Origin: an uncultured Bacteroidota bacterium
GTDB taxonomy: Bacteria > Bacteroidota > Bacteroidia > Chitinophagales > Saprospiraceae
Assembly: GCA_903933805.1 (NCBI GenBank)
Contig: CAIZLM010000263.1
Coordinates: forward strand, 1-43,627
Length of the DNA stretch: 43,627 nt
Direction: 5' to 3'
Shown here: one piece after another, positions 1-43,627 of the stretch
Numbering within the stretch: the first letter of the stretch is position 1
Layout: each line of letters begins with the position of its first letter
Notes under the pieces: model-generated
What the model saw: the letters and a program-made list of their open reading frames with translations, nothing else
The model's database searches: none
Told to the model about the DNA's origin: nothing
Position numbers and translations under genes: made by a program

Positions 1-249
1 ATCATCAAACCGGTCTCGAATTTTTTCAATAAACATGTTGTTGATTTCAAAAATGATCAAACGGGCATTTGGTTGCAGCTTTTCAAGGATGTAACGGGTG
101 ATTACGCCATCGCCTGGTCCTAGTTCTACAACCGTCAGTGCAATTTTTGTATCAATGTGCTTTACGATGCCTCGGCACAAAAAGCGTGAACTAGGCAAAA
201 CGCTTCCAGTGGATCGGAGGTTGCGTAGGCTCTCACGAAAAAAAAACAT
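1..249 (-). CDS. PmtA-like SAM-dependent methyltransferase (N-terminal part only)
   Basis: The leftward reading frame runs off the left edge of the window, so only about 83 N-terminal residues are present. They contain GSVLPSSRFL followed by the class I SAM-binding motif VVELGPGDGVIT and then LIIFEIN, the acidic end of strand 2. This layout is typical of the phospholipid N-methyltransferase/rRNA adenine dimethylase-like group, which uses S-adenosylmethionine at the membrane. I chose the ATG at 249 because it precedes the conserved FFFRESLRN start. The frame stays open upstream with ATGs at about 318 and 342, so a longer N-terminus is possible. It lies downstream of the OmpA-family gene on the same strand. 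The substrate cannot be told from this fragment. Confidence 0.7.
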   Translation of the reverse strand, partial: MFFFRESLRNLRSTGSVLPSSRFLCRGIVKHIDTKIALTVVELGPGDGVITRYILEKLQPNARLIIFEINNMFIEKIRDRFDD

Positions 250-367
250 ACGCCGCCAAATACTTGTAGTGCTCACAGTAGAGTTCGTTGTTAGTAAACC
301 AAGGAGAGGGGCTTTCATTGCAGGCATGTGAGCGTTGTACCCCATTGCGAGCCACCCTTGGGACCGC

Positions 368-2485
368 TTATCCCTTAATAAAAGCTGCAAGGTCAGGATA
401 CTTTTTCACAAGGCCTACTGCTTCTGCTTTTGAAACAGAGATACTGTTCACATACGCGATGACGCGCGCTGCAGTAAACCCAAGTCCCTGTAACTCGCGG
501 CTGGATTTTACAGCCTTTTCATGCCGTTTGAAATATCCTGCCGTGTAACGATACTGCCCTGATCCGGGCTGGGATTCAATCATTAAATCGCCAAACATCG
601 ACAAGGCATCGTTGTTCAACAGTTGTCGGGTGACGGCAACTTCAACCCTGTAGCCCAATCCGGTCCACTGTTCATCCAGTTGTTTGGTACCTTCAGCGGC
701 CATTGTTTCGGGAACAGAAGGTCTTTTCAATCGAATAGTAAAGGCGAGGGGTTCATTCGAGGAGAAGGCAGGTTCAACACGTTGGTTGAGTCGTTTTCCC
801 GCTGGGTTTTCTGCCCCTTCCAAGATGGTGCGCGCCAAGGGATAAGCAGACCCGACACTGCGCAGGAATACCCGCGCACTGGGCACCCCCCGGTCTGTCA
901 ATGCTTTTCCCAAGATTTCAGCGCGTTTGATACCATAATACAGGTCAAATTTTGATTGTCCGGAATCGTCGGTAAAAACGGTTAAAAAAACGGATGCTGT
1001 GGCGTTTTCGCGCGCCAGGGAGGTTATTTGATCCACAATTTCCAAGTGCGCGGATGACAGCAGATCCAGGTCGTTTTCGTACAGCAATGCGGGTATTACG
1101 GCCTGCCGGGTTGCATCCACTGGAACCTGGTCGGGTTTTACACGGCTAAACAACTCGGGATTGCTCCGGGTAGTTTGGGCAATAGACGCCTCCTTTAAGT
1201 AAGCAATATACAGGTCTCGCTCGCCAATTCCACCCAACCTGTTGGACGAAAAAAAGGCGGTTCGTCCGTCGCTGGAGAGGCGGTAGAACGCATCGTCTTC
1301 GGGCGCATTGATGGGTGTTCCCATATTGACTGCTTTGCCCCATTTCGCTTTTTTATCGTCAAAATGGGACGTGTACACATCCAATCCGCCCATACCTTCC
1401 GGTCGGTTGCTGCTAAAAAAGAGGCTGCGCCCATCATTTGCCAAAAAGGGTGTCGTCTCATCGTAGGCGGAATTGATGTCTGATCCTAAATGGGTAGGTT
1501 CCGACCAAGCAGTGTCTGTAAACGTGGTGAACCAAAGGTCTAGTCCGCCTAGTCCACCCGGGCGGCGACTGGAAAAAACAATGGTACGTTCATTGAAAAA
1601 AAAAGGGTAACAATCTCCTTCGGCGGCATTTACCGGACTGTGAAAAGTAGGCGGCAGCAGGGCGTACTCATCTTTTTTTGTGGCGGTATCGGCCAATATT
1701 TCGCCACTGTAGGTGGTGAAACCGCGAAAGAAGTACAATACTTGGCCATTGGCATTGAATCCCAAGGGAACCTCAAAACGCGAGGAGTTCAGCAACCCGC
1801 CAAGGTTTCCGGCGGACTCCCAACCACTGCTGTTGAGTTGTGCGACAAACATATCGCTGCTCCAGTGGCCTTTTTGAGCATCTTCATATCCAATATTGTT
1901 GCGCAGGCCCCCATTGCAACCTGCTCTGGCAGCAGCAAAGTACAGCCGATCAGGATGGTTGACGGAGGGTAGGGGCGCAAATTCGTCACCGGGCGTGTTC
2001 ACGGAAGTCCCCAGGTTTTCCACGAGGGCAATCTCAGGGTTTTCCGGTATTTGCATACCTTGAACACAACGACGAATTTGATCGGCGGCATTTTCGCGCA
2101 AGGGGTGTTTTTCGCCACATACCCGCAGGAAAGTCTTGTACCATACAATGGCTTTTTCCCAGTCAGAAAGTCCGTGCAGGGTGCGAGCGAGATAGTAATA
2201 CAGGTTGGGATCTCGGTTATTGGGCGATTTAGCAGTTACGTATTCCAGGTATTTGCGTGCTTCTGCACCATGTCCCAGTTGGTAGTGTACGATTCCGAGT
2301 TTGGTCAGGACGCTTAGATCGCCTGGTTTAGCTTCCTGGTATTGGTTGAGCAGGGACAAAGCCACGGCCCATTGGCCGTTTTCAAAGGCTTTTTCACCGT
2401 TCCGTTTAACATCGGCCGGCTTTTGCGCGACCACTGGTGCAGCCAGGAGGCATCCAATTAAAAAGAGTAGGGTACTGTGGGACAT
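368..2485 (-). CDS. TPR-PD40-OmpA family outer-membrane protein with SPOR-like tail
   Basis: A secreted envelope protein of about 705 residues. The start at 2485 (MSHSTLLFL) gives a clean signal peptide ending in VVAQ; an earlier in-frame ATG at 2551 would bury it. After the signal come TPR-like helices (about residues 25-150) and PD40/WD40-like beta-propeller blades, visible as repeated FSS.R..GG.D motifs such as FFSSNRPEGMGGLD. An OmpA-like peptidoglycan-binding domain follows (TDDSGQSKFDLYYGIKRAE, ending NQRVE). The last ~80 residues (GYRVEVAV to FIKG) look like a SPOR domain. The architecture resembles PorE-type proteins of Bacteroidota that anchor outer-membrane complexes to peptidoglycan. 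The OmpA core is degenerate: TDDSG replaces the usual HTDxxG. A TAnnTTTG box lies about 85 bp upstream. Confidence 0.85.
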   Translation of the reverse strand: MSHSTLLFLIGCLLAAPVVAQKPADVKRNGEKAFENGQWAVALSLLNQYQEAKPGDLSVLTKLGIVHYQLGHGAEARKYLEYVTAKSPNNRDPNLYYYLARTLHGLSDWEKAIVWYKTFLRVCGEKHPLRENAADQIRRCVQGMQIPENPEIALVENLGTSVNTPGDEFAPLPSVNHPDRLYFAAARAGCNGGLRNNIGYEDAQKGHWSSDMFVAQLNSSGWESAGNLGGLLNSSRFEVPLGFNANGQVLYFFRGFTTYSGEILADTATKKDEYALLPPTFHSPVNAAEGDCYPFFFNERTIVFSSRRPGGLGGLDLWFTTFTDTAWSEPTHLGSDINSAYDETTPFLANDGRSLFFSSNRPEGMGGLDVYTSHFDDKKAKWGKAVNMGTPINAPEDDAFYRLSSDGRTAFFSSNRLGGIGERDLYIAYLKEASIAQTTRSNPELFSRVKPDQVPVDATRQAVIPALLYENDLDLLSSAHLEIVDQITSLARENATASVFLTVFTDDSGQSKFDLYYGIKRAEILGKALTDRGVPSARVFLRSVGSAYPLARTILEGAENPAGKRLNQRVEPAFSSNEPLAFTIRLKRPSVPETMAAEGTKQLDEQWTGLGYRVEVAVTRQLLNNDALSMFGDLMIESQPGSGQYRYTAGYFKRHEKAVKSSRELQGLGFTAARVIAYVNSISVSKAEAVGLVKKYPDLAAFIKG

Positions 2486-2569
2486 CAATATTTCGTTCAA
2501 AGGGTGATACCGGATGTAAGATGGTGTTTGTGTAGCGGAATCGAGCACCATTTAGATTGGTTGCGGTCG

Positions 2570-2577
2570 CAAAAATA
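2570..2577 (-). promoter_or_regulatory. Bacteroidota -7 box TATTTTTG upstream of the OmpA gene
   Basis: The minus strand reads TATTTTTG, matching the TAnnTTTG consensus. A GTTG about 17 bp further upstream could serve as the -33 element (consensus TTTG). It is about 85 bp before the ATG at 2485. Confidence 0.45.
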
Positions 2578-2757
2578 CCGTTTTTCGGGTGTCACAACGC
2601 GTTGTTTGATGAAATGTCGAACCATTCAGGTCAAACTGCGTTTTCAAACCTTGTCGTTCGCTAGTTTTTCTGCAAATTTGCCCCCCGCTTTGCGGCAATC
2701 TTTTACACGCGTCTATAAAAACGGTCAAAAAGTCAACATTCAACCGTCAACTGCCAC

Positions 2758-4857
2758 ATGCTCGATCTTTCATTTCAATACCCCGCTTGGTTTCTGATTT
2801 TTTGTGTTTTACTGGGACTGGGTTATGCCATGTTGCTGTATTACCGCGATACCACTTTTCGTGCGCAATCCAAGAACCTCAACCGCTGGCTTGGCCTGTT
2901 GCGCTGGGCAACAATTACCCTCCTGAGCGCACTGCTACTGTCCCCATTGCTGAAAAGCCTGCTGACAGAAACAAAAAAACCGGTGATTGTGTTGGCGCAG
3001 GACCAATCGGAAAGCGTGGCCACCGACTTGCAAGGCCAAGCGCTTGAACAGTACAAACAAAACTGGAATCTGCTCCGTGAGGGGCTTTCTGCTGACTATG
3101 AAGTACATGAAATTGCCTTTGGCGACCAAGTGCGGGAAGGGGTAGATTTCGCGTTCAACGACAAAATTACCAACTTTTCACAGCTGTTACGCGGGGTGTA
3201 TGATCTGTATGGCGGACAGAATTTGGGTGCTGTGGTGGTGGCTTCTGATGGCATATACAACCAAGGTAGCAATCCTTCTTACTCGGATGTAGCCATTTCC
3301 GCACCTGTTTACACGGTCGCACTGGGCGATACCACCCCCAAGCAAGACTTGTTGGTAAAGCGTGTTTTCCACAATAAAATTGCGTATTTAGGCGATAAAT
3401 TCACCCTGCAAATTGACCTGACGGCCAACAACTGTGCCAGTAAGCAGACTGTTTTGAACATCAGTAAAATAGTGGATGGGCAGGCTCGAACCTTGCAAAG
3501 CATTCCGATCAACATCCAAGGCAACGATTTCTTTCTCACCAAAGAGGTCCAAATTGAAGCCGATAAGCCCGGCGTGGCAGAATACCTCATCACCGTGGCG
3601 GGTTTGCCCGGCGAGGTCACTGTGGCCAACAATCGCAAAGAAATTTTCATAGACGTGCTCGATGCCCGTCAGAAAATCCTCCTGCTTGCCAACAGTCCGC
3701 ACCCTGACCTCTCGGCGATAAAAACGACCTTGGAAGGCAACAAAAACTACCAAGTGAGTTTGGCGTACATCGCAGACCCGGGAATTGACCCCGTAAAATA
3801 TGATTTCATCGTCTTGCACAACCTGCCTTCCACCACCAACGATATTGCCGGGTTGCTCAACACCTTGAATGAAAAGCGTATTCCACGGATGTTCATTGCC
3901 GGGATGCAAACAGGATATGCAGCACTCTCCAAGGCACAAGGGTTGGCCTCGGTTCAAAGTGATGGCAAACAAAGCGACGATGTACAAGGCATTGTATCGT
4001 CAAAATTCGCGGCCTTTACCCTCAGTCAACGCGTAATGGAGGTGTTGCCCTCGTTTAATCCACTGACGGCCGCTTTCGGCAATTTTGCGGCTACTCCCCA
4101 GGCCCAGGTTCTCCTGACCAAACGCATCGGCAAGGTGGACACAGATCAGCCACTGTTGGCAGTGGGTGAAACAAACGGCATCAAAACCGGTATTTTACTC
4201 GCCGAGGGACTTTGGAAATGGCGTTTATTTGATTTCTTACAGCACCAGAACAACGAAGTTTTTGACGAATTGATCGGTAAAACGGTACAGTATTTGTCTG
4301 TGAAAGAAGACAAGCGCAAGTTTAGAATCAACCTGGATAAGAATATTTTCAATGAAAATGAACCCGTAACCTTCGGGGCAGAATTGTACAACGACAACTA
4401 TGAACTCACCAATACCCAAGACGTTTCCATGAGCATCCGAAACCGCGATGGAAAGGAATTTACGTACACCTTCAATAAACTTGGCAAGGCTTATGCGCTC
4501 AATGCCGGTATTTTGCCCGTTGGCGCCTATACCTACAAAGCTGAAACCAATTTTAATGGGGTGGCACTGGCGTATGAGGGCCGATTCAGCGTGCAGCCCA
4601 TTCAGTTGGAACTCTTTGAAACAACGGCCAATCATGCAGTATTACGCGCTTTGAGCACGAAATTTGGCGGAGAAACTGTTTTTCCTGCGCAATTGACCAG
4701 TATCCTTGAGAAAATCAAGGCCAATCAAACCGTAAAACCAGTTATTTACCAGACCACCAGCACCAATCCGCTCATCAATTTGAAGTGGATATTTGCGCTG
4801 TTGGCACTCCTGCTGTCTGCTGAATGGTTTTTGAGGAGATATTTCGGGTCGTATTAA
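2758..4857 (+). CDS. VWA-type membrane protein with C-terminal anchor
   Basis: A 699-residue membrane protein. Two hydrophobic segments at about residues 8-30 and 40-62 are followed by VIVLAQDQSES, in which D82-x-S84-x-S86 fits the metal-binding MIDAS motif of von Willebrand A domains; VVVASDGIYNQGSNP near residue 165 fits the following strand. The middle region (ILLLANSPHPDLSAIKTTLE) resembles the flavodoxin-like/glutamine-amidotransferase-like domain often fused to such proteins. A last hydrophobic helix (about 678-695) ends in RRYFGSY. Proteins of this layout in Bacteroidota are usually uncharacterised BatA-like membrane proteins with a large periplasmic part. It is monocistronic here and ends in front of a strong hairpin shared with the convergent gene. 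No function beyond the fold is claimed. Confidence 0.75.
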   Translation: MLDLSFQYPAWFLIFCVLLGLGYAMLLYYRDTTFRAQSKNLNRWLGLLRWATITLLSALLLSPLLKSLLTETKKPVIVLAQDQSESVATDLQGQALEQYKQNWNLLREGLSADYEVHEIAFGDQVREGVDFAFNDKITNFSQLLRGVYDLYGGQNLGAVVVASDGIYNQGSNPSYSDVAISAPVYTVALGDTTPKQDLLVKRVFHNKIAYLGDKFTLQIDLTANNCASKQTVLNISKIVDGQARTLQSIPINIQGNDFFLTKEVQIEADKPGVAEYLITVAGLPGEVTVANNRKEIFIDVLDARQKILLLANSPHPDLSAIKTTLEGNKNYQVSLAYIADPGIDPVKYDFIVLHNLPSTTNDIAGLLNTLNEKRIPRMFIAGMQTGYAALSKAQGLASVQSDGKQSDDVQGIVSSKFAAFTLSQRVMEVLPSFNPLTAAFGNFAATPQAQVLLTKRIGKVDTDQPLLAVGETNGIKTGILLAEGLWKWRLFDFLQHQNNEVFDELIGKTVQYLSVKEDKRKFRINLDKNIFNENEPVTFGAELYNDNYELTNTQDVSMSIRNRDGKEFTYTFNKLGKAYALNAGILPVGAYTYKAETNFNGVALAYEGRFSVQPIQLELFETTANHAVLRALSTKFGGETVFPAQLTSILEKIKANQTVKPVIYQTTSTNPLINLKWIFALLALLLSAEWFLRRYFGSY

Positions 4858-4902
4858 TGGGAAGTGCTTTATCGGGCGTTGAACGGTGGGCCGCTGACTT
4901 AT

Positions 4903-4958
4903 GTGGGGTGCATGACTCCTTCTTTGGCAACGCCAAGAGGTCATGCACCCCACTTTTT
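4903..4958 (+). terminator. Strong hairpin plus T-run between convergent genes
   Basis: The arms GTGGGGTGCATGAC (4903-4916) and GTCATGCACCCCAC (4940-4953) are perfectly complementary. The loop contains a second stem (TTTGGC/GCCAAG). TTTTTT follows, so it fits a rho-independent terminator for the VWA-type gene. Confidence 0.8.
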
Positions 4959-4976
4959 TGCCTCAGACGCAGTTAC
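4954..4976 (-). repeat. Possible decayed end of the palindromic MITE
   Basis: TTTTTTGCCTCAGACGC followed by AGTTAC matches the end of the dispersed element (TTTTTTGTCTCAGACGC...CAGTTAC) with one mismatch and an internal deletion of about 13 bp. It overlaps the stop codon of the BtuG-like gene. Because the match is short, chance is not excluded. Confidence 0.35.
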
Positions 4977-6016
4977 TCCACAAAAATGATTTCGCCCGGC
5001 GCAATCCCGGTTCTGAATGTTCCAACAATGCTGCCATCTTGCTTGCGGATCACCACCTCGCCGGCGGAGTTGAAATCTTTGGCATCGGAACAATAAAAAT
5101 CTCCCGTGACGGGGTGCACAGCCAGTCCGTAAGCTGCTTGGTCAAACAATTTTCTGGGCGGAAGATTCAAGGCTACGTCATAAATGGCTGTTCCACTCGT
5201 GAAATAGTACGCGCCATGGAAAACCGCCAAATCGTCTGAGCCCTTTGGCGCTGAAAATCCCTCAAACAGGTCAAAAGGCTTTCCAATCCATCCTTCAGCG
5301 TTGCTGTCTGACCAGTCGCCACGGCACAACACCCTTTGTACCAATCCGTAAATGGTGGATCCTGTTTGGAAACAACAAGGGTTCTTTTGTCCAGGGAGTA
5401 CGGTTCTTACCACCGTATCTTCCTGGTTTAAGTAAAAACTGGCCAGTGTGCTGTCTGTGCCGTATCCACCGGCGTTTGGCACAAACAATTGGGTCCCATC
5501 TTGGGAAAGTGTCAGTTTCTCCGGGCCGCTGCCTGTTGGAATTTCCTTGACAACCTCGTTGGTCCACAAGTTAATTCTGGCGACACTCCCCGACACCCCA
5601 TCTGCCCCCCACTGGCTTACGTATGCGGTGTTGTAGTCAATGCCCAAGAAATACCGGGGCAAGGCCAAGCCACCGATGGTGTCCAGGAACTCAAAGGTTT
5701 GGGCATCTACCACCACGATGCGGTTGGCGCCATTGACCACAATATAACCTTTGCCGTTGTGGAAGGTGAGCGACTGGACAAATTGGCCCAAAACCGCACC
5801 GCCGTTTGCTTTTTCATAAATGGAATCCTGAACTTCACCCGTCGCGGGGTTAAACCAACTGATGGTGCCTGTACCGCCCCAAGGGCCTTCATTGACCACA
5901 AAAACGCCCGAGGTATAGCGTGTCGGCTCAGGGTAACATTCCTCGCAATATTTGTTACAGGATAAAAATGGCAGTGTAAACGCCAATAAAATGGTGTAAA
6001 TAAGTTTGACTTTCAT
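4973..6016 (-). CDS. YncE/DUF5074-type beta-propeller lipoprotein, BtuG-like
   Basis: A lipoprotein of about 347 residues. The ATG at 6016 (MKVKLIYT) gives a lipobox FLSC at residue ~20, followed by a Cys-rich linker (CNKYCEECYPEP). The body consists of propeller-like blades, each with VxVxDxxT-type strands: ISWFNPATGEV, RIVVVDAQTFEF, VARINLWTNEV, LTLSQDGTQLFVPN, TGDFYCSDAKDF. In Bacteroides, surface-exposed propeller lipoproteins of this sort (BtuG) capture vitamin B12 and pass it to the TonB receptor BtuB. Here a cobalamin riboswitch lies upstream on the same strand, which is the main reason for the BtuG-like call. No btuB is adjacent, and a MITE sits in the leader. If the riboswitch link is broken, the safe name is YncE-family lipoprotein. 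Confidence 0.7.
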   Translation of the reverse strand: MKVKLIYTILLAFTLPFLSCNKYCEECYPEPTRYTSGVFVVNEGPWGGTGTISWFNPATGEVQDSIYEKANGGAVLGQFVQSLTFHNGKGYIVVNGANRIVVVDAQTFEFLDTIGGLALPRYFLGIDYNTAYVSQWGADGVSGSVARINLWTNEVVKEIPTGSGPEKLTLSQDGTQLFVPNAGGYGTDSTLASFYLNQEDTVVRTVLPGQKNPCCFQTGSTIYGLVQRVLCRGDWSDSNAEGWIGKPFDLFEGFSAPKGSDDLAVFHGAYYFTSGTAIYDVALNLPPRKLFDQAAYGLAVHPVTGDFYCSDAKDFNSAGEVVIRKQDGSIVGTFRTGIAPGEIIFVE

Positions 6017-6033
6017 TTTGTAGTTTAAATAAC

Positions 6034-6194
6034 GTAACTGGTTAGCGTGGTCGCGTCTGGGACCAAAAAGGCCGATTTTTTGCAAAAAAAACTAATTTTT
6101 GGCAGGCCGTAGCAGGGCTACGCTCAAAAAAATGGTGAAGTATGGCGAAAAACAGGCCCTTGTGGGCGAGGCATCGTGCCACCCAACCAGTTAC
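6034..6194 (+). mobile_element. Palindromic MITE, copy A (long form)
   Basis: It starts GTAACTGGTTAGCGTGGTCG and ends CCACCCAACCAGTTAC. A central palindrome (GCCGTAGCAGGGCTACG) marks the ~163-bp long form. No intact 8-bp target duplication remains (flanks TAAATAAC and AAATAGTG). It occupies the leader between the cobalamin riboswitch and the ATG of the BtuG-like gene and ends only 17 bp from that ATG. Confidence 0.85.
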
Positions 6195-6307
6195 AAATAG
6201 TGAAAATGAAAGGCAAACGGGGAAAAGACGAATAGGCGCCATGGCGGCGACACCAGACGATCCCGTTCGAGAGCCTTCTACCCGAAGCCCAAATGAACAT
6301 ATCGCTG

Positions 6308-6540
6308 TTGGCAGGTCTTCTGGCTTGTTTCAGCGGTGAGCGCCTTCCCAGGTTTACCCAGTGGCTGCGTGCGGTACCCATCACGTAATCACGCCGATCG
6401 GCTATATGCCATCGGGTATTAATAGACGGGTATCATGACGCGTGCTCATCGCCTTGTTTGAAACTTACAGCAGCGGGGACTGCTCCGGAATTACACCGGA
6501 TTCCCTTTTCATCCCGACCTGCGTCGGGAACCAATAAACG
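6308..6540 (-). ncRNA. Cobalamin (vitamin B12) riboswitch
   Basis: Read on the minus strand, the region holds the hallmarks of the cobalamin aptamer in order. First comes GGTTCCCGACGC...AAAAGGGAATCCGGTG, then the B12-box core GGAGCAGTCCCCGCTGCTG (about 6487-6469). The four-way junction region contains CCACTGGGTAAACCTGGGAA, and the 3' closing strand is AAGCCAGAAGACCTGCC (6326-6310). The next gene on this strand is the beta-propeller lipoprotein at 4973-6016. Binding of adenosylcobalamin or a related form would be expected to reduce expression of the downstream gene. Confidence 0.93.
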
Positions 6541-6544
6541 GCTA

Positions 6545-6552
6545 CAAAGGTA
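6545..6552 (-). promoter_or_regulatory. -7 box TACCTTTG in front of the riboswitch
   Basis: The minus strand reads TACCTTTG, a TAnnTTTG match placed so that transcription would start about at the 5' edge of the aptamer. No clear -33 TTTG was seen. Confidence 0.5.
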
Positions 6553-6635
6553 TGTTATCAAGCGCGATTTTCAGGCACATTCGTCTTTTGTGGCAAACCT
6601 GTCCGATGGAATGAAAAAAGTCATCCACTATGCTG

Positions 6636-6643
6636 TAGTTTTG
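6636..6643 (+). promoter_or_regulatory. -7 box TAGTTTTG upstream of the E1 gene
   Basis: A TAnnTTTG match about 40 bp before MITE copy B. It faces the E1 gene, so the MITE would be transcribed as part of the leader. Confidence 0.4.
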
Positions 6644-6679
6644 CGGGCCTTACCACCCTAAGTAGTTACTTCCAAAAAT

Positions 6680-6757
6680 GTAACTGATTGGGTGGCACGC
6701 TGTCTGGCCCAAAAATGCCCACTTTTTCGACTCAGACGCAACCACCTAACCAGTTTC
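6680..6757 (-). mobile_element. Palindromic MITE, copy B (short form), overlapping the E1 start
   Basis: It reads GTAACTGATTGGGTGGCACG at the left and GACTCAGACGC...CCTAACCAGTTTC at the right, inverted relative to copy A. The flanks share TTCCAAAA on both sides, an imperfect target duplication. The two most 5' ATGs of the E1 reading frame (6688, 6712) lie inside it. Confidence 0.8.
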
Positions 6758-8871
6758 CAAAATATATTGCTGTGCCAACTGCTGCTCCCCTAAAAAAGAA
6801 AGTAAAAAAGTCTGAAATCCAATCATTTACACCACGGGAAATATTGGAAAAAGCTTTTCGAATCATGGCAACTGCCAAGGCCATGACGGATATTTACGAG
6901 GCGAATTTTAAGTTTGTCTCGAAATATGTACACGCAACTTCTCGCGGTCATGAAGCCATTCAATTGGCTGTCGGCATGCAACTTGAACCTTTTGATTTTG
7001 CGTATCCTTATTACCGCGACGATGCTATGTTGCTGGGCATGGGACTGCGTCCGTATGATCTCATGTTGCAGTTGATGGCCAAGCGCGATGATCCTTTTTC
7101 CGGCGGGCGCTCCTACTATTGCCATCCATCCTTGCGCGATGAGCGTTTTCCGAAAATACCCCATCAAAGCAGTGCAACTGGCATGCAGGCCATTCCGGCA
7201 ACGGGTGCTGCGCTTGGCTTGTGGTACCATGAAAAAATGGGCGAAGTAGAGCAGTTTCCCGTGGTGGTTTGTTCCCTGGGCGATGCTGCTGTCACAGAGG
7301 GCGAAATTGCGGAAGCATTTCAAATGGCGGTATTGAAAAAGCTGCCCATTTTGTACTTGGTTCAGGACAATGGCTGGGATATTTCCGCCAATGCCGCTGA
7401 AACAAGGGTGGCAGACGCGGCAACCTATGCCCAAGGATTTCCAGGATTAGAAGCTGTCCGCGTCGAAGGCAATGATTTTGTCGAATGCTGGACCACCGTG
7501 CAGGATATTATAGCGAAAATTCGCCTTGAACGCCGTCCGTTTTTGCTACATGCGCGCGTGCCATTGTTGAATCACCATACCTCCGGCGTGCGAAAAGAAT
7601 GGTACCGCGACGATTTGGAGGAACATGAAAAACGCGATCCATATCCCATTTTGAGGCATAAACTGCTCGAAACAGGGTTTTCAGAGGAGGAGATTCAACT
7701 GCTGGAAAGTGTTGCAATCGACACGGTTGCCCGTGACTTTGAAGCGGCCAAAAATGCAGAAGATCCCCGACCGGAAGACTTGTTTACCCATGATTTTGCG
7801 CCCACAACCATTACGGAGGAACGCGGCGAGCGTGCGCCTGCGGGGGGTGAGGTCAAGGTGATGGTTGATTGTGCGTTGTTCGCCATTGAGGAACTTATGC
7901 GCAAACACCCGGATTGTCTGTTGTATGGGCAGGATGTGGGCAGGCGACTAGGTGGTGTGTTTCGCGAAGCCGCAACCTTGGCCGAAAAATTTGGTGACAG
8001 TCGGGTTTTCAATACACCCATTCAGGAAGCCTTTATTGTGGGCAGCACTGCGGGGATGAGCGCTGTGGGACTGAAGCCAATTGTGGAGGTTCAATTTGCC
8101 GACTATATCTGGCCTGGACTCAACCAACTCTTTACGGAGGTTGCCCGTTCTTGTTACCTGACCAACGGCAAATGGCCGGTTGGATGCGTCATACGGGTGC
8201 CCATTGGCGCTTACGGCAGTGGTGGGCCCTACCACAGCAGCAGCGTGGAGACGGTATTGACACAAATACGGGGCGTGAAAATTGCCTATCCGAGCAATGG
8301 CGCCGACTTGAAAGGCTTGTTAAAATCGGCTTGGTATGACCCCAATCCGGTGGTAATTTTCGAACACAAGGGGCTCTATTGGAGTAAGGTGCGTGGCACC
8401 GAAACTGCTAGGTGTGTGGAGCCCGACGAGGATTATGTGGTGCCTTTTGGCAAGGCCTTTACCGTTCTAATGGCCGACCAACAGCGTGTTCAACGCGGTG
8501 AGACGATGGCGGTTATTACCTACGGCATGGGCGTCCACTGGGCACTCAACGCAGCACAGGAGCAATTTCCCGGCCAGGTTGAAATTGTGGACTTGCGCAC
8601 CTTGTGCCCCATAGATGAAGAAGCCATGTACGCAGCAACACGCCGCCATGGGAAAGTATTGGTGGTCACCGAAGAGCAGGTGAACGGATCCTTCGCGCAA
8701 ACACTTGCCGCACGCATCCAAGAGCACTGCTTTACCCATTTGGATGGACCAGTGCGTACCCTTGGTGCTGAAAACATGCCGGCAGTTCCCTTAAACACGA
8801 CCTTGGAACAGGCCATGATTCCGTCCATTGAAAAAGTAGCCGCAGCCATGGCCGCAGTGCTGGCTTGGTAA
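6712..8871 (+). CDS. 2-oxoacid dehydrogenase E1, fused alpha and beta subunits
   Basis: A thiamine-diphosphate E1 component in which alpha (about residues 40-370) and beta (about 385-720) are fused. It probably decarboxylates branched-chain or related 2-oxoacids in the cytoplasm. The alpha half shows SRGHEAIQLA, YYRDD and the ThDP/Mg motif SLGDAAVTEG...VQDNGW; GDA replaces the common GDG. The beta half shows LYGQDVG, FNTPIQEAFIVG, the VEVQFADYIWP strand and VVIFEHKGLYW. The family length of 650-700 residues fits. The start is uncertain: ATGs at 6688 and 6712 lie inside MITE copy B. The first candidate start outside it is GTG at 6772 (VPTAAPLKKK); the next ATG (near 6865) would cut into the conserved first helix. 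No E2 or E3 gene is in the window. The gene ends 2 bp from the convergent phosphonatase-like gene. Confidence 0.88.
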   Translation, partial: KMPTFSTQTQPPNQFPKYIAVPTAAPLKKKVKKSEIQSFTPREILEKAFRIMATAKAMTDIYEANFKFVSKYVHATSRGHEAIQLAVGMQLEPFDFAYPYYRDDAMLLGMGLRPYDLMLQLMAKRDDPFSGGRSYYCHPSLRDERFPKIPHQSSATGMQAIPATGAALGLWYHEKMGEVEQFPVVVCSLGDAAVTEGEIAEAFQMAVLKKLPILYLVQDNGWDISANAAETRVADAATYAQGFPGLEAVRVEGNDFVECWTTVQDIIAKIRLERRPFLLHARVPLLNHHTSGVRKEWYRDDLEEHEKRDPYPILRHKLLETGFSEEEIQLLESVAIDTVARDFEAAKNAEDPRPEDLFTHDFAPTTITEERGERAPAGGEVKVMVDCALFAIEELMRKHPDCLLYGQDVGRRLGGVFREAATLAEKFGDSRVFNTPIQEAFIVGSTAGMSAVGLKPIVEVQFADYIWPGLNQLFTEVARSCYLTNGKWPVGCVIRVPIGAYGSGGPYHSSSVETVLTQIRGVKIAYPSNGADLKGLLKSAWYDPNPVVIFEHKGLYWSKVRGTETARCVEPDEDYVVPFGKAFTVLMADQQRVQRGETMAVITYGMGVHWALNAAQEQFPGQVEIVDLRTLCPIDEEAMYAATRRHGKVLVVTEEQVNGSFAQTLAARIQEHCFTHLDGPVRTLGAENMPAVPLNTTLEQAMIPSIEKVAAAMAAVLAW

Positions 8872-8873
8872 GA

Positions 8874-9563
8874 TCAGATCAGGGGTGCCAGTATTGTTGT
8901 CAGTTCCGAAACCGATGACAACAGTCCATCATTGTCGAGAGCAGCGAGTTGAGCTGCTGGGTGCGTGCCGTTCGTAACGGCCAGCGACAGCAGACAACCT
9001 GCGTTTCTGCCTTCGGCGAGGTCCACTGGCGTGTCACCAACTTTAACCACTTCTTTTGGGTCGGTGATGCCGAAATGCGCCATGGCGGCTTGTATCATAA
9101 AAGGAGCTGGCCGACCGGCGGGCACCTCGTCGCTGGTTACGACGAAATCAATGATTTCGCCTGTTTCCCATCCCAAGCGGTTGAGAATAATATCGGTTAC
9201 CAACCGGTAGAAACCCGTGTTCAGCGCTATTTTGATGTTGTTTTTTCGACACCATTCAAACACTTCGAGGGCGCCATCTGTTGGTACTACCGGTTGTGTT
9301 AGGTAATATTCTTCCAGTATTTCGCGAAACAAGTCGTAAGACACCATCGCTTTTGCATCCACCATTTCTGAGGTAGCATCCTCCAATTGCTCTTCCCACA
9401 ACATTTTAAACACGGTTAGCTTTGAAACACCCATCAATGCGTTGAGGCGGTCATCGGTAGCGTGGATACCGGTTTGTATGCAGGCTTCCCGGAAGCAGTA
9501 CAGCACTTCGTCGCGGTCGCGAACAGTTGTGCCAGCAATATCGAATACAATAAGTTTAACCAT
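8874..9563 (-). CDS. Phosphonatase-like HAD hydrolase (TIGR03351/PhnX-like)
   Basis: A 229-residue cytoplasmic HAD-superfamily hydrolase. Motif I is FDIAGTT, with nucleophile D8 and Ala at the position where most HAD phosphatases have a second Asp; this DxAGTT form is a hallmark of phosphonoacetaldehyde hydrolase. The cap has MGVSK, placing K48 where PhnX has its Schiff-base lysine (MGxxK). Motif II is ALNTGF (T116), motif III GRPAPFM (R151) and motif IV VGDTPVD (D177, D181). Phosphonatases split phosphonoacetaldehyde into acetaldehyde and phosphate. The genes across the divergent promoter are a transporter, a phosphonate-type FAD oxidoreductase and a PhnZ-like oxygenase, which supports a C-P cleavage role. 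The closest named family is the phosphonatase-like TIGR03351; the exact substrate is inferred. Confidence 0.85.
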   Translation of the reverse strand: MVKLIVFDIAGTTVRDRDEVLYCFREACIQTGIHATDDRLNALMGVSKLTVFKMLWEEQLEDATSEMVDAKAMVSYDLFREILEEYYLTQPVVPTDGALEVFEWCRKNNIKIALNTGFYRLVTDIILNRLGWETGEIIDFVVTSDEVPAGRPAPFMIQAAMAHFGITDPKEVVKVGDTPVDLAEGRNAGCLLSLAVTNGTHPAAQLAALDNDGLLSSVSELTTILAPLI

Positions 9564-9600
9564 TTAAGCGGAGCGTCGAGATAAGTGAAGCAATAAACCG

Positions 9601-9608
9601 CAAAAGTA
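9601..9608 (-). promoter_or_regulatory. -7 box TACTTTTG for the phosphonatase-like gene
   Basis: The minus strand reads TACTTTTG, a perfect TAnnTTTG match 38 bp before the ATG at 9563. Confidence 0.5.
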
Positions 9609-9622
9609 GCAGGTCTCATATT

Positions 9623-9655
9623 GCCCCAGCATGAAGTTTTAGGCCCCAATATGAA
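9623..9655. promoter_or_regulatory. Direct repeat, candidate operator in the divergent promoter
   Basis: GCCCCAGCATGAA (9623-9635) and GCCCCAATATGAA (9643-9655) match at 11 of 13 positions with a 20-bp period, about two helical turns. An inverted pair CATATTG/CAATATG (9617-9623, 9647-9653) overlaps them. They lie between the two divergent -7 boxes. Confidence 0.4.
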
Positions 9656-9674
9656 TGTTTTGTAACCAATTTGT

Positions 9675-9682
9675 TACGTTTG
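9675..9682 (+). promoter_or_regulatory. -7 box TACGTTTG for the transporter gene
   Basis: A TAnnTTTG match 45 bp before the ATG at 9728. A TTTG at 9659 is closer than the usual -33 spacing. Confidence 0.4.
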
Positions 9683-9727
9683 ATGGAAGTGATGCAGCGG
9701 TGCCCTTACTATCCCTACACTTGCACC

Positions 9728-11032
9728 ATGGAAACCATAGGATCCTCCTCGGTACGTCGTTGGCTCATAAAATCTCCTTCCGTTGTACAAGTGTTGTACA
9801 CCTGTTTGGTAGCATTCACGGCATACTGTTGTATGTACGCCATGCGGAAGCCGTTTACGGCAGCCAGCTATGCGGGTTTGGAGTGGCATGGTATTCAATT
9901 CAAGATAGTGTTGGTGGTGAGCCAGGTGTTGGGCTATGCTATTTCCAAATTTATCGGCATACGCATCATCAGTTCCATGAAACAGGCACACCGCAGCGTG
10001 TGGATGATCGGGTTGTTGTTGTTGGCATTGCTTTCCTTGTTGGGTTTTGCCCTCACGCCATTTCCGTACAATGCGCTGTGGCTGTTTGTGAATGGGTTGC
10101 CTCTGGGCATGATTTGGGGAGTTATTTTTGGATACATTGAGGGGCGAAGAACGACGGAAGTGCTGGCGGCTGCGTTGAGTGTAAATTTCATCCTTTCCAG
10201 CGGTTTTGTAAAATCTGTGGGTCAATGGGTATTGACAGAGAAAGGCGTTCCCGAGTTTTGGATGCCATTTGTGGTGGGAATGATTTTTCTCCCATTGTTG
10301 CTGTTGTCTATTGGGTTGTTGGAACAAATACCTCCACCCAGTGATGCTGACAAAGCCCAACGCCATGTTCGCACGCCGATGACGGCGGTTGACCGGCGTG
10401 CGCTGTGGCGTCGTTATGCGCCTGGATTTGCACTGTTGATGGGTGTTTACTTGTTGCTCACCATCATTCGGGATGTGCGCGACAATTTTGCGGTGGAGAT
10501 ATGGACAGAGCTTGGTTTTGGGGGGCGCACGGCGATATTAACCACGGCTGAAATACCAGTGGCGGTACTCACACTCTTGGGGTTGGCGGCGTTGATAGCG
10601 GTTAAAAACAACTTCAAAGCCTTCTGGTTGAACCATGGGCTCACGTTGGGCGGTGGGGCAACCCTTGCAGGATCCACCTTTTTGTTTCAACAACATTGGA
10701 TTGACCCTTTCACGTGGATGGTGTTGAGTGGATTTGCCCTGTTTGTGCCCTATATTATTTTCAATGGAATATTATTCGACCGACTTTTAGCCGCATTTCG
10801 GGAGCCCGGCAATGTGGGTTTTCTGATGTATGTGGCCGATGCCATTGGGTATTTAGGCAGTGTATTGGTTTTGTTGTGGCGTAATTTTGGTTTCTCAAAA
10901 ATGAGTTGGATTGAATTTTACTGCGACCTGTGTTATGTTGGCTCCTCATTAATTATCGCCATGATGGTTTTTTCTTGGGTATTTTTCCAATCAAAGTCAC
11001 GTGTTGATCGCACCGGCTTGGCGACCATCTAA
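9728..11032 (+). CDS. DUF5690-like MFS-type transporter, resembles organophosphate antiporters
   Basis: An inner-membrane protein of about 434 residues with roughly 12 hydrophobic segments and a polar middle loop (PPSDADKAQRHVRTPM) between two six-helix halves, as in the major facilitator superfamily. Helix 1 has AFTAYCCMYAMRKPF, similar to the Y..YyxvRknf signature of GlpT/UhpT-type organophosphate:phosphate antiporters. I recall this family as DUF5690 in Bacteroidota, but could not search. The ATG at 9728 (METIGSSS) is chosen because it leaves a short N-terminus before helix 1; an upstream ATG at 9671 lies ahead of the -7 box. Placed between a phosphonatase-like gene and two phosphonate-catabolic genes, it is a candidate importer of a phosphonate or organophosphate. 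The substrate is inference. Confidence 0.7.
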   Translation: METIGSSSVRRWLIKSPSVVQVLYTCLVAFTAYCCMYAMRKPFTAASYAGLEWHGIQFKIVLVVSQVLGYAISKFIGIRIISSMKQAHRSVWMIGLLLLALLSLLGFALTPFPYNALWLFVNGLPLGMIWGVIFGYIEGRRTTEVLAAALSVNFILSSGFVKSVGQWVLTEKGVPEFWMPFVVGMIFLPLLLLSIGLLEQIPPPSDADKAQRHVRTPMTAVDRRALWRRYAPGFALLMGVYLLLTIIRDVRDNFAVEIWTELGFGGRTAILTTAEIPVAVLTLLGLAALIAVKNNFKAFWLNHGLTLGGGATLAGSTFLFQQHWIDPFTWMVLSGFALFVPYIIFNGILFDRLLAAFREPGNVGFLMYVADAIGYLGSVLVLLWRNFGFSKMSWIEFYCDLCYVGSSLIIAMMVFSWVFFQSKSRVDRTGLATI

Positions 11033-11079
11033 GTCGTTACACAGGTGTTTTCGATCGCTCTAATCACTATAATCTCAGC

Positions 11080-11157
11080 GTAATTGTTTCGCGTGGTCGC
11101 GTCTGAGCAAAAAAATGGACCATTTTGGGCCAGACAGCGTGCCACCTAACCAGTTAC
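11080..11157 (+). mobile_element. Palindromic MITE, copy C (short form) with 8-bp target duplication
   Basis: It starts GTAATTG, ends CCTAACCAGTTAC and is 78 bp long. It is flanked on both sides by ATCTCAGC (11072-11079 and 11158-11165), a perfect 8-bp target-site duplication. It lies between the transporter gene and the FAD oxidoreductase gene, 27 bp before the latter's ATG. Confidence 0.92.
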
Positions 11158-11184
11158 ATCTCAGCATAACAACAATTATTAACC

Positions 11185-12303
11185 ATGAAAAAGAAATATG
11201 ACGTAGCGGTAGTGGGTGCCGGCATTGTTGGACTAGCCGTGGCGCTGACTGCAGCCAAACAAGGTAAAAAAGTGGTGGTTTTTGATCGAAGTCCCCGCTC
11301 CATGGGTGCCAGTATCCGAAATTTTGGTCTAATTTGGCCTATTGGCCAATCGGCAGGCGCCAATCTAGACAGGGCCATGCGCAGCCGTGGTGTCTGGTTG
11401 GATCTAGCAGAAAAAGCAGGGATAGATTTGGCTGAAAACGGCTCACTGACCCTCGCATACCACGACGACGAACAGGCAGTATTGGAGGAATTCGCGGACA
11501 AGTCCCTTGAAAATGGCTACGATTGCGCGCTGTTGACGCCATCAGAGATTGCAGAAAAGTCTCCGGCTACCCGCACGGAAGGTTTGAAATCGGGTTTGTG
11601 GAGCCGTACCGAGTGCACGGTATCCTCCCGTCAGGCATTGCCCCAACTGGCTGCTTATCTGGAAGAGGCAATGGGCGTTGATTTTTACTGGAGCCGCGCG
11701 ATTACCCATGTAGAGCCTGGTCATGTGTCAGATTTTTATGAAGTGTGGGGCGCTGAACGGGTCTATATCTGTGGTGGTCAGGATTTCGAAACGCTGTATC
11801 CAAAAACATTTGCTGAAAGCGGCATTACCCGCTGTAAATTACAGATGATGCGTACCGCCAGCCAGCCGGAAGCCTGGAAACTTGGTCCGTCTTTGTGCGC
11901 CGGATTAACATTGCGCCACTATGATAATTTTGCCGATTGCCCCTCTCTGGCGGCCGTCGATGCCCGTTATGACCTCGAAAATCCGTTTTTTAAACAATGG
12001 GGCATTCACGTTTTGTTGTCCCAAAACAGCTTTGGAGAGTTGATCATTGGCGATAGTCATGAGTATGGTTGGGATGTTCAACCCTTTGATCAAGCAGACA
12101 TCAACCGGGAAATTATGGAATACCTGCGCACGTTTGCACATTTTCCGGATGTTGACATCGCAGAGATGTGGCATGGTATTTATCCCAAAATACCCGGCAA
12201 AACATCGTTGGTGCAGGAAGTTGAGCCCAATATATGGGTCGTGAATGGGCTCAGCGGGGCCGGCATGACCCTGAGTTTTGGCCTGGCAGGGGAGATCGTA
12301 TAG
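11185..12303 (+). CDS. FAD-dependent oxidoreductase, phosphonate-locus type (TIGR03364)
   Basis: A 372-residue DAO-fold flavoenzyme. The N-terminal FAD-binding Rossmann motif is VVGAGIVGLA (GxGxxG at residues 11-16), followed by the ribose-binding acidic strand VVVFDR. The C-terminal flavin contact is VNGLSGAGMTLSFGLAGEI. The stretch GASIRNFGLIWPIGQ is characteristic of TIGR03364, a family named for its place in phosphonate-degradation gene sets. Such enzymes oxidatively remove the amino group of aminoethylphosphonate or its N-alkyl forms, giving phosphonoacetaldehyde, the substrate of phosphonatase. Here the phosphonatase-like gene is nearby and the PhnZ-like gene follows 64 bp downstream, so they probably act in one pathway. 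The C-terminus is short after the flavin motif but ends in a normal stop. Confidence 0.85.
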   Translation: MKKKYDVAVVGAGIVGLAVALTAAKQGKKVVVFDRSPRSMGASIRNFGLIWPIGQSAGANLDRAMRSRGVWLDLAEKAGIDLAENGSLTLAYHDDEQAVLEEFADKSLENGYDCALLTPSEIAEKSPATRTEGLKSGLWSRTECTVSSRQALPQLAAYLEEAMGVDFYWSRAITHVEPGHVSDFYEVWGAERVYICGGQDFETLYPKTFAESGITRCKLQMMRTASQPEAWKLGPSLCAGLTLRHYDNFADCPSLAAVDARYDLENPFFKQWGIHVLLSQNSFGELIIGDSHEYGWDVQPFDQADINREIMEYLRTFAHFPDVDIAEMWHGIYPKIPGKTSLVQEVEPNIWVVNGLSGAGMTLSFGLAGEIV

Positions 12304-12367
12304 CCACAACGGTTTCACTAAAGTAAACCAATACCAAGCACACAAACCATCCCAACATCAGTCGGTT

Positions 12368-12907
12368 ATGATCAACATCATTGATTTATACAAACAACAT
12401 GGCCATGCTGAGTACATCGGCGAGCCCGTGTCTCAACTGGAACATGCTTACCAAGCAGGCCACCTCGCCCTGTCTGCCGGGGCAACGCCAGACGTCGTAA
12501 TAGCAGCCTTTTTGCACGATATCGGTCACCTGTGTGCTGACGCGGGGGTAGCCCAGATGGACGGACTGGGCACGATGCACCACGAACAGGTGGGTGCCGA
12601 TTTCTTGCGCGCCCACGGCTTGCCCGAACGTGTTGCCAAATTGACGGAAAGCCATGTTCAGGCCAAACGTTACCTAACCTTTACCAACCCTGATTATTAC
12701 AACGGACTTTCTGACGCCAGCCGTGGCACCTTGCGTTGGCAAGGCGGCCCGATGAATGAAGCCGAAGCCCGTGACTTTGAACAAGACCCTGACTTTGAGG
12801 TGATTTTACAGTTGAGACAATGGGATGAACAGGCGAAAATAGAAGGTCAACCAGTATCAGATTTGACGATTTTTGAATCCATCCTCCATGAAATGAACAG
12901 TCTTTAG
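12368..12907 (+). CDS. PhnZ-like HD-domain phosphonate oxygenase (TIGR03276)
   Basis: A 179-residue HD-domain protein. PhnZ-type enzymes use a mixed-valent di-iron centre and O2 to split the C-P bond of 1-hydroxy-2-aminoethylphosphonate to glycine and phosphate. The ATG at 12368 (MINIIDLYKQ) is taken; an upstream in-frame ATG overlaps the FAD gene. Metal-ligand candidates are H32, H50-D51, H54, H72, H96 and D153, with K100. The spacings H50-H72 (22), H96-K100 (4) and H96-D153 (57) equal those I remember for PhnZ (H58-H80, H104-K108, H104-D161). E25 matches PhnZ Glu27, but the Tyr24 position is Ser here. No 2-oxoglutarate hydroxylase partner (PhnY/TmpA type) is in the window, so either it is elsewhere or the substrate differs. 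Confidence 0.87.
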   Translation: MINIIDLYKQHGHAEYIGEPVSQLEHAYQAGHLALSAGATPDVVIAAFLHDIGHLCADAGVAQMDGLGTMHHEQVGADFLRAHGLPERVAKLTESHVQAKRYLTFTNPDYYNGLSDASRGTLRWQGGPMNEAEARDFEQDPDFEVILQLRQWDEQAKIEGQPVSDLTIFESILHEMNSL

Positions 12908-12996
12908 TGGGCTTGTAACGGCGGGTATTTACATAACTTTACACAGGCTTGTTCCAAACTTAACACCCATAATAATGGTGCGATAAAACACCTATC

Positions 12997-13004
12997 TACT
13001 TTTG
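12997..13004 (+). promoter_or_regulatory. -7 box TACTTTTG upstream of susC
   Basis: A perfect TAnnTTTG match about 125 bp before the susC-like ATG. It suggests that the SusCD pair has its own promoter and a leader of about 120 nt, separate from the phosphonate genes. The rest of 12908-13128 shows nothing recognisable. Confidence 0.5.
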
Positions 13005-13128
13005 CATCGTGTTATTTACAAGTGCTCTCTGATATGTTTTCAGGGGATTACTATTGCTTTGAAAAGTTTCTAACTATTGAAGTGACGCGTACATAATTTC
13101 TTTCTTCTAAACTAAATTTTTTCTGATT

Positions 13129-16100
13129 ATGAAGGTTCAACAACCCACCTTCAAGGGTGCAATCTGTGCCCTTGCAGTACTTTTCATGTCCTGTGCCACC
13201 TTGCTCGCGCAACGAGTGAGTGGCATTGTTTTGGACGCTGAAACCAACGAGGCCCTTCCAGGTGCATCGGTAATGGTAAAAAACACGACCCGTGGCACCA
13301 GTTCCGATGGCAACGGAAAATTTGTGATGGAAGCCAAGGTTGGAGAGGTTTTGGTCGTTTCTTATGTTGGCTACGACCAACAAGAAATTTCCATTGGTGC
13401 CTCTATTACCTTTGAAATTCGTTTGATTGGTGGTAAATTGCTCGACGAAGCAGTTGTTACGGGTCTCGGTTTCAAGAAGGACAAAGCGCGTCTTGGGTAT
13501 GCTACTCAAGAAGTAAAAGGCGCTGATTTATTGAAAGCGCGCGAGCCCAATCCAATCAACTCTTTGGTGGGCAAGGTAGCCGGTCTAACGGTCGGTGCAT
13601 CCACTGAATTGTTGGGCGCACCAAGCCTCAGCCTCCGCGGATCTACCCCGATCTTTGTCGTGGATGGGGTGCCAATCAACTCTGACACTTGGAACATCAG
13701 TGCTGATGACATCGAAACCTATACGGTGTTGAAAGGCCCTGCGGCTGCTGCACTCTATGGTTTTAGGTCGCAAGATGGTGTGATCATGATCACCACCAAA
13801 AAAGGAGTTTCCGGCCGTACGACGGTGGAGTTTAACACCAGCCAAATGATGGAAAAAGGCTTCAACGCGCTGCCAACCGTACAGGACGAATATGGACCTG
13901 GCGACCATGGACGCTACTCGTTCGTGGATGGCCGCGGGGGTGGCCTCAACGATGGCGACTATGATGTTTGGGGCCCACGCTTCGAAGGTCAGGCATTGCC
14001 ACAGTATGACAGCCCGATCGATGCACAAACAGGAGAAAGAACAGCTACTCCTTGGACCGCTCGTGGTACTGATAACCTGGAACGCTTCTTGCGCCCCGGA
14101 TTTCAAAGCAATAATAACATTGCAGTTACAACTGGTACTGACAAATCTCAGTTTCGTTATTCTACTTCCTACAACTACACAGGAGGTATGGTACCGAACA
14201 CCCAATTGAACGTGGCCAATTTCAACGTTTCAGGGGGACTTGATTTCTCTGATAAAATTCGCCTTGAGGCCAATATCAACTACAACCGTCAGTTTACGGA
14301 CAATATTCCCGATGTACAATATGGTCCAAATTCCATGATCTACAACATCATCATCTGGGGTGCGGCAGACTGGAACGTGGACGATATGCAAAACTACTGG
14401 CAACCAGGTAAAGAAGGTACCCAGCAGATTTATGCTGAATACCAACGCTACAACAATCCTTGGTTCCTGGCGAAAGAATGGTTGCGTGGTCACCAAAAAA
14501 CGGATGTATTTGGTCAAACAGCCATTTCTTATAAGTTTGCGCCAGGCTTTTCAGCCAAATTGCGCACCGCCGTTACTACCTATGACCTTACACGTTCTGA
14601 AAAGTTCCCGTATTCTGCTACGGTGTACGGACGTGAAGAAGCGCGTGGTGATTACCGTGAAGACAAGCGCTCACTCTTCGAAAACAACACCGACCTGACC
14701 ATTAATATGGATAAGAACATCGGTGATAATTTCAGCGTGAACGCTTTGGTTGGGGGCAATATTCGCTCTTTCCAATACAATTCAAGCTATGTGACCACCG
14801 ATTACCTGAATGTACCGGGTTTATACACTTTTAGCAATTCATCAAATCCTATTAAGGCATTTGATTTTGATTCTAAAATGTTGGTTAACAGTGGATTTTA
14901 TTCCGCTGATTTCGGCTTCAAAAATATTATCTTCGTGAACACAACAGGTCGGGTTGACAAACTTTCAACACTGCCTAAAGGAAACAATACGTTTTTCTAC
15001 CCATCTGTTAGCACTTCTTTGGTGGTGTCTGAAATGGCTGATTTGGGCCCTGTTTCTTTTTTGAAATTGCGTGCAGCTTACGCCAATGTTAAAGCCGGTT
15101 TGACCGCTAAAACCATTGGTGCTACACCATCTGCTGCCTATCCAATCGGTTACGGATCGTACTATTCTTCTTCTTATGACGGCCCGACGTACGAAAATTC
15201 ATCTGTTTACAATTCCCCACTGGTGTACAACAACCAACCGGGTTCTTACTTTTCCAACACCATTTCCAACGCCAATCTTCAGCCGCTTAATCGTACGAAC
15301 TACGAAGCAGGTGTAGAAGCCAAAATCATGCGCAACCGTATTGGCGTTGACCTTACTTGGTTCCGTTACGTGGATGGTCCACAAATATTTGCAGTACCGC
15401 TTTCTGAAGCAACCGGCTACACCAGCCAATTGGTAAATGCGGTAAAAACACAGCGTCAAGGTTGGGAAGCTACCATCAATGGCTCACCTGTTCGCCCGGA
15501 AAAACCCGGTGATTTCTCTTGGGATGTGTTGGCCAACTGGAGCACGTTCAAAGAAACCTTCTTGGAACTGCCAACAGGGCTTGACCGTATCTATGGCTTC
15601 TTTGAAAAAGGAGACCGTACAGACAAATACTACGACCGTGCTTTCGTCCGCACCAGCGATGGACAGATCATCAATGACGGATCTGGCCGCCCAATCATCA
15701 ATCCTACGGCACAATTCCTTGGAAACCAAAATCCTGACTGGGTGTGGGGCTTGTACAACAAGTTCTCTTACAAAGGTTTGAGTCTTGGTATTCAGTTTGA
15801 TGGCCGCGTTGGCGGTGTTATCACAGACTATTTGCGTCGTCAAACATTCCGCGGCGGTCGCAACATCGAGACAACCGAAGGCGCAATGGGGGCAGCTCGT
15901 CTCCTGGACTGGGAAAACCAAAAAGCAGGCAAATACAACAACCCACAAGAAAATGGCAATTGGGTTGGTGAAGGTGTTGTCGTTAGCAACGGTGTTGCCA
16001 TTCAGTACGATCAATTTGGTAAAATCACCAATTACGACCAATTGCAATTTACCCAGAATGGTACCAAAACGTTCCTGCAAGATTATATCAGCCGCTACTA

Positions 16101-16374
16101 CAGCCCAGCTGAAGGAAGTCTGATGAGCCGTACGTTCTCAAAACTGCGTGAAGTGACCATCACCTACCAAATGCCGGAAAAGTGGTTTGCAAAGGGCAAT
16201 ATTATCCGCTCTGCTTCTGTGTCACTGGTAGGCCGCAACCTGCTGTACTTCGCTGAATTTAAGGATATTGACCTCGATACCTACGTTGGTCACAACTACT
16301 CAGGAGCAGGTTACTCTGATCTACAGTCGCCGACCGCCAAGCGTTACGGTATTAATTTGAATGTAACTTTTTAA
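13129..16374 (+). CDS. SusC/RagA-type TonB-linked outer-membrane transporter
   Basis: A 1081-residue TonB-dependent transporter. A signal peptide (residues 1-28, ending TLLAQ) is followed by a CarboxypepD_reg-like beta-sandwich (RVSGIVLDAETNEALPGASV, about 29-112). The plug contains INSLVGKVAGLTV, LSLRGSTPIFVVDGVPI and VLKGPAAAALYGFRSQDGVIMITTKKG. The remainder is a 22-strand barrel ending in the C-terminal aromatic strand GINLNVTF. The SusD-like lipoprotein follows 96 bp downstream, forming the usual SusCD pedal-bin complex that imports oligomers across the outer membrane. No glycoside hydrolase or protease is beside it; the neighbours upstream are phosphonate-catabolic, which makes a phosphonate-bearing ligand possible. 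The ligand cannot be read from the sequence. Confidence 0.95.
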   Translation: MKVQQPTFKGAICALAVLFMSCATLLAQRVSGIVLDAETNEALPGASVMVKNTTRGTSSDGNGKFVMEAKVGEVLVVSYVGYDQQEISIGASITFEIRLIGGKLLDEAVVTGLGFKKDKARLGYATQEVKGADLLKAREPNPINSLVGKVAGLTVGASTELLGAPSLSLRGSTPIFVVDGVPINSDTWNISADDIETYTVLKGPAAAALYGFRSQDGVIMITTKKGVSGRTTVEFNTSQMMEKGFNALPTVQDEYGPGDHGRYSFVDGRGGGLNDGDYDVWGPRFEGQALPQYDSPIDAQTGERTATPWTARGTDNLERFLRPGFQSNNNIAVTTGTDKSQFRYSTSYNYTGGMVPNTQLNVANFNVSGGLDFSDKIRLEANINYNRQFTDNIPDVQYGPNSMIYNIIIWGAADWNVDDMQNYWQPGKEGTQQIYAEYQRYNNPWFLAKEWLRGHQKTDVFGQTAISYKFAPGFSAKLRTAVTTYDLTRSEKFPYSATVYGREEARGDYREDKRSLFENNTDLTINMDKNIGDNFSVNALVGGNIRSFQYNSSYVTTDYLNVPGLYTFSNSSNPIKAFDFDSKMLVNSGFYSADFGFKNIIFVNTTGRVDKLSTLPKGNNTFFYPSVSTSLVVSEMADLGPVSFLKLRAAYANVKAGLTAKTIGATPSAAYPIGYGSYYSSSYDGPTYENSSVYNSPLVYNNQPGSYFSNTISNANLQPLNRTNYEAGVEAKIMRNRIGVDLTWFRYVDGPQIFAVPLSEATGYTSQLVNAVKTQRQGWEATINGSPVRPEKPGDFSWDVLANWSTFKETFLELPTGLDRIYGFFEKGDRTDKYYDRAFVRTSDGQIINDGSGRPIINPTAQFLGNQNPDWVWGLYNKFSYKGLSLGIQFDGRVGGVITDYLRRQTFRGGRNIETTEGAMGAARLLDWENQKAGKYNNPQENGNWVGEGVVVSNGVAIQYDQFGKITNYDQLQFTQNGTKTFLQDYISRYYSPAEGSLMSRTFSKLREVTITYQMPEKWFAKGNIIRSASVSLVGRNLLYFAEFKDIDLDTYVGHNYSGAGYSDLQSPTAKRYGINLNVTF

Positions 16375-16470
16375 TTCACGGTTTATTTCAAGGAGTTTTC
16401 TGAATGCAACACCAATGGGTGTGTTATTCTTCCAAAGGAATTCTAAACCATTAAAAAACAGATTATTACA

Positions 16471-17976
16471 ATGAAAAATATAAAATTTCTTTTCATGCTG
16501 CTGGCCTTTGTTTTTGCTGCCAATGGCTGTCAAAAATTTGAAGACTTGGAGTCTGATCCCAATCGCTCTACGTCTGCATCACCTTCGCTTGTTTTGCGGG
16601 GTATCCTGAAAGATGTTTACGATTCTCCTTGGGACGACGAGAGCCGCTGGTGCCAGTATTGGTGTATCAATTACAACTACTACGGCACCAACGAATATTG
16701 GACTGGATCAGCCGATTTCCGCTATACAACGTTGAAAAATGTGTTGAAAATGGAGGAAGAAGCTGCGCGTATTAACCTTCCAACGGTCAATGCTTACAGC
16801 TCAGTGGGCAAATTTTTACGCGCCTATTTTTACTACCAAATGACGATGCGCGTGGGTGACGTTCCCATGTCTGAGGCATTGAAAGGTGCTGACAACGTGT
16901 TTCCAAAATACGATACTCAAAAAGAAGTTTTTGCGCAAATACTGACTTGGCTCGACGAGGCTAATTCCGATTTGGCTGCTCGTATCGCGGATGCCGACAA
17001 CACGCTCCAAGGTGATATTTACTACGGTGGTGATTTGCGCCTTTGGCAAAAAGCTGTGAATAGCTACAAATTGCGTGTTTTGATCCAGATGAGCAATAAA
17101 TCTGCTGATGCAACTTTGAATATTGGCGGTCAGTTTTCAAAAATCCTCAGCGATCCAGCCAAGTATCCAGTGTTTGAAGGCAATGGGGATGATTTGGCGC
17201 TGCAATACAATGCAGTTTCTGACAAGTATCCAACAAACCCGGATAATTTCGGTTTTGACGCTTTGCGCAACAACATGTCTGCCACGCACATCGGTTTGCT
17301 GACGTCTCTGAAGGATCCACGGGTGTTCGTGGTTGCTGAACCCGGTACGTATTACACCGATACCCTTGGTTTGTCACGCACTGATTTTAATGCGTATGTA
17401 GGTGCGCCATTTGATGAGGGTCTCGATGCCATGTCTTCAAAAGCACAAGGCGGTGTGTATGCCCTGATTGGCCGCAATCGCTACTACAGTGGCTATACTG
17501 CTGAACCAGGCGTGCAAATTGGCTATGCTGAAATGTGTTTCAATATCGCAGAGGGTATCAACCGCGGTTGGTACAACGCAGGAAATGCGTCTGACTGGTA
17601 CCAAAAAGGTATTACTGCTTCGATGAATTTCTTCGGAATCAGCGATGCTGCCGGTATTGCGGCTTATTTGGCCCAGCCACTGGTAGGGTACAAAGGCAAC
17701 AATGCCGATGGCTTAGCGCAAATTTTGGAGCAGCGTTATCTTGCGCTTTTCCAACAAGCAGGCTTGGAGTCTTACTTCCACTGGCGTCGTACAGGTGCTC
17801 CAACGTTCGCGTTTGGTGGGCCAGGCACAGGAAACTCCGGCTTGATTCCACGGCGTTTTCAGTACCCAACGAGCGAGCGTGACAACAATTCAGCCAATTA
17901 TGAAGCCGCGCTTCAGCGGCAGTTTGGCAATGCCAACGACAATGTGAACGATGAACTTTGGATCACAAAAAACTAA
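16471..17976 (+). CDS. SusD/RagB-family lipoprotein (SusD-like_2 type)
   Basis: A 501-residue surface lipoprotein with lipobox AANGC (Cys20). The helical TPR-like body carries WCQYWCINYNYYGTNEYW and YKLRVLIQMSNKSAD. Near the C-terminus is ILEQRYLALFQQAGLESYFHWRRTGAPTF, typical of the SusD-like_2 subgroup; together these support a ligand-binding lid for the SusC transporter upstream. A short hairpin (ACACC-AATG-GGTGT, about 16410-16424) sits in the susC-susD gap and could modulate stoichiometry. The stop codon TAA abuts MITE copy D directly. The ligand is unknown. Confidence 0.93.
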   Translation: MKNIKFLFMLLAFVFAANGCQKFEDLESDPNRSTSASPSLVLRGILKDVYDSPWDDESRWCQYWCINYNYYGTNEYWTGSADFRYTTLKNVLKMEEEAARINLPTVNAYSSVGKFLRAYFYYQMTMRVGDVPMSEALKGADNVFPKYDTQKEVFAQILTWLDEANSDLAARIADADNTLQGDIYYGGDLRLWQKAVNSYKLRVLIQMSNKSADATLNIGGQFSKILSDPAKYPVFEGNGDDLALQYNAVSDKYPTNPDNFGFDALRNNMSATHIGLLTSLKDPRVFVVAEPGTYYTDTLGLSRTDFNAYVGAPFDEGLDAMSSKAQGGVYALIGRNRYYSGYTAEPGVQIGYAEMCFNIAEGINRGWYNAGNASDWYQKGITASMNFFGISDAAGIAAYLAQPLVGYKGNNADGLAQILEQRYLALFQQAGLESYFHWRRTGAPTFAFGGPGTGNSGLIPRRFQYPTSERDNNSANYEAALQRQFGNANDNVNDELWITKN

Positions 17977-18053
17977 GTAACTGGTTAGCGTGGTCGCGCC
18001 TGAAAAAAAATAGAATTTTTTTGGGCCAGACAACTCGCCAACTATCCAATTAC
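17977..18053 (+). mobile_element. Palindromic MITE, copy D (short form)
   Basis: It starts GTAACTGGTTAGCGTGGTCG at the base after the susD stop codon and ends CCAATTAC. The arms are more diverged than in copy C. No target duplication is visible (AAAACTAA against TAAAAGTT). As a transcribed hairpin it could protect or end the susCD mRNA. Confidence 0.82.
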
Positions 18054-18059
18054 TAAAAG

Positions 18060-18115
18060 TTAAACCTGGTATTAAACGGGCTTGGTACAGTTGCCAAGCC
18101 CGTTTCAGGTTAAAT
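18060..18115 (+). terminator. Nested hairpin after susD
   Basis: An outer stem TTAAACCTG/CAGGTTAAA encloses AAACGGGCTTGG/CCAAGCCCGTTT. The stem is long and nearly perfect, but no T-run follows, so termination is likely rather than certain. Confidence 0.6.
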
Positions 18116-18176
18116 TCCACACAACCAGTTACTAATTTCGAATATATCGCTATTCTTGCAGGAAATAGTTTATAAA

Positions 18177-20213
18177 ATGTCGAAAACTACCTTTTTTATG
18201 CTCTTAGCCTGTATTGCTATTAATCAGGCAGTGCATGCCCAAGACAGCAATATTGAAAAAGACACAACCGAGGCCCATGTGCTGGGTGAATTGGTTGTCA
18301 CCACCAACAGAACCAGAACAGATCGGTTTGCTGCGCCCGCAGCAATTGATGTCGTGGATATTCAATATTGGAGCAGGTTTCAGCCGCGTACCACTCCCGA
18401 AATTCTGCTTCAATTACCCGGTGTGTTTGTACAAAAAACCAACCACGGTGGAGGTTCTCCTTTTATCAGAGGCCTGACGGGCAATCAAACGTTGCTGCTG
18501 CTCGATGGTATCCGCCTCAACAACGCCACCTACCGTTATGGTCCCAACCAATACCTCAATACGGTGGACGCGTTTTCACTCGAAAGTATCGAAGTACTCC
18601 GCGGCGGCGGTTCTGTCCAATACGGCTCTGATGCCCTCGGCGGCACGGTTCAACTGTTCACAAAAAATGTTGATTTTAGCGAGAAAAACACCTGGAAAGG
18701 CGATTTATTGGGCAGGCTATGGTCGCAAGGAATGGAGCAGAGCGCCCACGGATCAATCGGGTTTTCAGGAAAAAATGCCGCTGTACAGGGCGGCGTTTCT
18801 GTTCGACATTTTGGCGATTTGGTCGGAGGGGATACGACTGGTGTGCAATCGCCAACGGGCTACGATGAATATGCAGTGGACATAAAATCTAAGATCAGGC
18901 TTGGAAAAAACAATACTCTTACGCTGGCGCACAATGAAGTGACACAACGCCATGTGCCCGTATTCCACAAGGTCTTGTTGGAAAATTATAAAACCAATGA
19001 ATTTGAACCCCAAAAACGGCTGCTTTCGTATGTCCGCATGGATGGTAAAACAAGCTCTAGCGGTATCGACAACTGGTATGTTATCGCTTCCCGCCAGCAA
19101 ACGGAAGAAGGTAGAATCAGTCAGAAAAATGACGCTACGACCCGCAGGGAGGAACGAGATGACGTGGTGACGTATGGTGTCACCAGCAATATTATGAGTG
19201 TTATCACCAAAAGAATAACTTCGAATTCCGGACTCGAATTGTACCAAGACCGTGTTGGCAGTACCCGTCAGGATTTTAATACCAGTGATGGGACCGTTGT
19301 TCAAAAGCGCGGCTTATATCCAGATGGTGCGCGGATGTTGAGCATGGCGGTTTTTTCTCTGCAAGAATTTTCATTGGATCGATGGAAAATAACCACAGGC
19401 GCACGGTTTAATGCGTATCAAATTGATGTAAATGATGCTGTATTGGGCGCTGTACGCCTCACTCCTGTTGCTTGGGTGTGGAACGCAGGAGTACAACGAA
19501 TGCTGAATAAACATACAAATGTATTTTTTTCGTACAACTCGGGTTTCAGGGCGCCCAATATTGATGATCTTGGCACCCTCGGTATTGTCGATTTTCGATA
19601 CGAAGTCCCCAATTATGATTTAAAGCCAGAACGGTCACACAATTTTCAGGTGGGGTTAAAGGCTAAAAATCATTGGCTCCGTACGGAAACGTACGTGTAC
19701 CACAATGTGTTGAAGCAATTGATTACAAGGGTAAAAACGACCGATACTATTCAGGGATATCCGGTATATGAAAAAGATAATATTGAGCATGCATATATAC
19801 AAGGTATAGAAAATCAATTTGCTATTAGTCTTCCCCGCCATTTCTTTATCGAGGGCCATCTGGCTTATTGTTTTGGGCAAAATGTAACCAAACAGGAACC
19901 CGTTCGTCGAATTCCGCCATTGAATGCTCGGGTTGCGCTCCGGTTCCAGCCCTGTCAACGGTGGTTTTCAGCTGTTGAATGGCTGACAGCTGGCGCCCAA
20001 AAGCGACTATCACAAGGTGATTTAGCTGACAACAGAATCCCGTATGGTGGTACACCAGGGTGGTCTGTTTTTAATATTTATGGCGGCTATTCACGGGGTA
20101 ACCTTCGGGTTAATCTGAATGTTGTCAATGTGCTGAATAAAGATTATCGATTGCATGGATCGGGGGTAAATGGCGCGGGAAGGAGCGTGGTGCTTTCGAT
20201 TGGGTATAGGTGA
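18177..20213 (+). CDS. TonB-dependent outer-membrane receptor
   Basis: A receptor of about 678 residues. The ATG at 18177 (MSKTTFFMLL) gives a signal peptide ending AVHAQ; an in-frame ATG 21 bp upstream is less likely. After a short tail comes the plug domain: LGELVVTTNRTRTDRF, ILLQLPGVFVQKTNHGGGSP, FIRGLTGNQTLLLLDG and VLRGGGSVQYGSDALGG. The rest is a 22-strand barrel closing with GRSVVLSIGYR. It lacks the SusC-type N-terminal domain, so it resembles the BtuB/heme/siderophore class of receptors. The SPFIRG and YGPNQY stretches recall hemoglobin/transferrin-type receptors; no substrate is assigned. It might serve the BtuG-like lipoprotein, but that gene lies 12 kb away and this receptor has no riboswitch. 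The stop codon touches the left GC-rich repeat array. Confidence 0.88.
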   Translation: MSKTTFFMLLACIAINQAVHAQDSNIEKDTTEAHVLGELVVTTNRTRTDRFAAPAAIDVVDIQYWSRFQPRTTPEILLQLPGVFVQKTNHGGGSPFIRGLTGNQTLLLLDGIRLNNATYRYGPNQYLNTVDAFSLESIEVLRGGGSVQYGSDALGGTVQLFTKNVDFSEKNTWKGDLLGRLWSQGMEQSAHGSIGFSGKNAAVQGGVSVRHFGDLVGGDTTGVQSPTGYDEYAVDIKSKIRLGKNNTLTLAHNEVTQRHVPVFHKVLLENYKTNEFEPQKRLLSYVRMDGKTSSSGIDNWYVIASRQQTEEGRISQKNDATTRREERDDVVTYGVTSNIMSVITKRITSNSGLELYQDRVGSTRQDFNTSDGTVVQKRGLYPDGARMLSMAVFSLQEFSLDRWKITTGARFNAYQIDVNDAVLGAVRLTPVAWVWNAGVQRMLNKHTNVFFSYNSGFRAPNIDDLGTLGIVDFRYEVPNYDLKPERSHNFQVGLKAKNHWLRTETYVYHNVLKQLITRVKTTDTIQGYPVYEKDNIEHAYIQGIENQFAISLPRHFFIEGHLAYCFGQNVTKQEPVRRIPPLNARVALRFQPCQRWFSAVEWLTAGAQKRLSQGDLADNRIPYGGTPGWSVFNIYGGYSRGNLRVNLNVVNVLNKDYRLHGSGVNGAGRSVVLSIGYR

Positions 20214-20430
20214 TTTCTCGCAAAGGCGCGAAGGGAGGAGGCGCGAAGGGAGGAGGCGCGAAGGGTGGTTTCTCGCAAAGGCGCGAAGGCGCGAAGGGTA
20301 ATTTCTCGCAAAGGCGCGAAGGCGCGAAGGGAGGAGGCGCGAAGGGAGGAGGCGCGAAGGGTAATTTCTCGCAAAGGCGCGAAGGCGCGAAGGGTGGAGG
20401 CGCGAAGGGTGGGGGTTCGAAGGGTGGGGG
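20214..20430 (+). repeat. GC-rich tandem array, left (AAGGCGCGAAGG units)
   Basis: Irregular tandem units of TTTCTCGCAAAGGCGCGAAG and GGAGGCGCGAAGG start at the base after the TonB receptor stop codon. The same unit type occurs inverted at 20926-21128, so the two arrays bracket the GxxExxY gene. Confidence 0.9.
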
Positions 20431-20452
20431 AATTGGTCTTATAAATGGATAT

Positions 20453-20830
20453 TTACAACCCGTTTACGATTCTTTTAAGACCATTTTTGATAAGCCCTTC
20501 ATTATAATTAATCAGAAGTCCGAGTTTGATATTGGTTAACTTAAGATAAGTGAGTACTTGTTTTTGGTGTACATGCGCGATGGTGGCAATTGATTTTACC
20601 TCGATGATTACCTTATTTTCTATGATAAAATCAGCGCGAAAACCCATGTCTAACTTTAGGCCATCCCAATAGACAGGAATAGGTTTCTGACGTTCAATCA
20701 GAAAACCAGTTTTGCGCAATTCATAGTCCATAATTTCCTCATAAACAGACTCAAAAAGTCCTGGTCCCAGTTTTTTGTGGATGTTAAAACAACAATCTAC
20801 AACCTGTTGGGCGATTTCATTTTCATTCAT
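20453..20830 (-). CDS. GxxExxY protein, PD-(D/E)XK nuclease-like
   Basis: A 125-residue protein of the GxxExxY family (TIGR04256/PDDEXK_3). The naming motif is GPGLFESVY (G24..E27..Y30). The candidate nuclease core is FRADFII...VIIEVKSI, giving D67 and E77-x-K79, a PD-(D/E)XK signature. The ATG at 20830 (MNENEIAQQ) is chosen because family members begin just before the first helix; a longer frame to 20920 runs through AT-rich sequence. The function of the family is not established. The gene is on the opposite strand to its neighbours and is flanked on both sides by inverted copies of a GC-rich array, as if gene and arrays form one mobile cassette. Confidence 0.9.
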   Translation of the reverse strand: MNENEIAQQVVDCCFNIHKKLGPGLFESVYEEIMDYELRKTGFLIERQKPIPVYWDGLKLDMGFRADFIIENKVIIEVKSIATIAHVHQKQVLTYLKLTNIKLGLLINYNEGLIKNGLKRIVNGL

Positions 20831-23800
20831 GCTCGATATTTTTACATAAAAGGTATCACATTTTTCCACATTTTCAAAATTTTTTTTGTGAAAAAGCCCT
20901 TCCCTTCCCTTTTTTCTCACACACTACCCCCCTCCCTCCGCGCCTCCTCCCTCCGCGCCCCCTCCCTTCGCGTCTCTGCGCCTTCGCGAGAAACTACCCT
21001 TAGCGCCTCCTCCCTTCGCGCCCCCTCCCTTCGCGTCTCTGCGCCTTCGCGAGAAACTACCCTTAGCGCCTCCTTCCTTCGCGCCTCTGCGCCTTCGCGA
21101 GAACCCCAGCGCCTCTGCGCCTTCGCGATTTGCCTACTGTTCAACCTTTGCGTGCTTTCCGCCCAACGCACGATGCAAGTACCTGGCAGCAACGAAACGG
21201 CGCGCGTGAACCCAGCCGGCATCTCCATTTTGCCCTCTGGTCGCTACATTACCCCTGCGGGTCAAGCAGTTCCCGTTACCAACGGCGCGTTTGGTCTCGC
21301 CTGTTCACCCGATGAAAAAACTGCGCTGATATTACACCACAACGGTGCCATCAGCGTAGTAGATTTATCTGGCCCCACTCCCTCCGTAATGCGTTTGCCT
21401 GCTTACGGTCAGAAAATTGACCGATCAGCTTTCCTGGGAATCGCCTTTGCGCCGGATGGCAAAAAAGCCTATCTCAGTGGTGGCGACGCTGGTGACATTA
21501 CCATTTTTGACGTGCAAAAACGCGCAATCATCGGCCATTTTACCCTAGACACCCTCTTCAATGGCGTGAAATACAAAGACTCCTTTACTTCCGACCTGAT
21601 TTTCAACGCTTCAAAAAATGAACTACTCGTGTTGGACAGGGGCAACAACCGCCTGGTGAGAATCAATGTATCCACGGGATTGCCAACGGCTTCCATCCCG
21701 GTAGGCAGAATTCCTTTTGGCATCGCACTTTCGCCCGATGGTACCCATGCCTTAGTTGCCAACGTCGGACTATACCAGTATCCCCTCGTCCCGGGCGTGA
21801 CCTACACCAACAAAGACACCATGATGCTCCAATTCCCGCCCTACGGATTGCCTTCAAAAGAGGCTGAAGAAGGCGTAACCTTGCCCGATGGGCGGTTTAT
21901 TGCGGGACTTGGCAACGCCTTGGCCGAAGAAGCCATGAGTGTCTGGGTCGTAAATTTGGAACAAAATAAAGTGGTCAGCAAACTTAAAACAGGACTCCAA
22001 ATTGGCGAAAAAATTGAAGAAGTAGAAATTGTCGGCGGCGCCAGTCCCAATTCCATCGCCGTTGGCAGCCGTTTTGCTTACGTCTCCAACGCAACCAACG
22101 ACCGCATCACCGTCATTGACTGGAAAAAAGGAAAAATAAAATACGAGATCCCGCTCAAAATAGATCCGCAGATAGATGCATTTCGCGGAATGATTCCTTT
22201 TGGACTCAGCCTCTCCAAAGATGAAAAAACACTCTATGTCGCGCTGTTGGGCCTCAATGCCGTTGCCGTTGTGGATGTCAAAAAAAGAGAGACAAAGGGC
22301 TTTATTCCGACAGGGTGGGGTACCACGCGCGTTGCTACCACCAACCACCAACAATTGCTCATTCTATCTGCCAGAGGATGGGGTGCCGGCCAAAATGGTG
22401 GCAAAGACTTCGTTAGCCCGCCCATGGGTACCTATGTTGGCGATATTCAAGTGGGCTGCTTTCAACAATTGCCAATCCCCGACGATGCCGCACTCGCCAT
22501 GATGACAGATCGGGTGAAACAAAACACATTCCTCACAACGGTCTTGAAAGACGACGGCGCCAATCCCTGCCCAACAATGGCGGGGCTGCGCAAAAGTCCC
22601 ATTCGACACATCGTGTATATCACCAAAGAGAACCGCACCTACGACGAATTATTTGGACAAATAAAGGCGGGGAATGGAGATCCAAGCCTGGCCCGCTTTG
22701 GGGAAAATGTTGACATCATTACACGCCGTGGGTCGAACAAAGATGTTTCCGATCAACCCGATGATGCTATGCTTGATCAGTCGCCAAAAGATACCCTTCA
22801 CGGCGTTACAGTGGCCCCCAACCACCTCAAAATTGCCCGAGAATGGTCGATCAGTGACAATTTTTATTGCGATTCAGATGCTTCCATTCACGGACACCAC
22901 TGGATGATGGGGACGTTACCAAATGAGTATGTAGAAGCCAATTCAGTCGCGAATGGACGTTTTGACCCAGGATCTCCGGCTCCCGGACGTGTGTTTCCAC
23001 GCTCCACGGGTGGCATAGACCCAGAAGACTACAACGAAATTGGTGGATTGTGGGAAAATCTTGCCAGAAATGGTGTTGATTTCTACAACTTTGGCGAATG
23101 CAACGAGTTCAACGGAAACTATGAGGAAAAATTTGATACCGTCTTTGGCGCGGCACACCCGGTAGCCTGGGCAATGCCAACGGTACTCCGCGACCGATCT
23201 TGTCACGATTACGCTGGTTTTAATTCCAATATTCCGGATCAATTCCGCGTAGAACAGTTCGAGCGCAACTTCCGAAAAATGTGGCTCAATGGCAAAGATA
23301 CCATGCCCGCGCTCGTGGCTATTCAACTGCCAAACGACCATACTTCCAGCCCAAGACCAGAAGATGGCTATCCATATATCCATTCCTTTGTAGCCGATAA
23401 TGATCTTGCACTCGGAAGAATGTTGGAATTCCTCAGCCAAACCCCCTATTGGAAATCAATGCTGGTCGTCGTCACTGAAGATGATCCGCAGGGTGGTGTT
23501 GACCATGTGGATGCCCACAGATCCGTGCTCATGCTGGCGGGGCCCTACGTGAAACGCAATGGATACGTTTCGCATCGACATGGTAATTTCGGAGCAATTT
23601 TGAAGTTGATTTACAACGTACTGGATGTACCTTATGTCAATCAATATGACGCTACTGCTACCTTGCTGGATGATTTCTTTACGCCAAATCCTGATTTTTC
23701 AGCCTACAATGCCGTGCCGAACGACGAAAGGGTGTTCCAACCCAAAAAAGCCATGCGGCTTTACGGACGGGATTTTAACTGGAGGTCTATAAAAATGGGT

Positions 23801-23869
23801 GTAAAAATGGATGATGCCAAAGAGCAGCGGGACGAGCACTACAAACAACAGGGTAAGTCTTCCAATTGA
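20777..23869 (+). CDS. YncE beta-propeller/phosphoesterase fusion, start disrupted by repeat array
   Basis: A secreted two-domain protein with about 910 residues of recognisable sequence. A signal-peptide core (AICLLFNLCVLSAQ) precedes a YVTN/YncE-like propeller (IAFAPDGKKAYLSGGDAG, IALSPDGTHALVANVG, FGLSLSKDEKTLYVALLG). From about 22590 comes a PF04185-type phosphoesterase: VYITKENRTYDELFG, DASIHGHHWMMG, QLPNDHTSS, TEDDPQGGVDHVDAHRS. It probably releases phosphate or an alcohol from phosphate esters in the periplasm or outside. The coordinates give the longest frame. No ATG lies between 20777 and 21171, and the span 20926-21128 is repeat array that supplies part of the signal peptide. An in-frame GTG at 20888 is another option. 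The true start is unknown. A paralogue is at 30621-33053. Confidence 0.8.
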   Translation: MDVKTTIYNLLGDFIFIHARYFYIKGITFFHIFKIFFVKKPFPSLFSHTLPPSLRASSLRAPSLRVSAPSRETTLSASSLRAPSLRVSAPSRETTLSASFLRASAPSREPQRLCAFAICLLFNLCVLSAQRTMQVPGSNETARVNPAGISILPSGRYITPAGQAVPVTNGAFGLACSPDEKTALILHHNGAISVVDLSGPTPSVMRLPAYGQKIDRSAFLGIAFAPDGKKAYLSGGDAGDITIFDVQKRAIIGHFTLDTLFNGVKYKDSFTSDLIFNASKNELLVLDRGNNRLVRINVSTGLPTASIPVGRIPFGIALSPDGTHALVANVGLYQYPLVPGVTYTNKDTMMLQFPPYGLPSKEAEEGVTLPDGRFIAGLGNALAEEAMSVWVVNLEQNKVVSKLKTGLQIGEKIEEVEIVGGASPNSIAVGSRFAYVSNATNDRITVIDWKKGKIKYEIPLKIDPQIDAFRGMIPFGLSLSKDEKTLYVALLGLNAVAVVDVKKRETKGFIPTGWGTTRVATTNHQQLLILSARGWGAGQNGGKDFVSPPMGTYVGDIQVGCFQQLPIPDDAALAMMTDRVKQNTFLTTVLKDDGANPCPTMAGLRKSPIRHIVYITKENRTYDELFGQIKAGNGDPSLARFGENVDIITRRGSNKDVSDQPDDAMLDQSPKDTLHGVTVAPNHLKIAREWSISDNFYCDSDASIHGHHWMMGTLPNEYVEANSVANGRFDPGSPAPGRVFPRSTGGIDPEDYNEIGGLWENLARNGVDFYNFGECNEFNGNYEEKFDTVFGAAHPVAWAMPTVLRDRSCHDYAGFNSNIPDQFRVEQFERNFRKMWLNGKDTMPALVAIQLPNDHTSSPRPEDGYPYIHSFVADNDLALGRMLEFLSQTPYWKSMLVVVTEDDPQGGVDHVDAHRSVLMLAGPYVKRNGYVSHRHGNFGAILKLIYNVLDVPYVNQYDATATLLDDFFTPNPDFSAYNAVPNDERVFQPKKAMRLYGRDFNWRSIKMGVKMDDAKEQRDEHYKQQGKSSN
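20926..21128 (-). repeat. GC-rich tandem array, right, inverted relative to the left array
   Basis: It includes a 63-bp unit present twice in nearly identical form (from about 20941 and from about 21004), plus shorter CTCTGCGCCTTCGCGAGAA units. Because 63 is divisible by three, the array stays open in the phosphoesterase frame as a 21-residue repeat (SLRVSAPSRETT core). Confidence 0.9.
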
Positions 23870-23906
23870 CGATAACGGGAATTGATTCCCAATATTTCCA
23901 AACACG

Positions 23907-23948
23907 GAGGAGGCTGAATGAACATCATTCAGCCTCCTCTTTTTTTTG
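23907..23948 (+). terminator. Rho-independent terminator
   Basis: A 15-bp perfect stem GAGGAGGCTGAATGA/TCATTCAGCCTCCTC with a 3-nt loop and a T-run. It lies between the convergent phosphoesterase and OmpA genes. Confidence 0.9.
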
Positions 23949-23979
23949 TGTTAAGAAGGTACATTAAGAACCAGATGGA

Positions 23980-26439
23980 TCAGTTTATTCTTCCGGACAT
24001 TTTCACCTGTTTCACCAAGCGGTAACCCTTAGCGTCCAGGTTTTTAAAAATCACGTCAATTTCTTTGGTAATATCGCCGATAAAACTCAAGGTATTGAAC
24101 TTGATGCCAATCTCACCGGACTCTCCCGGCAAAATCTTCTCGGTGGGCCATTGTATATTCATGCACTCACACCCACTTACAAGGTCGATCTCAAGGGCGC
24201 GGGTCCCGATGTTGTCAAAAACAAAGATTGCATCCACCATGGTACCTTCCCGAACGACACCGTAAGAAATCAAATCGTCTTTAAATTTAATTTCTCGGTC
24301 GGCTGGGTTGGCGGGTGGCAAGGTATCAAGGCTAGTTTCCAGCGCTTCTAGCAAGAAGTACAGGGGCTCAATGGCTTGTTTGCCACTGCTTTGTGTAGGT
24401 TGTTTCTCGCGTTTCTCGACTTTCTCGGTGATGATGCTCGTTGGTCCGGAGAGGATTTTGAACTCCGTGCGGCGGTTGACTTGGTGTTCTTCTTCGCTGC
24501 ATTCAACGCCATTGGTACATGCATTGAGGAGCTTTGTTTCTCCGTAACCTTTTGCAACAATACGATCCTCCTTGATTCCCTTGGCCAGTATCCAGCGTTT
24601 TGCACTATCTGCGCGGCGTTGAGACAAGTCCATGTTGTAATCGTCTTTGCCCCGGGCATCGGTGTGCGAGGAAAGTTCAATTTTCATGTCGGGGTACTGT
24701 ATCATCAGATCGGTGAGGTCCTGCAAGTCAGGTTCAGCATCCGGCCGTATGTCATCTTTGTTGTAATCGTACAGAATATTGTCGAGGCGAATGGGCTCGT
24801 TGATGCGAATAGTATCAAACTCAGGTTCTTTTCGTATGAGGCGCAGGGTAATCTTCTTCTCAATACTGGTTGTTTTCTTAATCCCTTGGGTGTTGAACCG
24901 GATGGTATCAGGTTTATACCCAGGTGCGTTTGCCACGAGTAAGTATGATTTATCCGGCAACAAGGAAAATCCGAAGTCATTGGAAGCAGGGTTGCTTTTT
25001 TCCTCAACGTCCACAGGGCTTTTGGCGGTAACATCCACAACATTGACGGTACAGTTTTTCAAAGGTTGATTTTCCTTTTCTCCTTTTCTTTTCAGGCGAA
25101 AAGTGGTGGCCGCAAGGTCAACTTTCACGCGTTCAATTTCCCAAGCATAGATGTCATCGCAGCATGTTTTACTTTTCAGGTTGTTGGGGCCTGGTCGGTT
25201 ACTGGTGATAAAACCGGTCATGCCATCACCCGAGCGGGAGTAATACTGATCATCGAGGGTTGTGTTGATGCCTGCGGGCAGTATTTTTGGGTCGCTCCAC
25301 ACCGAGCCATTCCATTGCGTTTCATACACATCCATACCGCCCATACTCGGGCGTCCGTTGCTGCTGAACCACAATTTGCCATCTTGATAAAAGGGAGAAG
25401 CTTCATCACCTGCGGTATTTACCACTGCACCGAGATTGACGGGCAGGCTAAAAACCCCTTCAGATTTTTTTGCAGCATAAAAAAGGTCAAATCCACCCTT
25501 GCCTCCGGGCATATCGGCAACGAAAAACAGTACTTTTTCGCCGAATAGTTCACCTTCACAGGGGTGTTTGGCGATGTAATCACCATTTACACTGGTTATT
25601 TCGTTGGCTGCGCCCCAGCCTTCAGATGTTTTGGTGGAGTAGAATATTTTACTTTCCGCAAGCGATTGCCCTTTTTCAGACAGCTGGACGCGGGTGAAAT
25701 ACATTGTTTTGCCATCGGGTGTTACACTTACATTCCCTTGGTGCCAGTCCTCCCGGTTGATTTGCGTGCCGAGTGGCTTTGGCTCACCGAATTCCGCACC
25801 GGTGCCTGTTTTACTGGCTGACACAATTTTAGAGTACCAATCGCCTTGTTTCCCATCGACGACCACCACATCTTTAGACATCAGGGTAGCGAAGTACAAC
25901 TCACCACCACTGTAGGAAGGCGAACCTTCAGTTTGGGGGCTGTTGGCTGTTTTGCCAATATTATTGACGAGGAGCGTTTCGGGTTGTTTCATCTTTCTTG
26001 CCAGTTCACACCCGGCAATTTCCCGTTTTGCAGCGGCTTTTAGCGCCTCATCTGTACCGTCTGTAAGGTACTGGTTGAACATATCAATGGCCTCGGTGTG
26101 TTTGCCGTTGTATTTCATGCTCAGGGCCAACCAATAGCGCAGTTCCACAAATTCCATTTTCCGGTCGCGTTGTACCAGTCGGTTGAAACCCTTTTCGGCT
26201 TTTTCGTAATCACGCAGGTCAAAATTCAACCGTGCAATTTTGGCCGCCAGTACTTTTTCTTTGTTGTCCTCATAAACCTTTTCATACAAGTCGAGTGCAG
26301 CATAAGGATTGCTGTTGGCCTCGGCTTCCTGCGCCGATTTCAGATTGGCTTCAGGCGTAGAGCGGTTGATGGGCTGTGCATGAGCGGCCATGGCCGATAG
26401 CGTTGCCACGGTGAGAAAAAAGAGCGTTTTTTTTATCAT
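23980..26439 (-). CDS. TPR-PD40-OmpA protein with C-terminal DUF1573 domain
   Basis: A secreted envelope protein of about 819 residues. The ATG at 26439 (MIKKTLFF) gives a signal peptide ending AAHAQ. In order: TPR-like helices (about 25-140), PD40 propeller blades (FSSNGRPSMGGMDVY, FFVADMPGGKGGFDLFY, FITSNRPG), a carboxypeptidase-regulatory-like segment (about 470-545, NAPGYKPDTI) and an OmpA domain (SSHTDARGKDDYNMDLSQRRADS...NRRTEF). The C-terminal ~110 residues (KFKDDLISYGVVREG...DLVSGCECMNIQWP...LPGESGEI) match DUF1573, an Ig-like domain. The OmpA part should bind peptidoglycan. Together with the PorP/SprF gene just upstream it forms the gene pair common in gliding/T9SS-type Bacteroidota. 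The DUF1573 fusion is unusual. Confidence 0.88.
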   Translation of the reverse strand: MIKKTLFFLTVATLSAMAAHAQPINRSTPEANLKSAQEAEANSNPYAALDLYEKVYEDNKEKVLAAKIARLNFDLRDYEKAEKGFNRLVQRDRKMEFVELRYWLALSMKYNGKHTEAIDMFNQYLTDGTDEALKAAAKREIAGCELARKMKQPETLLVNNIGKTANSPQTEGSPSYSGGELYFATLMSKDVVVVDGKQGDWYSKIVSASKTGTGAEFGEPKPLGTQINREDWHQGNVSVTPDGKTMYFTRVQLSEKGQSLAESKIFYSTKTSEGWGAANEITSVNGDYIAKHPCEGELFGEKVLFFVADMPGGKGGFDLFYAAKKSEGVFSLPVNLGAVVNTAGDEASPFYQDGKLWFSSNGRPSMGGMDVYETQWNGSVWSDPKILPAGINTTLDDQYYSRSGDGMTGFITSNRPGPNNLKSKTCCDDIYAWEIERVKVDLAATTFRLKRKGEKENQPLKNCTVNVVDVTAKSPVDVEEKSNPASNDFGFSLLPDKSYLLVANAPGYKPDTIRFNTQGIKKTTSIEKKITLRLIRKEPEFDTIRINEPIRLDNILYDYNKDDIRPDAEPDLQDLTDLMIQYPDMKIELSSHTDARGKDDYNMDLSQRRADSAKRWILAKGIKEDRIVAKGYGETKLLNACTNGVECSEEEHQVNRRTEFKILSGPTSIITEKVEKREKQPTQSSGKQAIEPLYFLLEALETSLDTLPPANPADREIKFKDDLISYGVVREGTMVDAIFVFDNIGTRALEIDLVSGCECMNIQWPTEKILPGESGEIGIKFNTLSFIGDITKEIDVIFKNLDAKGYRLVKQVKMSGRIN

Positions 26440-26489
26440 ATTACTTTCCGGCGCACCGGTATTGATTTGAACATGGGAGTAAGAAGGCG

Positions 26490-27563
26490 TTAAAACCTTG
26501 GGCAAAGCACCTTGGTTTTGACAACAGAGGGCTTGTATATCTTCACGATATAGTTGGCGGCCAACTCAAAACCGCCACGGTTGTTGCTCACGGAGGTCAA
26601 GCTCGATACGTTCACATCGTATGCCAGGCCAACCCGAAGGCTCTTGTATTGCGCGCCGACAATGGGGTGAACGGCGTCCGCCAAACGGTAGCCCAGTCCA
26701 AAGAGCAGGGTAATTTCTTTTTCTGGGTTGAACAGGTAAGCGCCCAAGCCTTGCACAATTATTTCATCCGCGCCACTCATGGTTTGGTACACAAAAGAGG
26801 GGCTAACGGTGAATTTGTCGCTCATTTTGATGTTGAACTGTCCGGTAGCGACCGACCGACGACCAATCTTGTCTGAACTTGACTGAACACCACCGCCGCC
26901 GCCGGTACTGCCGCCGGTGACGAGTCCGTATTTGCCCTGACCAATGTGGTACATGGAATACCCGATGCTGAAGTCCATCACCTTGTTCAGGCGGGATTTC
27001 AGGACAATACCGCCATCGATATCGGTCCAACTGGCTTTACCGCGGTTTAAATTGGCAAAGTCAACGTCGAGTGGTTGGTTGTATCCACCGCTGGAAGTTG
27101 GGTTGTTAAATCCTTCTGCGAACAGAAAACCATCCGGGGTTAACTTCCGGCTTGCTTGTCCGTACTGTGCGCCGAGGGTGAGGTAAGAAGTCCCCTTTTT
27201 GTTGAGGGCCAAGTGGTAAGAAGCGCCCAATTTGGCGGCGCTGTGTGTGAGCTTGCCGATACCCGCCTTGTCGCTGAAAAACATCAGGCCGACGCCTACC
27301 CAGTCTTTTTTGCGAAAGCCGCGAATAACAGGCGCATCCACAAACGCAGAGGGTGTTTGATACTGGCCTTTGTTGCCAATGACACTGGCCCATTGACCGC
27401 GATAAATGCCTCCAATCCGCACACTGCCTTCAAAAGCCCCGATATTGGCAGGGTTTAAGGTCATGGGGGACATGTTGAATTGCGAAAAGTGAATGTCTTG
27501 CGCCATTACCCCTGAAAGGGTAAAGGCAGAAGCCAGCAGAAGGAGTAGTTTTCTAACGTGCAT
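26490..27563 (-). CDS. PorP/SprF-family type IX secretion membrane protein
   Basis: A 357-residue outer-membrane barrel protein. The ATG at 27563 (MHVRKLLLLL) gives a signal peptide ending GVMAQ, followed by the family signature QDIHFSQFNMSPMTLNPA and then GSVRIGGIYRGQW. The remainder alternates as amphipathic strands (VGLMFFSDKAG, LGASYHLAL). A glycine-rich loop (STGGGGGVQ) lies near residue 255. PorP/SprF proteins work with the type IX secretion machinery or type B-secreted adhesins, usually beside an OmpA/PD40 protein, as here (50 bp gap, same strand, so probably one operon). The exact client is unknown. Confidence 0.92.
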   Translation of the reverse strand: MHVRKLLLLLASAFTLSGVMAQDIHFSQFNMSPMTLNPANIGAFEGSVRIGGIYRGQWASVIGNKGQYQTPSAFVDAPVIRGFRKKDWVGVGLMFFSDKAGIGKLTHSAAKLGASYHLALNKKGTSYLTLGAQYGQASRKLTPDGFLFAEGFNNPTSSGGYNQPLDVDFANLNRGKASWTDIDGGIVLKSRLNKVMDFSIGYSMYHIGQGKYGLVTGGSTGGGGGVQSSSDKIGRRSVATGQFNIKMSDKFTVSPSFVYQTMSGADEIIVQGLGAYLFNPEKEITLLFGLGYRLADAVHPIVGAQYKSLRVGLAYDVNVSSLTSVSNNRGGFELAANYIVKIYKPSVVKTKVLCPRF

Positions 27564-27787
27564 ACGCAGCGAGGTGTGAATGAGTGAATGGGCAAATGGG
27601 TGCTTGGTTGTATGGTTCAGACACCACGATTTCGTTTGTTCGGCGAAAAGTAGCGCAAAATCATGACTCACCAACCACTCCAAGCCGCAGTTTTTGTTAA
27701 AAAAGGAGAAATGGTGACATACGGGCAATTTCTGGAAGGGATATTGGCTTACAAACACCCTTCGCCAGACAAATTTACAAGAATTAT

Positions 27788-27821
27788 TCCGCACGCCGGG
27801 TATTTCTCCTCAGCGTGCGGA
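27788..27821 (-). terminator. Hairpin downstream of the YfhO gene
   Basis: A 9-bp perfect stem TCCGCACGC/GCGTGCGGA lies just beyond the YfhO stop. No strong T-run follows. The rest of 27564-27839 shows only a weak TAAATTTG box (27770-27777, minus) that might serve the PorP gene. Confidence 0.45.
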
Positions 27822-27839
27822 CAATATTCCCTAGCGGGC

Positions 27840-30344
27840 TTATTTTTTCTTTTTTGCAGGTGCGGGCGTGGCCGTTTTTGATTTTTCAGCCACGGGCTCC
27901 ACTTCGCTGAGCTGATTGGCCGAGCTGATTGTAGCGCCGTTTTTGTACCAGAAGAACAAGGCCGCCAAGCATATCAGCAGGGTTATAGCCGACGCAGCAT
28001 ACGATATCTTTTCCCCCAAAATAAAGGATCTTGGTTCAAAGCGCATTTCCAGTTTTTGTTGCTGACCTGCAGGGAGGCGCATGGCACGGAGTAAATAGTT
28101 GGCTTTGGTGAAATCAGGGGCCGGTTGATCATTCAAATAACATTTCCAACCCTTTGCAGGTGGGTAATACATTTCAGAGAAAACCGCCAGTTGCTCCGTT
28201 TGTGCCGAGTACTCATACGTCATTTTTTCGGGGTGATATTTCACCAGTCGAATGGTTGCTGTGCTGTCGGGCTGTATGGTAAAGCCATCGAGAGACCCGG
28301 CGTATTGCTGTTGAAAAACTGCGCTGTCTTTTGGATGCAAGGTGCGCAAGGCCGCCAATTCCGCGTTGCCATCAGCAACAACATCGAAATGGTTCACAAA
28401 CCAAGCATTGCCACATGTTTCTGAATTTTGCATAGGGCCATTTTGGGTGATGAGGTATTTCGCGTTCATCATACCCAATATGTGCAGGCTGTTTGCCAAT
28501 TCGCCGCCGCTCAGAAAAGTGTCCACAACTTCTTGGAATCGCTGCAGTTTTGCAGCGTGATACCCGCCAATATTTTTGTGGAAAAACGACGGGTAGAAAT
28601 TGGTTGCAATACCGCCGCCTTTTAAGTCGAGTACCCGATAATGGGGATCCGGATCTGCTTTTATTTGCTTGTCGGCAGCTGATTCCTTGGGAGGCGCTGT
28701 TGCGTTGCGTTTTGTTTCGTATTTTGTTTCGTTGAGTGTGCGCCGACAAACATTCCAGTGATCGCCGAGGGCAAGCGCGGCAATGACCAAGATGGTCAAC
28801 CCCGCTTTTAGCTTGCCAATGAGGTACAGCCAAATCAGTCCGGCAGCGCAGGCTAGAAATGCCATCGAACGGAAAAAGTCGCCGTACAACATGCCAGAAC
28901 GATCATTCTGAATCATTTTAGTCAGATCGGCATTGTTGCCCAGGGATACGTCGTTGGGCCCTTCCGCCGGTGAACAGGCGATGATGGCCAAGCATAGGGC
29001 GGTGGTGATGCCCGCTGAAATAAACAGCGCGCGTTTCTTTTTGCCTATCGAAAGATCAGTATCCACCAAACGCTGTAAGCCCATGGCAGCAAGTATTGCC
29101 ACACACAATTGGCCAAGGCCAAAAGCCATCGTAACCGCCCGAAATTTATTGAACATCGGCAGGTATTCGTAAAAGAAATCATTCAAAAAAAAGTGCTTGC
29201 CCCAAGCCAGTGATACCATGAAAACACCGCCAGTCACCAACCACCACTTCGTGCCCCCAGGCACCAATAGGGCGCCCATGAAAAACAAAAAGACTGCAAT
29301 GATGCCATAATAGATGGCGGTGCCAACGAATGGCTGCTCGCCGGTGTAGATGATGCCGCTGATTTGACGCTCCAACTGCTGGGGTGACAGATCAGCAGGC
29401 ATGTTTTTTGCCACCGATTTGAACATGGAAGTCTCCTGAAATGATTCTCCAGAGCCCCCGCCGGCAGCATGGGGAATCAACAACGTTCCACTCTCACAAA
29501 TGCCACTGCTCCAACCAAACAGATAGTCTTTGTCTAGTCCATCCCCTTTCTCTGACTTGCTCGTCAACTCAGAGGCGCCTCGAATGGTCTCCTGACCGTA
29601 TTCGTATGTTGGCCACACCTTTGACATGTTGCTCGCAACACCCAAGGCAATCGCCGTGGCACTCAGCAAGCCTGCCTTAAACCATGTCGCCATTGTTTTC
29701 TTTTGCAAGGCATCCAACAATTGCCATAGCCCATATATACCCAGCAACAACATGGTATAATAGGTGATTTGGGCATGGTTGACCATTATTTGCATGGACG
29801 TAAACAAGGCGAGCAGTCCTGTTCCAGCCAACAACCGCCCTCGAAATAACAATACAGCGCCAGCAAACATCCCAGGCGCCAATGCCAACGCAGCCATTTT
29901 GGTGGAGTGGCCAGCCTCCAAGATATCCACGTTGTACGTCGTAACGCCAAAAGCCAAAGCCCCAAATACCGCCACACGCCAGTCCGATCTTAATACTACT
30001 AAGAGCAGGTACATACAAAACATGGCCGCAAACAATGACGCCCAAACTTCTCCCAAAGGAGCCCATAAAAACAGCGTTTTTGTCAGGGGCTTTGTCAGGT
30101 TGCCATGGGGTGTTGTGTACACCTGAAAACTGGGCATGCCGCCAAAAAGACTGTTGGTCCAAAGTGGCGCATCCCCCTCTTTCTTCATGTAATCCTGAAT
30201 TTCAGTCTGAATGGCCCGCGCTTTGTCGTTATCGGGCTGGGGTAGGGCTTTTCCACCAAAAAAATTGGGGGCGAAAAAGAACGCTGCAACGGCGAAAAGT
30301 ATCACGGCAGCATAGAGGTGAGGTAACAATTTCTTGAAATCCAT
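27840..30344 (-). CDS. YfhO-family integral membrane protein
   Basis: A protein of about 834 residues with 12 or more hydrophobic helices and a large extracytoplasmic C-terminal domain. It begins MDFKKLLPHLYAAVILF; an ATG four codons earlier (30356) is also possible. WTNSLFGGMPSFQVY, FGVTTYNVDILEAGHSTKMAALALAPGM and VNHAQITYYTMLLLGIY match the YfhO family. YfhO proteins have a glycosyltransferase GT-C-like fold; in Firmicutes they glycosylate lipoteichoic acid, but their role in Bacteroidota is not settled. The last residues are Lys/Ala-rich (TPAPAKKKK). It is transcribed divergently from the second phosphoesterase gene. Confidence 0.88.
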   Translation of the reverse strand: MDFKKLLPHLYAAVILFAVAAFFFAPNFFGGKALPQPDNDKARAIQTEIQDYMKKEGDAPLWTNSLFGGMPSFQVYTTPHGNLTKPLTKTLFLWAPLGEVWASLFAAMFCMYLLLVVLRSDWRVAVFGALAFGVTTYNVDILEAGHSTKMAALALAPGMFAGAVLLFRGRLLAGTGLLALFTSMQIMVNHAQITYYTMLLLGIYGLWQLLDALQKKTMATWFKAGLLSATAIALGVASNMSKVWPTYEYGQETIRGASELTSKSEKGDGLDKDYLFGWSSGICESGTLLIPHAAGGGSGESFQETSMFKSVAKNMPADLSPQQLERQISGIIYTGEQPFVGTAIYYGIIAVFLFFMGALLVPGGTKWWLVTGGVFMVSLAWGKHFFLNDFFYEYLPMFNKFRAVTMAFGLGQLCVAILAAMGLQRLVDTDLSIGKKKRALFISAGITTALCLAIIACSPAEGPNDVSLGNNADLTKMIQNDRSGMLYGDFFRSMAFLACAAGLIWLYLIGKLKAGLTILVIAALALGDHWNVCRRTLNETKYETKRNATAPPKESAADKQIKADPDPHYRVLDLKGGGIATNFYPSFFHKNIGGYHAAKLQRFQEVVDTFLSGGELANSLHILGMMNAKYLITQNGPMQNSETCGNAWFVNHFDVVADGNAELAALRTLHPKDSAVFQQQYAGSLDGFTIQPDSTATIRLVKYHPEKMTYEYSAQTEQLAVFSEMYYPPAKGWKCYLNDQPAPDFTKANYLLRAMRLPAGQQQKLEMRFEPRSFILGEKISYAASAITLLICLAALFFWYKNGATISSANQLSEVEPVAEKSKTATPAPAKKKK

Positions 30345-30480
30345 AACGTAGGACAATAAGGCTTAGTGCCTTGGGCGAAAATCTGTGTTTGGTACTATCC
30401 TCAGGGATAAGCCGCCCATTCTGTTCGCTGTAGGCTGTTCGCCGCGAAGGTAGCGAGAATTCGTAGTTAATGACAACACC

Positions 30481-30488
30481 CAAAATTA
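30481..30488 (-). promoter_or_regulatory. -7 box TAATTTTG, YfhO side
   Basis: A minus-strand TAnnTTTG match about 137 bp upstream of the YfhO start, in the divergent gap with the phosphoesterase gene. Confidence 0.35.
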
Positions 30489-30522
30489 ACCTTCAAAATT
30501 CATTTACTTTATCTTCATGTGG

Positions 30523-30530
30523 TACTTTTG
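30523..30530 (+). promoter_or_regulatory. -7 box TACTTTTG, phosphoesterase side
   Basis: A perfect TAnnTTTG match about 90 bp before the ATG at 30621. No clear -33 TTTG was seen. Confidence 0.5.
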
Positions 30531-30620
30531 CCTATTGTGTCCAACGTGCTTGTTTTTCCATGAAACCAACGGTCATCCGTTGCAGCACGCAGTCGTTTTC
30601 TCACATCAAAATCATTCAAA

Positions 30621-33053
30621 ATGTCGCGTAAGATTCTTCTTCTACTAATCGCTGTCGCATTGTTCTCCTGTAAGTCTGTTCAAAAATTAACTTTTGACGA
30701 CGTACTGTACCAAGCAAGTACGCTCAAGCGAATACAGTTGCCCAATCAGTGGAAACTTACCCCGGCTGGTGATGTGCACTTGCCCCTGGGCGATCTCCCG
30801 CTCCAAATGGTTGTTTCCCACAACCGACAACGGCTTGCGGTCACCAACAATGGGGTAGGGGTGCAAAAAATCCAACTTTTTGGTATTTCGGGCAATCAGG
30901 TGACGCAACTCAGCGAAATAACCATTCCAAAAGCCTGGTACGGACTCGCTTTTAGTAAAGACGGCAAACAATTGTACGCCTCCGGTGGCAACGACAACCT
31001 GATCGCGGTGTACAGCACCGAACAGGATCAATTGCGGCGTGATACGACCCTCCGGTTGGGTGCTTCATGGCCCAAACAAAAAATATGCCCAGCAGGTATT
31101 GCCCTGGATGACCAAAACCAGTTGCTCTTCACGGTCACCAAAGAAGATAGTGCCTTGTATGTGGTCAGCCTACAGGGTGGGGTGGCCAAAAGGGTGCACC
31201 TGCCAAGCGAACCTTATGCCGTTGTGTTGTCAGAAAAAAGAAATGAAGTATATGTTTCATTGTGGGGTATGAAAAAAGTCTTGGTTTTTGACCGCAACAA
31301 TTTCACCCAAAAAGGCGAAATTTCGGTCGGCGACCACCCCAATGAATTGCTGCTGAACAAACGCGAAGACATTCTTTACGTGGCCAATTCACTCGACAAC
31401 GCAGTGTCTGTCGTGGACCTGAATACTAGGAAGTCGCTGGAGGTGCTCAATGCAGCGCTGTATCCGGATGCACCCAATGGCTCCACCACCAACAGCCTCG
31501 CCCTTTCCCCGGATAACCGTACCTTGTACATCGCAAATGCCGATAACAATTGCCTAACGGTGTTTGATGTGCGTAAACCAGGCGAAAGTCGCGCTTTGGG
31601 CTTTATCCCCACCGGCTGGTACCCAACGTCTGTGCGCTGCATTGGCGATCAAATTTTGGTCGCCAATGGAAAGGGTATGTCATCACTGCCCAATCCCAAA
31701 GGCCCTAATCCTTTTCAGAAAAGTGCGGATGAACGCGCTGCGCAGTACATCGGTGCACTGTACCTCGGCACTTTAAGTGTGATCCCCAAACCGACAAAAG
31801 GCCAGTTGAAGGCATATTCCAAACTCGTTTACGAAAACTGCCCCTACAACAAGGCCAAAGAACTGATTACAGAAGGTGCCCCGGGCAACCCCATCCCAAG
31901 TCGTGTAGGAGCGCCTTCTCCCATAAAATATGTGTTTTATATCATCAAGGAAAACAGGACCTACGATCAGGTGTTGGGGGATATGCCGGAGGGCAACGGT
32001 GATTCTTCGCTGTGCCTATTCCCACAAAAAGTAACCCCCAACCTGCATGCCATCGCACGGGAATTTGTGCTGCTCGACAATTTTTACGTGGATGCAGAAG
32101 TGAGCGCCGACGGTCACAATTGGAGTATGGCTGCTTTTGCCAGCGATTTTGTAGAGAAAACCTGGCCCACCAGCTATGGCGGCCGCGGGGGCAACTATGA
32201 TTTTGAAGGGACCAGGGCGGTTGCTTTCCCCAAGGGCGGTTTTATTTGGGACAACTGTCTTCGCGGCGGGGTGAGCTACCGAACCTATGGTGAGTTTGCC
32301 GACGATAACAAAGCCAATTACAAAACGATTGAAGGCCACTTTTGCCCCAATTACTCGTCGTGGGACCTGGACTACCAGGATATTAGACGAGAAAAAGACT
32401 GGGAACATGATTTTGACAGTCTGTTGAACATCCAACAGGTGCCCCGTTTCAACAGCATTCGGTTTGGCAATGACCACACTTCAGGTATGTCGAAAGGTGC
32501 GTTTTCACCACTTTCGGCTGTTGCAGACAATGATTTGGCGGTAGGGCAGTTCTTGGAGCATCTGTCGCACTCCAGTATTTGGTCTCAAAGTGTTGTGTTC
32601 GTCTTGGAAGACGACGCACAAAACGGTGCAGACCACGTGGACGCCCACCGAAGCACTGCCTTTGTGGCCAGCCCTTATACACGCCGTAAATATGCAGACC
32701 ATACCATGTACTCCACCTCCTCAATGGTACGAACCATGGAACTGATTCTCGGGCTCCCTCCCATGAGCCAGTATGATGCAGCAGCAACACCCATGTGGCG
32801 TAGCTTTACCGAAACGCCTGATTTCACACCGTTTAGTGCATTGGCACCGGGCATTCCACTGGATACCCGAAATGCCTGGGTGGAGCCGCTCAGCCGCGTC
32901 GCCGAGACCTGGAACTTAGCCCAATTGGATGCAGTGCCCGAACGTGCGTTCAACGAGGCGCTCTGGAAGGCGATCAAAGGCCTCGACAGTGAAATGCCTG
33001 CGCCACGCCGCGCCGCATGGTTGTTTACGCCAGAAGATAGGGACAAAAAATAG
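30621..33053 (+). CDS. YncE beta-propeller/phosphoesterase fusion lipoprotein
   Basis: An 810-residue lipoprotein with lipobox ALFSC (Cys17). The N-terminal half is a propeller with blades such as LAFSKDGKQLYASGGNDN, ILYVANSLDNAVSVVDLNTR and LALSPDNRTLYIANADNN. From about residue 435 comes a PF04185-type phosphoesterase: VFYIIKENRTYDQVLGDM, DNFYVDAEVSADGHNWSM, RFGNDHTSGM and LEDDAQNGADHVDAHRST. These motifs align one-to-one with the gene ending at 23869, so the two are paralogues; this one keeps a normal start and membrane anchor. It probably hydrolyses phosphate mono- or diesters at the cell surface. MITE copy E follows its stop codon by about 55 bp. Confidence 0.9.
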   Translation: MSRKILLLLIAVALFSCKSVQKLTFDDVLYQASTLKRIQLPNQWKLTPAGDVHLPLGDLPLQMVVSHNRQRLAVTNNGVGVQKIQLFGISGNQVTQLSEITIPKAWYGLAFSKDGKQLYASGGNDNLIAVYSTEQDQLRRDTTLRLGASWPKQKICPAGIALDDQNQLLFTVTKEDSALYVVSLQGGVAKRVHLPSEPYAVVLSEKRNEVYVSLWGMKKVLVFDRNNFTQKGEISVGDHPNELLLNKREDILYVANSLDNAVSVVDLNTRKSLEVLNAALYPDAPNGSTTNSLALSPDNRTLYIANADNNCLTVFDVRKPGESRALGFIPTGWYPTSVRCIGDQILVANGKGMSSLPNPKGPNPFQKSADERAAQYIGALYLGTLSVIPKPTKGQLKAYSKLVYENCPYNKAKELITEGAPGNPIPSRVGAPSPIKYVFYIIKENRTYDQVLGDMPEGNGDSSLCLFPQKVTPNLHAIAREFVLLDNFYVDAEVSADGHNWSMAAFASDFVEKTWPTSYGGRGGNYDFEGTRAVAFPKGGFIWDNCLRGGVSYRTYGEFADDNKANYKTIEGHFCPNYSSWDLDYQDIRREKDWEHDFDSLLNIQQVPRFNSIRFGNDHTSGMSKGAFSPLSAVADNDLAVGQFLEHLSHSSIWSQSVVFVLEDDAQNGADHVDAHRSTAFVASPYTRRKYADHTMYSTSSMVRTMELILGLPPMSQYDAAATPMWRSFTETPDFTPFSALAPGIPLDTRNAWVEPLSRVAETWNLAQLDAVPERAFNEALWKAIKGLDSEMPAPRRAAWLFTPEDRDKK

Positions 33054-33108
33054 TGCCGCAGTTTCAACGACACTCAGAATTCTTGAATACTTGTTCGTTT
33101 TGCTGCTT

Positions 33109-33190
33109 GTAAATAGCTGGTTAGGTGATCGCGTCTGAGATGAAAAAATAGGTATTTTCAGGCCAGTCAGTGTGCCACCTAACCAGTTAC
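33109..33190 (+). mobile_element. Palindromic MITE, copy E (short form)
   Basis: It reads GTAAATAGCTGGTTAGGTGA at the left, with a 4-bp insertion relative to the consensus GTAACTGG, then GTCTGAGA, and ends GTGCCACCTAACCAGTTAC. No target duplication is seen. It lies 70 bp before copy F in the same 408-bp intergenic gap. Confidence 0.8.
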
Positions 33191-33236
33191 AAAAATATGA
33201 CCGCCACTTTGTGCGGTTATTGACCCGATGCAGCAG

Positions 33237-33244
33237 TACTTTTG
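33237..33244 (+). promoter_or_regulatory. -7 box TACTTTTG for the yceI-like gene
   Basis: A perfect TAnnTTTG match, with TTTG at 33208-33211 as a possible -33 element (spacing 25 bp, long). MITE copy F lies between this box and the ATG at 33462. Confidence 0.5.
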
Positions 33245-33260
33245 CCGCCTATTTTTCAAC

Positions 33261-33423
33261 GTAATTGGTTAGTTGGCTTGCTGTCTGGCCCAAAAAGGCC
33301 CATTTTCCGCCATACTTCGCAGATTTTTTTGACCGTAGCGCTGCTACGTCCTACAAAAATCCGCTTCGTCTGGCAAAAAATGGTCTCTTTTTTGTCTCAG
33401 ACGCGACCACGCTAACCAGTTAC
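33261..33423 (-). mobile_element. Palindromic MITE, copy F (long form) with 8-bp target duplication
   Basis: It starts GTAATTGGTTAGTTGGCTTG and ends CGACCACGCTAACCAGTTAC, with the central palindrome GACCGTAGCGCTGCTACG. It is flanked by TTTTCAAC on both sides (33253-33260 and 33424-33431), a perfect 8-bp target-site duplication. Orientation is opposite to copies A and G. Confidence 0.93.
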
Positions 33424-33461
33424 TTTTCAACAAATGTTTCGCCAACCATCCTTTTTCTGTC

Positions 33462-34136
33462 ATGATGCCAAAAATCCAATGCTACGCTGCCTTTTTTTGT
33501 GTTGCCGTCGCAGCATTTTCCTGTCAATCTGATCAGAAAAATCCTGCTGCTGACGTTTTACCCAAAATTGACACCATACGTGTCACCGCAGTGCCCAAAG
33601 AGGGCGCTGTAAACTACATTGTCACGACAGGCGTTGTGACATGGGCAGGAAAAAAGTTTGTGGGAGATGGGCATCAAGGCACCATCGCGGTCGAAAAGGG
33701 CGCCCTGACGGTCAATCAAAATCGCCTAATCAATGGGGTGATTACCCTGGATATGGCATCTATTGCCGTTTCGGACATAGAAGATGCCGGGGAACGGCGC
33801 GATTTGGAATCCCATCTTAAAGACGCGGATTTTTTTGAAGCAGAAAAATACCCCAAGGCGGAATTTGTCATTCGCGAAGTATTGCCCAGCAATGCACCAA
33901 CGTACAACTGGCTTATTGTAGGTGATCTTACCATGAAAGGCAAAACAAATTCCGTGAATATTCCGGTAAAAATGACTTTTGAAGGCCAAAAACTCCGGGC
34001 AGAATCCCCCACTTTTCCCATTATTAGGACACAGTGGGGCGTCAATTTTCGCGCTGGCCTGCTCGGAACCCCAAAGGATAAACTTATAGACGACGTCGTT
34101 TTGCTCAGCCTTACCTTAGAGGCACGGCAGGAGTAA
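33462..34136 (+). CDS. YceI-family lipoprotein
   Basis: A 224-residue exported lipoprotein with lipobox AAFSC (Cys21). The body matches YceI, a lipocalin-like barrel that binds long isoprenoid or lipid chains: VVTWAGKKFVGDGHQGTIAV, GVITLDMASIAVSDI, LESHLKDADFFEAEKYPKAEF, VGDLTMKGKTNSVNIPV and TQWGVNF. The physiological role is not fixed across the family; it often relates to polyprenoid transport or stress. It is monocistronic. Its leader carries MITE copy F, so a long hairpin is expected in the 5' UTR of its mRNA. Confidence 0.93.
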   Translation: MMPKIQCYAAFFCVAVAAFSCQSDQKNPAADVLPKIDTIRVTAVPKEGAVNYIVTTGVVTWAGKKFVGDGHQGTIAVEKGALTVNQNRLINGVITLDMASIAVSDIEDAGERRDLESHLKDADFFEAEKYPKAEFVIREVLPSNAPTYNWLIVGDLTMKGKTNSVNIPVKMTFEGQKLRAESPTFPIIRTQWGVNFRAGLLGTPKDKLIDDVVLLSLTLEARQE

Positions 34137-34143
34137 AGCTGTG

Positions 34144-35259
34144 TCAATTCGGTTTTCGAGCCTTAAAAATGGCTTGTAAAAGCCCGTTGTCAGCCTTGTC
34201 GGAGCCCAATTGCCAAAACATAATGCCGCCCAAGCCTTTTTTTTGCGCGAATTTTGTTTTTGCTTCAACGGACTCGGCATCGTCGAAGGTTGCAAATTCC
34301 TCGCGGGTAGCGCTGTATGCGTATGGTGCTTGTGAAACGGCATCCCGGTAAAATATATAGCCGTCCGCAGGTTTGAAATAGGCGTCAAATTGGTTGTATG
34401 GCACAAATGATTTAAAGGTCCCAGCCTGATAAAGTCCGTTGTCGATGTTTTCAACCCCCACCCACGTACGCGCATAAAACGCCGCACCAATCACTATCTT
34501 GGATGCCGGTACGCCGCGCGACAGCAGCGATTGCACACCATGCTGAACCGATGATTCCTGTTTTTCGCTGGACATCAGTGGCGTGTGATGGCCGGTCACT
34601 TTACTGTAACCATTCACCAAGTCGTAACTCATTAAATTTACACGGTTGACAAGGGGCATCACTTTTGACCATTCAACGGATTGGTCAAAAAAACTGCCAA
34701 AACCACCCGCAGCAAAGCTGATTTCGGGCGTTTTACCCAATATTTTACGCAATTCCTGTACCAACATCGTGAAATGCTGCTTGTCTTCTAATTTGTAGGT
34801 ATGCCCCGGGTAACCCTCAATGCCAGGGTACTCCCAGTCAAGGTCTATTCCGTCGGCCCCATACATATCCAAGATCTGCTTCACCGACAAAGCAAATTCC
34901 TGACGTCCTGACGCACTGGAAAATACGTCCGAACATTCCGCGCATCCACCCCATCCGCCAAGTGACAATAGGATTTTAAGCCCAGGGTGTTGTCGCTTTA
35001 GCCCCACAAGTTGTCGGATGACCAGGCTGTCACCCGCGTTGTCTACCGCCATCTGATTGCCCCGTAAGTGGCAGAAGCAAAAAATAACCTGTGACAAGTG
35101 GTCCCATTGGTATTTTGTAAGATCCGAGCCATTCCCACTGTAATAGGCGATAACATCAAAATTACGTTCTGAATTTCCGATTATTTGTGTTGTCTTGCAA
35201 GCATTGAAGGCGAAAAACAGCATTGTAAAGCTCAACAACTGGAGGTGTTTTATTTTCAT
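34144..35259 (-). CDS. GH18-family glycoside hydrolase lipoprotein (chitinase-like)
   Basis: A 371-residue lipoprotein. The ATG at 35259 (MKIKHLQLL) places a lipobox FNAC at Cys21; an upstream in-frame ATG at 35346 would hide it. The TIM-barrel signatures are ILLSLGGWGG (strand 3) and DGIDLDWEYPG (strand 4), i.e. DxxDxDxE with catalytic acid E143. Later come NLMSYDLVNG and GGIMFWQLGSDKADNGLL. GH18 enzymes cleave beta-1,4-linked GlcNAc polymers such as chitin or related glycans by a substrate-assisted mechanism. There is no carbohydrate-binding module and no nearby SusCD, so it is more likely a surface or periplasmic housekeeping activity than a PUL member. It converges on yceI, whose stop is 7 bp away. 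Confidence 0.92.
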   Translation of the reverse strand: MKIKHLQLLSFTMLFFAFNACKTTQIIGNSERNFDVIAYYSGNGSDLTKYQWDHLSQVIFCFCHLRGNQMAVDNAGDSLVIRQLVGLKRQHPGLKILLSLGGWGGCAECSDVFSSASGRQEFALSVKQILDMYGADGIDLDWEYPGIEGYPGHTYKLEDKQHFTMLVQELRKILGKTPEISFAAGGFGSFFDQSVEWSKVMPLVNRVNLMSYDLVNGYSKVTGHHTPLMSSEKQESSVQHGVQSLLSRGVPASKIVIGAAFYARTWVGVENIDNGLYQAGTFKSFVPYNQFDAYFKPADGYIFYRDAVSQAPYAYSATREEFATFDDAESVEAKTKFAQKKGLGGIMFWQLGSDKADNGLLQAIFKARKPN

Positions 35260-35309
35260 AACCAAAAAATTGGGCGTTGTCTGGAGGTGGAAGCGCAATA
35301 ATTTTTTTG

Positions 35310-35317
35310 CAAATGTA
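35310..35317 (-). promoter_or_regulatory. -7 box TACATTTG for the GH18 gene
   Basis: A minus-strand TAnnTTTG match 51 bp upstream of the ATG at 35259. Confidence 0.45.
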
Positions 35318-35425
35318 CAGCTTCGGGTAATACAGCCCTGCTGCAAAGAAATAACATCAACAAATAACAGACCTGTTTTAGCGGATAAATTTGTCGTTTT
35401 TATTCTTTATGTGACAAATACTAAC

Positions 35426-35433
35426 TACCTTTG
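35426..35433 (+). promoter_or_regulatory. -7 box TACCTTTG for rpsA
   Basis: A TAnnTTTG match that would give an rpsA leader of about 125 nt. Confidence 0.5.
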
Positions 35434-35487
35434 CGCCCGCTTTTCGCGAGGAAGCTTACCAAATATTATTTCTTCGTGAGACTGCAA

Positions 35488-35506
35488 GGGGCAAAGGCTT
35501 CGCCCC
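35488..35506 (+). promoter_or_regulatory. Hairpin in the rpsA leader
   Basis: GGGGCAAAGGCTTCGCCCC folds with a GGGGC/GCCCC stem and inner AAG/CTT pairs. It lies between the rpsA promoter and ATG and could be an autoregulatory site; no known S1 operator was recognised. Confidence 0.35.
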
Positions 35507-35565
35507 GATGTGGAGCCCAAATTAATGTCAAAAGACAAAAAGCCTCAATTTAACCACTTAGCAAT

Positions 35566-37611
35566 ATGTTACTTGACGAAGAAAAAGAAATCAACAACGA
35601 ACAAGAAGAAGTGTCTTCTGCGGCGGAGGAAACAGTGGCTGAAGAAACAGCAGCTGTAGAACCTGTTGAGCAAACGCCTGAAGCTGTAGTCGTTGAAGAA
35701 ACGCCTGCACCAGCGGTTGTAGCGGAAGCAGTGGTAGCGCCAGCGCCTGTAGCGCCAGCTCCTCCCAAAGCAAAAGCCCCCGTCGTTGTAGAAGAAGAGG
35801 AAGAGGAAGTTGAACTCCCTGTTTTTGTAGAGGTTCAGACTGGTGGCGCACACGATGACTTCAACTGGAGCATCGACAAACGCGGCACGCTTCACTACCC
35901 CGCAGCAGAACACGCTGCTATGTTGAAGGAGTATGACGCTACCCTCAGCAATGTGGTTGAAAACGAAATCATCACCGGACGCGTGAGCGCTATCAGCGGT
36001 GGAGATGTCGTGCTCGATATCAACTACAAAAGTGATGGTCTTATTTCACTCAATGAATTCCGGGACATTCCAGGTCTTCAGCAGGGTGATCAGGTAGAAG
36101 TGTACGTTGAAAGCCAAGAGGACAGCCAAGGCCAACTCGGCCTTTCCCGTCGCAAAGCAAAAATCCTCCGCGCCTGGGAAAGCATCGTCGATTCTTTCAA
36201 AAATGGCACCATTATTCGTGGCTCCGTTATCAGCAAAACCAAGGGCGGTCTTATTGTTGATTGCAATGGCTTGGAAACATTCCTTCCAGGTTCACAAATT
36301 GACATCAAACCAGTCATTGACTACGATCAGTACGTAGGCAAAATGATGGAATTCAAAGTTGTTAAAGTCAACGAACAAATCAAGAATGCTGTGGTGAGCC
36401 ACAAGGCCTTGATCGAAAGCGATTTGGCTGAACAACGCGAACAAATCCTGGGTAGCCTTGAAAAAGGCCAAGTATTGGAAGGTATCGTTAAAAACATCAC
36501 TGATTTCGGCGCATTCCTTGACCTGGGCGGCGTTGACGGCCTGCTTTACATCACAGACATCAGCTGGGGCCGTATCGGTCACCCAAGTGAAGTCCTCGCC
36601 CTCAACCAACGCATCAACGTGGTGGTGCTCGACTTCGACGAAAACAAGAAGCGTATCAGCCTCGGCCTCAAACAACTCACCCCGCATCCATGGGATGTCC
36701 TTTCCGCTGAAATCGGCGAAGGCTCTATCGTGAAAGGTAAAATCGTGAACATTGAAGACTATGGCGCATTTGTTGAAATTCAACCTGGCGTTGAAGGCCT
36801 GATCCACGTGAGTGAAATCACTTGGGGCAACCAAAGTGTCCATGCCAAGGAATTCTTCAAATTGGGTCAGGAAATCGAAGCCCGCGTGGTGACCATCGAC
36901 CGCGGAGACCGCAAAATGTCCCTGTCTGTTAAACAATTGACGTCCGATCCATGGAGCGATATTGAAGACCGTTTCCCGGTCGGAACCCGCTTTACCGGTA
37001 CCGTTAAAAATATCACCAACTACGGTATTTTCGTCGAATTGACGGAAGGGGTAGGTGGTATGGTCCACATCAGCGACTTGTCTTGGACAAAACGCTACGC
37101 GCACCCAAGTGAATTTGCCAAGCCTGGCAGCGAATTGGAGGTTGTGGTCCTGGATATCGACAAAGACAAACGCCAAATCAGCCTCGGACACAAGCAAATC
37201 TTGGAAAATCCTTGGGATGCTTTCGAAGCAATCTTCCCCGTTGGTTCTTACCACGAAGCTACTGTCCTGAAACGCGACGATAAAGGTGCTACCTTCCAAA
37301 TGCCCCACGGACTCGAAGCTTTCGGCCCTGCCAAACACATCCGCAAGGAAGATGGCAATCAAGCCGATGTGGCTGACGTGCTCACGGTGAAAGTCATCGA
37401 ATTCAACAAAGACGAACGCCGCCTCTTGGTGTCTCACACACGCTATGTGGAGGATTTGAAATACAAAGCTGAAGCAGTTGTGAAAGCGGAACGTTTCAAA
37501 GAAGAAGGTGAAAATCAGACAGCTATCAAAGAAGTGCAGAAAAGCGTCGAGAAAGAAACCCTCGGTGATTTGGCTTCACTCGCAGCCTTGAAGGATATTC
37601 TGGAGAAGTAA
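35566..37611 (+). CDS. rpsA: 30S ribosomal protein S1
   Basis: A 681-residue protein with six S1 (OB-fold) repeats beginning at about residues 125, 215, 300, 385, 470 and 560. Repeats 3-5 are the most canonical: [40 protein letters not shown] and [20 protein letters not shown], each ending [16 protein letters not shown] or ISLGHKQI. S1 binds mRNA on the 30S subunit and unfolds leaders, and matters in Bacteroidota, where Shine-Dalgarno pairing is weak. Residues 1-85 form an Ala/Val/Pro/Glu-rich low-complexity extension with two EEEEE-like runs, then [10 protein letters not shown] as in other Bacteroidota S1 proteins. Codon use is markedly biased toward C-ending codons, as expected for high expression. 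A terminator follows. Confidence 0.96.
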
Positions 37612-37638
37612 TTCCCCGCTGACTTTCAACAATTATAT

Positions 37639-37682
37639 GGAATCCCCGCGCCGATTTGTTCGGTCGCGGGGATTCCTTTTAT
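37639..37682 (+). terminator. Rho-independent terminator of rpsA
   Basis: A 12-bp perfect stem GGAATCCCCGCG/CGCGGGGATTCC with a 14-nt loop, followed by TTTTATT. Confidence 0.9.
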
Positions 37683-37685
37683 TCA

Positions 37686-37792
37686 GATGGTCGCGCCTGA
37701 GACAAAGAGCATTTTTGCCGACAAATAGCAAACCAAACGGTAAAAAAAGCGCGAAGTATGGCGGAAAATCGCCCCTTTTTAAGCCAAACAGC
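37686..37792 (+). mobile_element. Palindromic MITE, copy H (decayed long form)
   Basis: GATGGTCGCGCCTGAGACAA and GCGAAGTATGGCGGAAAATC match internal parts of the long form, but both terminal GTAAC ends and the central palindrome are lost. It follows the rpsA terminator. Confidence 0.65.
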
Positions 37793-37865
37793 GCAAGGGA
37801 TTAGCGTGGGTAGGCGGGGATCTTTAACGCCATTGAAATTGGTTGCGCATTACCCACCAAATACA

Positions 37866-38744
37866 TCACGCTTTCTCTCCCGCCAAATACTTCGCCTGTC
37901 CAACCCAGTCTTCCTGAAAAACCTTGCCGGGACTCATCCCCAGTGCGCGTGAAAAAGCAATGACAGCATCATCGTCCCAGCGACTTATTTGTGCAAAGGC
38001 GTGTACGCCCAGTGATCTCAATTTTTGTTCTGCAACAGGCGTTAATCCCCGGATCATTTTCAGGTCATCGGTGTGCTCAGGTGCAGCAGGACCACCTTTT
38101 TTGGCGCCTCGGTTGCTTGGCTTGTCGCTCAATGCAGCGATATTCAGTAAATCCCGCTGCAACGATCCTATCTCTTGTCTGGCAGCGGCAAGTTGCTCGC
38201 GCAGGGTATTGCGTTCATGGTCAAGTCTTTTAGAGGCTTGTTCATACGTTACAAGTTGTTCTTGCATGGCCTTAAAATCGCGGTACAATGTTTCCCAAGC
38301 GGCCAAATCCTGTCGAGCAAGTTCCAACGACGCACTGAGTTGCGTATTTTTCAACCGCAAACTTTCGGCAAGTGTCTCCAGTGCTGTTACTTTTTGTAAA
38401 AACTGGCTGGCGTTGGCCTCTGCCCGTTCAATGCGTGCCGATGCTATTTGTGCATCCGGGAGGAGCGACATGCGTTCGTTTTCAAGCACTTGCACCTGAC
38501 CTTGAAAATGGTGTAACTCCAGTGAAACCCGCCGAAAATCAGCCTCCCGTATGTCATACTGATGCTTTACATGGGTGTAAAGGCGCGCAAGGGTGTTTTT
38601 TTCTTGTTCTATCCGTGAAAGCACCTTCCGCACATCCTTCTCGGAGGTGTTGGCACGCAGCGACCAACCAATGATCGTCCCTGACATGGTAAAAATTGCC
38701 CACATCAACCAATAAAAAACCGGATCTTGCAGTAGATCACCCAT
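37866..38744 (-). CDS. Membrane-anchored coiled-coil protein with C-terminal HhH domain
   Basis: A protein of about 292 residues. Starting at the ATG at 38744 (MGDLLQDPV) gives an N-terminal transmembrane helix (FYWLMWAIFTMSGTIIGW). An earlier ATG (38822) would add 26 residues. Next is a long coiled coil, about residues 30-210, with heptad-like Leu/Ala and many Glu/Gln/Arg. The C-terminal ~65 residues (DDLKMIRGLTPVAEQKLRSL...QISRWDDDAVIAFSRALGM) form a helix-hairpin-helix domain like those annotated as flap-endonuclease-like 5' nuclease. Such HhH tails bind DNA or proteins without necessarily having nuclease activity. The topology suggests a membrane-tethered nucleoid or cell-division related scaffold, but no function is assigned. 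A TACTTTTG promoter box lies about 98 bp upstream. Confidence 0.75.
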   Translation of the reverse strand: MGDLLQDPVFYWLMWAIFTMSGTIIGWSLRANTSEKDVRKVLSRIEQEKNTLARLYTHVKHQYDIREADFRRVSLELHHFQGQVQVLENERMSLLPDAQIASARIERAEANASQFLQKVTALETLAESLRLKNTQLSASLELARQDLAAWETLYRDFKAMQEQLVTYEQASKRLDHERNTLREQLAAARQEIGSLQRDLLNIAALSDKPSNRGAKKGGPAAPEHTDDLKMIRGLTPVAEQKLRSLGVHAFAQISRWDDDAVIAFSRALGMSPGKVFQEDWVGQAKYLAGEKA

Positions 38745-38841
38745 GAACGGCGTGTTTGATGGTGTTTCGTACGGATGTTTGTTTTGTGCCTTGATATCTA
38801 CTACAACGGTATTGCAATGCACAATCGTTTTTGATAATGCC

Positions 38842-38849
38842 CAAAAGTA
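38842..38849 (-). promoter_or_regulatory. -7 box TACTTTTG for the coiled-coil/HhH gene
   Basis: A perfect minus-strand TAnnTTTG match. The AT-rich stretch from 38850 to 39006 beyond it holds nothing else I recognise. Confidence 0.45.
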
Positions 38850-39006
38850 GCATATTATATCCCTTTTTTAATCGTTTTTTGTGGCCGCTGTTGTGACCGG
38901 ACTATTATTTTTTTCCAATTTTTCTTTAAAATAGTTCCCGATTGTATATGATTTTAATGTGACTCAATTTGCTAAGTTATTGTGAATCAGATTTTTAAAT
39001 AAGGTT

Positions 39007-39171
39007 GTAACTGGTTAGCGTGGTCGCGTCTGAGACAAAAGTAATGGCCATTTTTTGCGAGACGAAGCAGATTTTTGTAGGCCGTAGCAGCTGCTACGGT
39101 CAAAAAAATCTGCGAAATCTGGCGGAAAATCGGCCTTTTTGGGCCAGACAGCTTGCCACCTAACCAGTTAC
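39007..39171 (+). mobile_element. Palindromic MITE, copy G (long form)
   Basis: It starts GTAACTGGTTAGCGTGGTCG and ends GCCACCTAACCAGTTAC. The central palindrome GCCGTAGCAGCTGCTACGGT is nested in CAGATTTTTG/CAAAAAAATCTG. It is the best-preserved long copy, but the flanks (ATAAGGTT, TAAAAAAC) give no target duplication. It lies 88 bp before the D15-like gene. Confidence 0.88.
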
Positions 39172-39259
39172 TAAAAAACACATCTTTTTGTAGCCATAAA
39201 AATACCAAAAAGAAAGGGCACACCGATTTGGGAGCTCTTGGCAATTGGGCGGTAGAAAT

Positions 39260-40699
39260 ATGAGATTACACCTTAAAAAAATAATGTTTAGCCTGATTTT
39301 TTCTGCTGTCGGCATTGTCAGCCTTGCGCAGGTTTTGCAGGCACAACCCGATTCTATGCCATCGAGTTGGCGCTTGATCGAGCGAATTCTCGTGACAGGC
39401 AATAAAAACACACGTACGGCCACCATCCTTCGAGAACTGTCGTTTGCCGTAGGCGATTCAATATTGCCATCTGATCTGCATCCGGCCTTTGAACGAAACC
39501 GACTCAGACTGATGAACTTGGGTATTTTTTCCAACGTCATCATAACAATTGACGACGTTGGAACATCCAACCGTATTGCTATCAACATCGCCGTGACGGA
39601 AAGTTGGTACGTGTTGCCGGTACCGCTGCTGTCCATTGCTGACCGCAATTTTAATGTTTGGTGGCATGAATTCAACCACTCTTTCAAACGGGTAAACTAT
39701 GGCATCGATTGGACCCAACTCAATCCAACGGGTCGTGCAGATGCACTAAAAGCAAAAGCCCAGTTCGGTTACACCAATCGCTATGAACTCCAGTATCGTT
39801 CCCCCAGCCTCAATCGCCGCAGAACCCTCGGCTTTGAAACCAGTATTGCCTACAGCAGGGCCCATGAAGTAGCCTTTAACACTGTCGGAAACAAACTCCA
39901 ATTTCTAAAATTTCCGGCAACATGGCTTGTCGAACAGGTCTATATTGCCGGAACATTTACCGCTCGTCCAAAGTATTTTACAACACAATCGCTGACGCTC
40001 GAATACCGCGACAACCGTATCGCAGATACCATTTACAAGTACCTGAATCCCAATTTTTTCCTACACGGTGCGTCAAGACAACGCCACAGCAGCATTATTT
40101 ATGGTATAACACTGGATCATCGCGACATAATACCTTATCCCTTGAACGGATGGCGTGCCATCGGGGAATTGCGTTGGAATGGGTTGTTGCCAAGCGATGA
40201 TCTACAGGTAGGACGCCTGTTCGGCCAGTTGGACCAGTATGTGTCCTTCGCCAAATGGCTCAGCCTGGAAATGGTGGTCAAGGGGCGATTTACCTACCCG
40301 CGCCGTCAGTTGCCCTGGAGCAACAACCAAGGTTTGGGGTATGGTGGGAATTTCGTCCGGGGATTTGAATATTATGTCGTAGATGGGTTGGATTTCGCTG
40401 TGTTCCGTACGTCTTGGCATCTCCGACTCCTGTCAAAAGAATTTATGCTGGGGAAACTGATGCCTGCCAAAGCGTACCGAATCTTACCCCTCAGTATTTA
40501 CCTAGCCTTTAATACCGACACCGGATGGGCCAATGACCCCTACTATTACGCCCGAAATCCACTCGCCAACCGCGTCTTGCTGGGGTATGGCCCAGGGTTG
40601 GATGTGGTGGCATGGTACAACAAAACCATCCGGCTCGAATGGAGCTGGAATGACCTGGGTGAACAAGGTTTTTTTCTGCGCATCAATGCAGGTTTTTAG
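39260..40699 (+). CDS. D15/BamA-superfamily outer-membrane protein with one POTRA domain
   Basis: A protein of about 479 residues. The ATG at 39260 (MRLHLKKIMF) gives a signal peptide ending VLQAQ; the ATG at 39245 adds only five residues. Residues ~35-115 form one POTRA-like domain: IERILVTGNKNTRTATILRE...LRLMNLGIFSNVIITID. A beta-barrel of the bacterial surface antigen type follows (LGFETSIAYSRAH, LTLDHRDIIPYPLNGW, GFEYYVVDG) and ends with the aromatic strand FFLRINAGF. A single POTRA domain is fewer than in BamA (five) or TamA (three). It could be an insertion or translocation factor or a surface antigen; no partner is adjacent. Confidence 0.8.
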   Translation: MRLHLKKIMFSLIFSAVGIVSLAQVLQAQPDSMPSSWRLIERILVTGNKNTRTATILRELSFAVGDSILPSDLHPAFERNRLRLMNLGIFSNVIITIDDVGTSNRIAINIAVTESWYVLPVPLLSIADRNFNVWWHEFNHSFKRVNYGIDWTQLNPTGRADALKAKAQFGYTNRYELQYRSPSLNRRRTLGFETSIAYSRAHEVAFNTVGNKLQFLKFPATWLVEQVYIAGTFTARPKYFTTQSLTLEYRDNRIADTIYKYLNPNFFLHGASRQRHSSIIYGITLDHRDIIPYPLNGWRAIGELRWNGLLPSDDLQVGRLFGQLDQYVSFAKWLSLEMVVKGRFTYPRRQLPWSNNQGLGYGGNFVRGFEYYVVDGLDFAVFRTSWHLRLLSKEFMLGKLMPAKAYRILPLSIYLAFNTDTGWANDPYYYARNPLANRVLLGYGPGLDVVAWYNKTIRLEWSWNDLGEQGFFLRINAGF

Positions 40700-40759
40700 C
40701 CCGCACTCTCCGCATCCGATCGAGTGTTGAATCAACCAAACACGGGCACGACTTAGCAA

Positions 40760-43267
40760 TTACAAAAACACAGCGTTGGCCAATATCATTTTACCCTGCT
40801 GCCAAAAAGACCTGAAAATAGGGTTGTCAACAAAAAAAATGGCACTGCCTTCTCCTATGGACTGATACAAGACCACAGGTGTTTTTTGAATCTGCGGTTT
40901 CAACCGGTGGCCAATAAATCCGAAACTTTGAAAATGATCGTCGATCCAGAGCGGAGCATCAGCATCTTTGGGCATTTGATACAGGTCGGCACTGGTTTTA
41001 AGGGAGTAGTATTTGTCAGATAAGCCAAACGCAATGGGGTTGGTATTGTCAACCGTGGCCTGGACAATTGCGCCGGGAATTTCATCGCTGAGTCCATCGC
41101 GTTGGCGGGAACTGAAGGGCTTTCTCAAGGCGAGCGAATCCTTTTTGGGCGCTTCTTTCAGCATGACATCAAAACCATCTTTGTCGGCAAAAGCTTTCAT
41201 TCCTCCCCCCACAGCAATGAGCCGCCCCCCTTGTTTGATCCACTGTCGGATACTTTCCAATGGTTGTTCCTCCAGACTGTATTGTCCATTGGGTACAATC
41301 AGGGTGGTAAACTGGTGAAGGTCTGCCTTGCCAAGCCTACTCCATTGAATGGCCGTGATCGGGTAATTCACCTCCCGTTCGAAGAAAAACCAGAGGCTAC
41401 CATAATCGTTTTCATCCACATCGTCGCCATAGACGATGGCGACTTCAGGTTTATGGATCAATTGAAAGTTGTCAGACCCCAAGTCCCCGCCCTTGGAAGA
41501 ATAGCCCGAAAAAATTGGGCACAGCGTTACATTGGCGTCGGCGGCGGCTTTCAGCACGAGCCTATCCAGGTCGTTTTGGAGCGTGCGGTTGTCGCCCTTG
41601 TTGATCACATACGCGCCGGCAGCAAAATGTTGATCGGCAATGTCAAAGGGTTGCTGTGCAGTGCGCACCTTTACCCCGGCCTGGAGCAACGCTCCCAAAA
41701 AGACAGCTTCGGCGATGGAGTGTCGGTGTACACACCAGGCGAATGGCGATGCCGCCAACTTGATTGTGGGCGCTACAAACTGCTCCCAAGCTTTTTTGGG
41801 CTCTAGTCGTTCTTTCAGGGCGTATGCTTGTAGTCCATGGGCAAACGGCAGTGACCAAGCCGTGATATCATACGTCATCGAGTCAGCGAGTCGGGGCTCG
41901 GGCTCAAACAGGGCCTGTACCAACACCGAGTGTGGCTGGTAGGCGCTGATGACCAAGTCGTTGGGATTGATGGACACACTGGTTTCCTTGCCGCTGGCAT
42001 AGTCAAATGCCTTTACGCCACTCATGCCCGCGCCTACAAGACCGTATCGGATGTGGTGTCGATCAAGCAATGTGCACAAAGTGTTGACCTTATTTGGATC
42101 GTTGGCGGCTCGGATCACAAAAGCCTTGTATTGTCCTGGTGGCTCAGAAACCGCTTTTTTATAATATGCTTTGAAATTATCCACCAGTGGTTGGGCACTT
42201 TTGCTGCTTACTTCGATGGTAGAAAGGCTCGTGGTATAGTGGTGAAGGATGCGGTCGTGGAGGGTGAGTGTGTCGCCATTTCGCAGCTCAATGGCCCGCC
42301 CGCCACGTGGCCCGCCGCCCTGCTCGTAGGTCATCCCGATGGCGCCATTGAACATGGGATAGGTGTCGCCGTAGGAAGGGTAAAACAGGTCAAAAACTTC
42401 TTTGGTAAAGTACAGCCAGCCATTGTTATCAAAATGTCGAGCGTTGTTTTCGCCGATTTCTTCCTGAAATTCGCGCTGCCAAGGGGTAATGAGTTCGTGC
42501 ATTGGTTCGGCAGCCGGGGCGAAATAGTATGGCTCATTGACACCTTGCTCGTGTAAATCAGGGTGTACTTGCGGGAGCCATCGGTGGTACACTGCCAGAC
42601 GCTGCTGGGTTTCCACCTGAGAGGCCCAAGCCCAGTCGCGGTTGAGATCGTAATAATAATGGTTGACGCGCCCACCAGGCCACGGTTCGCGGTGTTCGCG
42701 GGATTCCGGGTGCGTGTTTAGTAGCAGATTGCTTACGCTGCGGTTCCAGTGCGTGTAACGATCATATCCGTCCGGATTGAGGGATGGATCCAAGATCACG
42801 ACGGTATTTTGGAGCCACTCCCGTATTTTAGGGTCTGTTTGAGTGGCTAGATCGTGGGCGAGCACCATACTGGCTTCTGAGCCCGACGCTTCATTTCCAT
42901 GGACACTCATACTGATCCAAACAATCACCACAGGATTCGTGGCATCAGGCAGACCATCCAGCATACCTGCGAGGCGAAGGTTGTTTTGGCGAATCTGTTC
43001 GAGGCGCGCCATGTTTTCAGGGCTGGAAATAATAGCAATTTGTAGTGGCCGCTCTTCGTTGGTCAGGCCATACGTTTCCAGCCGCATCGTGGAAGTTTCC
43101 ATGCCGGCGAGATATTCGAAATAGCGGCACAATTGGTCATGTGCCGTGAATTTCTCCCCGATTGCGTGGAGTAAAAAAGCATCCGGCGTCTTAATTTTTT
43201 GAGCAAAAACGATGGACGTGCTACAAAATAGGACTAACAGGATGCAAACGGCGCGAAAATATTTCAT
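40760..43267 (-). CDS. M14-family zinc carboxypeptidase-like peptidase
   Basis: An 835-residue secreted peptidase. A signal peptide (ending SIVFAQ, residue ~23) is followed by an M14 domain. The zinc-binding pair is in SMSVHGNEASGSEAS (H123-x-x-E126). DPSLNPDGYDRYTHWNR holds the substrate-binding Asn/Arg region, and DLHEQGVNEPYYFAP carries the third-ligand His region. The C-terminal ~450 residues include an amidotransferase-like flavodoxin fold (AIVYGDDVDEND, LIVPNGQYSLEEQPLESIRQWIKQGGRLIAVGGG). This long M14 form is common in Bacteroidota, where it is thought to degrade peptides outside the cytoplasm. The upstream region meets the foreign-looking right edge at about 43340, so its promoter may be incomplete here. 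Confidence 0.9.
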   Translation of the reverse strand: MKYFRAVCILLVLFCSTSIVFAQKIKTPDAFLLHAIGEKFTAHDQLCRYFEYLAGMETSTMRLETYGLTNEERPLQIAIISSPENMARLEQIRQNNLRLAGMLDGLPDATNPVVIVWISMSVHGNEASGSEASMVLAHDLATQTDPKIREWLQNTVVILDPSLNPDGYDRYTHWNRSVSNLLLNTHPESREHREPWPGGRVNHYYYDLNRDWAWASQVETQQRLAVYHRWLPQVHPDLHEQGVNEPYYFAPAAEPMHELITPWQREFQEEIGENNARHFDNNGWLYFTKEVFDLFYPSYGDTYPMFNGAIGMTYEQGGGPRGGRAIELRNGDTLTLHDRILHHYTTSLSTIEVSSKSAQPLVDNFKAYYKKAVSEPPGQYKAFVIRAANDPNKVNTLCTLLDRHHIRYGLVGAGMSGVKAFDYASGKETSVSINPNDLVISAYQPHSVLVQALFEPEPRLADSMTYDITAWSLPFAHGLQAYALKERLEPKKAWEQFVAPTIKLAASPFAWCVHRHSIAEAVFLGALLQAGVKVRTAQQPFDIADQHFAAGAYVINKGDNRTLQNDLDRLVLKAAADANVTLCPIFSGYSSKGGDLGSDNFQLIHKPEVAIVYGDDVDENDYGSLWFFFEREVNYPITAIQWSRLGKADLHQFTTLIVPNGQYSLEEQPLESIRQWIKQGGRLIAVGGGMKAFADKDGFDVMLKEAPKKDSLALRKPFSSRQRDGLSDEIPGAIVQATVDNTNPIAFGLSDKYYSLKTSADLYQMPKDADAPLWIDDHFQSFGFIGHRLKPQIQKTPVVLYQSIGEGSAIFFVDNPIFRSFWQQGKMILANAVFL

Positions 43268-43627
43268 TTGGAATGGATGCGTTGAAACGGGTCAAGTTAG
43301 ATGGCAAACATCGGTAAAATAATTGAAAAAAACAGTGAAAGTTTTGCATGTAGTACAAACACATCGTCAATCTGTGAGCCATAAACTTAATACCAAGTCC
43401 TTCACCAATCGAACCTGCAACTAAGTCAGCTAATGTATCAGCATCGACATCGTTATCTGCAAGTAATTCACTTACAAAGCTCCATGAACGCGGAGTAGCA
43501 AATGCACGTGAACTTGATTTAGTATCAAATGTGTACAAGTCCTGTTTGCTTGCTGTTAAAAAACCAACAACGTCTGGATGAATGTTGTTGTCTGTAGCCC
43601 AGTCAAAGTAATCATCCCACTCGACAG
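43221..43627 (-). pseudogene. C-terminal fragment of a phage-type MoxR-like AAA ATPase, fused to local sequence
   Basis: The frame is open from the right edge of the window. The first ~75 residues include WDDYFDWATDNNIHPDVVGF, SSRAFATPRSWSFVSELL and LVAGSIGEGLGIKFMAHR. These resemble the end of the MoxR-like/dynein-related AAA ATPases common in phages (FPTPRSWE, AGAVGEG, EF). After about 43350 the frame continues without family resemblance and stops inside the M14 gene at 43221. Codons are AT-ending, unlike the neighbouring genes. It is either a broken integrated gene or an assembly junction. Confidence 0.6.

Follow-up and report, generated by a model that had tools for sequence, protein, structure and literature searches.

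A conserved SusCD clade adjoins genes for 2-aminoethylphosphonate catabolism in Bacteroidota: a probable phosphonate utilisation locus

Natural phosphonates are largely bound within lipids and glycans, while SusCD transporters, pairs known for cargo too large to diffuse, are known mainly for sugars. Polysaccharide utilisation loci (PULs) share with the locus described here the combination of SusCD, exported hydrolases and cytoplasmic catabolism, but our locus has phosphoesterases and C-P enzymes where a PUL has glycosidases. Closer still is the phosphate utilisation system (Pus) of Flavobacterium (Lidbury et al., PMC8115612), whose text describes SusCD-like pairs together with phosphoesterases, inner-membrane organophosphate transporters and phosphonate-degrading enzymes, all of them shared with our locus. 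The co-location of SusCD with phosphonate-degrading enzymes is given there in one phrase, so that SusCD beside phosphonate genes was already known in kind. As in Pus, SusCD is co-located here with enzymes for organic phosphorus; Pus are also defined by induction only on phosphate depletion. PusD1/2 belong to pf07980/pf14322 (PMC8115612), whereas the SusD here is PF12771, and neither "phn" nor "pf12771" occurs in the text of that paper, its figure aside. Unlike Pus, a single SusCD clade here tracks different routes of 2-aminoethylphosphonate (AEP) degradation across several orders.

Two further systems resemble parts of the locus. In the text of Zangelmi et al. 2023 (PMC10590968), PbfD1 carries the annotation TIGR03364, PbfD genes cluster with that of a phosphonatase, in many cases with no PhnW present, and carriers are named in the FCB group. 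The first two features are shared here, but the hydrolase belongs to the TIGR03351 branch; phosphonate, SusC and SusD are not treated together in that text, from which the terms "HD-domain" and "PhnX-like" are absent. AepP, the AEP permease of Pseudomonas putida (Murphy et al. 2021, PMC8316502), is likewise a GlpT-related MFS protein adjoining AEP genes, and that paper reports the type from a single Bacteroidetes (Kriegella aquimaris). In some of our SusCD loci the transporter slot is filled by GlpT/PgtP-like proteins, whereas the DUF5690 protein found here belongs to a separate Pfam family, distantly similar to OPA proteins.

The window, i.e., the whole stretch of DNA analysed, is 43,627 nucleotides long. 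Profile searches found a row of six genes at 8874-17976 (PhnX-like, DUF5690, PbfD-type, PhnZ-like HD, SusC and SusD), all in the positions that a sequence-only reading had given them. The set extends past 17976 with a TonB receptor and then a beta-propeller/PF04185 phosphoesterase, families that recur in related loci:

8874..9563, minus strand: PhnX-like HAD hydrolase, kin of TIGR03351 (its best family, below the cut-off)
9671..11032, plus strand: DUF5690 (PF18943) MFS-type protein (PF18943, 516 bits; likely start ATG 9728)
11185..12303, plus strand: PbfD-type FAD oxidoreductase, TIGR03364 (459 bits, over the cut-off)
12368..12907, plus strand: PhnZ-like HD-domain di-iron oxygenase, kin of TIGR03276 (ATG at 12368; 213.6 bits)
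13129..16374, plus strand: SusC, TonB-dependent outer-membrane transporter (TIGR04056, 453 bits; specific clade)
16471..17976, plus strand: SusD-like_2 surface lipoprotein lid (PF12771, 242 bits)
18156..20213, plus strand: second TonB-dependent receptor (family recurs in 19 of 80 related loci)
20777..23869, plus strand: beta-propeller and PF04185 phosphoesterase, a putative exported phospho(no)esterase (31 of the 80 loci hold the family)
30621..33053, plus strand: second beta-propeller/PF04185 protein, possible distal part of the locus

Several related loci also carry the beta-propeller/PF04185 protein in two copies.

The hydrolase scored 184 bits against TIGR03351 (cut-off 218.9) and 119 bits against TIGR01422 (cut-off 220) and, being below both curated cut-offs, is filed only as PhnX-like. 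It contains the motif DIAGTT, which bears out the DxAGTT read earlier, and the candidate Schiff-base K48 aligns with position 53 of 2iof/2ioh (Lys in 2iof, Arg in 2ioh), as D8 does with position 12; we take D8 to be the nucleophilic Asp and K48 the Schiff-base Lys. In a 25-row alignment D8, R151, D177 and D181 are invariant and K48 is at least 90% conserved. We propose that this protein performs the C-P cleavage of phosphonoacetaldehyde. The PbfD-type protein matches TIGR03364 with 459 bits (cut-off 285) over positions 1-364 of 365, and the PhnX-like, phosphonatase-type hydrolase lies two genes away, without PhnW. PhnW had no match in the host genome at E ≤ 1e-30 and none over the cut-off in the 29 family genomes, host included, so that PbfD fits as the AEP oxidase. 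By analogy with PbfD2, reported as active on AEP (PMC10590968), it is proposed to convert AEP or N-methyl-AEP to phosphonoacetaldehyde.

The HD protein, at 213.6 bits, is one bit short of the TIGR03276 cut-off (214.6), which the copy on a Hymenobacter plasmid exceeds (218.3 bits). It aligns with PhnZ (4n71), one of the PhnZ/TmpB HD oxygenases, without gaps over 156 residues (offset 6) and keeps the ligand positions. Y18, E21, H28, H52, D53, H56, H74, H98, K102 and D155 (numbering begins at base 12362, two codons ahead of the ATG) are invariant in 23 rows; they cover all ten PhnZ ligand positions, presumably those of the di-iron centre and the substrate. It differs from PhnZ/TmpB in that the usual 2-oxoglutarate hydroxylase partner was not recognised within the window.

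SusC exceeds the TIGR04056 cut-off (453 versus 368 bits) and is adjoined by SusD (PF12771, 242 bits), whose lipoprotein Cys20 is invariant in a seven-row alignment. In a tree with 30 background SusC rows it falls in a specific clade; the background consisted of the best TIGR04056 scorers, a biased sample, and hence the deep split is not taken as proof and the argument rests on counts. Among 26 other PbfD-bearing genomes of the family, 13 have SusC or SusD near PbfD against 1.41 expected (P about 1e-10). Even a null set loose on purpose, with every first-look candidate treated as SusC, gave 6.1 expected for the same genomes (P = 0.003). One of these 13 loci (L036) has a SusC of ordinary background type.

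Searching outward from SusD, at least one of PhnX-like, DUF5690, PbfD and HD was found in 60 of 80 GTDB loci and in 31 of the 38 with full flanks; all four occur in 30/80 and 18/38, respectively, and a phosphonate enzyme (PhnX-like, PbfD, HD, PhnW or PbfA) in 58/80 and 29/38. After SusD sequences were clustered at 80% identity, a core family was present in 45 of the 57 resulting groups and in 26 of the 28 that include a full-flank locus. The adjacency of SusCD to phosphonate families, whose conservation the sequence-only reading proposed as its test, is thus kept in Bacteroidota (those 60 of 80 loci, and 31 of 38), and chance adjacency is ruled out by the latter count and by the 13 genomes against 1.41 expected. 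SusCD among unrelated genes in close relatives, the outcome that would speak against that reading, is the exception and not the rule. It applies to five Dyadobacter loci, to L147 and to three members of the clade (G125, G067 and G001). None of the six families was found in 14 of the 80 loci, eight of them on contigs no longer than about 10 kb and the other six on longer ones. The five Dyadobacter loci, which hold none of the six, have in common a protein of the PF06439 type (3-keto-disaccharide hydrolase), which would suit sugars; these genomes without the linkage carry PbfD elsewhere (5/5). L193 and L207 have DUF5690 only, and G001 has an outer-clade SusCD with a TonB receptor and PF04185, its genome giving no PbfD, DUF5690 or phosphonatase match.

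Three AEP routes adjoin the SusCD clade: PbfD/PhnX-like/HD, PhnW/PhnX/PbfA and, judged by SusD and in one locus, PhnW/PhnY/PhnA. PhnX was over its cut-off in all five SusCD loci tested (L141, L144, L157, L187 and L196), and PhnW and PbfA were both over theirs in L144, the sole locus scored for them in that profile search; BLAST and clustering across the SusCD loci placed PhnX in nine, PhnW in nine and PbfA in five. The third route is that of L291, where PhnW, PhnY and PhnA, all over cut-off, lie beside a 44% SusD, HD, a phosphoesterase and DUF5690, the SusC falling outside the stretch examined. In L187 one SusCD is flanked by both the PhnW/PhnX and the PbfD/PhnX-like sets. That the enzymes are exchanged while SusCD stays constant argues that SusCD most likely serves AEP-type compounds.

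All 27 PbfD genomes of the family sample carry DUF5690, as do 21 of the 23 in the phylum sample, and its presence in every PbfD genome of the former makes it a likely inner-membrane phosphonate permease. The resemblance to organophosphate antiporters claimed in the first reading holds for the fold: with the AF2 model (pLDDT 92.6), G6PT/SLC37A4 took PDB ranks 1-5 (TM 0.63-0.66 by query, 18-19% identity), other MFS folds following from rank 6 at close E-values. At the profile level, however, DUF5690 matches OPA poorly (hhalign probability 3%, E 0.014). Two arginines, R40 and R248, do not vary across 34 rows; they align with R31 and R248 in five proteins of OPA-like type and may correspond to the phosphate-binding Arg pair of GlpT. 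A GlpT/PgtP-like MFS protein replaces DUF5690 in L141, L149, L154, L176 and the Hymenobacter plasmid; those tested (L149, L260) are below the curated cut-offs. Among phylum genomes without PbfD, no phosphonate gene was recognised near DUF5690 in six of eight loci examined, and in those same six genomes TIGR01422 had no hit at E ≤ 1e-20; the link of DUF5690 to phosphonates is therefore not a strict one.

Phosphoesterases of three families (PF04185, PF01663 and PF00149) occur in 45 of the 80 SusD loci, and most of the N-termini inspected look signal-like by eye; all three are absent from 15 of the 38 full-flank loci. We take PF04185 and PF01663 both to belong to the alkaline phosphatase superfamily. 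In 10 of 18 PF01663-like and 3 of 6 PF00149-like cases, no more than 200 bases separate the end of SusD from the start of the esterase gene. For the PF04185 protein at 20777..23869, whose start codon is uncertain owing to a tandem repeat, the PDB sequence match was the acid phosphatase 2d1g (E 1e-6). The best 50 Foldseek matches listed for its model (pLDDT 77.8) are propeller-type proteins or large complexes, and its esterase half is thus a Pfam and PDB-sequence assignment. Exported phosphoesterases and the second TonB receptor suggest the import of ester-linked phosphonates. They are the best clue toward such cargo and were missed in the first reading, whose idea of a phosphonate utilisation locus is partly supported: the adjacency is kept across Bacteroidota and survives the exchange of one set of AEP enzymes for another.

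We consider it probable that the locus serves phosphonate utilisation, specialised on AEP and its relatives, which would let the bacterium obtain phosphorus as a nutrient through transporters otherwise known mainly for sugars. From gene content, conserved clustering and conserved catalytic residues we infer a route in which the ester nature of the cargo, each step of transport, the esterase compartment and all catalytic activities are predictions. SusCD, perhaps aided by the second TonB receptor, would carry AEP-bearing molecules across the outer membrane; these would be esters of AEP, for instance the head groups of phosphonolipids or fragments of phosphonoglycans. Cleavage of the P-O-C ester would fall to an exported phosphoesterase, in this locus the propeller-PF04185 protein, and would free AEP, which DUF5690, as an MFS protein resembling organophosphate:phosphate antiporters, would pass to the cytoplasm. 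There PbfD would form phosphonoacetaldehyde by oxidising AEP or N-methyl-AEP, the PhnX-like hydrolase would convert this to acetaldehyde and phosphate, and the PhnZ-like HD oxygenase may act on a 1-hydroxylated analogue. The polymer or lipid cargo of the first reading, its movement by SusCD and any induction by phosphonate or phosphate starvation are likewise predictions.

The SusCD and phosphoesterases could instead scavenge organophosphates in general, as in Pus (Lidbury et al.), importing ordinary phosphodiesters such as phospholipid head groups or teichoic-type polymers and leaving to the phosphonate enzymes only the phosphonate share of the cargo. The phosphoesterase families are not specific to phosphonates, PhoX and a Na/Pi symporter are also found in the Hymenobacter plasmid locus, phosphodiesterase-bearing Pus loci are described in the text of PMC8115612, and G001, which lacks phosphonate genes, nevertheless keeps SusCD, the TonB receptor and PF04185. 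With a phosphonate enzyme in 58 of 80 loci and a SusCD clade that tracks different AEP routes, we still regard general scavenging as unlikely. Less likely again is that free AEP or other small aminophosphonates, and not conjugates, are the SusCD cargo and the phosphoesterases are separate scavengers: although the substrates of the downstream enzymes are small phosphonates and 15 full-flank loci lack all three esterase families, the established cargo of SusCD pairs is too large to diffuse and the esterase genes often start close to the SusD end (the 10 of 18 and 3 of 6 cases above).

A SusCD for peptides or glycans that neighbours the phosphonate genes by accident seems very improbable. SusC genes are common (at least 7 to 20 per genome), SusD relatives at 33% on two plasmids, outside the clade, adjoin other genes, and sugar-type genes occur in L144 (a GH1 beta-glucosidase) and the five Dyadobacter loci (the PF06439-type protein). 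Against this stand the clustering counts given above (13/26, 31/38) and the absence of glycosidases among the scanned representatives of nine recurrent neighbour clusters, and we rejected a glycan SusCD.

More tentatively than the AEP specialisation of the locus, and at somewhat less than even chance, we propose a phylum-wide outer-membrane route for ester-bound phosphonates, in which a single SusCD clade works with interchangeable phosphonoesterases of the periplasm and with DUF5690, then a new family of inner-membrane AEP permeases, and is coupled to any AEP-cleaving route of the host. DUF5690 is unnamed in the literature searched, and the SusCD-phosphoesterase-DUF5690 module suggests a role for it. 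The conserved module offers named, testable genes in cultured genera, phosphonate enzymes being present at SusCD loci of Spirosoma, Runella, Arcicella, Flavihumibacter, Niastella, Paraflavitalea and a Flavobacterium, and it widens the likely cargo of SusCD. If the proposed route is real, it would be to phosphonates what the polysaccharide utilisation locus is to glycans, with phosphonolipids or phosphonoglycans as its food source.

Contig C263, from a genome of 4.2 Mb in 336 contigs, makes up the window, on which we found the following genes:

8874-9563, minus strand: PhnX-like hydrolase, below the curated cut-off
9671-11032, plus strand: DUF5690 protein
11185-12303, plus strand: PbfD (TIGR03364) oxidoreductase, over the curated cut-off
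12368-12907, plus strand: HD oxygenase, one bit short of the curated cut-off
13129-16374, plus strand: SusC, over the curated cut-off
16471-17976, plus strand: SusD
18156-20213, plus strand: TonB receptor
20453-20920, minus strand: PDDEXK_3 (PF13366) gene, between the TonB receptor and PF04185 genes
20777-23869, plus strand: beta-propeller/PF04185 phosphoesterase

Family profiles confirmed the co-location described in the sequence-only reading, with PhnX-like, DUF5690, PbfD, HD, SusC, and SusD genes consecutive at 8874-17976. A 15/63-base tandem repeat (20931-21103) separates the TonB receptor from the PF04185 gene and enters the 5' end of the latter's reading frame; hence, its start codon and signal peptide are uncertain. 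Between two PF04185 genes (23980-30356), a PorP/SprF protein, an OmpA-like protein, and an 838-aa protein without family form a type IX secretion-like set.

Ten positions of the HD protein correspond to metal or substrate ligands of PhnZ, and all ten are invariant in an alignment of 23 rows. The alignment with PhnZ (4n71) is gapless over 156 residues, with an offset of 6 counting from base 12362. In the PhnX-like protein, the nucleophile D8 is invariant and K48 is conserved in at least 90% of an alignment of 25 rows; K48 aligns with position 53, which is Lys in 2iof and Arg in 2ioh.

GTDB was scanned with an alignment of SusD; from at least 516 matching loci we kept the 80 highest-scoring, which include Chitinophagales, Cytophagales, Flavobacteriales, and Prolixibacteraceae. 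A few come from genomes also in the family sample: G148 shares an identical SusC with a named Saprospiraceae MAG (L184), and G018 with a Chitinophagales MAG (L173). On this ground, the host of the window is probably related to Saprospiraceae. The adjacency of SusCD and phosphonate genes that had been proposed for a search across Bacteroidota is conserved: using custom profiles with a threshold of 100 bits, at least one core family (PhnX-like, DUF5690, PbfD, or HD) was found in 60 of the 80 loci (31 of the 38 with full flanks), at least two in 47 (26), and all four in 30 (18). A phosphonate enzyme is present in 58/80 loci and 29/38 full-flank loci, and two loci (L193 and L207) carry DUF5690 as their only core family. 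Clustering SusD at 80% identity gave 57 groups; 45 of them had a core family, as did 26 of the 28 groups with a full-flank locus. A further six loci have a TonB receptor or PF04185 protein alone, and 14 have neither these nor core families. Eight of these empty loci lie on contigs no longer than about 10 kb, and six are full-flank, namely, L147 and five Dyadobacter loci (L198, L205, L212, L213, and L215) in which the clade SusCD lies near DNA polymerase I, without phosphonate genes and with a common PF06439-type protein. PbfD is found elsewhere in all five Dyadobacter genomes and was searched for without a match in that of L147; all six genomes have a below-cut-off phosphonatase-type match (the genome of L202 was left out of this search). 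An HTH-cupin regulator, a candidate substrate sensor, is present in 11/80 loci (e.g., L203:5977-6558), often immediately 5' of SusC or beside the PhnX-like gene. A PHP-domain protein (one representative scanned) occurs near DUF5690 and PhnX-like genes in seven of the 80 (e.g., L199:14617-15447).

The same SusCD clade is also accompanied by other AEP routes. A PhnX-type hydrolase is present in 9/80 loci (over the TIGR01422 cut-off in 5/5 tested), and BLAST plus clustering assigned PhnW to nine of the loci and PbfA to five of them, both over their cut-offs in L144. One SusCD (L187) has PhnX/PhnW on one flank and PbfD/DUF5690/PhnX-like/HD on the other. In L291, from a genome reached via DUF5690, SusD (44%; SusC is beyond the stretch) stands in a row with a PF01663-type phosphoesterase, HD, PhnA, PhnY, and PhnW (the last three over cut-off), a sarcosine-oxidase-like FAD protein, and DUF5690. 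A 125 kb plasmid of Hymenobacter sp. NBH84 (L260, NZ_CP043649.1 21177-46685) codes for a GlpT/PgtP-like MFS protein, HD, SusC (51%), SusD (46%), PhnX-like, TIGR03364, and two enzymes annotated as sulfatase-like and alkaline phosphatase family, with PhoX and an Na/Pi symporter nearby; a whole phosphonate locus on a plasmid might possibly be transferred as a unit. We assign SusCD to AEP-type cargo mainly because different AEP routes share one SusCD clade. A saccharopine-dehydrogenase-like protein, possibly an extra enzyme for AEP derivatives, is found beside PhnX/PhnW in four loci (e.g., L144:11571-12758).

Three phosphoesterase families recur in the 80 loci: propeller-PF04185 (31), PF01663-like (18), and PF00149-like (6), the latter two clusters with one representative scanned each. 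At least one is present in 45/80 loci and 23/38 full-flank loci, and the gene starts less than 200 bases from the end of SusD in 10/18 PF01663-like and 3/6 PF00149-like cases. By eye, most of the 31 N-termini printed are Sec-like (PF04185 and PF01663) or twin-arginine-like (PF00149), without a lipobox. A frequent, apparently exported ester-splitting step beside SusCD fits an ester-bound phosphonate cargo.

TIGR03364 was detected in 27/150 family genomes, and the stretches around PbfD in the 26 other carriers were compared with the window proteins. SusC (12 loci) or SusD (G093) lies within 13 of these 26 stretches versus 1.41 expected (P about 1e-10), an expectation for which the SusC number of many genomes is at least about 19. 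For the 13 genomes with complete SusC counts, the values are 6 versus 0.59 (P 1e-5), and a deliberate overcount, taking every first-look candidate as SusC, gives 6.1 expected (P 0.003). In a tree of the 11 near-PbfD SusC of sufficient length, two fall in the window clade, eight in a second cluster, and one (L036) among the background; therefore, at least two SusCD lineages are involved. The background sequences of this tree are biased, and its deep split was not used as support.

Reciprocally, SusD was found at E <= 1e-60 in 10/150 family genomes, eight of them with PbfD; leaving out the own genome, PbfD is present in 7/9 SusD-positive genomes versus 19/140 others (P 7e-5). The SusC clade has nine family members at 757 bits or more, the next score being 439. 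Phosphonate genes lie within about 10 kb of SusCD in G000, G018, G048, G093, G129 (HD alone), and G148, where the PbfD reading frame looks shortened. This frame (L073:16187-17173) is matched only in part, an apparent decay of the oxidase, and the remaining locus looks intact. G067 and G125 have the clade SusC with PbfD at another place, whereas in G001 the TonB receptor and PF04185 protein are present, with no match for PbfD, DUF5690, or phosphonatase. Below the 757/439 gap, the matches listed include SusC near PbfD in G014, G016, G038, G055, G062, G107, and G123, most of those listed not being near PbfD.

DUF5690 is present in 30/150 family genomes, including 27/27 with PbfD (P 5e-26, own genome left out), and in 29/296 of the phylum sample, including 21/23 PbfD genomes (overlap counted by hand). 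Its structure model (pLDDT 92.6) is folded like an MFS protein: G6PT/SLC37A4 takes the first five places among the PDB matches, with other MFS close behind; sequence-profile searches against PDB gave three matches at E <= 1, all SLC37A4 (E 0.04 and up). Two invariant residues, R40 and R248, correspond in an alignment to a pair of Arg that five OPA-like proteins likewise keep invariant, but this profile match is weak. Eight phylum genomes carry DUF5690 without PbfD, and two of these (L291 and L294) have AEP loci of other types. The other six have no recognised phosphonate gene in the stretch and no TIGR01422 match, which argues against a strict phosphonate role. In these (L290, L292, L293, L295, L296, and L297), the neighbours are TatD, PfkB, ABC, MOSC, and others, a second use of the family. 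Two further genomes, from the family sample, also carry DUF5690 without PbfD: the phosphonatase match of G114 is below cut-off, and a phosphonatase search of G121 (80% complete) gave none. G366 and G409 carry TIGR03364 without DUF5690 or a phosphonatase match, and this PbfD kin may have some other use. Outside Bacteroidota, DUF5690 is over cut-off in the control genome of Caulobacter vibrioides. We found no mention of DUF5690 in the open-licence papers searched.

PbfD oxidises N-methyl-AEP and AEP (Zangelmi et al., PMC10590968), the AEP permease AepP was shown by Murphy et al. (PMC8316502), and PusCD pairs of Flavobacterium are induced at low phosphate and co-located with phosphoesterases and "phosphonate-degrading enzymes" (Lidbury et al., PMC8115612). 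Besides the latter, none of the top matches in open-licence literature links a SusCD clade to phosphonates. SusCD with phosphonate enzymes is known in Flavobacterium (PMC8115612), and the locus described here is a new variant.
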